64,000 nt of DNA from Panorpa germanica (lineage: Eukaryota; Arthropoda; Insecta; Mecoptera; Panorpidae), in assembly GCA_963678705.1 (NCBI GenBank), contig OY783207.1:2480001-2544000 (forward strand), written 5' to 3'. A program made the position numbers and the translations under genes. Positions 1 through 64,000 of this stretch are shown piece by piece. Under the pieces are notes generated by a model, which made no database searches, had not been told where the DNA came from, and saw nothing but the letters and a program-made list of their open reading frames with translations. Numbering within the stretch: position 1 is the first letter of the stretch; each line of letters begins with the position of its first letter.

Positions 1-1918
1 CAGAATATAAGCATTCTTCAAAGGTCTCTACCGGGTCCAAGTTCTCTACGAAATAGAAAATTTTCAGAAACATTGACGGAGCCGTTTTCGAACCACCATA
101 CGAATCGCGTAAACATATAAGAATATAAGAAAACAAACATATAAGAATATTAACTTACACCTGGGACATTATAAACAAGACAAATGCAGTTGTATATAAA
201 TTCAGTTGTGCTTCACAAACTCGATGCATAAAAATATTATTTTAACACGAAAACAAAGTTATATAGTACCCTATAAATATCTATCAGTACATAAATACAT
301 GTTTCTATGTATGTCGTGATACATATTGCATGAGAAATATTGAAAATATTCAAAACCTGAGTTACAAAACATATACATGTATCTCATATAGATTTTTAAG
401 AAACGAAGATATAAACAAATGTAAATATAAGCTACTTTACGGTCTGTTTGGAAAACTAAGAAGATTTATTCCAGCTTCAGTTCCAAAGCGGATATGTGAC
501 AGAGTGAAGTGCAAAGTATGCTTAAACATACTTCCTTGTCAAAACTGTTTCTAGAAATATAAGGAAAAGAATAAAATCTATTTATAAAGTGAAATATATG
601 ACATAGTTGTCGGGATTGTTTTGATGAATTCACGTTTAACTAACTTTTGCCGTATGTATAGCACAATGTTTGTTTTTAATATCACACCACATAAGTCCGC
701 CGAAAACAAATCACAATTTTACGTACATCGTAAATCAATCGCATTTACATAAAACCTATTACGTTCAATCTTCAGTTTACTCGAATTTTATAGACATTAT
801 TTCCAACAGTTTATTTTTTCCATTAAAATTCAAATTTTTTGTAAGTGCGTATAAGAAAAGTTTTATCCAGGAAATGAGTTCAATATGATCGCATCGATTT
901 TAAACGGGCGTTTAATAAATCTCACGTGTCGTAGACTTTTCTCAGGAAATGTAATCACTCTCTTCAACAAAATGTAGCTAAGACGTGCCGTCAGATTTCC
1001 AGCTGCACTTACCGGCGTATCATATCTGGAAAACTTATTTTTTGATCCCTACACAATTGAGATGGAAGAGGGTTTAATAGTAATCCAGAGTAAGGGGGAA
1101 GTCAACTCTTGAATAACACATTTACCGTCTTGCTCGCAGATAGCATCATCTATTCATCGCGGCAACCTATTACACTTTATGCTAAAGGCTTGTTTCCAAT
1201 AGCTTCACTTTTCCATACAACAAGTTTTTCTTATTGTTAAAAACTAATATTTGCTCGCGTGAGCCTTAACTTCCGCCAGACGCTTTAAAGCTCTCTAGCG
1301 CTTTAAAGAAAAGACTTCACATGCTACAGAGAAACTTTGAACAGCGTCTTCATCGGCACCTAACTTAAATTCACAATCTATTGAACCACAACCGTCTTTG
1401 TTACCTAATGTTTTAAAAAACTAATATTATAAATGAGATATTTGCTAGTAACCCTTGATTTTTGAGACCTTTGAGTTAAGGTGGCCTTCTTAAATGATAA
1501 TATTTTATTAATTATTAAGAAAATTATTTATTTATTTATATAAATATATCATAATAAAAAAAATTGCACTAAAGCAATATATTTTTCCTTTGGACCTCAA
1601 TTTTCTTACGTGAAATATTAAAGACGCCTCCACAAATCCTGCGGAGAACAGTTCTGATTGCTAGTCAGTGTATAAATTGACGCCTCGAGGGCAGAATAAC
1701 TGTGTATAATAAATCCAATAAAGAATGTCACAGATATGAAAGGTGGTTTGGTTCACACGACGATAAGTCACTCAAAATATGTCACAAAATCATTGCACCA
1801 TAAGGTAGATAGAAAAAATGTTTAAAGAAATAGACGAAATTCTTATTTTAGGCTTATAGAAGGAAATATATTGTTAATGTAACGGGAAGTAAATTTTATT
1901 TTGAAAATGCTACGACAA
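1..1918. other. AT-rich non-genic stretch
   Basis: I see no supportable gene here. The only open frames are short (72-74 codons), lack recognisable motifs and are expected by chance at this base composition. No tandem array or terminal inverted repeat was found. Confidence 0.5.
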
Positions 1919-2523
1919 TAAACATTTCGGAATCACTTTGACATCATATTGAAGATGCGTATGATTTTTTTGTCATGAAACAATTCAATTTGATTTCATT
2001 CGTTCAAGGAAATGTCAGTGATATGAACTACTAATCACCTGGCCTCACTACCGTACCAGTATTGAATGAAGCTGCAAATAAACCATTCAAGTGTAACAGA
2101 GACAGATATATCTTGTTTCTTTTTCTTCGATATATTTCCACTAAAATAAATATTTAATATATGATGTTAGAAAGAGAGAGAATATTCTTGGTGACATCTA
2201 TCTAAAATCTAAGTGAAACAATTCAATTTATTTCACTTGTTCAAAGGAAATGTCAGTGATATGTATAACTACTAATCATCTGGCCTCACTACCGCACATA
2301 AAGCTGCAAATAAACCATTCAAGTGTAACATAGACAGATATATCTTGTTTCTTATTCTGTGATGTTCTGGTGAAATGAATATGGAATTCCATCTCTACTA
2401 AAATAAATATTTTCAAATGTAATAGATAATTTGTTTTTCATAGGTGACATCTATCTGAAATTTCAGTGAAATAGAATTGATTTTTTGACTGTAAGTTCAC
2501 CATATCACCAAAATGTTTACTGA
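1919..2523 (+). mobile_element. Expanded copy of the CCCAGTAAACA-type MITE (family F)
   Basis: The left end begins with a degenerate version of the terminus seen at 12040, 38128 and 38737 (AAACATTT..G, AATCACTTTGACATCATATT, AAGATGCGTATGATTT). The right end near 2505-2520 reads CCAAAATGTTTACTGAG, the inverted terminus. The interior contains a tandem duplication: about 1977-2215 and 2216-2475 share long blocks such as GGAAATGTCAGTGATATG, TGGCCTCACTACCG and AAATAAACCATTCAAGTG. This is non-coding. The reading is one old element that grew by internal duplication, or two overlapping insertions. Confidence 0.5.
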
Positions 2524-3124
2524 GTCGGTTTATCGGGGGGTTTTCATCCCCTATATTGCTGACAGGCATCAGACCATGGCATTACACAAAGGGAAACCTT
2601 AATAAAACATTTTTATTCCATTCTCTAACATAAATATGTTGCAGATTCAATAACTCGGCTACAACTAACCCAGACGCTGAACGCTTATCAAATAAAATGG
2701 ATCATGAAATAAACAATAAATGTCTGGAGCAAACAAAATGAGTTATGAATGACTTTTCTTTTAGGCACGTCGCTGTTTTTGCGTGCAATTATTATTGATA
2801 TAGTCCATAAATAACCTGATATTCAAAACAGTAGCGATAATCTTTTGATAGACGGTCATAAATCATTAAATGTAATACACGTTTGTGTTTCAGTGATATT
2901 ACAACATGCTTTTTATATAAACACAACAGCAGCAGTATATTTATGATTGCCAACCATAAAGATAAAAATATTGATTGCTCTAAATATCCATTAAAGTGTT
3001 AGAAGTATTTATAACCACTCGCAGTTTTTATTAATTTCGTGAAAATATACTAATAACCTTTTATTTTTAATTACAATTTTAACCTAAATTCTTTGACTTA
3101 ATACAAAACCCCAACTAAAGTATC

Positions 3125-4103
3125 AATCCCACTCACTCTTTTAATTTTGTACCTTATATAAATTGTATAGCATATGGAAATATGCGTAGTCATTCCTACA
3201 CAATTTTTAATTAACGTTTTCTTAGGATTTATTACACCGTTATAAAGTTCAAAGTTTCTGAATTAAGAAAAACTATATTATATTATAACCTCCAAAATAA
3301 TGAAAAATAGGCAAGACAAGTGGAATAATTCTGATAAAGGTAGAGAATTTTATAAAATACAACTAATACTGAAACGTAAGCCATGGTTTGCCAAACTAAA
3401 ATGGCCAAGAAGATTAATGACAATGACCTCAAGACTAAGAATGAATCATACTGGAGCTCCAAAACATCTAGCAAGAAACAAAATCATTCCAAACCCTAAG
3501 TGCGAATGTGGTGAAGAGGAGGCAGATTCTAACCACATTCTGTGGCAATGTAAAAATACAGCAATGGAAAGAAATGGACTCCAAAGGGCGGTGCAACAGA
3601 CTTCGCAGACGCTTCCTGTTAACACCCCCTTTTTGATTGAGAAACCGAAATTTTTTAACTGCAGTAGCCATGAATAGATCATTCTTGTTGTCTGGATATA
3701 ACGTATAAGAAGAAGCAGAACAATATTAAGGGCGATAAAAGGCTACGTGCCTAGGAAGCCGGAGAAACTATATATAAAGAAAACCTCCAAAATGTGACAA
3801 TCTGTAAAATGCAGTAGAGTTTATTTTTAAAAGAAGTTTAATGTCAGTTTGTCAAAAATAAAGAAATAAAAACAATTTCTGTTACCTAAACCTCTATTAC
3901 TTAGTGTTAATTTAAGGTTTTAACCTAAAATGTAAGTTTGTGCAATATAAATAAATAAAATTAATGATATTTAATACAATAATTTATATTAAATAAAGAT
4001 AGTAATTATCACAAAATTTGTATATTACAGTCGCATTACGCATGATTTCACTGTTACATTTAGGGTTAAAAAAATAAATTAAAACTAACAGTAAGTGGGA
4101 ATG
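3125..4103 (+). mobile_element. Family A short inverted-repeat element, interrupted by a LINE
   Basis: The ends are degenerate inverted repeats of the CATTCCCACTCACTGTTTT type: CCCACTCACTCTTTTAATTT on the left and AACAGTAAGTGGGAATGG on the right. The interior matches the copies at 33855-34579 and 37587-38065 (for example AACCTCCAAAATGTGACAAT and ATGCAGTAG). A 483-bp LINE fragment splits it at AACCTCCAAAAT. It has no coding capacity of its own and is probably a non-autonomous DNA transposon. Confidence 0.7.
3299..3781 (+). mobile_element. 5'-truncated LINE insertion (ORF2 C-terminus plus 3' UTR) with TSD
   Basis: The insertion is flanked by the 12-bp direct repeat AACCTCCAAAAT at 3287-3298 and 3782-3793, which is an unduplicated site in related family A copies. 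It carries an open frame of 125 codons (from ATG 3300) ending in a cysteine/histidine cluster (CECGEEEADSNHILWQC). This kind of zinc-knuckle tail is typical of the C-terminus of Jockey/I-superfamily ORF2. The 3' UTR (AGATCATTCTTGTTGTCTGG and GATAAAAGGCTACGTGCCTA) is shared with the insertion at 9757-9883. Reverse transcriptase and endonuclease regions are missing, so the copy is dead on arrival. Confidence 0.8.
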
Positions 4104-5023
4104 GGTTTTAGTTGTTATTAAAAACAGCAATTTTAATTATTTCACATTCAATTTTGTGCATCTGTGGAGCAGTCAAAATTTATATTCTTTACAACGCATG
4201 CGCACCAACTAAATTAGACAACGAATGTGACAATGAATGCCAATTAATAATTGAAAAAAATAATTATGTCAATGAAAACAGAGAAATCAGTAATTTTGTA
4301 AAAGTAAACAAAAAATAATATACCTACATATTCAATCAAATAAAGTCAATACAGGATTCGTTTCGAAATTAATCGCTGACTCCCAAGTGATTTCAATACA
4401 ATCACTGGTGGAAATGATAAATTTCTACTCTGGTGATTTCAAATCGTCATTTATGAATATTTTTTTATTACAACATGTATTGGAATAGGCGAGTGAGCCA
4501 AAGTCAGCATATTCGAGCTCGAAGTATTACTATATTATTTTAAAAAAGTTAAAAATAATTTTACCCTTTAAATGTAATATAATTAAAAATAACTCTCGCG
4601 TATTTGTGCGCTGTTTAACATAAGATGTTATCAAGGTAAGGTAATATTGCATGTACAAGTACATTACATGTACCTCAACATTTCCGTCGGCAACAATGCG
4701 CTCTGAAATACAATTTCCGTTCATTTATCGTCGAGCGCAAACGAAACGAAGCTTTTCAGATTCCTTTTACCGTTAATAGTTGTAGACACGCAGTAAAAAT
4801 ATATATTTTGCATCAATTTTATATTTATTCTTGCGAATTTATCTGCAACAATCAAACTCAGTTTTACTAACTTGTTGTGTAAGATAAGTTCTCCATTAAG
4901 TTGGTCCACGATCTGTAACTAGAAGTAAAACTATTGAACGGAACTAGCAGCGAAGTCAGATCTCTTTAACCATTGAGCTATCCTGGTTAATTTCTTGGTT
5001 ATAGTTAAAGACTAAGATTGTAT
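4104..5023. other. Non-genic stretch with a weak tRNA-like relic
   Basis: No gene is supported. On the minus strand around 4932-4988 there is a stretch resembling the 5' half of a tRNA with a good A-box match (TAGCTCAATGG), but no convincing B box or cloverleaf. It may be a decayed tRNA-derived SINE head. Confidence 0.35.
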
Positions 5024-5640
5024 CTTTTTTTTATTTATTTATATTAATGTACAACATATTAAGTTTATTGTGTGAAAATTTGATATCGAATAGAGTAAAA
5101 CTGTCAGAGATATAGAGTTTTAAGTCTTCACCTCTCTCGTCTGGTTTCGTCTTTCATTTAGCTTTTTTAGAGTCGGTCTCCTCTCTAGCTAAAAATCTAC
5201 TACACCGATCCTTTTGAAATTTTGTACAATCTTTCTTTACATAAATGCCGAAATAGCGCTATCAATTTTTTAATTTTTTTAATTTGAACTTATTTTAAAA
5301 TAACAAAGTTTCTGATTTTTTTCATGAAGAAACGGTATTTAGACTTCTGGATGCTGCAAAAAATTTAAAAATCAAAAAAACTTGTCAGGGTTACCTGCAG
5401 AAACTTATCAACTAATGAAATCATTTTGGTTTTTCGATTTCAGAAAATCCAGTGATGAGTTATGAGTGGCACCGCAATGTTACTTTTTTTTTGTGACGTC
5501 TGCGGAGATTCGCTGTCTATGCCTCATTTCTTGATATATATTTATGAAAATTCCACAAAGTATTCTTTAAATGTCATATTATGATGTAGTAATTATAGAA
5601 ATATTTACATATTAACTGTTTCATCAAAAAGCATTATCGA
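5024..5640 (+). repeat. Family C repeat, forward copy
   Basis: Begins with a T-rich run followed by ATTAATGTACAACATATTAA. Shares several hundred bases with copies at 14322-14700 and 22270-22850 (+) and 6407-7015 (-), including CAAAACTGTCGGAGATATAG-like, TAGCTCAAAATCTACT-like and TTTGTGACGTCTGCGGAGAT-like blocks. Together with the inverted copy at 6407-7015 it forms a long inverted repeat with about 770 bases between the arms. It contains short open stretches but no intact gene. Confidence 0.75.
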
Positions 5641-6406
5641 AAATATGCTTTTTTTAAATTAGAAAGCAGAGAGAGAGAAATATATGAATATCTATTTATT
5701 GAAAATGTGTTAGTTCCGGTAAATATTATCTCACCTATAACTTCTTCCAGTGTCAATTTGTATTCCATTTATTTAGTCTGCTATAAATCTAACTTCTAAT
5801 CTAACATCTGCCTTTGTCAAGTAAGAACATTTGTTTCGACTTTCTTAATTACATTACAAAATTTGTTTTAATTAAAAGTTTTTTTTAAATGTAGGACGAA
5901 GGGTAGTAGAGGCTTTGTTACTAAGCTCATTAGTATCGAATCATCCCCCCAGGCTGTCATCCCTAAAATACAGCTTCTCTAGAGCCTTTATAAATAATAA
6001 GGATTATTGTCCTTCTTCTTATTCTTTAGTTAAATCGACAATAAATGAGATTACCAACAAAATATATTTAACAATTTAATTCCTGAATGGAGCGCAACAA
6101 TTCGTCGCGGATTCTTATAATGACAAAGTAATATTTATGTATATTTAATGAACTTGAAAATTCAATTATTGTCAATTATAAAGACTAAGTGCTTCAAATT
6201 TATGAGGAAAAGTCAGGAACAAAGTTTAGATAAGTTTAATGAGGAAACTTCCCGTTTTTACTTCTTAATCACATTATCATTTACCTTGGAACAGTAGCGT
6301 CCTTATAAAAGGTTCTTTTGTCTTTCGAGAAATTTTGCATTTAATTTTATTTGTAATTAAATGCATCTATAATAAACAATATTATTAATTTTTCTTCGTT
6401 AAACGG

Positions 6407-7015
6407 GCTCCAAAAATGTTTTTGATTTCCATAATTACTACATGATAAAATAACATTTGAAGAATACTTTGTGAAATTTTCATAAATAAATATCAAGAAA
6501 TGTGGCATTGACAGCGAATCTCCACAGACGTCACAAAAAAAAGTAACATTGCGTGACACTCATAACTCATCACTGAATTTTCTGAAATCAAAAAACCAAA
6601 ATGATTTCATTACTTGATAAGTTTCTGCAGGTAACCCTGTCGAGTTTTTTTTATATTCATTTTAAAATTTTTTGCAGCATCCAGAAGTCAAAATACCGAT
6701 TTTTCATGAAATAAATCAGAAACTTTGTTATTTTAAAATATGTTAAAATTAAAAAGAAATCGACAGCGTTACCTTGGCTTTTATGTAAAGAAAGAGTGTG
6801 CAAAATTGGAAAGATTTTGAGCTAGAGAGGACACCGACTCTGAAAAAGCTATGTGTCAGAAAAACGCGTTTCAAAGAAAGACGAAACCAGACCAGAGAGG
6901 TGAAGACCTAAAATTCTATATTTCCGACAGTTTTACTCCAATCGACTTAAAATTTTTACACAATAAACTTAATATATTGTACTTTAATATAAACAAATTT
7001 AAAAAATGTAACCTA
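6407..7015 (-). repeat. Family C repeat, inverted copy
   Basis: This is the reverse complement of the repeat at 5024-5640, diverged by scattered substitutions. The copy retains a 70-codon open frame on the minus strand whose translation contains FFCDVCGDSLSMP, also present in the copies at 5024 and 22270. That similarity follows automatically from DNA-level repetition and does not by itself show a gene. Confidence 0.75.
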
Positions 7016-7944
7016 TAATATGATAAGCCGTCGCAAAACGTATTAAATATCTGTTACGCCATTGTTGGTACACCACTGACTCCAAGAGGAAACAAATATT
7101 ATTTCTAATAACAAAAACAGCATTTGTAACTTACCTTTAATTTAAATATTCTCAGTTAATAACTGTTCAATTTTAAAACAACTTCCAACTTTAATTATTA
7201 ATAAAAGTTGAGCTTAAACAAATTTTAATTAAATTAGCACTACATTACATTTAGCACATGAGTATTTATTTATTTTCTAACACGAAGACGAAGAGATTTA
7301 TTTTCACACCTAATCCAATTAGTACTTTATTTTATTTTCACAATATTGCAATTAAATATTTACCACTAATAAACTTTTACAAAAAAAAAACCTACTTGTC
7401 CAATAATAGTGTCAAAATTTCTTTAAATTCTGCACAAGAAATTTTGCATTTTAACTATATTATTAACAATTATTGTCATATTTTTACGGTTATAATTTTA
7501 AGAGCTAAATAATTATTTATACTACTAAAACACTAATTGTTTTATTTATAATTGAGATAACTTCGATGTATTGTCACAAAAGATCGTCTGATGATTTCTA
7601 TTTTCTTTCGAAAACTATTTTTGCGTAATATTGGCCGATCCGTTGCAGAACATTTAACATCCCACCTTTATAGTCAGAGATCAGTGTAACACTGTGGCCG
7701 TCAGGAATATCTGTTCATTCAAAGGCGCTCCATGCTTCGCTTCTGGAAAACACAATGTCTGCACATGCCTGGAAAATATTGTTTGTTAAATGGGCGGAGC
7801 TTGTGTACAAAACCGTAACAAATTATTTTCATTGAGGTTTTTCAATTTAAAAACGTAAATAATTATTACCCACTCACGAAGACAGGTGTCGTCTTCTCGT
7901 ATCGAATTAGACCTCATTCCCACTCACTGAGTTTTAGTGTTAAT

Positions 7945-8245
7945 TAAGGAGGTATAGGACGTTAACGTAAATGATGAAAACGTTGTGAAATTTGGAGGGT
8001 GGATACAAATAGTTAAAATACATGCTGTCTCAAAATTTTAGAGACCTAGGGTTCATAGTTTTCTTTTTATACATGATTAAAAATAGTCATTTTCCTTACA
8101 AATCTTAATTTTTAGCTCAATTTCACCACATAATATGACTTTTAACTATTAAAAAATGGTGACACGGCTTTCAATAACTAAGTGTATATAAAAGAATCTT
8201 TTCTGTAACTATTGCAAAAAGAAAATTATCAAAAGGATACCTATT
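7945..8245 (+). repeat. Family G repeat
   Basis: About 300 bases nearly identical to 35563-35865. Shared blocks are AAGGAGGTATAGGACGT, CATGCTGTCTCAAAATTTTA and ATGGTGACACGGCTTTCAA. At 35563 the repeat interrupts a family B element, so it is mobile. A stray family A terminus (TTCCCACTCACTGAGTTTTA) lies just upstream at about 7917. No coding capacity. Confidence 0.7.
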
Positions 8246-9744
8246 TACGAAAATATTTAAATAAAACCAGTAAGAAACAGTAAATGTAGGTTATAAGCTG
8301 GCAATGTTGCAAATGCCAATTTGAGCGGGCAATTCAAAACCGGAATAAATATTATATAAAATATAACAACTTATTTATCAAAAAACCAAATCACGCATGC
8401 GTCAACCCACGTAAATTTACAGTGTTGCCAAATTTATTATTCCTTTTTCAAAATATTTAATTTGAATTTAAATTGAATTAATATAAATTTGATATTAATT
8501 ATAGGTAATTTTTAATTTATTAAACTATTATATGCATAAAAAATCATTTCAAAGGTACAGTCCCAATATTTGCTCGTCCCTCATGTACTTCGTATTTTGC
8601 ATTTCGTATTACCGAGAGATAAACTTTTTGCATTGACGGTACGTCTTGTACGTCCTTAAGGTTTTAACCTAAAATGTAAAATTTAGCTTGGGCTCCAAGT
8701 ACTGTACTTACTTCTTCTTATTCTGCATATTGTATATTTCTTAAATTTAATTTTCTACTTTAAACAAATGAGCCCGCAACCCGTATGAAGCGACCCTGTA
8801 GGCCTTAATTTGTGGACCCCTGATTTATACCTTCCATACATCCAAAACATCGAAATCAGCACTTCATTTATAATTCAAGATGCTAGTGAATCAACGGATG
8901 AGCAGAGTTTTCGTTAACTTTATCTGATTAGATCATTGAGAAAGTTAACTAAGGTGTTCTGACGCTGTGGCAATCACACCAAGAACTTGACGAAGAAACT
9001 AACACAAATTGATGTTATTCTCTTACTTTACTTTTAGTTCCAGTTACGAATTAGGTTTTTATTTAAAGTTTTACTTTAAATACCATATTACCATACCATA
9101 TTTACCATATTTTTGTTTCTCTGAAAAAATAACACACAAATGGAAAAACTTAAAAAACGAACTATTTTGTTTATACCTACATTTGGACTTAATGAGTTTT
9201 CTTTGTGAACTAAGATGAACACCATAGCTCCAATTAACTTTAAATGGAAAAAGTGCATTCGATGGTAATTATACTATAAGCCATTTACATTGATTATGTT
9301 ACTAACTATTTTTTTAAACTCGTATGTTTTCAGTCGAGTTAGTAGAAATTAGACTTTAGTCTTTTTAATTTTTATTTTGAGATAGCAATAGAAACAATAT
9401 TCAAATTCTAAGTATTCTTATCTTTCATTAGTTATATGAGTATTGAATCCGACGAAGGATACAATTTTACATATGTTCGCTAATATTCAAAAGATGACGA
9501 AGATATTGCTATTTATAATTTGAATTTCTGTTTTGGCGCTTAATTCTTCGCCATACTTTGACGTCACTCGATTAGTATGGTATTTTATTTTACTCGTGAA
9601 GTACCTTAAGGTACAGTAAAGGCCTCTCCTTGATCAGTAAAGTAGCGTGCCTTAGACGGGCCCTGTATTAATAATTATTAAAATTAAATATTAAAATAAT
9701 TATATATTGATTATACGTTATTACTTACAATTAATACTCCTAAG
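8246..9744. other. Non-genic stretch
   Basis: I see no gene, array or element boundary here. The longest open frame (69 codons from 9009) has no recognisable features. Confidence 0.45.
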
Positions 9745-9756
9745 AACTAAGCTAAG

Positions 9757-9883
9757 GAACAGCAGTAGACATGAATAGATCATTCTTGTTGTCTGGATAT
9801 AAAGTATAAGCAGAAGCAGAACAATATTAGGGGCGATAAAAGGCTACGTGCCTAGGAAGCTCGAGAAACTATGTATAAAAAAA
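9757..9883 (+). mobile_element. LINE 3' tail, 127 bp, with 12-bp TSD
   Basis: The direct repeat AACTAAGCTAAG lies at 9745-9756 and 9884-9895. The enclosed 127 bases match the 3' UTR of the LINE at 3299-3781 (TAGATCATTCTTGTTGTCTG, GGCTACGTGCCTAGGAAG) and end in an A-rich tail. This is an extremely 5'-truncated target-primed insertion without coding sequence. Confidence 0.85.
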
Positions 9884-10200
9884 AACTAAGCTAAGTGCGG
9901 CCTAAAAGCTTAGAAGATTGTGGATAACATTTTTCGAATTTTTTCTTACACACTTTTGGGGCCCTTGTAGCCCGGGGCCCCATTTCATTGATACGGCAGA
10001 TACGGAGGTAGCTTCGCCACTGCCTTTGATACAATTGATTAGTACAATTGAAGAGTTAATTTAAAAAACCCGCACAAGATTTGGCATGTCATTTTTAACA
10101 TATTTTTTCTATTCTTTTAGCACCTTGCTCCTGGACTTAACAAGGCTGGGTGAATGCGGCTCTGAACAAGTAACAACAACAACAATAATAAGGTAATATA

Positions 10201-11105
10201 CAGGGTGTCCAGAAAGTGTATCGGGTATTTGTTTTCGCGCCATATTCGAAACGGGGCCTCTAAAGGGTGCGGGGAGGGGTTCGTGGCGTCCGCCATTCTG
10301 TGGAGTTTTAGTCACGATGGAACAGTACTCGGGGATGCATCGCGCATTTTGCGTACGAGCGTATTATCGTAATGGTGATTCAAAGTTAACAACGTTAACT
10401 GTAAGGTACAATAAAGACCTAGGAGGCTCAAATTCTAATATGAGATAGTCTAGACACTCCTTTATAAAATTTATATAACGTTTTTATTAGGAGCCTTAAG
10501 GGGGCCACACTAGAGCCATGCATTCAATGGGTTGCAGAAGATAAGTTACATTCAACAATGACATAGCATGCTTACAACGTTAACTGTAAGGTACAATAAA
10601 GACCTAGGAGGCTCAAATTTTAATATGAGATAGTCTAGACACTCCTTTATAAAATTTATATAATGTTTTTATTAAGGGGGCCCAGTGGGGCCATACTAGA
10701 GCCGTGCATTAGATGGATTGCAAAAGCGTTACATTTATTATGACATACCATGCTTGGAACGTTAATTACACAGCACACGTAAGACCTAGAAGTCTGAAAT
10801 TTTTATATGAGGTAGTCTAGACTCTCCTTTATAAAATTTATATAATGTTTTTATTAAGGGGGCTCAAACATCAGGTCAGAAATGGCAGCAATATCGATAG
10901 CTATGTGTCAACGTGTTATCCCCAATCTTCGTTTCCGTTTAGAAGAGTGCCAGCAACGTAACGGTCATCATTTGGATAACGTCATCTTTTCCAAATAATT
11001 CTCCAATTCATATGCTAATAATAAACAATAAACTTTTTTATTGCATACAAATAATTTTTGTTTCATTGAACTAACAAATACCCGATACCCTTTCTGGACA
11101 CCGTG
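10201..11105 (+). mobile_element. Mariner-like deletion derivative with 33-bp inverted ends
   Basis: The ends CAGGGTGTCCAGAAAGTGTA (10201) and, on the other strand, CACGGTGTCCAGAAAGGGTA (from 11105) agree at about 31 of 33 positions. The element sits in TATA on both sides, consistent with a TA target. A short open frame at 10317-10391 reads like the N-terminus of an insect transposase (RAFCVRAYYRNGDS). An open segment near 10880-10997, ending LEECQQRNGHHLDNVIF and a stop, looks like a transposase C-terminus. The catalytic core is missing and is replaced by three tandem units of about 183 bp. It cannot transpose on its own. Confidence 0.8.
10391..10870 (+). repeat. Three tandem ~183-bp units inside the mariner derivative
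   Basis: Units start at 10391, 10576 and 10758 with AACGTTAACTGTAAGG or a variant. Each contains GACCTAGGAGGCTC and TAGTCTAGACACTCCTTT, and each ends near GGGGGC. The third is shorter and more diverged. The array occupies the position where the transposase catalytic domain should be. Confidence 0.85.
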
Positions 11106-12039
11106 TATATATTTTTTATAAATTATTAAACCAAGAGGGTCCTCCACGTCTTAGTAGATCATAGACCCCAATATTTTAATGCGGCACTGATGACAAATCA
11201 AACAGTTTTATAAAAATACATCAGATTTAAAAAAAATTGTAAATACTCGTAAAAGAAATGTAAAAATATATTTGCCTTAAAATACCATCTAAAAGTTGAT
11301 CCACAATAAATAAATAAAATATTTTTAGCATTGTTTTGTAAGAAATGTAACGGTCATTACTTTATGGTTAACCTGAGAACAAAACTATGCAACCATAATT
11401 GATAATACAGTTACGATTTTTATCTACAAATTATTTATTTCTTGTAAACAATCATAAAATTACATAATTTACGCACAAGCGATTCCTAAATCACAAATTT
11501 GTGATTTAAAACAGATATTCGTAGTTGATGATTCAGATCATAGATGGTGCGCACATTGCTTACGTGCACGGGATGACAGTTACACCACATAAAATTTGTA
11601 GAAAAACATTTTCCTTATTTTTGATAAAATAAATATTTATAAAGCTGCATACGTCTGTAATATACCATAGGTCCAGTTTCTAAAGACTGTTATCCGGCAA
11701 AAGACGCCAGGAAACATAAAGACGCGACGTCATAAAGTATAAAGCAGCTATAATTAAAATACGGGTTGAGTAAAAGCAGTCTACATCTTTTAATTTAAAT
11801 TGCCAGAGTTAGAAATAATTTGACTTTAAATAAACCAGCTACAAAAATTATCATTTATGAGAATGTTGGGCAATAGTATTAAAAGAAACTATTTATTAAT
11901 TATGGTTTTTTATAAAGCTAACAACCTACTTATTAAGCAACAACATATGAATCGTTTAGGCCAGGTGTTAGCAACAATTTTACGGTATTTTGTAGGTTGA
12001 CTTCATAAGTGTTAATAAAATCGCACTCACCTGATGTAA
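11106..12039. other. Non-genic stretch
   Basis: No gene, repeat boundary or RNA gene could be supported in this AT-rich interval. Confidence 0.45.
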
Positions 12040-12262
12040 CCTAGTAAATATTTTGGAGTCACTTTGCATCATATTGAAGATGCGTATGATTTCTTTGTCA
12101 TGAAAGAATTTAGTTTCTCACAGTCGTTCATATGAAATATCAGCTACAAATGGCGAAACAACTCCACCTGTCGGAATACAAATGAATATAAAGTTGATGC
12201 GAACTATAATTGAAGTGCGAAACGTCACAAAACAGGACACTTCATCAAATTTTTTTGGCCTG
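12040..12262 (+). mobile_element. Family F MITE copy
   Basis: Starts CTAGTAAATATTTTGGAGTC and continues through CATATTGAAGATGCGTATGA, CACCTGTCGGAATACAAATG and TGCGAACTATAATTGAAGTG. The same order is seen at 38128-38335 and 38737-38979, and inverted at 29404-29623. The right terminus is eroded (ATCAAATTTTTTTGG). An overlapping 84-codon frame is not considered a gene. Confidence 0.7.
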
Positions 12263-13279
12263 GTATTTTAAAATATGTGTATATCATTCAGCTACATATC
12301 TTGTAGAGCTTTCTTCTGCTTTAAGGCATCTCCATTCTTTCTTGTTGACCGCCTTTCACTTCCAAATAACCAAATTTTCAAAATTTGGTAAACTGTTACC
12401 TTCTTTATGGAAAATTGTTTATTACAGAAAGATAAACGCTAAAGGAATTAGTCTAAAATTATAAAAGATTTGAAGTAACATGAAAAAACATCCGTGACTT
12501 GTTTATGGTAAGTTTTATTTATGTCAGTAAAACGATAATACGTACTAAGTTATGATTTTTTATTATACTTTTATTTCCACTAAGCAATTATTAGTTTTGA
12601 AAGCAGCGCGTCTGTTGTCTTGAGCTAACCTTCCGGCTGAATGTTAGACTATCTTTATTAAAACTATTTCTTAAATGTATGTATAGTGTTTCGGAAGTAA
12701 ACGTAAAGTTATGAAAGCAAAACATAAAGATAATTAAAACTTTTCCTCTGGATAGTAAGAATAGAAACTTATAATCGTGGTGTTAAAATATTTGTTACAA
12801 AAACACTGCTTAATTTTAGTACTCCCGCACAAAACTTGTTTTGTTATGAATGCTGCCCTTTAAATTTAATGGTTTCACTGCAAAAAAGTGACCTTGAGTT
12901 TCCGGCTGTAAAATAACATAGTGCACTCTAGTGATGACCACCCTACCTAATAGAAATACAAAAAGGAACAATGCCACGTTGTAAAGTCGTTCAAATAGCT
13001 TGGACACACCTGATAGAAACCGGTTCTACAGCAAAGAATTTACTACGATACAACTACAGTAGTGGAATGTTAGCGTATTGTAATTGGAGCCTCTTTAAAA
13101 ACTGGTTTAGTTATGAATGGAAAATTGTATTCAATGGTTTAAAGACAAACATAAACGACCTTGAGTTTCACGCAGTGGTTATTTTTCCTTTTAAAATAAT
13201 TATTAGAAACAGATCGGGGGTTTTATTTAATTAAAATTCTGTCCCGCTAAAAGCCAATTGTATTTAGTGACAATGAGAG

Positions 13280-13563
13280 TAAAAATTTATTCTTTGACTT
13301 GACTTGATTATTTCGACTACCAACAACTACAAAACATTACCACAGCACTGACGTAATCAACAAATGCTGACAATGCATTTCACGTCATAGAAATATGGCC
13401 GACCATTTCTTGCGCTAAAACTACAATTCAAACTTTTAATTGCTATATCTCTGTCAACATTTAGATATTTAATAAAATAGACACGCCAATACACATTTAT
13501 TAACATCAATTTCAATCAACATTTGAAAAATCGACCACTAAAAAATAAGGACACAAGCCCATT
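13280..13563 (-). mobile_element. Family B element, truncated
   Basis: This is the reverse complement of the first half of the element at 32212-32850, ending at GGACACAAGCCCATT. The other half is absent. It is non-coding. Confidence 0.75.
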
Positions 13564-14321
13564 CATTCACCTTTAATCGAAGACATGAACTCGTTGCCTA
13601 GGTCGTTTGAACAAAGGAAGTGTTTTTTTTTGCTCGGCAGTTACATTTTTTTACCTGGTGAAAGAAAATCTCTGTCCACCAAAATAGATAGTTCGATGAC
13701 GGGTTTCCAGGATATAATACTTTACAAAAATGAACTATCAAAAGCATCGTTGTTTATTTAGACAAGTTGCACATAAATTCCATTTATTTATCTAAGATAC
13801 ACGTAAATCAAAATACGGCAGGAATAAATAGATATAATCTATTAGATCTAATAACTTTGTACGTAATATGACTTTGACCGTGATCATGCTTGCATAAGAT
13901 CCTATAGTCACATGTGTTGTCTTTTGAACAGAGGAAGGAAGCTATACATATATCAAGATGGAATCTGCTGTAAATATCTTTGGCACATAAAAAATGTAAC
14001 ATTAATTTTTAATCTAGGCATAGTGTATAATAAATCACTGAAAATGACCGCTTTAGTAATATTTACATTGGTTATAGAGTAAATAAGCATATGCGCACGC
14101 AAAAAATAACTTACTTATGGATTATTTCATTAACGGAGCTAATTATGACAGGTAATTACTGTAAGCCTTATATGTATACACACTAAACGTTTCTAACGGT
14201 TTAAAGTTTTAACTCTTTTTCCACTGTCAACAAATGGCAGAAAATGTGGTGAAAAGAAAATTTATTCACTGTGGTGTAGTCCAGTGAGTTCCATTATTCC
14301 TAATTGAGGGGCGATAAGGTT

Positions 14322-14700
14322 TAAATTTTTTTTTTTATTTATATTAATGTACAACATATTAAGTTTATTGTGTGAAAATTTGAAGTCTATTGGATCAAAA
14401 CTGTCGGAGATATAGAGTCTTAAGTCTTCACATCTTTGGTCTGGTTTCGTGTTTCTTTGAAAGTTTTAAACGCGTTTTTCTCACACTCAGATTTTTCAGA
14501 GTCAATGTCCTCTCTAGCTCAAAATCTACTGCACTGATTCTTTTGAAATTTTGTACACTCTTTCTTTACATAAAGGCCGAGGTAACGATGTCGGGGTTTT
14601 TTTTTAATTTAAACGTATTTTAAAATAACAAAGTTTCTGATATTTTTATGTAAAATCTGTATTTTGACTTCTAAGTGCTGTAAAAAATTCGACAGGGTTA
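14322..14700 (+). repeat. Family C repeat, truncated copy
   Basis: Matches the first ~380 bases of the repeat at 5024, from the T-rich start through ATTAATGTACAACATATTAA to ATTCGACAGGGTTA, where similarity stops. It lacks the segment that would read FFCDVCGDS in other copies. Confidence 0.7.
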
Positions 14701-17398
14701 TGAATACACCGCTAAATTATTTTCTAGAAATATTAAATAGAAGAATATTAAGCTATATAAAATCTAATCTATTTATTTGACCATGAAATAAGAGTTATGA
14801 CTTAATAACAAAAAAGTATTGAACCAAATGGAAAATTTGTTTTAAGTCAGCGAAATATTTTTGTTTTAGTAACCCTTTAAACTTTATGACGTATATTTTT
14901 AATTTATGTGTTATTTTTGTTTATTCTTAGAAATATAAATTATTTATTTTATATCCTAAAATCCAGATGTTGATATTATATTTGAATATTATTTTGTAAC
15001 CGTAAACAATTTAGTAGAGAGATATTAACTTTGTAAGATAAACACTGCATTACATATACGTAAATATGTTATTCTCGTGAAAATTGTTTTACTTTAGTAA
15101 ATATTTAGATTTAGTTGCATTTCGTTAAATGTAGTTATAATATCTAGGAATGTAATACATTTGTGGCTCTAAATTAATTATATCTATTGTTTTTTTCAAA
15201 TACATTTCATTAAAGATTTAATATCCGCGCCTAATAAGATACCACCACTCTTACTTTACATTTTAGTTTATAGATACCGTAACAGATGGCAGTCTTAAAT
15301 CATAAATACACTCTTTAATTGTTTTATTTATATTTAATCATAATTGTTTACGTTAATTGAATTACATTTTATTAATTACTATTATAATAGTTAATTCAAT
15401 TACAGTATTTTGTAAATGTTACATTAATCAAAATGGTTTTATCCAGTATCAGAACCATTTATAGATTTTATAGAAATCCTGTGTGAATCGTAGGCAATAA
15501 CATTTTAGAAAATGTTTTTCAATGTTATCATAAATTATGTTGAAAATTATCTTAAATTATTTAAAAGGATTATGGACCTCTCACACTGACTGCGCCAGCT
15601 ACAGTTATATAATCTAAATATAGGTTACCTAATTCTACAATAGATGTCTCTGTAATCTGTAATACATTCCAGTGATACAAACCTTGAACTGCAGTGTGTT
15701 AGGTAAAAGTTATTACATTGAATATATTTCAAATTAAATAACACACTTATTAGGCAGCGATGTAGTTCACGTAGAGGCAAGTATCGGAAATAGACAGATG
15801 TCAAGAAAAATAAAAGAATTTAAAAATTATGACGAAATTTGTGAAAATTTTTTTAACACGAAATGGGCAAATATGACAATATCGTAAGCGGAACTAGGAA
15901 ACCATTTTAGTCATGATTAAAAAAAAATAACTAACTGAAAGTTTGAAACTAAAAAAAGTGCAAAACTAGGGCAACAATTTTTTTTGAGTTATTTAAACCA
16001 AGGTAGTTTTGTAACTTAACCCTATAAATATATTCCCTTTCCTGTTTTAGAATCTGGTCACCTTACATATGAGAAATTCAATATCTCATCTCTGATCAAG
16101 GGTAAAATTTTAGTCACATGAGCAATAAAGTTTTTGTGTTAAACGTGATATTTAAAAAGTGAATGACAAGTCGATGATAGTGCTGCTACATGCAGCACGT
16201 GAACCAAGTTCTAAGGTTTCCAATTAGCGAATTATTTACGGAGGTATTCGAAAACGTAACAACAGACAGTACTAGTTTTATTTAAGTGTATAATACTGTT
16301 TAGAATTCAGAATTTCCTTAGCACTGAAAAAGAACCTCGACTTCTTTCTTTTTGCTAGAACGTTTTTCTTTTATAACTTGTTCGGTTACCTTCTCAAAAA
16401 TACAGACTTATTTAATTTTGCGTTTATCTTTAAAACTATAACGTTTACAAAAATTTTGATAAGAGCTTTTTTGTAGATAACAATATTATCTACAATTTGT
16501 ATTAATAACTTTTTGTTGTAACTTCTATAACAAAAAAGATATAAACAAAGTATTATTCCCTTTTAGAACAAATTATATTGGTGCCTACCCAAATGTACGG
16601 TTACGTATGAAATTTGATCGATTTTTGTTATTAAATCGAAAAATTGACGATGGGTGATGCAATCCATTATATTGTTGCATCATTTAACTTGATTTTTAAT
16701 GCGTCTGCTTGATAACGTTAATTTTGATGTGATTGACCCACGAATTTCAACCAAAAGTTAATTACATATAAACGATATAATTAAAATTAAACTAATGATA
16801 ATTATAGTCGATTAAGGACAAAAAAATAAGTACATAATTACACAAGTTTCATGTAAATAACGTAAAAACAAGACTACAAACATTATCAATTAATATTTAT
16901 CGATTTATTACATTCTATCGATTATTTATATAGTTGTAAGTCACCCAATAATGAAACGAAAGGTCTAACTTTCGGTCTATGTCTTAATTTCTATAAAGTT
17001 GAACAATCAGAACATTTTTAAAAACCACAACATTATAGAAGATATTAACAATTAAAATAGTTATTTTCAACACTTTCCAAGGAATAAAATTCTTCCTCCC
17101 TCATCTTCTTCCCCACTACAATTTGGCCACATTTGCATCGCTGTAAAACAAGAGAAGTGTAAAAGAGATGCTGAATTAAACGTCACAGCAATAGCAGCTA
17201 TTGTGATCCAAAAATATACAAACAATTTGGATCCAAAGCGTATAAAATTCGAATACGACATTCTAGAACTCGATCTAGCATAGAAATGGGCAATAACAAA
17301 AAAACGGTGTTTGTTTCGAATGCATTTTGGATCAAAAAAGGAGGCAAAAGTTTCAGAAGCAAGAATGCATTACTCCACCTTATAAACTTAAGCTTTAA
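14701..17398. other. Non-genic AT-rich stretch
   Basis: No gene is supported. There are many A/T homopolymer runs and isolated short frames without motifs. A degenerate family B fragment may lie near 16960-17065 (CTATGTCTTAATTTCTATAA, GATATTAACAATTAAAATAG). Confidence 0.45.
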
Positions 17399-17413
17399 AA
17401 TACAAAATTTCTT

Positions 17414-17840
17414 ATAGTAAAGGAAGAGAGTCAAGAAGAAATAGTAAAGTAAGAGAGTCAAGAGGAAATAGTAAAGATAGAGCGTTTATGCCTGTAATAG
17501 ACATAAATGGAGAAGTGAAAACGAAGAGAGAAGGCAGGAAGGATAGTGAAAAAATAATAGAGGGTTTGTCGAGAGGAGACAAGGAAGGCAATGAGGAGGT
17601 GATAGACGAAGATACAGGCAATAAGGAAGGAGAAGCAGAAAACGGTGTGAATAAAGGAGGAGTAGGGAACATGAAAAGAGAGGATCAAGAAAAGAAGAAA
17701 CAGAAAGTACTATTCGAAGTAGTAATAGTCTAGAATAGTTTAAGTTTAGTTTTTAACTTTGAATTTATATGAAATGCATTAAGAAATATAATAATGTAGA
17801 TTGTAAAGCTGAAAGGCACACAATTAATATAAGAAATAAT
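17414..17840 (+). mobile_element. Short LINE-derived element with 15-bp TSD
   Basis: The 15-bp direct repeat AATACAAAATTTCTT lies at 17399-17413 and 17841-17855. The 427-bp insert has a purine-rich 5' part (AGAGAGTCAAGAGGAAATAG) with an 81-codon lysine/glutamate-rich frame (17488-17733). It ends in a 3' tail (ATTGTAAAGCTGAAAGGCAC, CACAATTAATATAAG) homologous to the tail of the LINE at 18045-21702. The second copy at 28083-28554 has the same structure. It is read as a non-autonomous or internally deleted LINE using the shared 3' end for reverse transcription. Confidence 0.8.
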
Positions 17841-18069
17841 AATACAAAATTTCTTTTCCTGAAAGGACTCAAATATATTTTTTACCTGTGGCTTAGAACG
17901 TGCTTCGAAAAATCTTACTCAAATTGTAATCAGGCTATTCGACATTACTACGACACGAAAAAATGTTTTCATATAATATCGTGATATAAAACGAGAAATA
18001 TATAAAAGAACTTCTCGAGTTTTTGACGTCATCAACTACTAAGAGGGGGAAGAAAAGAAGAGAAAGATA

Positions 18070-18318
18070 ATGGAAAAAAAAAGTACACTGAGGGGCACGG
18101 ATGTGTACATAGAGGACGACTTGACGTACAAGGAGAGAGAGGTGCAGTGGCAATTGAGACAATGGGCAAAAAAGAAAAGAGAGGAGGGGAAAAAGGATGT
18201 GAAGGTCGGGTACAAAAAAGTATGGTGTGAAGGAACGCAGTATATATGGAATGAAAAAAACAAAGAACTGGAAAAGGGGGAATTTCGAAAACATGGTGAA
18301 GGAGTTGGGGGAAAGTAA
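18070..18318 (+). pseudogene. LINE ORF1 C-terminal fragment
   Basis: An 82-codon open frame containing TDVYIEDDLTYKEREVQWQL, rich in charged residues and followed by a basic stretch. This resembles the C-terminal region of ORF1 proteins of insect LINEs, which bind element RNA. The upstream part is missing because the element is 5'-truncated at 18045. Its frame differs from ORF2 and overlaps it by about 90 bases (18227-18318), as in other LINEs. Assignment rests on position and composition, not on a diagnostic motif. Confidence 0.55.
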
Positions 18319-21300
18319 AGAGAGGGGTAAAAGTGGGAGAGAGGAAAGAAGAGAAATAAAAAAGAGGATAAAGATAGGTTTCTGGAACGTGGCGGGTATA
18401 AAAAGAAAAGATAAGGATTTCTGGAGATACATCAAAGGTTGGGATGTGATTGGGATGGTGGAAACATGGCTGGAAAGCAAAGATTGGGAAGAATGGGAAG
18501 ACAAACTACCGAAAAACTACAGATGGGTGTGCCAAGGTGCTGTTAGGGAGCATAAGAAAGGGAGAGCGAGAGGTGGAATTATAATGGGGGTACGTAGGGA
18601 GCTAGAAGAGGAGAAGGTACCAGACAGAAGAGAAACAGCAGTAAGGAGGACGATAAAACTGGAAGAAGAGACATGGGAAATTGTAACAATATACAGTAAA
18701 GGCAATATAAAAGAAACAATGAAAGAAATAAAAGAAATAATTAAGGATGAGAAACAGGAAAACCTATTAATTGGAGGGGATTTCAACGCGAGAATTGGGG
18801 AGTTGGGAGAGGTGGACGAAATATGGGGGAATAGAAAAAAGAAAAGAACAACGAAAGACAAAACAATAAACGCCGAGGGAAAAGAACTAATGGAAATGCT
18901 AGAAGAACAAGGATGGATAGTACTAAATGGGAACAAAGAAGGAGATGAAGAAGGAGAATATACCTATGTGGGAAGCAGAGGGGAGACAGTAATCGACTAC
19001 GTGGTGACAACGCTGGGAGGAGGACAGAAGGTAGAAAGAATGAAAGTGGAAGAGAGGGTGGACTCGGATCACCTACCGCTAGTGGTGGAGTTGGAAGCGA
19101 GGAGAGGTGAAAGAAAAGGAAACGAATGGAAAGAGGGCAGCGATTGGACAGAGGAAGGAAGGAAGAAGTTTATGGAGGAATTGGAACGGAGATACGAGGA
19201 AGAAGGAGAAACGGAGGAGATGGAGGAAATTGAAGAGAGGATGAAGGAAGCCACCCAAAGTAAAAGGTGGAGAATATCTGATAGAACGGGAGAAAACAAA
19301 TGGTGGGATAAAGAATGTAAAGAATGGAAAAAAGAGGTAAAAAGGGAACTAAAGAGATGGAAGAAAGGAGAATCAAGTAAAGAAGACTTCAAGAGGAAGC
19401 AAAGGGAGTATAACGAAAGGATAAAAGATAAAAAGAATGAGTTCAAAATAGGAATAGAAAAAGAAATTAGAGATATAACAACGGAGAGGCAGGCATGGGA
19501 TTACATAAATAGGGAGAAAAAGCGAAGGAAAGAGCCAAGCAAGGAAATAAAAATGGAAGAGTGGACGAAACACTTTATGGGAGTACTAGGAGGAAAGAAA
19601 AGAAACGAGAAAACAAAGAAGGGGATAAAAGAGAAGGAGAAAGTAAACGATATAAAAGTAGGTGAAATAAAAACACAGATTCAAAAACTCAAGGAAAAGA
19701 AAGCACCAGGTAGAGATGGACTAAAGAACGAGGCGTGGAAAGCTGGGCAAGAAAGGATAGAGAAAGGATTACTGACAGCGATGAACAAGATATGGAAAGG
19801 AGGAAACCTGCCGGACAGCTGGAGAGAAGGGGTAATAACGCCGATATATAAAAAGGGAAATAGACATGAAGCCAAAAATTACAGGGGTATCACACTACTG
19901 AACACAGGGTACAGGATTTATGCAGGGATTGTTAGAGAAAGACTGGAAGAAGAGGTAAAAGTAAAAGAGATACTTCCCGAGACACAAGCAGGCTTTAGAA
20001 AGGGACGAGGGACTTTAGACAATATATACGCACTGAACCATGTAGTTGAAAAAGAGCTAAGTGAAAAAGGAGGACAGATATATGCAATGTTCATCGACCT
20101 TAAAGCGGCGTTTGACATGGTCGACAGACAGAAATTGTGGAAGTACATGAGAAAGAAAAAAGTAGATGAGGACATAATGAAATGTATTGAAGAAATTTAC
20201 GAAGAAACAAGAATGAGAATAAGAGTTGGGGGTGAAGAATCAGAAGAATTCTGGACAGACAAGGGGTTGAGGCAAGGTTGTCCTCTGAGCCCCATTTTAT
20301 TTGCGATATATACAGCAGACTTGGAGGGGGTAATGGAAAGAGGACAAGACGGGGGGGTGCTAATAGGAAGGCACTACAAGATATGGACTTTAGCATACGC
20401 TGACGATATAGTCCTGTTGGCAAAAAGGGAAGGAGAGCTGCAGGAGATGGCACACCGGCTAGGGAGGTATATAGACAGGAAAGGACTAGAGTTAAACGTG
20501 GAAAAGACAAAAATTATGGTATTTAAAAAAGGGGGTGGAAAAAGGAGACTTAAAAGGTGGAAATACAAGACAGAGGACATTGAGGAAGTTGAAGAATTTA
20601 AATATCTGGGCTACACTTTTAAAAAGAATAATGGAGAAGAGGCGCATATAAGGGAGGTGGCAAAGAAGGCAGAGCAAGCAATGCGACGGGTATGGGGACT
20701 AGGGGAAAAGGTATTTGGGGGGGACATACAAAAGAGAATATGGATATACGAGAGACTGATAGCCAGTATGATGTCGTATGGAGCAGAGGTTTGGGGGTGG
20801 AAGGAACAAGAAAAGTTGGAAAGAATACAGGTAAGATATATGAAATGGGTTCTAGGGCTGGACAGGTGCACGCCAGGATACATGGTGATGGAGGAGCTAA
20901 AGAGGGACAAGATACGAATTAAAACAGGGGAAAGAGCGGTAAAATACGAGGAGAAATTGAACAGAGCGGAAAGCAAAATCTTAAAGAAAATAAGAGAGGA
21001 TTACATAAAGAATGGGGGGAAAGGAGGTCCAAAAAAGAGAAAAGAATACTTTGAAAGGAATGGAATGGCGATCGAGGAGGCAGAGAGGAGAAGAGAAGGT
21101 GGCGCAAGTGTGGCAGAGGAGCTAAGGAGAAGGGATAAGGAGACACAACAGCAGGAGAGAATGGGAAAAATAGAAAAAAGTAACTACAATAAAAGATATA
21201 AGAGGTTATGGGAAAATAATGTGCCTCAGTACCTTATAGAAAAGGACATAAAACACATAAGAAGAACAGCAAGGTTTAGATTGGGAAATGAGGAAAAAGG

Positions 21301-21499
21301 AAACAGATACTGGGAAAAGAGTGAGGAAAGAAAGTGTAGAATGTGTGGAGCGGAGGACGAAACACTGGAGCACATTAAGTTTGAGTGTAAGGAAAAAGTA
21401 GCAAGCGAAAGGAATATTGGACAGCTATTAAAGGGAGGCAGTGAAGGAAAGAGGTGGATGGCGGAAATAGTAAGAAGAAAAGGAAAAACAGGAGAATAA
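18227..21499 (+). CDS. LINE ORF2: endonuclease and reverse transcriptase, 1090 aa
   Basis: One uninterrupted frame encodes an APE-like endonuclease followed by a reverse transcriptase. The endonuclease starts near residue 50 (IGFWNVAGI), has GGDFNARIG near 182-190, and SDHLPLVVEL with the catalytic histidine near 278. RT motifs are KAPGRDGLKNEAWK, GFRKGRGTLDN, AFDMVD (catalytic Asp), LRQGCPLSPILFA and YADDIVLL near 723. A C-terminal zinc-knuckle-like cluster, CRMCGAEDETLEHIKFEC, lies near 1035. I see no RNase H domain. The first ATG (18227) overlaps ORF1; the true start could be later, since the first ~45 residues are low-complexity basic sequence. It acts in target-primed reverse transcription. 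No frameshift or stop is visible, so it may encode an active enzyme, although the element lacks its 5' end. Confidence 0.93.
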   Translation: MKERSIYGMKKTKNWKRGNFENMVKELGESKERGKSGREERREIKKRIKIGFWNVAGIKRKDKDFWRYIKGWDVIGMVETWLESKDWEEWEDKLPKNYRWVCQGAVREHKKGRARGGIIMGVRRELEEEKVPDRRETAVRRTIKLEEETWEIVTIYSKGNIKETMKEIKEIIKDEKQENLLIGGDFNARIGELGEVDEIWGNRKKKRTTKDKTINAEGKELMEMLEEQGWIVLNGNKEGDEEGEYTYVGSRGETVIDYVVTTLGGGQKVERMKVEERVDSDHLPLVVELEARRGERKGNEWKEGSDWTEEGRKKFMEELERRYEEEGETEEMEEIEERMKEATQSKRWRISDRTGENKWWDKECKEWKKEVKRELKRWKKGESSKEDFKRKQREYNERIKDKKNEFKIGIEKEIRDITTERQAWDYINREKKRRKEPSKEIKMEEWTKHFMGVLGGKKRNEKTKKGIKEKEKVNDIKVGEIKTQIQKLKEKKAPGRDGLKNEAWKAGQERIEKGLLTAMNKIWKGGNLPDSWREGVITPIYKKGNRHEAKNYRGITLLNTGYRIYAGIVRERLEEEVKVKEILPETQAGFRKGRGTLDNIYALNHVVEKELSEKGGQIYAMFIDLKAAFDMVDRQKLWKYMRKKKVDEDIMKCIEEIYEETRMRIRVGGEESEEFWTDKGLRQGCPLSPILFAIYTADLEGVMERGQDGGVLIGRHYKIWTLAYADDIVLLAKREGELQEMAHRLGRYIDRKGLELNVEKTKIMVFKKGGGKRRLKRWKYKTEDIEEVEEFKYLGYTFKKNNGEEAHIREVAKKAEQAMRRVWGLGEKVFGGDIQKRIWIYERLIASMMSYGAEVWGWKEQEKLERIQVRYMKWVLGLDRCTPGYMVMEELKRDKIRIKTGERAVKYEEKLNRAESKILKKIREDYIKNGGKGGPKKRKEYFERNGMAIEEAERRREGGASVAEELRRRDKETQQQERMGKIEKSNYNKRYKRLWENNVPQYLIEKDIKHIRRTARFRLGNEEKGNRYWEKSEERKCRMCGAEDETLEHIKFECKEKVASERNIGQLLKGGSEGKRWMAEIVRRKGKTGE

Positions 21500-22269
21500 A
21501 TAATCTGGTGGAGGATAATAGAGAGGGTCAAAAGAAGAAGAAGCAGAAAGCACTTTTGGAAGTAGTAAAAGTCGAGAAGATTTTAAGTTTATTTTAAGTT
21601 TAGTTTTTAAGTTTGGAATGTATATAGGAATGAAATGTATTAGAAATATAATACTGTAGATTGTAAAGCCGAAAGGCATACACAATTAATATATAAATAA
21701 ATAACTACTAAGATAACAACACAAATATTACACACTTTAAATAAATACATATTCGTCAATTTTTGTATATTTAAACATTAATAAATATTTCAATAAAGTT
21801 TAAAAAAGAAGTTCACAAGAATATAGTAAACAAGTATAATTTCGAAAAGGTATTAATAATATTTTGTTTGACCTAGAGAATAGAACACGCCTTCAAAATA
21901 TATACATAAGTCATTTTCTTTGCCTCTAATCTGCAATCTGCGGAATAAAAAAAATATATAACTGGCACTATAGCTCTAGCAAAACATCATTCCGTATTTT
22001 AACGTCAAATAGTAAGCAAGTCCATTGATAACAGTGAAGCGCCTAATGCAGCCGGGCGCCTGTCACACACACACACACTGCTGTTAGAAACTATTAGAAG
22101 CCAACATACACATCTATTTTTGATATTTGGAATCCTAAAGCTGTTTACCACCAAGCAGGAACTGTCATTTGTATTGTGTCAGTTTAACACAGAAGTGCTA
22201 ATTTCAGGTAAGCTATTATAAATATTATTTAATACTTATTTAAACAACAATTTTAAACAGTTAAGATTA

Positions 22270-22850
22270 CAAATTTTTTTAAATTTATTTTTAATATATT
22301 AACGTAAAACATATTAAGTTTATTGTCTGAAAATTGGAAATTGATTGTCGGAGATATAGAGTTTTAAGACCTCTCTGATCTGCTTTCGTGTTTCTTTGAA
22401 ACTTTAAAACGCGTTTTCTCACACTTAGCATTTTTAGAGTCGGTACTCTCTCTAGCTCAAAATCTACTGGACCGATCACCTAAAATTTCTGATTTTTTTA
22501 ATGAAAAATCTATCTTTTGACTTCTAAGTGCTGTACATAATTGAAAAATCAATAAATATAAAAAAAACTCGACAGGATTATCTGCAGCAACTTATCAACT
22601 AACGAAATCATTTTAGTTTTTTGATTTCAAATAATCCAGTGCTGAGTTATGAGTGACACCGCAATAAAACTTTTTTTTTGTGACGTTTGCGGAGATTCGC
22701 TGTCAATGCCTTATTTCTTGATATTTATTTATGAAAATTCCACAAAGTATTCTTTAAATACTATTTTATTATGTAGTAATTATGGACATAATTATATATT
22801 AAGTGTGTCGTCAAAAAACATTGTCGAAAATATGCTCTTTGTGTCGATTT
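22270..22850 (+). repeat. Family C repeat copy
   Basis: Matches the repeat at 5024-5640 with a deletion of roughly 70-80 bases in the middle. It retains TTTGTGACGTTTGCGGAGAT and a 67-codon open frame containing FFCDVCGDSLSMPYFLIFIY. Just upstream at about 22068 is a short CA microsatellite. Confidence 0.7.
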
Positions 22851-23474
22851 GAACTTACCCCCCGCCCCCACTCTCTCCCAGTTAAGAACACAGAAAATAA
22901 TTTATTTATATCTATATATAAATACATAATTAGTATATTTACTTAGTAAGATAAAGAAAAATGATTTTGAAATTGAATGCACGATATTTCCTGCCAGCGC
23001 TGTGCTCGCTATTGACACACGGTTACACTAATTAATAACTAAAGTTTCTTAATTATGAAAACCTTGAAACTAATAACAATTAACAATTACGCGAATTTAC
23101 GTTTTAATTTATTAGTTGCATAATTTAAAACGTAAAAACAGGCGAACAATTATTATGTTAACGAATATTTTAATGAGCTACCAATGACCTTTGAGCTGTG
23201 AATTTATGAAATAACGGGAATTAGGAGTTTTGCTGAACCAAAGTTATGTTTTTTCCAAAATAACTTACTCTAATTTATGAGCTATACTTTAGAAGTGCGA
23301 TATGGTATCTTCTTCGTTATAAATCAGTAATTTTGTGAAGCAGATTGTTCACTACTTCCTCTTAATCACAAATTAAATAATTTTTATTTACAATTATATT
23401 AAACTTTTAAGGTTCATACGCTTTGAGATCCTGATAACCAACTTTATCAATATGTAGTACAGTTTTATAGAAAT

Positions 23475-24110
23475 AGGGTTGTGTCCTCATCTTTTAGTGG
23501 TCGATTTTTCAATTGTTGATTGAAATTGATGTTAATAAATGAGTATTGGCGTGTCTATTTTATTAAATATCTAAATATTGACGGAGATATAGCAATTAAA
23601 AGTTTGAATTGTAGTTTAAGCGCTAGAAATGGTCGGCCATATTTGTATGATGTGAAATGCATTTTAACGTCAGTTATTTGTTGAGTAGGTCAGTGCTTTG
23701 GTAATGTTCTGTAGCTGTTGGTAGTCAAATAATCAAGTTAAGTTAAAGAATAATAAGTTTTTATTTTATTTAACCCTGCTAAGGCAGATATAATATTGAA
23801 ATTTGATTGTTCCTTGAAATAGCTGTATATAATATTTGATATTGTGATATATAAATACATATAGCACAGATTTATGAGCTGTAAGGTTGGTAACCTTACA
23901 CAGGGATTGTGATGTCACATGCACTTGGAATGTGTACAACGTTGAATCCCTTTAATAATTAAATAAACAAAATGAATTTTTTAATTGTTAATATCTCTTA
24001 ACATATGAGGAGTTATTAAAAAATAATTGAACATTTGAGGTTCTAGTAACACACTTTATCATTATATAGTACACTTTTATAGAAATTAAGACATAGGACA
24101 CAAGCCCATT
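23475..24110 (+). mobile_element. Family B element copy
   Basis: Runs from GTTGTGTCCTCATCTTTTAG to AGGACACAAGCCCATT and is collinear with 32212-32850. Internal landmarks are ATTGACGGAGATATAGCAAT, AACCCTGCTAAGGCAGA and GGTTGGTAACCTTACAC. The left terminus is worn. A short piece of the family's right end lies directly upstream (23430-23474). Non-coding. Confidence 0.8.
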
Positions 24111-24842
24111 CAACTTTGCGTTACTGAAGTTATTAATATGACACCAACAGACTTCTAGTCGCCACGGCCGGTCGATAATGGAAACTATTTTCGTGGTTTT
24201 AGAATAAAATATCGCACACGCATATCTCTTACGCATACGTTGTTATTTAGAACGCGATAAATAAGTTAAATAAAACCTTTATACACTGTACTAAATTCTC
24301 CTAAACAAATTCACTATAAGTGACTAATTCAATTTTCAGTCCTGTTATTATTACTCATGTTTGTGTGTGAATAATAAAATAAAGTAAGTTATATTACCAT
24401 ATAACATAAGATATAAATATTACCACATTATAAAACAGGTAAAATAATTGTTATACTATTAGTATCTAGATACCTTTAATATTTTGTGACAAGTAACTAT
24501 TACCAGCTTATTTAAGTATCTAAATGCAGAGCCAGGTTTCTATGGAGTGTCTAGAATATAATTTCTATATAACGGAATTTAAAAACTTCTATATAAAAGT
24601 CGTTCCGGTCATACTGTTACGTCACATTAATCTAATTTGAAACAAATACAACGCAGAAATATACAAACAAAGTACAAATAATTAAAAATCAACAATTATA
24701 AACAATAATGCGGTGAATATATTACAACACAGTAAACATTTGCAAAGTCCGATGAAGATTCAATGTCAGATGTAATTGATCAATTCTAAAGGTAGGCGTC
24801 GACAGATGAGCATGTAAGTCATTGTTAACATCGTAGCAAATG

Positions 24843-25459
24843 AATGGGCTTGTGTCCTCATTTGCAGTGGTCGATTTTTCAATTGTTGATTGAAATTGAT
24901 GGTAATAAATGTGTATTGGCGTGTATATTTTATTAAATACCTAAATATTGACGGAGATATAGCAATTAAAAGTTTGAATTTGGTAGGCCATATTTTTATG
25001 ACGTGAAATGCATTTTAACGTCAGTTATTTGTTGAGTAGGTCAGTGCTGTGGTAATGTTTTGTAGCTGTTGATAGTCAAATAATCAAGTTAAATCAAAGA
25101 ATAATAAGTTTTTATTTTGTTTAACCCTGCTAAGGCAGACATAATATTGAAATTTGATTGTTCCTTGAAATAGCTGTAAATAATATTTGATGTTTTGGTA
25201 TATAAATACATAACAGAGATTTATGAGCTGTAAGGTTGGTAACCTTACACAAGGATTGTGATGTCACATGCACTTGGAATGTGTACAACGTTGAATCCCT
25301 TTAATAATTAAAGAGACAAAATGACTTTTTTAATTGTTAATTTCTCCTAACATATAAGGAGTTATTAAAAAATAATTGAACATTTGAGGTTCTAGTAACC
25401 CACTTTATCAATATATAGTACACTTTTATAGAAATTAAGACATAGGACACAAGCCCATT
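24843..25459 (+). mobile_element. Family B element copy with intact ends
   Basis: Both ends are intact: AATGGGCTTGTGTCCT at the left, AGGACACAAGCCCATT at the right. Length is 617 bp, collinear with 32212-32850 except for a small deletion that removes the GCGCTAGAAATGGTCGG segment. Inverted ends without coding capacity fit a non-autonomous DNA transposon. Confidence 0.85.
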
Positions 25460-26236
25460 CAATAACAATTTATTTCGACGCATATAATTTGCACTTGTAT
25501 AAGAAGCCATACTTAATGCATGCAAAGACTTCCATGCTGATCTGTGGACGCTCACCTAATTCACTACAATCTGTTTGCAGTGTATCTTAGACGGAGGCAG
25601 AGATAGTGTGCGCGGATTACTCAGGCGTGATTATAACAATTATCTAAAGTACACATAACATTATTTAAATGAGAAAAAAATCAGATACAAGCAAATGCAT
25701 GTCACGCAATTGAATATAATATCGTAATTATAATTGCAACGGTTGCAATATTAGGCCGTATTCTCGTTATAGGTGTTTGTTAACAATATAATTAAGTTTT
25801 AAAATAACTGTCAGAAACTAAGGGCGAACCTAGATTTTCCTTTTAGTACACAGACACTTTTCGTTTGAGCTATTTACGATACTAACTTTATACTCTTTTT
25901 AAAGGGAAAAATACCGAATCCGAATAACACTTGTCAAGCTTAGCTTGGTCTTAACTTAGTAATTAAATGAGAAAGAAATGTAAACATTTTGTAAGTTTAA
26001 GAAGGCAATACACTTCTTAAGCCGGACGAAATTTCTTTCCATTAAAAAGCAATGCTTTATCAAAACACGAAAATTAGATTTTCACGTTGTATAGAAAATT
26101 AGAAAAGCTACATCACAAAAATCACTGCAACTCGTAAACTAATAGTCTCAACGTCATGAAATTTTTGACACAAATTGTTTGATGTTTGTACTAAGAAGCA
26201 TATGAATTTGTCAATAGCAGCGTCACTTATATATCA

Positions 26237-26239
<3 letters not shown>

Positions 26240-26271
<32 letters not shown>
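26240..26271. repeat. AT dinucleotide microsatellite
   Basis: About 16 uninterrupted TA/AT units. It lies directly beyond the 3' end of the minus-strand LINE fragment at 26348-26686 and may derive from its A/T-rich tail. Confidence 0.85.
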
Positions 26272-26275
<4 letters not shown>

Positions 26276-26347
26276 TTATTTACTTATTTGCCTTGACTTT
26301 CTTTCGTCATAGCCACCATCAAACATTTTTTATACATCTTTTATAAT

Positions 26348-26686
26348 TTATAATTCAATTTTACAAATTTCTAAATATTTCAATAATTCACTAAATAATT
26401 TTGAATCACTTAACAAAAATTTAGTATTAACAGGAAAAGTTTTAATCATATCTAATATATCACTATTCAATTTTGATTTTTCTAAACTATAATTTATGCA
26501 TTCAAATATAATATGATCCAAAGTTCTTTCTTCACCACATTGACATCTATCGTCAGATTTAATATTAATTTTGTAGAGGTGAGCTGAAGTTTTGCAATGA
26601 TTACTTTTGATTCTGATTATAGTTGAAATAATTTTGCGGGACTCATTTCTAAACCATCTCTTCTTACTTAAATTTGGATGTAACAT
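26348..26686 (-). pseudogene. LINE ORF2 C-terminal fragment
   Basis: A 112-codon open frame includes the cysteine/histidine cluster CQCGEERTLDHIIFEC, preceded by IIRIKSNHCKTSAHLYKI. That arrangement is characteristic of the C-terminal end of Jockey/I-type ORF2 proteins. No endonuclease or RT is present. It differs from the 18045 LINE and is closer in type to the 3299-3781 fragment, so at least two LINE lineages are present in the window. Confidence 0.7.
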
Positions 26687-27729
26687 ATAATAATCTCTTC
26701 CTTTTAACTAAATTTTGTTAAAATATATATATATATTTGTTAATGTATTACTATTGCGCTACAGAATCCTATCATATCGGTGGTTTCAAGTTCCGTGAAA
26801 AACAGATATAGTCTCATATTTCATTATGTAATTTTTTCAGACATAAACGCCCCATTTGGGGTCAGTAACATCAATTCAAATTTTTTTAAGTATCGTTACA
26901 GATACATCATCAAATTACACTTTCACGCTTTAGTTCGCGTATTTAAAGCTTACATATATTAAATATTTATGATGTAATTCTATAAAGTTTTTCTTTTTAA
27001 AAGAAAATATTTAACTTGCATTAACTGACATTGCACCCTTCGTGTCATCGGTGAACAATATTCGATTCACTTCATTCACTTCCGGACGAACACACTTCAG
27101 TGATCATATTAGTTTGGGATGTGTTTTTCCACTAAGAATTATGCGTAAGTTCCATCTTTCTCGTACACATTATGCACAAAATTCGCGAGTATAGGGCCAA
27201 TAAAAACTGGCGTCGCACAGCTGTAGGAGTAGAGGAAAATCAACCGTGATTTACTGGACACAGTGTAGTGTATAACTCATACTCCGTCGTTGTTTTGACA
27301 TAGCCTAAAATCTTTTGTGCATTCCTGTAACACTATAGTATTTCAATAACAACGTTCTAGGAGGTTGGAGGTTCACTATACATTGTATACTTGTTACATA
27401 ATCGTTACCTTGACAAAACGATAAAAACAAATTAAAATACTCGAACGTAACAACATGTGTAAGTCCAAGAATCTAATCAGCAAAATATAATGAATTCGTA
27501 AACGAGTTTTTTTTGCTACAGGTTTTAAACCATGTCCGTCCTATGAATGCAATGATGGTTATGCGATTCCTGATTCTACGTAATATTACCTGTTTATAAC
27601 TTTACGTAATTTGACGACCTTAAAATATAAAATAAAATACGACTGAATAAAAAAAAATTGTCCTATATTAAACACAAGGATTTATATACTATTGGGTAGG
27701 GGGCTTCGGTATAAAGTCTTGCCCCGGTT

Positions 27730-27791
<62 letters not shown>

Positions 27792-28069
27792 TGTAAAGAA
27801 ATTATATTTCTTTAGTTGGTAACACTGACCAGAGATATTGCAACTGCATTTTGGTCAGATGAGCTAACGTTATATATTAGTTATAACTACTTTCATTGTA
27901 ATAGATATTTGGAGCTGACAGAACTCACTGTGCATAATGTTAGGTTAATATACAATTAGATAAAAAGGAATTGACAATTTAAATAATAAACTTTAAATGC
28001 CGTTTCTTTGTTTCCAGGTAGGATAGTATGATTTAAGTTGAACAGTATAATTATTATAATGTGTATGTA
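26687..28069. other. Non-genic stretch
   Basis: No gene is supported. The only distinct feature is the AT microsatellite at 27733-27788. Confidence 0.45.
27733..27788. repeat. AT dinucleotide microsatellite, ~28 units
   Basis: A 56-bp uninterrupted AT run directly follows GCCCCGGTTCAAAT. That short segment resembles a pol III B box, so the run may mark the tail of a tRNA-derived element, but no A box or full element was recognised. Confidence 0.9.
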
Positions 28070-28082
28070 AATTACTAAAGTA

Positions 28083-28554
28083 TTTTTTATTTATTTTTTT
28101 ATTATTATTAATTGTTCGCCTTTCGGCTTTACAATCTACATTCTTAATACATTTCATAGAACTTCAACTTAAAATTAAATTTAAACTATTCTAGACCTTT
28201 TTATTTCCAAAAGTACTTTCTGCTTCTTCTTCTCTTAACCCTCTTCCTTCATTTTCCCTAGTCTTCCTTCCTTCTCACCGTTTCCTCACTTCTTGTCTTC
28301 TTTGTCTCATCTCGACAGACCCTCTATTATCTTTTCACTATCCTTCCTGCCTTCTCTCTTCGTTTTCACTTCTCCACTTATGTCTATCACAAGCCTAGAC
28401 GCTCTGTCTTTACTATTTCCTCTTGACTCTCTTACTTTACTCTTTCCTTCTTGACTCTCTACCTTTACTATGTTATTATTGTCTCTAGCTCCGTCATCTA
28501 CCTCTTGTCCTTATCTCCTTTCCGAAAATCCTCTAATTACCAATAATGCAACCG
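28083..28554 (-). mobile_element. Short LINE-derived element with 13-bp TSD
   Basis: The direct repeat AATTACTAAAGTA lies at 28070-28082 and 28555-28567. The minus-strand insert has the same order as 17414-17840: AGAGAGTCAAGAGGAAATAG, then AGTGGAGAAGTGAAAACGAA, then the LINE tail containing AGCCGAAAGGCGAACAATTA. It is 45 bp longer, with extra sequence at its 5' end (GGAGATAAGGACAAGAGGTA). Finding the same internal junction in two independent insertions indicates a mobilised master, not two unrelated deletions. Confidence 0.82.
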
Positions 28555-29403
28555 AATTACTAAAGTAAAAGTCTTTGATTTCAGAAGCAACACATAAGTT
28601 TGTTTAGAAATGTACAATTCCTAAAATGTCTTATATAGATATAAACATATATAATTTCCTAATAAAAACAAAACGTAATCGATATTAGTTAGTAATTCTA
28701 GACGAGAAACATTTGTCCTCGTGTATTGACATTTGACCTTGGTAGTGAGGCTATTAATAGATATATGACACTCTAAAGGGCAATCAGAACTGGTCTTTGC
28801 TAAAAGACCACATTAATGTTAAATACTTTCAAAAATATATTAAAGTTAATTTTGAAATCAAATACTAGTTAAATACTAATACAATTATTGGTAATATGTT
28901 GGTTAATTTGTTTTTACTGGAAATAATGTGTAATCTATAGCAACAAGTTTCGTCTGGCTTGGGGGAGTATTTCCGTCTTCTCGGGTTCAATTTCCGGAAA
29001 TGAAGCCAGAACACGACTGCCAGTAAATAAACTTACCAAATGATACACAAAATATAGAATTATTATATTACAAATAATGTAAAATATAACCTAGTTGTTT
29101 AAATCGCAGTAACTTAATAAAAAGAAAATTGAAAAAGTTGCCTACTTCACTAGATATAAATAGGTTTGAGTTTTGTGACACACTAGTCATTAGAAAAAGT
29201 AAGATATTGAAGGAATACAATTGCATATTTATTATAGCAATCTGCAGGTCCGATAGTTTCGCATCACACGCATTGGATTTGTCATATAAATCATAGATGA
29301 GAAGGAAAGCGGGAGACTAGATGGGTACAGCGTGGACTTGTGGACGCTTACCTTTACAGAATTCTTCATTAAACCTTTAGTTTGATTATTCAACGCGACC
29401 CAC

Positions 29404-29623
29404 CCCAGTAAACAATTTGGTGAAGTGTCCCTTTTTGTGACGTTTCTATCACTATTACACTTCAATTATAGTTCGCATCAACTTTATCTTCATTTGTGAA
29501 ATGGTTTCGCCGATAAAATAGATATTTCATATGAACGACTGTGAAAAAATGAACTCTTTCATGACAAAAAAATTATACGCATCTTCACTACGATGTCAAA
29601 GTGACTCCAAAATGTTTACTGGG
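29404..29623 (-). mobile_element. Family F MITE, intact ends
   Basis: Ends CCCAGTAAACAATTTGG and CAAAATGTTTACTGGG are inverted repeats. The interior is the reverse complement of 12040-12262 (for example TAGTTCGCATCAACTTTATC). It is 220 bp and non-coding. Confidence 0.8.
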
Positions 29624-30517
29624 ACGGGAACATAATTAATTTTCGTTTCGATAATTAAGTTATCGTTGTCTCTATTTGTTCCATGTGTTCATATAGTGTC
29701 TTCTCTATCTTTTTCTGATAAAAACAAAATTGTTTTAAAACTATCGTGCCCCAATGTGCTACCATTCTAAAAGTTATACTATAATTTATTTTCAAAATAA
29801 TGGATAGTTAAGTTTTGTTGAAGGTGATTTCATGTTTATCAGGACTTTGCATTTGCATTACTATCAGTATAAGTATCAGTATTAGTCAATAGAAAAATAT
29901 TTGCTTTATATTTTTTAAATATATGTAAAATACAGTATTATTTTTAGTTTACTAAGACCAGAGTTATATTTATTATTTACATATATAATCATAAACGTAT
30001 CTGTGAATAGTGTAGCTTACATATTTAAGGCTAAAACACCACAAAAACTACGAACATAGGAGGAGAGCATTGGAAATAGGCCTACGTTAAATAAACAAAA
30101 TACACACCAAGCTCAATAACATTTTTTTCTAAAACAAAACTTGTTACTCTAATTGCATAATCATTAGAAGTTATCATTGGAGTTAGAAAAAAAATCTAAT
30201 AGCTAAACCACACGGCTGGACGTGCTAGCGTGCTAAAAAGTAAAGATCTGATAAGAACAACTCGTTATTTGCGAAAGTAATGAAATAATATTTCTCAGTT
30301 TAAAACCTTGACTTTGTAACCAATTCAAGTTTAAAGTCAAGGAAAAATCGAAGACCGCTACACTGTGGAAAAACATAATAAAAATTACTATGTAAACATT
30401 GTACCTAGGTGTTGCAATAGTTTTATGAAATAGTCATTGCCGTCATTTTCTCAGTTGTTCTTATTTGTAGCACCGCTTCCGTTTACATCCATGTTGGAAA
30501 CAATAAATTACGTGACC

Positions 30518-30598
30518 TGTATTATAAATAATTGTATATGTGCTAATATAAGTGCTAATAACTTCTAAAATAAAATAAATATTAAAAAAAAAAAAAAA
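30518..30598 (+). mobile_element. Poly(A)-tailed 81-bp retro-insertion with TSD
   Basis: The direct repeat ACGTGACC lies at 30510-30517 and 30599-30606. It encloses 81 bases ending in about 17 consecutive A, preceded by AATAAA-type signals. This is the signature of a LINE-mobilised 3' fragment of a polyadenylated RNA. The source gene was not recognised. The 8-bp repeat is short, so chance cannot be excluded. Confidence 0.55.
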
Positions 30599-31924
30599 AC
30601 GTGACCCAGCCCTTAATAAACTTACTATTAAGGATTGATCCGCCATCTTGAAATAAGAATGATTAAGACTTGAAACCATAAAAACAATCAATAACAATAG
30701 TGGTGGGAGGTCGTAGATGAAAGAATTACCATCAGAAATAGGTCGACGTTGAATATATTTGAATAAAAATAAAAACAATAAATCAAAACATACACAAACA
30801 AAACTACAGATGCGATTTGAATATTAATATGTATTTTTTTTCATTTATATTAACAAGGTGCTATTTATCAATAAATTATCATGCAAAGTAGCGCTGTTCG
30901 ATTCAAATATAAATCTATTCTGGTCTAGTAATTTGTATTCGACGCTCACAATTCCATTTATCCTCTTTTGGCGGTCTTCAAAATTACAAGGGCAAGACCA
31001 GTAACTAAAAGTAATAATAAATTACATGTAGTTAAGTTTATAAATTAGTTTATTAGTCTCGATGATTATCGCTAGTTCCTTTATCTACTCATACTTGAAA
31101 ATACTAGCCCTTGAAATTATTGAATCCCACAACAAAATTTAAATACGTCAACCTGATATGTCAAATTGAAATATGCACTGTATATATTGATACTTTACCT
31201 GCAAACCTTTCATGCTTTGACGTTTGGCGGTACTTTTAAATACACCTTTGGGGCGTTAACACCACTTGTACATATATCAGAAATTAAAACGTTTTTAGAA
31301 AGATGTTCTACAAATATAAGAACAAAAATAAAAGTGAAAATAATTAAAAAACCAGTATTTATTAATCCAACAACCTCTGCGATGAATAAAACTTAAATTC
31401 AAACAAACAACAAAACAATTACATTACTTACAAATCCAAAGAAAGTAATTTTGTCACTTCAAGGACTTTCCTCAAGGTCTTGAACTTTATATTTAATAAG
31501 TAAACAGAATTCAAGAATAATGTAATAAATACTTATAACTAAATGTACAAATTATGGTAAATTTAATTACATTTTCATGTAATTATTATTCTAATTGATT
31601 TGCACCTGTACTTATAAATTAACAGTGCAAGCACAAGCTGGTTTTATTCGTGAAACGAGATATCAAATTTTCAGTGAAGTGCTCTACTTTACAACGGTGC
31701 AACTCAATACGTATGAAACATACAAAAGAATGTTGTAAACACAAATTATAGGAAATTGAGTCCTCTATCAGATTGATCTTAACCATTTTTATAGTAGCAC
31801 CCACTGGTAAAAAGATATTGCAAGAAAACTGTTTATAGCCGCCATTTTTTCAAGATGGAGGCTTAAATTATCATCGAAAGCGCATCTAAATTATTCAGAA
31901 AAGCTAAATTAATATTAAGTACTA

Positions 31925-32190
31925 TTTTTTAAACGCACAACAAAATTTAAACCCCTCTGCTTCTCTCCCTCTTGTTTATATTCTGTTCCTTGACTGCCTC
32001 CCTTTAATAACTGCAGAATCTTCTTTTCACTGTATACTCTTTTCTCACATGAACACTTAATGTGCTCCAGCGTTTCTATCTCTCTCCAGCACACCTTGTA
32101 CATCCTTTACTCTCTATTTTACAAATATTTGCTGCCTTTTCTCTTCGTTTCCCAATCTAATACCAATTTTGATTTCCCAATCTTCGTGTT
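31925..32190 (-). pseudogene. LINE ORF2 C-terminal fragment
   Basis: The minus-strand frame reads ETLEHIKCSCEKRVYSEKKI and LQLLKGGSQG, matching the tail of the 18045 LINE ORF2 (ETLEHIKFECKEKVASER, QLLKGGSEG). Frameshifts and lost cysteines make it a pseudogene fragment. It lacks a clear 3' tail or TSD. Confidence 0.75.
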
Positions 32191-32211
32191 GAAATTTGAA
32201 AGTATCTTAAA

Positions 32212-32850
32212 AATGGGCTTGTGTCCTCATTTTTTAGTGGTCGATTTTTCAATTGTTGATTGAAATTGATGTTAATAAATGTGTATTGGCGTGTCTATTT
32301 TATTAAATATCTAAATATTGACGGAGATATAGCAATTAAAAATTTGAATTGTAGTTTTAGCGCTAGAAATGGTCGGCCATATTTGTATGACGTGAAATGC
32401 ATTTTAACGTCAGTTATTTGTTGAGTAGGTCAGTGCTGTGGTAATGTTTTGTAGCTGTTGGTAGTCAAATAATCAAGTCAAATCAAAGAATTATAAGTTT
32501 TTATTTTATTTAACCCTGCTAAGGCAGACATAATATTGAAATTTGATTGTTCCTTGAAATAGCTGTAAATAATATTTGATATTTTGATATATAAATACAT
32601 ATAGCAGAGATTTATGAGCTGTAAGGTTGGTAACCTTACACAAGGATTGTGATGTCACATGCACTTGGAATGTGTACAACGTTGAATCCCTTTAATAATT
32701 AAAGGGACAAAATGACTTTTTTAATTGTTAATATCTCTTAACATATAAGGAGTTATTAAAAAATAATTGAACATTTGAGGTTCTAGTAACTCACTTTATC
32801 AATATATAGTACACTTTTATAGAAATTAAGACATAGGACACAAGCCCATT
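32212..32850 (+). mobile_element. Family B element, best full-length copy
   Basis: A 639-bp element with 16-bp terminal inverted repeats AATGGGCTTGTGTCCT / AGGACACAAGCCCATT. Collinear copies lie at 23475-24110 and 24843-25459, and truncated copies at 13280-13563, 33695-33830, 35440-36000 and 36577-36997. There is no open frame of significance. The superfamily is not assignable because no clear target-site duplication is visible. Confidence 0.88.
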
Positions 32851-33694
32851 GTCAGCGGCTATGATAGTGATCTTTGGTTTGATTTGATTCTTTAGCCAGT
32901 CGAATCGAGACGTAACGCTAATTAATTTACTATTCTAATACAGTGTGGAATTAAATCATGAAAACAAAACGGCATTAGATACAAAATAGTGCTTGCTATA
33001 AATAAGGTGACCTGTATTTTTATCTCACAAACAGGTAGCTTATTTGTTAAGTAACTGCAGGCTATTTTTAACATTAACAATAACAACTTTATCAACAATA
33101 TATTTTATAAGCCTCCCTGACAACAAACTGTCACTTGCAGTTGAGCTCTGTCGTATCTGTACTGTCATTGCACATAACAATTTAGTTTTGAGTCAGATTA
33201 CGATTGTTTGCTGACACAATCTCTGTTTATTCACTAAATATCAAATAGAATCATTTTTCTGAACAAAATGTAAAGATAAACTGTGTAAATATGAATAAAG
33301 TTGTACTGTATATGGTAAACTAGATGCTAAACCAGATAATTGTTTAATTACTCTTAAAACAAGCAAAGATAATTATTAATGATGTAATTTGTGATTCCAA
33401 AGGACAAGAAAACACTAAATTCATTTAAAACAAAAGTTTTGTTATGAACATTCCAAAACAAATTATTATTAACAATCTATTTACAATTACAAAGAAATTG
33501 CAGTAAGTTTCTATACTTTTAAAACTTCTAAACAGAACTTAGTTTTAAGTCCCCTTTTTTGAGTATTTAAATTTGAATTTTTGTTTTACCGCTTAATTTT
33601 TAATCTTAGTTAGGCGTCGTATGATTAATATTAAAAGCTATAGAATATATTTCAATAAGGTTTGTGAACCATGACTTAATTTCTTAAAGGGAAT

Positions 33695-33830
33695 TATATT
33701 TTGAGAAAGTTGACTACCAGAACCTCAAATGTCCAATTATTTTTTAATAACTCGCTATATTTTAAGAGATTCATTTTGTCCTTTAATTATTAAAGGGATT
33801 CAACGTAGAACATTTCAATAAATGGTACGT
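33695..33830 (-). mobile_element. Family B fragment
   Basis: The reverse complement of the right part of family B: AGAACCTCAAATGTCCAATT, TTAATAACTCGCTATATTTT, TTAAAGGGATTCAACGT. Both ends are missing. Confidence 0.65.
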
Positions 33831-33854
33831 CACATCTTATGAAGTCTTAAATAT

Positions 33855-34579
33855 CATTCCCACTCACTGTTTTAATTTCATTTTATATACGTAATCATTC
33901 CCAGTACCATTTTTAATTCAATTTTTTTTTTTTTAAGTTTTCTTTGTTTTCTTAGAACCTTACCAATGAACCTTACCTTAGTCCAATGTTTCTAAATTAA
34001 AAGAAAAACTATATTATAGTTCAAATTATGAGAGTTCGGCGGCGACTCATACTTAAAACAAGTTGTGGGGCATAAACTGCCGATCTAACTAAAAAGCACT
34101 GACTCACTTATTTTTCTATAATGTATATAGAAACGAATCAGATAAAATTCATTATCGTATTATAGATTTATACCGCTCTCATAACCTCTTTTAAGTATAA
34201 GTCGTCGCCGAACTTTCGTGATTTGGACTATATATACTATATTATATTATAACCTCCAAAATGTGACAATCTGTCAAAATGCAGTAGGATTTACTTTTAA
34301 AAGAAATTTAATGTCAGTTTGTTAAACATAAAGAAGTAGAAACAATTTCTATTACTAATTGTTATTAAAAACACCAATTTTAATTATTCAATATTCAATT
34401 TTGTCCAACTGTCTGCCTGTCAAAATGTATATTACTAACGACACATGCGCACTAACTAAATTAACTAAACTCAAATTAAAACACGAATGTGACAAGGAAT
34501 GCCTATTCTGAAACCGGAAATCTAGATTAAAATATTAGATAGAAACGTAAATTAAATATCAAAACAGTGAGTGGGAATG
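33855..34579 (+). mobile_element. Family A element with a nested MITE
   Basis: The termini are perfect inverted repeats: CATTCCCACTCACTGTTTT at the left, AAAACAGTGAGTGGGAATG at the right. The interior matches 37587-38065 except for an extra ~211-bp segment at 34019-34229, which is an insertion of a different element. No coding capacity. Confidence 0.85.
34019..34229. mobile_element. MITE nested in the family A element
   Basis: The ends AGTTCAAATTATGAGAGTTC and, inverted, AGTCCAAATCACGAAAGTTC extend to a ~40-bp imperfect inverted repeat that includes GGCGGCGACTCATACTTAAA. ACTATATTAT-like sequence flanks both sides. The segment is absent from the family A copy at 37587-38065, which gives the empty site. 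Confidence 0.8.
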
Positions 34580-35162
34580 ATGCTTTATGCATATCTAAAA
34601 CGAACGGCAAAACTGAAATTTAAATTTGATATTTATACATACATATATTCTAAAATATATTTCAATAGAAAATTACCCTTTGTAGTTAGTTTCGCCACTT
34701 GATACTGCCGCCCAAATCTTGCACCATTTACTGTCCCAATTCATTACTGGTGTTTATTTAATCTAGGTAAATGTCCCCGTGCATATATTGCGTGTGTGCA
34801 TTTGTTTACATTGGCTTGGCTTGCAACATTACGCAACATCTGTTACAGTTGCTATCACACCAAGCAGTTCTCATACCTTCTCACGTATTACAACTGAACT
34901 AAGTTCCCTAATCAATGACCTTCCTGCAGAAGTTTCTTTTTTTAATTCGTCCAAGGTGGGACACTATTTAATGAAGTAAACACATATCTGTAACTGTACA
35001 TCGTCCATCGTCCATCGTTGCCCATTATTTACTTTAAACTGACGGTTAAATGGCGCAAATGTCAGTCACGAAGGTGTCGATACATTAATAAGATTGCAGT
35101 GATAATGATATGTTATTAGTTTTTATATATAAGATGTTTTCTATTGCAGAAGTAACCACAAG

Positions 35163-38100
35163 ATGCCTATTAAGGATAACATTGGCCGCCGGCACTGTAT
35201 TCCCATCATTTATACCAGAGGGACTCATTATGAAGTTGGATTTGATGTGGTAAGTATTATAAGTAATACCAACTTCAAAATATAAAAAATCTTAGTAAAT
35301 ATTTTACAAGGTTGTAATCATTTACAGACTAAATAAATAATTCTAAAGATAATTATATCAATTGCTCTACTACATTGTAACTATTTTTTAATCATATATA
35401 ATAATAATTCGGTTGTGAATTAACTTAATTTCTATAAAACTGTAATATATATTGATAAAGTTGGTTACAAGAACCTCAAATGTACAATTATTTTTTAATA
35501 ACTCCTTATATTTTAGAAGATATTAACATTTAAAGAAAGCCATTTCGTCCCTTTAATTATTAAGGAGGTATAGGACGTAGACGCAAATGATGAAAACGTT
35601 GTGAAATTTGGAGGGTCAATACAAAGTTAAAATACATGCTGTCTCAAAATTTTAGAGACCTAGGGTTCCTAGTTTTCTTTTTATACATGATTAAAAATAG
35701 TCATTTTCCATACAAATCATAATTTTTAGCTCAATTTCACCACATAATATAACTTTTAACTATTAAAAAATGGTGACACGGCTTTCAAAAACTAGGTGTA
35801 TATAAAAGAATCTTTTCTGTAACTATTGCAAAAGGAAAATTATCAAAAGGATACCTATTTCTAGCGCTAAAACTACAATTCAAACTTTTAATTGCTATAT
35901 CTCCGTCAATATTCAGATATTTAATAAAATAGACACACCAATACACATTTATTCACATCAATATCAATCACCAATTGAAAAATCGACCACTAAAAAATGA
36001 GCCTCCTTAAAAATGATTTATAAATCTTCATGATCTGGATTTTACTAAAAACTATTACTAGGTTATTACCTATTTTCCTTAAATCGAATCACTCAAAAAA
36101 GGTAAGCGCCAGCACTTGCAAATGTATATATTAAGTTATATACAATCACAGTCTAACTGTCACAGTTGGTGACACGTTTCATAATGTTTGTAATTAGCAT
36201 GTACCTCTATAAATCAGGTTTTGCAAAATGCGCAATATATGGTCAATGTAGTTAATTAATTATTTTTTTTACATTTGACAGGTAACCCTGTATTGATTGC
36301 GTTGTAACAATGTTAAATTAATGGGTGAATGGAATATTACACAGGTGCACTGCTTGATAACAAGAGTAATGTTTAAATAAAGCGGATGCTATAAATATTA
36401 GATATACAGGGGTGGACCTTACTTAAGTAGCAGCTTTACAGATGACAATTATGCTGCATTATTTTAATCAATATTTTTATAGCTACTGAAAATAAGTTAC
36501 AAAAAAAAATAAGACGTTCAGTTTTAGGAGGTGTAAATTCGGTGATAGAGGGAGGGGGAAACCCCTATTTGCATTCAATGGGCTTGTGTCCTGTGTCTTA
36601 ATTTCAATAAAAGTGTACTATATATTGACAAAGTGTGTTACTAGAACCTCAAATATTCAATTATTTTTTAATAACTCGTTATATTTTAGGAGATGTTAAC
36701 AATTAAAAAAGTTATTTTGTCTCTTTAATTATTAAAGGGATTCAACGTTGTACACATTCCAAGAAATGTGACATCACCTCCACTAAGTTGCTATCTCTTT
36801 TACACAACAGTACATTAATAGCAGAGACATGATACGTCATAAAATGGCCGACTATCTGTAGCGCTAAAACCACAATTCAAATTTTTAATTACTATATCTC
36901 CGTCAACATTTAGTAATTTATTAAAATAAAAACGCCAATAGATATTTATTAACATCAATTTCAATCAACAATTGAAAAATCGACCACTAAAAAATGGTCA
37001 GCAGCATTAATGCTCTCGCCCACTGCCTGTATTCTATCTATTTCAGATTTCAAATGCATAAACTATCAAATACAAACTTGTGTCCATATCTCCTTACGAG
37101 CAATGAACTCTCGCGCGTCCCATTTTTAATGTTTTGTCAGTTTTAATTGTAACAATACAAATCAGTTCTCGTTATCGCACGCTGACTGATAAGAGAGTGA
37201 TAACATCATCTATGAATAAATATTTAAGCAACAATGTTTCATGTTGCAATGTTCTTACTTAAGGATTGGGTGAAGTCGAGCGTAAGAACTGATTCAATTA
37301 ACGCTTAATAAATTAAAATCAAACGAATGGACACTACATGTGCACGAAGCACGTATATTAGTTATCCACGATTGTGTAGGCAGAGAAATTCATCGTCGAA
37401 CTATGCATTCTGGGTAGCCAGTCTCATGTAGAATTTAGTTTGAATTTTCGGAGTGGAAGGCGCCACTATCGGCTGTCATTTTCGTTACTTCTTAGAAACC
37501 GTAACTTTCACAAAAATTTATAAGAAAATAGTTATTAATATATGTTAAAAAAAAATATGAACAACATTTTTCTGAGAGTAAAGTATCATTCCCACTCACT
37601 GCTTTAATTTAATTTTGTATTTTGTATTTAATTTAAATTATTCAGCATAAGGTAATACGCGTAGTCATTTACAGTACCATTTTTAATTAAATTTAGAACC
37701 TTACAAGGTCCAATGTTTTAAATTAATAAAAACTATATTATATTATAACCTCCAAAATGTGACAATCTGTCAAAATGCAGTACAATTTATATTTAAAAAA
37801 AGTTTAATGTCAGTTTTTGAAAAATATAGAAGTGAAAACAATTTCCATTACTAATTGTTATTAAAAATAGCAATTTTAATTATTTCACATATAATTTTGT
37901 CCAACTGTCAAAATTTATATTACTAACGATACATAACCAAATAAATTAACTAAACTTAAATTAAAACACAAATGTGAAAAGGAATGCTTAAACGAGAACC
38001 TGAAATCTAGATTACAATATTAAATAAAAACAGTAAATTAAATACCAAAACAGTGAGTGGGAATGGGCTTTATACTTTTCAAAACATATAGAAAAATTTG

Positions 38101-41100
38101 ATTACTTTCAAAATGGCGGCGGAACACCCAGTAAATATTTTGGAGTCACTTTGCCTTCATATTGAAGATGCGTGTGATTCTTTTATCAAGAAAAAGTTCA
38201 GTTTCTCACAGTGGTTCATATGAAGTGTCTACTTTATTGGCTACAAATGGCGAACCGCTCCAGCTGTCGGAATATAAATGAAGACAAAGTTGACGCGAAC
38301 TGTAATTGAAGTGCTTCACCAAATTGTTTACTGGGTGAGGATGCATTTCTTCCCGAAAATTCAAATTTAAATCCGGCTTGACGTTTTTCATGATGAAAAT
38401 CGTTGCCTACTCAAAGTTCACGGTTGGCCTCATTTTATCGATGGATTTCTTTGACTAATATACAACATACTGTATGAAGAAAAGAATGACACGTTATGTA
38501 ATACGTGTACATAACGCTTAGGTGTTTTGGTTCACCGGACTGAAGCCGTTGAAGGTTGTTTCCATTCTTGCAGAAAATCGTTGCACTTTAAAGTAATGCA
38601 CTTCTAATACAAGTTTGACTTAGTTGTCCAATCAGCTAATCTGTAATTTAGGTTAATCCACTCAGAGCCTTCAATGAAAAATGTTGACAGTAAAAATTCT
38701 ACTTATGCTCGAATGATCTTTTTTGTAGAGCCTAAACCCATTAAACATTTTGGAGTCACTTTACCATCATATTGAAGATGCGCATGACTTTTTTGTCATG
38801 AAAGAGTTCAGTTTCTCATAGTCGTTCTTATTAAATGTCTATTTAATGGCCGATAAATGGCGAAATTACTCCACCTGTCGGAATACAAATGAAGACAAAG
38901 TTGATGCGAACTATAATTGAAGTGAAATAGTGATAGAAACGTCACAAAAAGGGACAGCACCACCAAATTGTTTACTGGGAAATATCATTTCAAACAGTAT
39001 TCTTCTCTGAATGTCATTTCCTGGTGTTCTAAAAAAGTTCTAGGCTCGGATGCTTCCTATGCTAGGGGATTAGTCATTATCTTGTTAGACAAATACGTAA
39101 ACCGAACTATAAATTGGCTTAAGAAACCTTACGATTTAATTCTTGTAAAACTGCATTGTATTGACTTTTATAATAAAGGTAAAAGTACAACATGAACATA
39201 AGTTATTCTTATTAACGACCTCAATTGAATTGTCATTTGCCAAGTACGGTTAAATAGGTTAAAGCATAAATCATCATTAGTAAACAAATCTTTTCGAATA
39301 ATTATTTTAAACAATTTATTTCACACAGTAATGTTTAGATTATATTATATAATTTCTCATGAATTCGGTACTTTATATAAATTGTTATGCTTACAGATAT
39401 AAATTTACATAAATATCTTATCTTTAAAGTTAAACAATAAAAATTCTATGTAAAAATAAAGCATAGATAATTATATTAAAAATGTCATTGAATTTATGAA
39501 TATGTAATAAAGTCGTTTACCACGATTCACGTGCTACAGCTACAATAGATGATTGTGGTTAAACACAGATGCAGATAAAATGACAATATGTAGTTGGTAG
39601 TAGTTAGAACTGAAACTGAAAGGCTGACATTGTCTTATCACGATGCCCAGCACGAGTTGGCGGGCACGAGTTCATGAGCGATATGATTTAAATACAGGTA
39701 CTGGCATGAACTATACATAAATAAGAAGCTGTAACTAACGCCTGTTTCTTGTACGTATACAAATTAATCTAATAACAGATTGTTCACTTCAGGAACTAAT
39801 AATTTATCGTATAGCAATGTTAGTTTATTTATCGCGTTAGTTTTGTGTGGAAATTAGATTTATGATCTTTTAAAAGCTTCGACAGTAAATTATTAAGCAA
39901 TAATGAAGGATGAAGGATAACAGAGGTAGACAGAGGGAGGTGTATTGCTTTTTTATTATTATACTTGTATTTATTTCAGGGCCGGACATTTGCTTCCCTT
40001 ATTCATAGCTTTCTAACAGTTGCGGGTCCTTTAAATGAAGAATACCTACCACTTTATGCAACCAAAGCCGGCCGTGATGTCTACGAAGAAACTTTAAGCG
40101 CTATGAAGAAACGATTCCCTGATTACGTTCAAGAAATCCAGGGGACTGCAGATGGCGCTAAGGTGCCTTTCCACAAGGTAAGATTCAAAATAGGAAAGTA
40201 ATAAATAAAATCAAAGGAAATTAGTTATAATCTTCATATTTTTCCAGCTGTTTCTCCTCCATATGGACAACATAACTCCAAATGTAGTAGCTCAAAGAAA
40301 TCCAGGCAAGGATGCTCCAACAGGATGTTCCACTGTCTGCATTAACGAACCAGGAGAGGTTTGTCCAGCTTTCACATTACTAGTAACATCTCAAATAATT
40401 TCTGTGATCAATCCTATAGTAATGTAACTTATAGGAACTACTGTGCCATACCGAAGATGCACTTGCGGAGACCTTGAACCACTTCTACTTAGTTTCTGCG
40501 CATATTATCACTCCCACCAAGGAAGAACGATTCACATCTCTGTGCTACGCTGGTCATCTACCGGGCTACACAATGGGGTACAACCACCATGGGCTGATAT
40601 TCTCTGTTAATACTCTGAGTGCCGCAAAACTGAACGCAGGAAAAACTCGTAAGGAGCTTGCCATTCTATTCTTCTGTTCCTTTCCATAAATTGACTTTAT
40701 CCAAATCCAGATTGAGACTAAATGCGGAAAATTGCCGATAACTCTGGTAAATTAAGTTTCCTTGACTAATTTGGGACGCTGTAGCGCACGTAATTGAGTC
40801 TTCTTTCTGACTGATTACAACTATTTTAATCTTGGGATCCTCTGGTAAAAAGATCTTTTTAAAAAAATCGTTTCTAGCTGCCATTTTTAAAAGATAAAGG
40901 ACTAAATATCATCGTTACCATCGATTATTCGTAATCAGCAGGCCCAAATTAGTTAGAAAAATTTATTTACAATCTTTTCCGTCACTTTCCGAATTTCTGG
41001 ATAATTGTTCCTTAAACTAATAGCACAAATTCTACAGCTCGCCATTTTATAACCCGAGCACTTCTTGGCGTGGAAAACTTTGTCCAGGCGCAACAGACAA

Positions 41101-41723
41101 TGCGGGATAGTGGTTGTGGTGCTGGTGATGGCTGTTCCATGAATATGACATTCCTTAACCAACCTGGTGACCGCCTCTTCCATAATGCTGAAATGGGACC
41201 AGCACTGGAAGGAACTAACGAATCGCAATTAGATATCTTCACAGCAAGTCCTGGGGAAAATATTATACATTGCAATAAGTTTGTGACCTCATTAACTATT
41301 TTAGTCTTAGCACCTTAATATTAGCAAATTGTTTCATTGTTCAATGTTCTATTCTTAGATATTTGCGATTGAAGTGCCCCGAAGTAGGCGGCGTCATTCT
41401 AAATAGTTCCATAGCACGAATGACCACCCTAAAATCCCACAAAACTCCCAAATGTCGGGAACATGTTTTGGCAATGCTTGGAGATAATTCAAGAGATGAC
41501 TACAATGTGTTCCAAGAAAGCGGTCCAGATGATATGGTCAAAACCATTGCTCTAGGTAAAACACATTATTTAACGTCTTCTTATTATGTAAATGCTATGT
41601 AAAATTTATGTTGCAGGCTGCTTCGACTGCGTGAACAAAACTTGGACGTTGTACGCAGACAACCCACAAAAGCATGAGCCGCTGATAGTTCTACCACTGG
41701 TTTTGAAAGATATTCCAAATTAA
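35163..41723 (+). CDS. tan: Tan: N-beta-alanyl-dopamine / carcinine hydrolase
   Basis: Seven coding exons: 35163-35249, 39980-40177, 40248-40358, 40435-40648, 41038-41278, 41359-41555, 41617-41723 (1155 nt, 384 aa). All junctions are GT-AG and all phases close. A TTGCAG acceptor 13 bases before the ATG suggests an upstream non-coding exon. Tan is an Ntn-type hydrolase related to isopenicillin-N acyltransferase. It releases dopamine from N-beta-alanyl-dopamine and histamine from carcinine, acting in cuticle pigmentation and photoreceptor transmitter recycling. The protein has YTRGTHYEVGFDVGRTF near the start. DAPTGCSTVCINEPG places Gly121-Cys122 at the self-cleavage site, the same numbering known for Drosophila Tan; Cys122 becomes the N-terminal nucleophile. 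Other recognisable stretches are HTEDALAETLNHFYLVSAHI and SARMTTLKS-like SSIARMTTLKSHKTP. No disruption is visible. Confidence 0.95.
35440..36000 (-). mobile_element. Family B element split by a family G insertion
   Basis: Located in tan intron 1. Flanks 35440-35562 and 35866-36000 are minus-strand family B sequence (AGAACCTCAAATGTACAATT; ATTGAAAAATCGACCACT). Between them, 35563-35865 is a near copy of 7945-8245, starting AAGGAGGTATAGGACG. The segment ends at GCCTCCTT (36002), a possible inverted terminus of the inserted element. Confidence 0.7.
36577..36997 (-). mobile_element. Family B element with internal deletion
   Basis: Located in tan intron 1. Starts with the intact terminus AATGGGCTTGTGTCCT and runs through ATTAAAGGGATTCAACGTTG to ATTGAAAAATCGACCACT. 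The other terminus is missing. The central part of the family is deleted. Confidence 0.75.
37587..38065 (+). mobile_element. Family A element, uninterrupted 479-bp copy
   Basis: Located in tan intron 1. Termini CATTCCCACTCACTGCTTT and AAAACAGTGAGTGGGAATG. It carries the undisturbed AACCTCCAAAATGTGACAAT segment, so it serves as the empty site for the insertions seen in the other two copies. Confidence 0.88.
38128..38335 (+). mobile_element. Family F MITE
   Basis: Located in tan intron 1. CCCAGTAAATATTTTGGAGT at the left and AAATTGTTTACTGGG at the right; 208 bp, non-coding. Confidence 0.8.
38737..38979 (+). mobile_element. Family F MITE
   Basis: Located in tan intron 1, about 400 bp from the previous copy and in the same orientation. 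CCCATTAAACATTTTGGAGT at the left and AAATTGTTTACTGGG at the right; 243 bp. Confidence 0.8.
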
Positions 41724-43497
41724 ATTAAAAATCATCTTAACTTATATACATTTCTTGGTTTTGGTAAAGCAGCGAAAATGATTTTTTAGTAGTTGGTAAA
41801 ATTACTTTAAAAACATTTTCATTCTGTCTACCATTTTTAATTTTATTTTACCAAAAAGTATTTTAATTGTTCTTTTACAAAAATTATAATCGAAGGAGGC
41901 GCTGGAAGGATATGGCCACTCAAAATATGTCAGTTTAAATCGGATGTACAAATAATCCTCGATGAATTTAATTTCAGTTCAGGAAATCAATTTATAAATT
42001 CAATTCGGGACAAATTGAAAAAATATGTATCTTTGACTTTCGCTACAATTACTAAGCTAATTACTAAATACATAGATGGTGATTAGTTAATGGCGTCAAT
42101 AAGTTCACTCTGAAACGCAAATCTTATTTAATTTAACTTTTAACTTATTAAAACCCTACAGCCTATTGTATCTTAGGAATGTACGTTCTTTAATAATAAT
42201 GACTCAGTATAATTAGCATCGTGTCTTTATTAAAATGAATGACAGAGAAAAGCCTCGTTGTGTAGAAAAGAGCATCCTATTTCTGGAATATCTGGAATAT
42301 CCCATCACTCCTCTTCCCCGAAACCAACCATCTATGTATCTCTATATTTTGAAAACGTTAATAAAAAAGTTTCAATGTATTAATTCAATAATGAGTGAAT
42401 CAATAAGATCTGACTATATTAAAATTGCCGCCATTTTACACTAGTGTTACTTAACTGTGTGAAATTCAAGATATGTAGTCTAGAGACTTGGAAAATTAGT
42501 CGTGGTAACGCTATAAAGTATAAAGGAGGAGGAAGGTGTTTAAATTCCCAAAAATATCTGTCAGCACTTTCCAGTTTTCAGTTTTTCAGTACTCAAATAC
42601 TTCTAGCGCCTGCACTAAATTATTTTATTAACATAATTAATGTATACGAATCAGTGTCTAACATTATAGTTACCTAAAGCAGTGCCGAACCAGGAAGGGG
42701 CGTCAAAAATATAGACCAAACTTTCACGCTGAGCATACATATGCTAGACAGTAACGGAACAGTCGACCTTTATCGCTAAACCGGAGTGTGAATGTATGGT
42801 ATCTCAGGTTTACCGGTAGAGGCAGACTGTTCCGGTAAAACTGTACGGTAAATCGCTACGTGTTTGCTCAATATTATAAACAGATTACGGCATTGTCTAA
42901 AAACCAAAGCAGACAATTTTTATTTTCTTAATATTGAAATAATATTTTTTTGATTCAAAACAATACATAATGCTTTTGTTTTAATATAATTAAATTTATA
43001 TTCATTATAATTTTATTTCTTAGTATTTGTACCTTATCAATAACAATAATTTTTAATAAAAAGTTATATTTAAATCTTATTTAAATTTCTAATTACAAAT
43101 AATAAAATATAGTTCCAACATTTGCTAATATGGCTGTTGCTTGAGATCACTAATTATAAAACTCCTAATTTAGTTATTTACTTATTTATATAATTCTTGT
43201 ATTCTTCTATTAAATGTTAACCAATATAATTATTAACCATTGTAAAAGAAAGTTGTGTAATTTAATAAACTTATACATTTCTTAATTTATGTTTTTACAT
43301 AGTCGTACGATTGACTAAGGCATGAATCTGTCCCTTATTTATGGCTCTATAAAACGATATTCGAACTTCGCAATTTAAGGGTACATTACCCAAAGGTCTA
43401 CCCACAATTTTAGAAAGAACATAAAATTACCATCATTAAAAGTTAAAGCAATTTATTATTAACTCCATTAAAAGAAGGATAAAATATATACCATAAT
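41724..43497. other. Intergenic region downstream of tan
   Basis: No gene or element boundary is supported. No canonical AATAAA lies close behind the tan stop, so the tan 3' end is undefined. Short frames at 42235 and 42444 have no motifs. Confidence 0.45.
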
Positions 43498-45525
43498 GCA
43501 CTTCTTCTTATTCCTCTGCCATAAAACAATTGCAAGCTTGCTTTTAATTCCATTATCTTCCATTTTGATCATGAAATCTCCTAATTTGTGTTCTTTGGCA
43601 CTGCCATATTATGTCCAGCGCAGCACGATGGAGAGGTAGAATCTCTTCACATGTTACATCCAAAGCTGGAATAAACTTCAGGAAGGCCACAAGTAGCTCG
43701 ATGATCACTGTTCGATCAGATCGTCATGGGAAGTGAGCTCTCTTGGGAAATGGCTAAAATATAGCAACTTTAGAAAAAGGTAGATAGTAAAATAAGTGTG
43801 TAACGATACCTGGCAAAAACTGGATCTATCTTTTTTGCTTGATGATTTATTCTTGTTTCAGAAGATGTGTCACTTCCTGAAGATACAATTATATATGGAT
43901 CAGGAGTTCCAGAATTATCCTTCAGATGCAGAGAGAGAGACCACGAATAATGTAGTCACGAACGCGCAGCATTATTGGATCGTTAAGAAGAAGATGTTGA
44001 TCTATTCTACAGGTAAGGGACATGTTTGTGTTTTAACTTACTTATGGTCCGAAACTTCTAATTCTATTTTAGCTGTTAGTAATTCAACATTAACAGCTCT
44101 GGAATCATTCGCACCATTTATAGAAATGAAATTATCACACTGATCATTGAAACCGTATAATTCTCGTTCTCCATGTTTTTCAATTTAATCTGTCAATCAT
44201 TTTTTGATCACAGTTGGCTGTCATTTCATCAAAGGACATCATCTTAACTGCTGGCCACTGCATGAATAATCAGGATAATCAAACTTGTTGCAGCGTGATT
44301 GCAGGTCAAACCGATATAGAAGAACCAGATATAGAGACCAGTCAAAGGATCAACGTGAAGGAATACGCAGTTCATCCCGACTATGTACCTTCGTCCTTAA
44401 AGAACGACATCGCGTGTTGTAGGTTGAAGGAGAATCTCCGTTTCACTGACACCGTGAGACCAGTCAAGCTCCCAAATAAAAATCTCAATGGGAGCTTGCT
44501 GGATGAACTAGACAGTGTCGTTACCGTCGGGTGGACAGTTAGGATCGCGGATCTAGAACTTACGAGCGGCATGCTGCAACGCGTTGAACTTCCGGTGATT
44601 TCAAATAGAAAGTGCAAGGATTATGCTTATAATGTAACAATTTCCGCTGTTCACATGTGTACGTTGTATGGCATTGATTACCATACATGCCAGCCGGAAG
44701 CTGGATCACCAATTGTTACTACAGACGACACCTATTTGCAGGTCGCAGTTGTCTCCTTTGGAATTGAATATGGAGATGGGACCCATCCGGGTATTAATTC
44801 TAGAGTTGACAAATATATTAACTTTTTAGAAGAGTGTGTAAAAGGAGATTGGTCAAGACTACCAGGTGGAACTTGGGGACCGCTGAGGAACATTATGGCC
44901 TGCTGCAATAAACTGGTTCCGTTATCTATGTTGATATTAAATATGTTGTGTACATTATACCTATTATAGATATAAGCAATCCATAGTTTCTTTATTATCT
45001 TACTGATTATAACTACTGCGAAATTCGAAAGTAACGACTTGCGGGAAATTCTGTCCGTTCTACAATAGGAACTGTGTCACATTTTGGTATCTACTCAGAT
45101 TTTGGAGCTTGGTCTCCTGGGCCTGTCAAACTATTCGCACATTCACATGGATCGATGAAACAGTTAATTAGAAATATTTAACCATTAAAGAATTATAAAA
45201 TTTTGTCTAACTTCAATGATTTGCTTCTTGAAAATTTCGTTCTCATCCATTTCTTTCTCACTTATAGTTTCCTCTTCAACTTCATCTTTATTTTGCTTTC
45301 TGGCTGCTATATTTTATTTTTCTTTCGAATACATTTAAGTTTTTTGGTTGCTTCATTTTTCTCAAGATCTACTAGACCCTTTCACTTATCTTCCGTTTCT
45401 TCCGTTTTTGGAGAATTGCTTTCTATAATCCTTCCAAAGAACACCGCATGTATTAAAATTTGAAATGATTTCTGATGATGAATGAAAATTTGTTCTATTA
45501 CAGTTTTAGAATAATAATAGTAACT
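43498..45525 (-). pseudogene. Decayed duplicate of the 3' half of the ferlin gene
   Basis: This block repeats ferlin segments in the same order and strand. About 43498-43535 matches the last exon (ATTCCT.TGCCATAAAACAAT). 43555-43740 matches exon 23. 43785-43990 matches exon 22, 44040-44215 matches exon 21, and 45157-45520 matches exon 19. Exons 24-26 and most introns are missing, and indels break the frames. By eye the best stretches are near 85-88% identical to the parent (for example around TAAGAAGATGTTGATCTATT). Between the exon 21 and exon 19 remnants sits a copy of the nested protease (44214-44969), exactly as in the parent locus. It is a segmental duplication followed by decay of the ferlin part. 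Confidence 0.88.
44214..44969 (+). pseudogene. Trypsin-like protease paralogue, N-terminally truncated, catalytic Ser lost
   Basis: Paralogue of the protease at 53282-54310. The open frame runs about 251 codons to the stop but has no ATG at its left edge: it begins TTGGCTGTCATTTC directly after a stop codon and a CAG. Signal peptide, pro-region, IIGG and the first ~35 residues of the protease domain are absent. The histidine (LTAGHC) and aspartate (NDIACC) remain. The active-site GDSGG has become PEAGS (Ser195 to Ala), and S1-pocket Asp189 reads His, so it cannot be a trypsin. Disulphide cysteines and a hydrophobic C-terminal tail are kept. A spliced upstream exon would be needed for expression; otherwise it is a pseudogene. 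The absence of internal stops is notable, so a serine-protease homologue remains possible. Confidence 0.8.
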
Positions 45526-45599
45526 GGTGATGACCCTTTCTTTTATCTTAAGAAATGCAGAAAATCTTTCATTTGCCAAAATTAAAACTACACATATTT

Positions 45600-46477
45600 A
45601 TTAATTTTCTTAATTAATCTTATATTCACATAACTTATCTTATTATTTCAGAAGTATTGAGAAAGTCATCAGTCGCGCTGCGCCTATCCAAAACTAACAC
45701 AAAACGCAAAACTTGTGGACTTCCAGAAAGAAGCAAAGAAAAACACATGCTTGAAAAATAATTCATAAAATTTAAGAAAATTATTTATAAAATATGTGAT
45801 ATTTTAATCGATAATATTTAATAACAAATAAAATGTAAAAATATTTTAGAAAATAAAAATACTAAATCGAAATTTACTTCTTTTATTTTAATTATAAAAA
45901 TATTAACAGTTTTGAAAAAACTAGAAAATACTAAAAATACTTAAAGAAAATAATATTTAGTTTTTTTAAATAATTGAATTAGAAAGTATTACCTAGAAGT
46001 ATAAAGTGTATGGTCTTTTATATTAAGAAATGCAGAAAATTAATGACACTGTTGCGCCTGATAAAGAGGCAACACTAATTACGAGCATAATTTACACTAC
46101 CAGAATTCATTCATTCGTTCTTACACACTTAAATGTAGTATCTAATTGGTACTTAGTTGTAGATGTAAGAAGCAATTAAATTTAACGGTTTTTTTTACGT
46201 ATATGTTACATTCCATTAAAATAACAATAACAGTGAAACCAGAGTACATACACATAAAGAGTAACAAGAAAGTATTAAATAAAAATAATTCCAACACTTC
46301 ATGGGTAGAGCATACTCAACGCAACGTCCTTGAGGTCAGTGAAGTCACGACAACAATAAATTTAACCTGTCAAAATGTTATTTAAAGAGCTGTAGTAAAA
46401 TTTACGCCATTCACAAGAAAGTAGAGGAAGCAATTCACAGGGTTCATTTTTGAATGAAATTCGATCGCTTATAAATA
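45600..46477. other. Non-genic stretch
   Basis: No gene or repeat boundary is recognised. The interval is very A/T-rich, with short frames only. Confidence 0.45.
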
Positions 46478-46485
46478 TTTACTAG

Positions 46486-49400
46486 CTGCTCAACCCGTTG
46501 CAAGACAACGTGTGTGAGTTATGCGCTTGATTTTTTTTTAAACAATTAATATTTCAAATGTGTGTAATTTTTTAATTGAGCTGCATCCGCTCCAGATTAA
46601 ATTAATAAACTGTTATTAAATTTACAATACATACGCGCATCTGACTTTTATGCGACCTTTTAAAAATTCATGGACAATTTTATTCTAAATTTCTTTTTTG
46701 ATTTCTTGAAATATTTTGATGCAGTTATGTTCGTTAGGCTTTAAAATAAAGAACTGCTTCATTTGTTTTTAAATATCTGTGCGTTTCTGGCTTTTATGCG
46801 ACCTTTTTTATTTTCATGGACATTTTCTTTTTAAATAAAATTTACATTTCTTTAAAATTTTTGATGCAGTTATGTTCGTTAGGCTTTAAAATAAAGACCT
46901 GCTTCATTACTTTTTAAATAACTAAGCGTGTCTGACTTTTATGCGACTTTTTTAAAATTCATGGACTTTTTTTTCTAATTTTTTTTTCTTGATTCCTTGA
47001 AATATTTTGATGCAGTTATGTTCGTTATGGTCTAAATTAAGGAACTGCTTCATCAGATTTTAAATATCTAAGCAAATTTGGCTTTTACGCGACCTTTTTT
47101 AAATTCATGGACTTTTTTTTTCTAAATTTTTTTTTCGATTTCTTGAAATATTTTGATGCAGTTATGTTCGTTAGGCTTTAAAATAAAGAACTGCTTCATT
47201 TGTTTTTAAATATCTGTGCGTTTCTGGCTTTTATGCGACCTTTTTTATTTTCATGGACATTTTCTTTTTAAATAAAATTTACATTTCTTTAAAATTTTTG
47301 ATGCAGTTATGTTCGTTAGGCTTTAAGATAAATAACTGCTTCATTACTTTTTGAATAACTAAGCGTCTTTGGATTTTATGCGACTTTGTTAAAATTCATG
47401 GACTTTTTTTTTCTAAATTTTTTTTTTGATTTCTTGAAATATTTTGATGCAGTTATGTTCGTTAGACTTTAAAATAAAGAACTGCTTCATTACATTTTAA
47501 ATAACTAAGCGTATCTGGATTTTATACGACCTTTTTTAAATTCATGGACTTTTTTTCCTAAAACTAAAATATTTATATTTTTGAAAAATTATTTGTGTTT
47601 TCTAACGTAGTTTTTTATGCTGATTTCAAAATTGAAATCCATTTTTAATTATCTGTTATAGTTTTCGAGTAATCTGCGTGTAAAGTTTTTGACTATTTTT
47701 CACTTTAAAATGCTCATATCTCGTAAACCAAAAGACTTACGTAAAAATGAATTACAGATTTGAAATCAGCATTCAAAACTTTTTGATGCAGTTATGTTCG
47801 TTAGGCTTTAAAATAAAGACCTGCTTCATTACTTTTTAAATAACTAAGCGTGTCTGACTTTTATGCGACTTTTTTAAAATTCATGGACTTTTTTTTCTAA
47901 TTTTTTTTTCTTGATTCCTTGAAATATTTTGATGCAGTTATGTTCGTTATGGTCTAAATTAAGGAACTGCTTCATCAGATTTTAAATATCTAAGCAAATT
48001 TGGCTTTTACGCGACCTTTTTTAAATTCATGGACTTTTTTTTTCTAAATTTTTTTTTCGATTTCTTGAAATATTTTGATGCAGTTATGTTCGTTAGGCTT
48101 TAAAATAAAGAACTGCTTCATTTGTTTTTAAATATCTGTGCGTTTCTGGCTTTTATGCGACCTTTTTTATTTTCATGGACATTTTCTTTTTAAATAAAAT
48201 TTACATTTCTTTAAAATTTTTGATGCAGTTATGTTCGTTAGGCTTTAAGATAAATAACTGCTTCATTACTTTTTGAATAACTAAGCGTCTTTGGATTTTA
48301 TGCGACTTTGTTAAAATTCATGGACTTTTTTTTTCTAAATTTTTTTTTTGATTTCTTGAAATATTTTGATGCAGTTATGTTCGTTAGACTTTAAAATAAA
48401 GAACTGCTTCATTACATTTTAAATAACTAAGCGTATCTGGATTTTATACGACCTTTTTTAAATTCATGGACTTTTTTTCCTAAAACTAAAATATTTATAT
48501 TTTTGAAAAATTATTTGTGTTTTCTAACGTAGTTTTTTATGCTGATTTCAAAATTGAAATCCATTTTTAATTATCTGTTATAGTTTTCGAGTAATCTGCG
48601 TGTAAAGTTTTTGACTATTTTTCACTTTAAAATGCTCATATCTCGTAAACCAAAAGACTTACGTAAAAATGAATTACAGATTTGAAATCAGCATTCAAAA
48701 CTACATTACAAACCAATGAAATATCAACAATTTTTTTTCTTCAATTTTTAAGAAAAGTAAGAAGACTATAGTCTTCTTACTTTTCTTAAAAATTGATGAA
48801 ATTTTTTTGTTGATATTTCATTGGTATTTAATGTAGTTTTGAATGCTGGTTTCAAATCTGAAATTCATTTTTATGTAAGTCTTTTGGTTTACGAGATATG
48901 AGCATTTTAAAAGTAAAAAATAGTCAAAAACTTTACACGCAGATTACTCGAAAACTATAATAGATAATTAAAAATGGAATTCAATTTTGAAATCAGCATA
49001 AAAAACTACGTTAGAAAACACAAATAATTTTTCAAAAATATAAATATTTTAGTTTTAGGAAAAAAAGTCCATGAATTTAAAAAAGGTCGTATAAAATCCA
49101 GATACGCTTAGTTATTTAAAATGTAATGAAGCAGTTCTTTATTTTAAAGTCTAACGAACATAACTGCATCAAAATATTTCAAGAAATCAAAAAAAAAATT
49201 TAGAAAAAAAAAGTCCATGAATTTTAACAAAGTCGCATAAAATCCAAAGACGCTTAGTTATTCAAAAAGTAATGAAGCAGTTATTTATCTTAAAGCCTAA
49301 CGAACGTAACTGCATCAAAATATTTCAAGAAATCGAAAAAAAAATTTCGAAAAAAAAAGTCCATGAATTTAAAAAAGGTCGCGTAAAAGCCAAATTTGCT

Positions 49401-49920
49401 TAGATATTTAAAATCTAATGAAGCAGTTCCTTAATTTAGAGCATAACGAACATAACTGCATCAAAATATTTCAAGGAATCAAGAAAAAAAAATTAGAAAA
49501 AAAAGTCCATGAATTTTAAAAAAGTCGCATAAAAGTCAGACACGCTTAGTTATTTAAAAAGTAATGAAGCAGGTCTTTATTTTAAAGCCTAACGAACATA
49601 ACTGCATCAAAAATTTTAAAGAAATGTAAATTTTATTTAAAAAGAAAATGTCCATGAAAATAAAAAAGGTCGCATAAAAGCCAGAAACGCACAGATATTT
49701 AAAAACAAATGAAGCAGTTCTTTATTTTAAAGCCTAACGAACATAACTGCTTCAAAAATTTTAAAGAAATGTAAATTTTATTTAAAAAGAAAATGTCCAT
49801 GAAAATAAAAAAGTTCGCATAAAAGTCAGAAACACATAGAAAATATAATGAAGCAGTTCTTCATTTTAGATCATAACGAACATAACTGCATCCAAAAATT
49901 TCAAGAAAGTGTTAATTTTC
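46486..49920. repeat. 3.4-kb satellite-like block with a giant palindrome
   Basis: Plus-strand units of about 146 bp carry GATGCAGTTATGTTCGTTAG at 46718, 46863, 47009, 47155, 47299 and 47447. Each unit also has ACTGCTTCATT and TTTATGCGACCTTTTTT. A 921-bp block (46863-47783) is repeated almost exactly at 47784-48704. At 48768/48769 the sequence turns around (GAAGACTATAGTCTTC), and the opposite strand continues with the same units to about 49920, giving arms of more than 1.1 kb. TTTACTAG occurs at 46478-46485 and again at 49921-49928, a possible 8-bp target-site duplication. There are no significant open frames. Confidence 0.9.
46863..48704 (+). repeat. Head-to-tail 921-bp higher-order duplication
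   Basis: Units 46863-47783 and 47784-48704 are nearly identical by eye. Each contains five ~146-bp subunits followed by a unique spacer (AAATGCTCATATCTCGTAAA, CCAAAAGACTTACGTAAAAA). Subunit starts shift by 921 throughout (for example 47155 to 48076). Confidence 0.88.
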
Positions 49921-50475
49921 TTTACTAGTAATTCCGGGGACTACATAGGAATGGTTGAGCCTTAGAAATTATAATTATTTTTGTAAATTTCAACAACCTT
50001 AGATTAGTAAGTTTGAATGTGGTGTTATTTAGGTTGCATCATATGTAGGCGTTATTGTAGATTTGCCATCTGTTGATCAAATAACGAACTGTTTATAATT
50101 TTTTTGCTACTCCGTAATAGATGTCACTAATAAATTAAGTCAATTAATGTTTAAGCCAATTATTAAGTTAATGTTATTTAATTTATTAATTATTAGAAAT
50201 TTTACTGTATACTAAAAGTAGTACCTCTGTTGAAACGTGAAATCCTATTCTTAATTTTTAAATATTCCGGTTCTACTCCTTGCTAAATGTTTACAGAAGT
50301 TCTTGTAATTTCTATTTTATATTTAATGTTTTTGCAAACAAAAATTTATTGAAATAATCAAAATAATTAAATTTCATACAGTGTGATATGATTCACCTGC
50401 AGTCCGTGTTTATATTGCCTAGGTTTAAAAATCTTGTAATTTCATTTATTAATAATAAAAGAGCCACTAAATATA

Positions 50476-50481
50476 TTTATT
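50476..50481 (-). terminator. Ferlin polyadenylation signal candidate
   Basis: AATAAA on the minus strand about 50 bases beyond the ferlin stop codon. Another AATAAA overlaps the last codons themselves. Confidence 0.5.
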
Positions 50482-50527
50482 ATAAAATAATAACAATAAT
50501 AAAAACATTTACAAAGTATAAAATAAA

Positions 50528-53500
50528 CTATAATTTATTTAAAAAACTTTGAACCATATAACCAGGCAACGCATACACCGCCAGTAGAACAAAGGCGACC
50601 AGTAGAAGACCAATTGTGAACAATATGCACTTCTTCTTATTCCTGCGCCATAAAACAATTGTAAGGACCTTGAAAGGATTCTTGAACCATTTGAACGAAG
50701 TATCAGGACGACTGAAATACAGATATGCCATGAAAAAAAATTGATTAACATTTTTCAGAATACAATATGAAGATACAAACTGTGGTTCTGGAAGACCTTG
50801 AGGTTCCTGACGTCCTTCTCCAGCAGGGGCAGCTTCAGCATCCAACCTGGTCAAGATTTGCAGTTCTAGTTCTACCTTACCCTATATATTACATTAAGAT
50901 TTTGAATCCATTAAATAATCTAAAATGTGATTGAAATATACATGCCGTAACAATATTTGTCCCATCTTTCTGTCTCGCTTTGCAGGGCCACCAACCCCTA
51001 GTACTTTTAAGTTTAAACAAATTAAGTCTCGGAGCAGATGGCTTTATGGTATCCATCGTACACTCATCTGGAGAGCGAGCCCCGCGCCACAGTCGTCTAA
51101 GATCTAGCACTAAAGATCCTATTAAATCATCTTCAGAAAAAGAATCATTATCCCAAATTTGTACATTCAATTTACATGGTGATTTGCGTTCTACCTCTCC
51201 AATTCCAAAAACACTATCTCTTAGTGATTCCAGTATCTGGAAGTTTGCAGGTAAAGGTATTACTGTACTTCTATTTGAATTGAGAGCAGGTTATCTGTCT
51301 CAACTTACCATTCCTTCAGAATACAAATATCTGAATCTAAAAATGAGTCTCCAGTTAAAGTTGCCTTCACCTGTGATGCTGCGATAATGTATGTCTGTAG
51401 ATTGTGCTTGCTTTGGATTGTTCACCCACGCACGAACATAAATATCAGCCATTTTCTCACCGGTATAAAATTCATCTTCTCCTAACAAGACGTCCTTTGT
51501 GTTCCAAACGATAACTCGCAATTCATACTCAACGGAAGAACGTGGTGAAATTTTTACAGCTGGAGGAGGATACGTGCAGCTTAGAGGAAAGAGATCCACC
51601 CAGAGTTGTAACTTGCCTTGTTCTAATCCTGGTTTCTTTGGGTTATACAATATTCTTGTCTCTACATGCTCTGGAACTAGTGTTATTTTATTTGGAGAAA
51701 CAAGTTGCCAATTTCTTAACACTTGGAGGCTCAGTTGCTCACGCTTTGTAGTTTCATCTGCATTTTCATCTACAACATTTTTTTAATCAATAATATATTA
51801 TGATAAATCCTATATTATGATGTTCCAACTGTATGTTTATATTCTTATTTTCTTATTTGTTTACGCGGTTCGTATTGGTATTGGTATTCGTGAAAATTTG
51901 CTATTTGGTAGAGAAAAATATTCTAAGACTTTTGGCGTTCCCGGATTTTTCCCTCTATAAAACCTGGAAACCCGTAATTTTGGAAAAACTGGAAAGAAAA
52001 TAATCACTTTCTTCTGTATCACTTTATATAGTAAAAGACAGAAAGTTGAAATTTTGCATGCGTATTACGGTGTTCAATGCTGACATTTTTCAAAAAATAA
52101 AAATTCAAAAATGGGAAAGGGGGGCTTAAAAAAATTAGGTTCCAACGTTATGATCTAAATTATTATTAATAAAAAAATATTCAAGGCACGGGGGCGGTTT
52201 TTGCCGAGAGGCAAAAATATAGGCTAACTTTATATAGGCTAACTTTGATACCTAATTTACAAATCGAAAAAGGAATTCAAATTTTAAAAGAAATTCAATT
52301 CACATACAAAGGACAATCGTCGCTTGCGACGGGGGTGATCTCTAGTAAATATATATTATTAGAAAAACCTAAGAATTTATTAGAATCTTCTATTTTGATC
52401 ATGACATCTCCCACGGTGATGGCATCGCCCGTGTTCTTTGGCGCTTCCATATTATGGCGAATGCACATCGTCTTCAACAAACTCGATGGAGGGGTAGAAT
52501 CCCTCCACATGTTATATCCAGAGCTGGAGTAAACTTCAGGAAGGCCACAAGCAGCTCGATGGTCACTGTAAAATCTGTCTTCAATATCAATAGTGGTCGA
52601 GCCAATGAGATCGTCATGGGAAGTGACATCCATATCCATAACATCAACTCTTAAAGTATGATCCCTCGGGAAATGCGCTTGCAGCTCATACATTCTGACT
52701 TAAAACAATGCAAGTTACCACTTAACTTTTGTAAAAGGTAGATAGTGTAAATAAGTGCGTCACGATACCTGCCAAAAACTGGATCTATCTTTTTTGAGAC
52801 GTAGTTTGCTCGGTCATTTATTCTCGTTTCAGGAGTTGTTCCACTTCCTAAGGATACAATTATATATGGATCAGAAGTTCCTGAATTATCCTTCGGATGC
52901 AGAGAGAGACCGCGAATAATATAAACACGAACGCAGAGCATTATTGAATCGTTAACAAGAAGATGTTGATCTATTCTATAAAGAGAAATTCAGAATTAGA
53001 AACGGAAATGCGTCTTAAGAAATATATTGCAGTACTTACTTATGGTTTTCGGTTCTCATTTCGTCGTCACTTTCCAAAGCTTCTAATTCTATTTTAGCTT
53101 TTAATAATCCAACATTGACATCTCTGGAATCATTCGCACCCTTTGTAAAAATGAAACTATCACACCAATCCTTGAAACCAGAAAATTCTCTTTGTTTTTC
53201 AAGTTCGGATTCATATATCTGTAAATCATTATTTGAATCACAGTTGGCTATCATTTCATTCATTCCAAATTTTTCTAAATCATGCAGTTTTTATTATTCA
53301 TTTCTATAATTTTTTCAACAATTTCCTTTTCACTTTCATATAAAAATGGTTACGGATTTGACATTGTAAGAAATTATTCAGATCATGCCAACGATTATTT
53401 AAGTTCTATTTCATTAGAAGAAACACCAGAAAAGATAAAAGAAGAAGAAAGAATCATAGGTGGGATAGACACAAATGTAAAAGCATATCCCTTCATTGTA

Positions 53501-56500
53501 TCCATTCAAAAAAGGCAGAGTAAATTTCATTTCTGCGGTGGATCAATATTATCTGATACCTTGATTTTATCTGCAGCGCACTGCTTCATCAGTGAACACC
53601 AATCATGTTGCTGCATACTTGCGGGACAAACATACATTCGAAACAACGACGTAGGTACTGGTCAACGAATCAACATCCAGCAAACCGTAATTCATCAAGG
53701 CTACAATCAGGCAACCTTGCACAACGATATCGCTTGCTGTAGACTGGTAAGCCCCCTGACCTTCACTCCAACTGTGCAAGCAGTCCATATTCCGGACGCG
53801 GAACACTTTGGGGAATTAGCAGACAAAGTTCAGAACGTTGTCGTTATAGGATGGGGAGTTACTCAAATGGGCGGTCCGACGAGCTCCACTTTGCAACAGG
53901 TTCGACTACCCGTAATTGAACTCAACAGGTGCCAGGCTTTGTATGCTGACATGGCAGTTTCCGATACACAAATGTGCACCTTGTATAGCGATGGTGGTAA
54001 GGATTCATGCCAAGGAGACTCTGGGGGACCCGTTGTCGCAGCAGACAATCGCACTGTGCAATACGGGCTTGTATCGTACGGAGTAAATTGTGCAGAACCG
54101 CAACATCCAGGTGTTAATACTAGAGTGGACAAATATCTGGACTTTATTAAACGTTGCTTAGATAAAAATGATCCGATTTATCAGATGCCAAACCCAACAC
54201 CGAGTAACCCCGATTTGCACCATGGCATGCCACATATGTCATGCAGTAACAACCTGTTACCTTTAACATATTTGATACCAAATCTGATGTGTATCTTTTA
54301 CCTTTTATAGATTATACAATACACAGCTTCTTCATTAACTAACCGAGTATTATTTCGAGCTACGAATTGCAGTACGAAAATTAAAATTAAAATCACGAAT
54401 GGAAATGAAATGCCATTAAATGAGCTAAAATGTTATTCTGATGATATTAGAAACAGAGTTTTGTTCATAAGAAATAAAAGACTCATTTTTTTTAGTTTAA
54501 AACGAATGTCTCTTTTTAGTTGATCTTACAGCACACAAAACCATAGAAGATTATAATAAAAACGCAGAAGTGTAAAAAGTCAAACTGAATAATTTAGTGG
54601 TGAATCAGTATGCCTAACGACGCTGTGTTCTTTATGACAAATTTAACAATATCTAATTAAATTTTTAGGGTGGTTTCCTGATGTGGTCAGCATCACATAC
54701 ACTCAACATATTGCAAGTCTCACCTGTACTCACCTGTAATTTACAATGCCCGTCACTTTGTTTTAACTCATCATCGGGAACATCCAATTTTTCCTGAAAA
54801 ATAAATAAATATACAACAAATCCGTGAAACAATCCCCACAATTATATGTATGAAACAGTTAATTACCATCAAAGAATTATAAAACTTTGTCCACCAATCA
54901 AATTCTTCTTCAATGACTTCTTTCTTGACAATTTCATTACCCTCCATTTCTTTATCAACTTTAGTTTCCTCTTCAACAACTGCTTCATTTGTAATTTGAA
55001 TCTTTTTTGCTTTTTTGCTGATAAATTTTATTTTTCTTCCGAATATTTTAATAAAACTAACTTTGGGTTTATTTGTGGCTTCATTTTTCTCAAGATCTAG
55101 GCCTTTTACTGATCTGAAAGGCTCAGAGCTTTCTTCCGCGTTGGTGGAGTTTCTTTTTATAATCTTACAAGAAACTCCACATATATTGAAATTTGAAATG
55201 ATGTCCCCTTCTTGATGTTTTTCCTCGGGTAGCGATTTCATGCTCGTGGATAATGAATTTTCTTCAATTACAGTTGCTAGAATAATATAAGTCTGTAAAA
55301 TTCTGAAAGATGATATGTACACTTTAAATAAATAATATTTCTTACATGACGAATCCTTTATCTGAATATATTTAACATCTCCTTCTTTAGGTTCCCGAAT
55401 TCTTTGAAATCTAGCTGCATTCTTTTCCAAAAAAGCGCCCACTACAGTAACTCTTCCAAAACTTTTGCGATCCAATAATTTTAAAGTCAATGCTGGCCAG
55501 TAATCACTCTGTTCAGGCAAGGTCTAGATCAAGATAAATAAATTGACTGGTATTAAAGCAGACAAAGTATTCAATAAAATTGCAATTTGAAACATCCTCT
55601 TTAAGAAGTTGCTTACAATATCGAATACTTTGTACGGATCCAAGAAGTTGACACAATGTCCATCGTAATTGCTGCACAATCCGGAATCTACTGAATTGGA
55701 ACCAAGGTCCAGGCGAGCGCTGGGCTTCGCTATGTTGAACATATGTAACCGTTTCAAATCTCGAAGACCCCAGAACATGACTTTACCTCTAAAATATAAA
55801 TAGAAATTATGTAATAATTCTACTACTTTTAATAACTAGTTTAAGACTGTTTAAACAACCATTGTACAACAACAAATTGTATTCAATTTCAATTTTGTTA
55901 AAATCCTATTCACGGAATAAATATCGTTAACGGATGTAGCTGGATAATATCCTTAATAATTCATTTAAAATATAAAATTACATGCAAATAAAGTTATACC
56001 TAAAATTCATCATACGTGGTCTGATTTCTTCTGGGATTTCAAGATGTGTAGGAGAAGGTTCAAGTTGTTTAAGAATTTCAGGATCATTAGACAACTATAA
56101 AAATCCAATATTAATAATTATTGAAACGTATGCAACAAATTAATACTTATAATGTTGCCCAGATTTTAAATTTTATTTTTGTGTATAAAAAAAAGCAACC
56201 TGTAATAATTCGATTGCTATTAAAACTTCTGCTGTAACTTCCCCTAATTTAGAGAGGGACTGCCAAGTTAACTTCGGGGGTATATCATAAGACTCCGTTA
56301 ATATTTTTACCAATGGTTTTATAGCTGTTCTACCAAAAAATTCAGTTTTCCCCTAAAATGATATCACAAATTTATTAAATATATTATGTTAATATTCGAT
56401 CAAGTAAGAGAAAAATGTGCGTCTCACATGTGCGTCAGCGTCATATATCTCAACAACCACCGGCGATGGATTCTGTCTAACATTTTGAGGCTCTCCATAT

Positions 56501-59500
56501 ATTGCTACAGACTCAAAAACTACAATCTCGTCCCATAATGGATTGAGCGTCTCCTTCAGTATCTTTAATTAAATGCAATGATTCTTTTAATGTTTTTTTT
56601 CATTTCACACATTCCAGGATAAATCATTTTCTTACTTTTGTATCTTTTTGAAATCCTTTTACAGTAAATCTTAGCCCTGGATCGCATAATCCCGATGGAT
56701 CATGACCTGGCTTGATTCTTCCTTGATGGATATATATCCTGTATTGATAGTTCTGAACAAGAAAGTAACATATTACTACAAGTGATAGAAACTTTAATAT
56801 TCAGGAAATGATAAATACAATACATTGATAACTGAACAGTGAAGTTCTTCTGGAATAGCAAAAGAAGTATCATCTTTTGTAGCAGGCGCAATCCACTCAG
56901 TGGGAATGGCGTCTATACATTTATCTCGTTGACTCCACAACCCAAGCCAAAACATCACCACTGCTTTTCCTACAACGCAATCGCACTCTGCACACGAATT
57001 CTCACATTTCTTTGGCTAGAAAAAGGAAGTTAACATTTAAATCAATACCAACAACACCAGGTTTACCTAATAGCAATACCTTAAAAAATATTGTTTGTTG
57101 TTTCCCACATTGACATCCTTTTTGTTCAACAAAATCCGAGTAAATAATATGTAATGGCGCTATTTTGTGATACCCCAGTAAATGTTTGTTATGCCGAAGC
57201 CAAACAACAACATCAGGCCAAGAATCTTGCGGCTATACATTAAATATATTTTGGTGAATTTGTTTTTTATTATTACTATATTTGTTACAATTTATCTTAC
57301 ATTTTGGCAAAAGTTCTCCATGTTTTTTAAGTGTATCTCCATCATAGTCAACATTTTCTTAATGCTATTCAGATTTACAATTTCTTCTTCATCTATTGTT
57401 TGAAGACTCGTTTGCAGCTCTTGCAGAATATCTTCCTATTTCAAATAATAAGATGAATATTTCCAACATAAATACTCCTCTGATAAACTATAAATGAAGT
57501 AAAATAAATTATAAAACATACAATAAGTCTTCTGTAAGTCTCAGACCGGTACGTGTCGAGTTTAGTGCGTCCACACCGGATCTTGATCGCATCTAAACGA
57601 AGCCACTTTTCACAATGAATAATAGTATTTTCGATCAATTTCTGCAATGTCTTAATGAACTCATCCTGCCCAGAAACATTTGATTCGAATAGATTAGTCA
57701 TTAGTTCAAGATTTGATTTCTGAAAGAATATAAACTGTAAGTATTTATTTCATACACAAACGTAGCATTTACGTACTTATTTATATGTAAATTATATAGA
57801 GTACCAAAGTGTTTATTAAAGCGGTGTTCATATTAGTGTCGAATAATCTTCTACGCATGTCCATCACTTTTAGCTGAAAGTGAATTGAAACTGCTCGGCC
57901 ATCGATCATCATATAAGTCCGATTTCTTTTTTTAGTCTGAGCCAGTGTGTAAGATCCTGAACGTAACAAACATATTAATGAGAAGTAATTATTACATAAA
58001 TGTTATATTTAAATTAAGTTTTGAACCAAAAAGTCAAGGTTCAAACCATAATTTTAAGAGCAACTTTGAACAACCAGAAATACCAATGTTCTTAGTGGAA
58101 TGTTCTCCTATTGCTAAATCAAATCCTAACTTTCTTCCAGCATATTTCTTATCGATATAAGAACATTCAAAAATAGCGGTGTAAAGAACAATTTGCTCCA
58201 TTTCACACATTTTTGACTGAAATAAATATAGCATAGTTTTTAACAGGTTTTATAAACATATTTATTTTTTAACAAAATATTTAATTTACTTCATCTATAG
58301 GATTTATATAATCATGTCTCTTTCCGCTTCCTCTGGCATCAATTTCAACATTGGTAAAAACGGAGAGCATAAGTTTTCCTTGATAAAATGGTCCTGATTG
58401 AAGAAATACATTTGTTGGTCCGAATGTAGGTAAAAACCCTAAACAATATTTAAACTTCAACAATTATTTGTTCGTAAAAATAATTAATATTTCCATGCAC
58501 CCACCATTTTCACCAGAATCAGAAATAGATGATATCTTTATACCATGTTCTGCAATAACACTTTCTCTGCAGCATCTCACTGCAACAATCTGAATAAATA
58601 TACTTTGACATAAGGGTGGAAAAGTTCCGAAAAAGTTTATTACTTCGTTCCAGACAGGGGAAAAGGTATCATTCATCAGACTTGTTCTTCCCTAAAATTA
58701 AATATAAACTTGAGATAGCTTACGCCTGACAATTTTAGGAATGTGACCATAATAACATCAATTAAGTAATAGAATCTTACATATTATTAAATAAATATTC
58801 ATAATTCTTACCATGCGTCCTGCAAATTGAACTCTAACATAATAACTACTACTTTTTCGTTTGTTTTTTAAATGCAGTTCAGCACTGTATATATTTATTT
58901 TATAGTGGGCCTTATTGGATTCTCCAGCAATAGCAGGAAGCAACAAGTTTCTGAAAAAGATAATTTGATCTATATTATATTTTCTAATCTAAACTTTGAA
59001 TTTTTAATTCTTACTCGTTAATATCGTCTCCAAAAATGTATACAGAACGTTTGCATAGGGCTCCGTCTTTTGCTTGGACGCTTAGATCCAGTTGAAGATA
59101 ACCCATTGGTCGATCAGGTCCACAAACTGATGTCAGTATTGCCCATTTATGGTAAAAACCATGACCTACATATTGTGAATTCTATTTAAATTTTGTTGGA
59201 AAGAGGTTTTATGTCCATATGTGATATCTGATCTATTACGTACAAGGTTCTTTCCACAATGTAGCCACGTCAAGTGTGCATCTACCTACAATGTTATTTT
59301 TCTGGCAGCAACAAGTTTTCTGCAGAACTTCAATTGTTATTATAGTTCGCAATAACTCTTCTATAGGCAGATACAAATCGAAAACAAAGTACTGAAAATG
59401 ATAAAACTTAAAATATTAATTTAACAGAATCCTAAACTTTATTTTTATATCAGATAACCTCATTATAATAAGGATTTTCTCTCGATTCACAAATAGAAGT

Positions 59501-59641
59501 CATTTTCTTAATTTTGCCAACTTTTATTGTAACAAATGTTTTGGAACCTAAAACTGCAAGATCTTTTGCTTCAAGTATATTAATACAAATTTGAAAATAT
59601 TCAGGAACAGTATTTTCTTCAACTTGGTTTAAAAAGTCCAT
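50528..59641 (-). CDS. Ferlin (otoferlin/misfire-like), 27 exons, 1660 aa
   Basis: Exons, 5' to 3': 59641-59459, 59391-59244, 59165-59015, 58950-58812, 58691-58505, 58438-58290, 58216-58084, 57956-57805, 57719-57522, 57435-57301, 57232-57080, 57015-56824, 56752-56636, 56562-56428, 56352-56200, 56094-56000, 55788-55617, 55523-55346, 55276-54867, 54793-54734, 53218-53040, 52975-52769, 52694-52369, 51769-51309, 51236-50952, 50881-50781, 50711-50528. Sum 4983 nt; every phase closes. Ferlins are tail-anchored multi-C2 proteins in Ca2+-dependent membrane fusion. Seen in order: C2A (residues ~10-110), C2B (~175-270), FerI (FLPTFGPTNVFL), FerA/FerB (PDVVVWLRHNKHLLGYHKIA), C2D (~625-720), DWWTKFYNSL, YESELEKQREFSGFKDW, C2E with KDNSGTSDPYI (~1150-1260), LTGEGNFNWR and C2F (~1390-1540), HRPDTSFKWFKNP, then one membrane segment and PGYMVQ. 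No DysF domain. C2A lacks the usual Ca2+-binding aspartates. Intron 20 contains a protease gene. Confidence 0.93.
53282..54310 (+). CDS. Trypsin-like serine protease nested antisense in ferlin intron 20
   Basis: A single-exon, 342-aa S1-family protease. Residues 1-19 form a signal peptide (MQFLLFISIIFSTISFSLS). A pro-region ends at Arg57 before IIGG, a standard trypsin-type activation site. The catalytic triad is complete: His100 (SAAHC), Asp149 (NDIACC), Ser247 (CQGDSGGP). Asp241 occupies the S1-pocket position that gives Lys/Arg specificity. Unusual are the extra cysteines CCC (109-111) and CC (152-153), also kept in the paralogue at 44214. A C-terminal extension ends in a hydrophobic stretch (PLTYLIPNLMCIFYLL) reminiscent of a GPI-anchor signal or tail anchor. 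The gene lies wholly inside a ferlin intron on the other strand. The ATG is 64 bases from ferlin exon 21, so its 5' UTR or promoter must overlap that exon. An AATAAA at 54473-54478 is a plausible polyadenylation signal. The substrate is unknown. Confidence 0.92.
   Translation: MQFLLFISIIFSTISFSLSYKNGYGFDIVRNYSDHANDYLSSISLEETPEKIKEEERIIGGIDTNVKAYPFIVSIQKRQSKFHFCGGSILSDTLILSAAHCFISEHQSCCCILAGQTYIRNNDVGTGQRINIQQTVIHQGYNQATLHNDIACCRLVSPLTFTPTVQAVHIPDAEHFGELADKVQNVVVIGWGVTQMGGPTSSTLQQVRLPVIELNRCQALYADMAVSDTQMCTLYSDGGKDSCQGDSGGPVVAADNRTVQYGLVSYGVNCAEPQHPGVNTRVDKYLDFIKRCLDKNDPIYQMPNPTPSNPDLHHGMPHMSCSNNLLPLTYLIPNLMCIFYLL
54473..54478 (+). terminator. Protease polyadenylation signal candidate
   Basis: AATAAA about 160 bases after the protease stop codon and still inside the ferlin intron. 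Confidence 0.5.
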
Positions 59642-59890
59642 TTTTGACAGTTTTATATTAATTTTTATAGCAAATTACCTCTGACTTCTATCTTTTGTTT
59701 TAAAACTTTTTTAATTAAATTTTTTTCAGACAAACCACGTGTTTGAATAGTTCAAATCTTTGCTAGGTAATGAATTAAAAGTGTGGATCCTAGATATGAC
59801 ATAGTTTGACAGTTAAATAGTGTTTTAATTTTGAATTAATAATTATATAACAATATTTACATAAATAATAATATATTTTTACTTTTTAAC
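59642..59890. promoter_or_regulatory. Divergent promoter region between ferlin and Artemis-like genes
   Basis: Only 249 bases separate the two start codons, which point away from each other, so both 5' UTRs and core promoters must lie here. The segment is A/T-rich and I see no decisive TATA or initiator. It contains AGTGTGGATCCTAGATATGA and no repeat element, unlike most non-coding DNA in the window. Confidence 0.6.
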
Positions 59891-61226
59891 ATGAGTACAT
59901 TTGACGGAATAATCTGTGAGATACCAGGAATTGCGGTAGATAGTTTTCGATATCATAACCTAAATTCTAAAGTGTTGTTTTTGTCTCATTGTCATACTGA
60001 TCATATGGTAGGGCTTGCAAGTCTTGCTAATGTTGATAACTTTAGCGGTCTATTATACGCAAGTCCAGTATCCATTCTATTTTTAAAACATCATTATCCT
60101 TCCTTGATACCATATTTAAAGGAAATAAATGTTGGGTGTACGTATGTTTCCTCTTTCATGTTTTTTAAGTAGTAAACAAAGAGTTAAACGATCTAATAAA
60201 ATACATTTTCTAGGTGCCACTTTTATACAAATACCTGAAATGCCTCAGAAGCGACTTGCGGAGAGAACTTTAACAGTAACTCTTCTACCAGCAGGACATT
60301 GTCCAGGTTCAGTAATGTTCCTCTTTGAAATAGACGATATAAAAATACTTTATACTGGGGACTTCAGATTACCAAAAGGTGCTATTAAAAAGATGAAAGC
60401 ATTACACTATTCCAGTGGTGAACCCAAAACGTTTACTAACTTATATCTGGATACTACATTTATGAAAAGCATATATCCTTATTTTCCATCACAATTTGAA
60501 AGTTTTGAAGAACTGTATCGTATTGCAAGAGAATGGATTATATTAAGTAAAAAGCATGTCATTTTACTTCATATTCCAGCTAAGTATGGGTCTGAGTACA
60601 TATATATTGAATTGGCTAAGAGATTAAAAATGCCAATACACGTAACAAAAGAAGCTTATGAAAAATATGTATGTATACCTAATATGGACAAAAGTGTAAC
60701 TCTACATCCAAATATTACGCAAATACATGCCTGCCTACCTAATAACAGAAACACAGAAATGAATTGTTGTTACATTGATAAACAAAATATAAGAATAATA
60801 AAACCAAGTGCACTTATTTGGACAAATATGAAAGAAAATGTTGATTTATCTAAATATGACAAAAAGTTAAATATATATAGAGTCTGCTACTCTAGCCACG
60901 CAAGTTTTAATGAATTAAAATATTTTATTGAATATTTTAAGCAAAAGAAAGTTACCGCATGTGTTTTACCAGAAGGTTCAGTAAATGAAATTAATAAACA
61001 CATTTCTAGGATTTGTTCTGAATTTGATTCTGTTATAAAATACGCGGAAGATGATTCTGATTCTAATTTAAATTCGATACTTTTTACACCCGATTTATCT
61101 GAAGATATTAAACATTTACAAAGTAGCATAAAAAGGACTAGAAAAACTTATTGTTTAAATAATAAAATAGTATTACAAAGAAATAATAAAAAATTTAAGG
61201 ATGAGTTTAGTGAATTATCTGATTAA
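59891..61226 (+). CDS. Artemis/SNM1-family DNA nuclease (DCLRE1C-like)
   Basis: Two exons, 59891-60137 and 60214-61226 (1260 nt, 419 aa). The 76-bp intron starts GTACGT and ends TTCTAG; splicing gives INVGCATFIQIPE across the junction. It is a metallo-beta-lactamase/beta-CASP nuclease. The start MSTFDGIICEIPGIAVDSF and zinc motif HCHTDH at residues 33-38 align, with the same numbering, to vertebrate Artemis. Further motifs are LLPAGHCPGSVMFLFE, ILYTGDFRL with a metal-binding Asp, YLDTTF, AKYGSEYIYIELA and CYSSHASFNELKYFIEYF (beta-CASP His). Artemis opens hairpins and trims DNA ends in non-homologous end joining; SNM1A/B relatives repair crosslinks and telomeres. Artemis is the best fit by start position and length of the catalytic core. 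The tail after ~350 is short and charged, far shorter than in vertebrates. AATAAA at 61284-61289 is a likely poly(A) signal. Confidence 0.9.
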
Positions 61227-61817
61227 CACAAAATGTAAAACCATCTTATTGGTTTCTTTGACTCATTTATAGAATTTGAATTAAATAAATATCATAATTG
61301 TGCCTTAAGCTTATTATTATTTATATTTTACTTATAACCCGTTAAACACAATTACGTGCATTTAACGTTTATCTAACATAGCAAAAGTTACTTGTTACAT
61401 AAATAATTTTACCTAATATACAACTCTTTGTGACTTAATTTACTGCTGTTTGAAAAATACATCTTCTTTCTTGTGCATTTGCTTTTTCACAAATCTTGTT
61501 AATAACATCTTTTTAAGAATTGTAAATCTCAAGAAGTTTTTTTGTAAGATTAAAGGCTTTTAAAATAGCTATAAAATAAATCTCTTTTAGATTAAATATT
61601 ACAAGGTTTGGTTCATGTAATATAATACATGAATATAAATAAGTATTAATAAATTTTCAAAGATAAAGATCTATATAATATGATAAATCTAAAATATTTA
61701 TTTTGAATGAATACTCTTTGCAAAAAAACAATGTTTTAACTTTTGTTTAGAGTATTTTAGTGTATTTATAATATAGTTACATGTACGTATTTACAATAAA
61801 ATCTATAACATTTTAAC
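61227..61817. other. Convergent intergenic region between the Artemis-like gene and NFU1
   Basis: The two genes end tail to tail. It holds AATAAA for the Artemis-like gene (61284) and a minus-strand AATAAA around 61697-61702 that could serve NFU1. No other feature is seen. Confidence 0.55.
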
Positions 61818-63033
61818 TTACTTCAATTTTTTATCTTTCAATCCCTTCAGTTCTTCGAATCTTTTAAATTCTATTTCAGCAATCTCATCTTCTGGTCCTT
61901 TTACCTGTTCAACACTTAGAACTTCTGGGATATAAAATTGCAACATATTCTGAACCCCATTTTTCAGGGTAACAACAGAACTGGGACAAGATGTACATGA
62001 ACCTTGCATCTTCAACTGCACCTTTTGAAAAGAACATTCATTATAATAAGTAAATAATTTCTTTTAAAACTGTGTTAAAAGCAAAGATGTGCACAAATAG
62101 TTTTCAAAAGTATTTAAATACAAAATAGACCAGGCTCCCAGAGTAGTTTCGTTTGCAAACAGTTTGCGATCTGCATATTTTGTAAAGAAACTACTCTGGG
62201 AGCATGGTCTATTTTGTATTTAAATACTTTTGAAAACTATTTGTGCTCTGGTTAATAGTATCATTAATCTTACTACGCCATCTTTAAAAGAAATGAATAG
62301 TATATCTCCACCATCTTCTTGCACTGTTGGCCTTATTCGAGTATCTAAGAGCTCTTTGATCATCATAACGGTTTCGTCATCATCATCATTGATTTCTGTA
62401 AATTAGAAATATTCTCGAGAAAACTGTATAAATTGTGTTAGTCTTTAATGATGTTAAGTTTAGGACATACGGGTATCCTCAGAAGGTTTTGCGTCTGTAA
62501 TTATTGGCAAGCCACTCGCAGAAAAATCCATTATAACAGCAAATATTTCTGGCAATAAAGTTTTCCATTCTACATTTTCATTGTGTTTTGTAACTGTTAT
62601 AAAATCAGGACCGAAGAATACGCTTTTAACGCCATTGATTCTAAATAAAAGTTTAGCAAGTGGACTGCAGTATGCAGCAAGTCCATTTGGAAAATCCATT
62701 GTTTGTCCTGGTTCAAGAACTTTAGATCCCGGGAGAAACTTTTTGCTATTAGGATTTGGCGTATCTTGTGTTTGAATAAACATATTGCGGCATTGTTGAA
62801 TTATTGGAGATGGACGAGAATTGAGAATCGTTACTCCATTATTGCTATTGACAGTATAATCACATTTTTGAAAATATGAAGTTGCTCTAAAATATATACA
62901 TAGGAAACAATTAGTGAATTAAATTGGAAAGATTAATGCTTTAAACAATATGTGGTAAATACCCTAATAAACGATGATTAGCAACTGTTCTTTGGTATAC
63001 AGCTCTGCAAACTTGTATAGTGTTTCGAAACAT
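61818..63033 (-). CDS. NFU1: NFU1 mitochondrial iron-sulfur cluster scaffold/carrier
   Basis: Four exons: 63033-62963, 62886-62471, 62395-62274, 62021-61818 (813 nt, 270 aa). All phases close. NFU1 delivers [4Fe-4S] clusters to mitochondrial enzymes such as lipoyl synthase and complex II. The first ~55 residues ([20 protein letters not shown] onwards) are basic with few acids, like a mitochondrial presequence. The N-terminal Nfu domain begins [19 protein letters not shown]. The C-terminal NifU-like domain includes [11 protein letters not shown] and the cluster-binding CXXC in [15 protein letters not shown], then [13 protein letters not shown]. Start chosen because the only ATG upstream of exon 2 in frame gives a plausible presequence. 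Intron 3 contains a long hairpin (62091-62246). No disruption is visible. Confidence 0.95.
62091..62246. repeat. 60-bp-stem inverted repeat in NFU1 intron 3
   Basis: Left arm 62091-62150 and right arm 62187-62246 are reverse complements with about one mismatch. The loop is 36 bases. The arm begins GCACAAATAGTTTTCAAAAG and ends AGAGTAGTTTC. It could be a small MITE or, as transcribed intronic RNA, a long hairpin. No coding role. Confidence 0.85.
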
Positions 63034-63376
63034 CTTGTACTTAATTTGAATTTAGTAACTTCTTTAACCAAAATAATATCTAAAGCACCTACTCTCTATC
63101 TTGGTAAAGAACTAAAGGTTATGATAAGACTTGCAAACTAAAATTTCACATTTAATTGTAATAATAATTAAGTTTGATCTTTGTGGTTATGTAGCTGTCA
63201 AACTATAAAACGTAGTTGTGGTAAACTACAGAGCTGTTTGATTTTAAACATAGATGGCAATAAAAATATTGGCGGTTTAAATGAAAAATTATTTATTATT
63301 TTTTACAGAAAAATTACTTTATTTGTTCATAATAAATTTTGATATGATATTCTAAATAAACTCTTTTAATAGCATT
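63034..63376. promoter_or_regulatory. Intergenic region between NFU1 and the next gene
   Basis: Both neighbours are on the minus strand. This interval should contain the NFU1 promoter and the 3' UTR of the next gene, with a minus-strand AATAAA at 63318-63323. No discrete promoter element was recognised. Confidence 0.5.
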
Positions 63377-64000
63377 CTACAATGATAGACAAACATTTCG
63401 ACTAGGTGGTGGAGATTTGTCATTATTGTCAGCATTATTTCTTCTGTAGAACTCCGATCTACAATCGGGCAGGCCAAAATTATCGCGTACATAGAGTGTC
63501 TTATGGAAACCCAACATTGAATGAGTTTTCACTGGAATTAATCTATGGCATTCCTGAAAATAAAATTAGTTTTCTCACATCTACGAGGAGTTTTGTTTAA
63601 TTGAATTACTCTGTATGAAATAATATTAATACCTCATTATAAATTTCTTCCCATATTGGTTCATGACGTCGTCGGTCTGATCTTTTTGCTTTCTTATCAA
63701 GAATATTAGGATCCAAATAAAGTTTGTCGTATAAGCATCTTCGATCAAGTTTATGTGATTTTGCTCCAAAATAAGTAATTTTTGGTTCTGCTAAGAGTGG
63801 ATATTTCTTGTGAATCTGCAGACATGGATAACTTCTTACTGCATTTACGTTACATTTATGTAACAGATACATTTACAAGTAAACTAAACTTTACCTCTTC
63901 CAAACGTAAACGGTCATCTTCTTCTTTTTTGGCAATTGATTCTTCTGTATGATCAAGATACGGTGTGGGATCAAATAATTTCGATGCATAATTGAACGCA
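63377..64000 (-). CDS. Unrecognised protein, last three exons (gene continues beyond window)
   Basis: Exons 64000-63895 (partial), 63815-63633 and 63553-63377 join with closing phases and stop at 63377-63379. The visible 155 residues include KLFDPTPYLDHTEESIAKKE, PLLAEPKITYFGAKSHKLDR, LYLDPNILDKKAKRSDRRRH, EPIWEEIYN and RSEFYRRNN. The protein is hydrophilic and rich in Lys/Arg and Tyr/Trp-containing short motifs, with no membrane segment and no domain I can name. The exon count and clean splice sites argue for a real gene. The N-terminus lies outside the window, so length and start are unknown. Confidence 0.8.

Follow-up and report, generated by a model that had tools for sequence, protein, structure and literature searches.

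The window, a 64,000-nucleotide stretch of the Panorpa germanica genome (GenBank assembly GCA_963678705.1, contig OY783207.1, positions 2,480,001 to 2,544,000 of the forward strand), contains AAT-domain exons as well as ferlin and trypsin-like exons, and a long palindrome lies between two of its genes. To the left, a trypsin-like open reading frame (ORF) on the plus strand (44208-44969) reads towards the palindrome from about 1.5 kb away; to the right, a ferlin gene on the minus strand also reads towards it, with its stop at 50528, 0.6 kb away. The first-pass annotation had placed the palindrome just downstream of a gene cluster, which is roughly right given these distances.

The 3' region of the ferlin gene, with a trypsin-like gene inside it on the opposite strand, forms an old partial tandem duplication (43496-45472 and 50625-55205). 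Seven matching pieces occur in the same order, six of them at 68-93% identity and one, of 19 nt, at 100%. The two trypsin-like proteins share 104 of 258 residues (40%). Where the catalytic-serine motif GDSGGP aligns, the left ORF reads EAGSPI, and because of this replacement it probably encodes an inactive protease homologue. The best PDB match of the trypsin-like protein is a "hepatopancreas trypsin," a crayfish protein.

Other repeats are scattered over the window. An ORF of 1090 amino acids at 18227-21499, with endonuclease and reverse-transcriptase domains and a strong GC skew, is apparently an open ORF of a non-LTR-type retrotransposon. A repeat of about 640 bp is present in three direct copies that are 91-96% identical (23468-24110, 24843-25462, and 32208-32850) and in partial copies at 13280-13567 and within 35424-36996. 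An inverted repeat pair (5025-5602 and 6425-7006, 83% identical) has further copies at 14321-14689 and 22262-22840. At 10389-10867 lies a tandem array with 2.6 copies of a 182-bp unit, which has no blastn match to the units of the palindrome. Finally, a second and much smaller palindrome of about 156 bp (62091-62246) is 90% self-complementary and resembles a miniature hairpin element.

From its centre outward, the long palindrome consists on both sides of a spacer of about 284 bases and then of tandem units of about 146 bases. The units are L0 to L6 on the left and R0 to R5 on the right; on the left, a second copy exists of L2 to L6 and of most of the spacer. The features are as follows.

46478-46485, no strand: left copy of TTTACTAG, a candidate target-site duplication (no better than chance)
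46580-46717, plus strand: L0, the outermost recognisable left unit, degenerate (65.6-76.1% identical to the other units)
46718-47563, plus strand: outer copy of the left array, units L1 to L6 (starting at 46718, 46863, 47009, 47155, 47300, and 47446)
46858-47779, plus strand: first copy of a 922-bp tandem duplication, identical to 47780-48701
47780-48701, plus strand: second copy of the 922-bp duplication, comprising units d2 to d6 (starting at 47785, 47931, 48077, 48222, and 48368) and spacer
48486-48768, plus strand: spacer S, left of the centre, with an older inverted repeat (48482-48608 against 48624-48748)
48741-48796, no strand: central perfect palindrome of 56 bp, loop-less
48769-49052, minus strand: spacer S', right of the centre (14 mismatches in 283 aligned bases against S)
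49053-49753, minus strand: right array, units R5, R4, R3, R2, and R1, near-identical to their left partners
49754-49892, minus strand: R0, the outermost right unit, not the partner of L0 (92.1% identical to L1 and 65.6% to L0)
49921-49928, no strand: right copy of TTTACTAG, a candidate target-site duplication (no better than chance)

When the window is compared with itself by blastn, the two arms match at E=0, far beyond chance. The sequence reverses at 48768|48769, with 28 perfect bases on each side and no loop. The uninterrupted mirror comprises 984 nt on the left (47785-48768) and 840 nt on the right (48769-49608), in which 821 of 839 aligned bases are identical (97.9%) and the only gaps are a 145-nt unit, present on the left side only, and a gap of 1 nt. 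If one copy of the 922-bp duplication is taken out, the mirror reaches 46718 on the left and 49753 on the right. With the outer copy kept, 965 of 984 bases are then identical (98.1%, with gaps of 1 and 145 nt), and with the inner copy kept, 964 of 984. Inclusion of weaker outer homology, up to 46640 and 49830, gives 1024/1057 (96.9%). A plain gapped alignment that does not allow for the extra unit L4 yields only 1038/1134 (91.5%), because the left arm has this unit and the right arm does not. The limits set by the first-pass annotation, 46486-49920, are not mirrored; both arms run there into differing flank sequence. Its description is thus correct as to the type of structure, though in part wrong as to how far it extends. 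The point of reversal is where it had been put, and the mirror does take in the spacer and several of the units. However, the arms, said to exceed 1.1 kb, are not unbroken over such a length, and the direct duplication of 922 bp in the left arm had gone unmentioned.

No ORF of at least 70 amino acids exists within 46486-49920. A search of 45500-50600 for known RNA families returned seven matches, each below its gathering score. At the centre (48735-48803) there are sub-threshold matches to the microRNA families mir-9457 and mir-627 (32-38 bits against gathering scores of 86-90) and a weaker one to MIR6425, which is no surprise in an AT-rich palindrome.

With a profile built from the units, 18 copies of about 146 bp are recognised in the window, 12 on the strand of the left arm and 6 on that of the right, and no further copies above the inclusion threshold elsewhere in the 64 kb. 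Even the degenerate L0 is recognised (nhmmer E=1.6e-27 for 46579-46716). From one arm to the other, the units pair closely (R5 with L6, 100%; R4 with L5, 99.3%; R3 with L3, 97.9%; R2 with L2, 100%; R1 with L1, 99.3%), whereas units of the same arm (L1, L2, L3, L5, and L6) are only 78.6-89.8% alike. L4 has exactly the sequence of L1 and lacks a counterpart on the right arm. R0 most resembles L1, L4, and d4 (92.1%), the latter two being copies of the first. When the DNA of four of the seven unit types (L1, L2, L3, and L5) was folded, nothing unusual was seen in the hairpins (z scores of -1.41 to 0.68).

Two outward extensions of the arrays were rejected. Between 46486 and 46579 the match to a unit is weak, with 9 of 300 shuffles as good in the best of seven unit comparisons (L2); the corresponding counts are 15 for L1, 17 for R0, 56 for L5, 62 for L3, 93 for L0, and 143 for R3. 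Beyond 49892, shuffles did as well in 1 of 300 cases for both L1 and R0, 9 for L5, 30 for L3, 31 for R3, 49 for L0, and 75 for L2, with a query that held 8 bases of R0 itself.

The two copies of the 922-bp duplication overlap by one base at their junction and differ at no position; as assembled, this duplication is either very young or an assembly error. The spacer has a longer history. Its two halves, one of them inverted, align with a local score of 46, against a mean of 13.6 and a maximum of 22.5 in 200 shuffles, and a search with the spacer as query recovers the same reversed matches, with all six hits inside the palindrome. Mismatches between the arms are denser in the spacer (14/283) than in the units (5/701; p=5e-5). 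The concentration persists if the inner 922-bp copy is used (14 in the spacer against 6 in the units; p=1e-4) and if five neighbouring mismatches are counted as one event (10 against 5; p=0.0024). Conversion or unequal exchange between the arrays, or faster change near the centre, may have caused this excess; either would do.

In our view, the locus is best explained as a non-coding, foldback-type compound inverted repeat that arose by inverted copying around 48768 and needs no host function, a reading to which we assign a probability of roughly 0.55. A short array of ~146-bp units beside the ~284-bp spacer would have been copied in inverted orientation around this point. The array appears to have grown and diverged first and then to have been inverted as a block, because the cross-arm pairs are 97.9-100% identical and in order while units within one arm are only 78.6-89.8% alike. 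Most likely, a DNA end that had broken or stalled would have folded back and primed synthesis, and the hairpin would then have been filled in and replicated. Inverted duplications of this type have been described in which a broken end folds at a short inverted repeat, primes its own synthesis, and gives a hairpin that is replicated; the route is reported to be supported in yeast lacking Sae2 or the nuclease activity of Mre11 (PMC10622511). A route of this kind may have operated in the present organism. Since the spacer already was an older inverted repeat, fold-back duplication has probably taken place here at least twice; the older repeat is seen in the DNA, and the history is our reading of it.

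After the inversion, the units of the two arms would have come to differ by 0.7% and the spacers by 5%, and the units may have stayed alike through conversion or unequal exchange. The left arm would have gained a unit, or the right arm lost one: because L4 is identical to L1, it may be a later copy within the left arm, or else its right counterpart was lost. Then 922 bp of the left arm would have been duplicated in tandem, without one later difference. The ancestral unit may have arrived as a mobile foldback element. Some observations sit less well with inverted copying around 48768. (i) A single inversion followed by even divergence would not leave the units changing more slowly than the spacer, and conversion is only invoked to account for the difference. 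(ii) Palindromes whose centre lacks a loop should be unstable, and the persistence of this one is not explained.

The Tribolium macro-dyad satellites, as their description has it, are similar in several ways: they are tandem arrays that switch orientation, with a hairpin-capable symmetry and a distinct sequence at the inversion site (PMC13081366). This hallmark, a tandem array with inverted subarrays (here of 12 units on one strand and 6 on the other), is found at our locus. However, macro-dyads are described as abundant, probably pericentromeric satellites that range from a few kilobases to 75 kb (PMC13081366), whereas the present repeat is a single locus of about 3.4 kb with 18 units, situated between genes.

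A possible, though less likely, alternative is that the palindrome is a rearranged copy of a foldback-type transposon in which recombination exchanged or removed the outer ends, as it has in chimeric Galileo copies. The foldback transposon had also been proposed in the first-pass annotation, and in architecture it fits: the hallmark of such elements, long inverted arms with internal tandem repeats, is present. Arms of about 1.1 kb with unequal numbers of tandem repeats recall two known systems. (i) Tetris, a foldback transposon of Drosophila virilis, is described as having no conserved ORFs, an inner domain, and inverted arms of up to 1.7 kb in which ~220-bp tandem repeats vary in number, with copy-number changes of a single unit and a link to satellite arrays (PMC4079207). 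In contrast to the present locus, the described Tetris arms end in an outer flanking domain, with 8-10-bp target duplications, and the element exists in several copies (PMC4079207). Here the outer ends are unmatched, the target duplication is at chance level, and one copy is seen in the window; the unit has 146 bp, and there is no middle domain but a loop-less centre. (ii) Galileo is a P-superfamily transposon with arms of up to ~1.2 kb; according to its description, the arms of subfamily F carry ~210-bp tandem repeats whose number differs between the sides, and arms have been lengthened by inverted duplication of inner sequence (PMC3573991). Twelve copies are reported to be chimeric, with arms that have diverged and flanking 7-mers that do not match, and others share with another copy a centre at 98% identity but an outer 570 bp at 77% (PMC3573991). 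Such chimeric copies would, like our locus, lack ends that are inverted copies of each other (PMC3573991). Galileo differs in that no transposase ORF lies inside the present locus, and the likeness is one of architecture, not of sequence comparison.

For the THAP domain of the Galileo transposase, binding to sites within the tandem repeats of the arms is reported (PMC3688188). In the present array, six unit types (L1, L2, L3, L5, L6, and R0) share a 19-nt block, GATGCAGTTATGTTCGTTA, without any variation, which is more than even decay would leave and weighs somewhat against simple inverted copying; an invariant run of this length occurred in 1/5000 column shuffles. Because Galileo arm repeats carry secondary binding sites, the block is suggestive of a protein-binding site, and under the transposon reading it could be a putative secondary site for the transposase. 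However, the signal weakens once the degenerate L0 is counted: the longest invariant run is then 9, reached in 208/5000 shuffles, and the clustering of invariant columns is matched by 172/5000.

The outer ends speak against a transposon. The 8-bp repeat TTTACTAG at both limits of 46486-49920 resembles a target-site duplication, but the flanks (46380-46620 and 49860-50060) share six 8-mers where 2.8 are expected, and at least one was shared in 86.8% of 500 shuffled pairs; the flanks also share one 9-mer elsewhere, CAAGAAAGT. Just inside the candidate duplication, the two ends match at 5/16 bases, or at 8/16 if it is read as the 7-mer TTTACTA, and the outermost units L0 and R0, at 65.6% identity, are not inverted copies of each other. 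Among all end pairs combining a 4-10-bp duplication with a 16-bp terminal match, the best reached a score of 18, against a mean of 16.4 and a maximum of 20 in 40 shuffles.

The window is rich in other dispersed repeats and holds a reverse-transcriptase ORF, as might suit a mobile element, but neither the unit nor the spacer has a copy elsewhere in the 64 kb. Within 46486-49920 there is no related transposase, nor would there be one in a non-autonomous copy. Exact unit and spacer patterns gave 0 matches in viral and prokaryote contig collections, which says little about an animal repeat. The ferlin/trypsin duplication provides no evidence of an empty site, because the flanks find no more than the following in the window: 49921-50700 finds, besides itself, a short ferlin-exon match (43492-43537), and the left flank (45473-46486) a match with E=0.29. 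Because a defining feature of such transposons, outer ends that are inverted copies of each other, is missing, we call the palindrome foldback-like, not a proven transposon.

It is very improbable that the palindrome is an artefact, whether of a fold-back chimeric read or of a head-to-head join between allelic copies. Chimeric reads are known to produce long palindromes, and an exact duplication of 922 bp is what a misjoin would give. A fold-back chimera would leave arms that differ by read errors alone and flanks mirrored up to a join. Judged from the assembled sequence, however, a read chimera is an unlikely source of the palindrome, because its arms differ by 19 substitutions and by gaps of 1 and 145 nt (the latter a whole unit) in 984 aligned bases, with the differences concentrated near the centre, and because each arm leads into a flank of its own, which is not mirrored and carries coding exons farther away. 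The artefact that the first-pass annotation had considered is thus unlikely for the palindrome; the exact 922-bp duplication may be one.

The third reading of the first-pass annotation was an siRNA- or piRNA-producing locus. We give equally little weight to the suggestion of a hairpin RNA (hpRNA) locus, in which a read-through transcript forms a duplex that Dicer-2 cuts into siRNAs with a genomic target. The long double-stranded RNA that had been anticipated does hold as a prediction: the longest perfect run between the arms is 326 bp, the predicted fold of 1969 nt has an energy of -1292 kcal/mol, and such a transcript would be a good Dicer substrate. The position between two genes that read towards the palindrome is favourable as well. 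Moreover, the Drosophila hpRNA loci described are long inverted repeats that can be tandem, and in one of them, hp-tHMG-solo, the left arm is locally duplicated in tandem (PMC10317233). In contrast to those loci, the present one is known from its DNA and not from a transcript, siRNA, or target. The arms match nothing else in the window by blastn, so no target is seen there, and the microRNA-family matches at the centre lie far below the gathering scores and are such as a palindrome may well give. Least probable of all is a palindrome generator, in which a tandem unit with the conserved 19-nt putative protein-binding block and a half-site in inverted orientation would repeatedly provoke fold-back duplication. 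Inverted repeats that differ in age would thereby become nested in one place, and the hairpin transcript would feed a host small-RNA pathway.

Our analysis favours inverted copying around 48768. The locus looks like a palindrome with arms of about 1 kb that are 98 percent identical, situated between two animal genes and composed of non-coding, foldback-type repeat DNA; nothing seen so far shows a job for it. It changes nothing in what is known about foldback-type structures and is ordinary in kind, yet well preserved, and it is a reminder that apparent target duplications do not by themselves make a long palindrome a transposon. At face value, the steps that turned a tandem array into a palindrome can be read from the locus in sequence, because the units have diverged enough to be told apart: growth of the array, an old fold-back of the spacer, a second fold-back that included the array, gain or loss of a unit, and a fresh 922-bp duplication. 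Which of the first two came earlier is not fixed by the sequence. Read in this way, the locus would be an instructive case of growth in structures of the foldback type.
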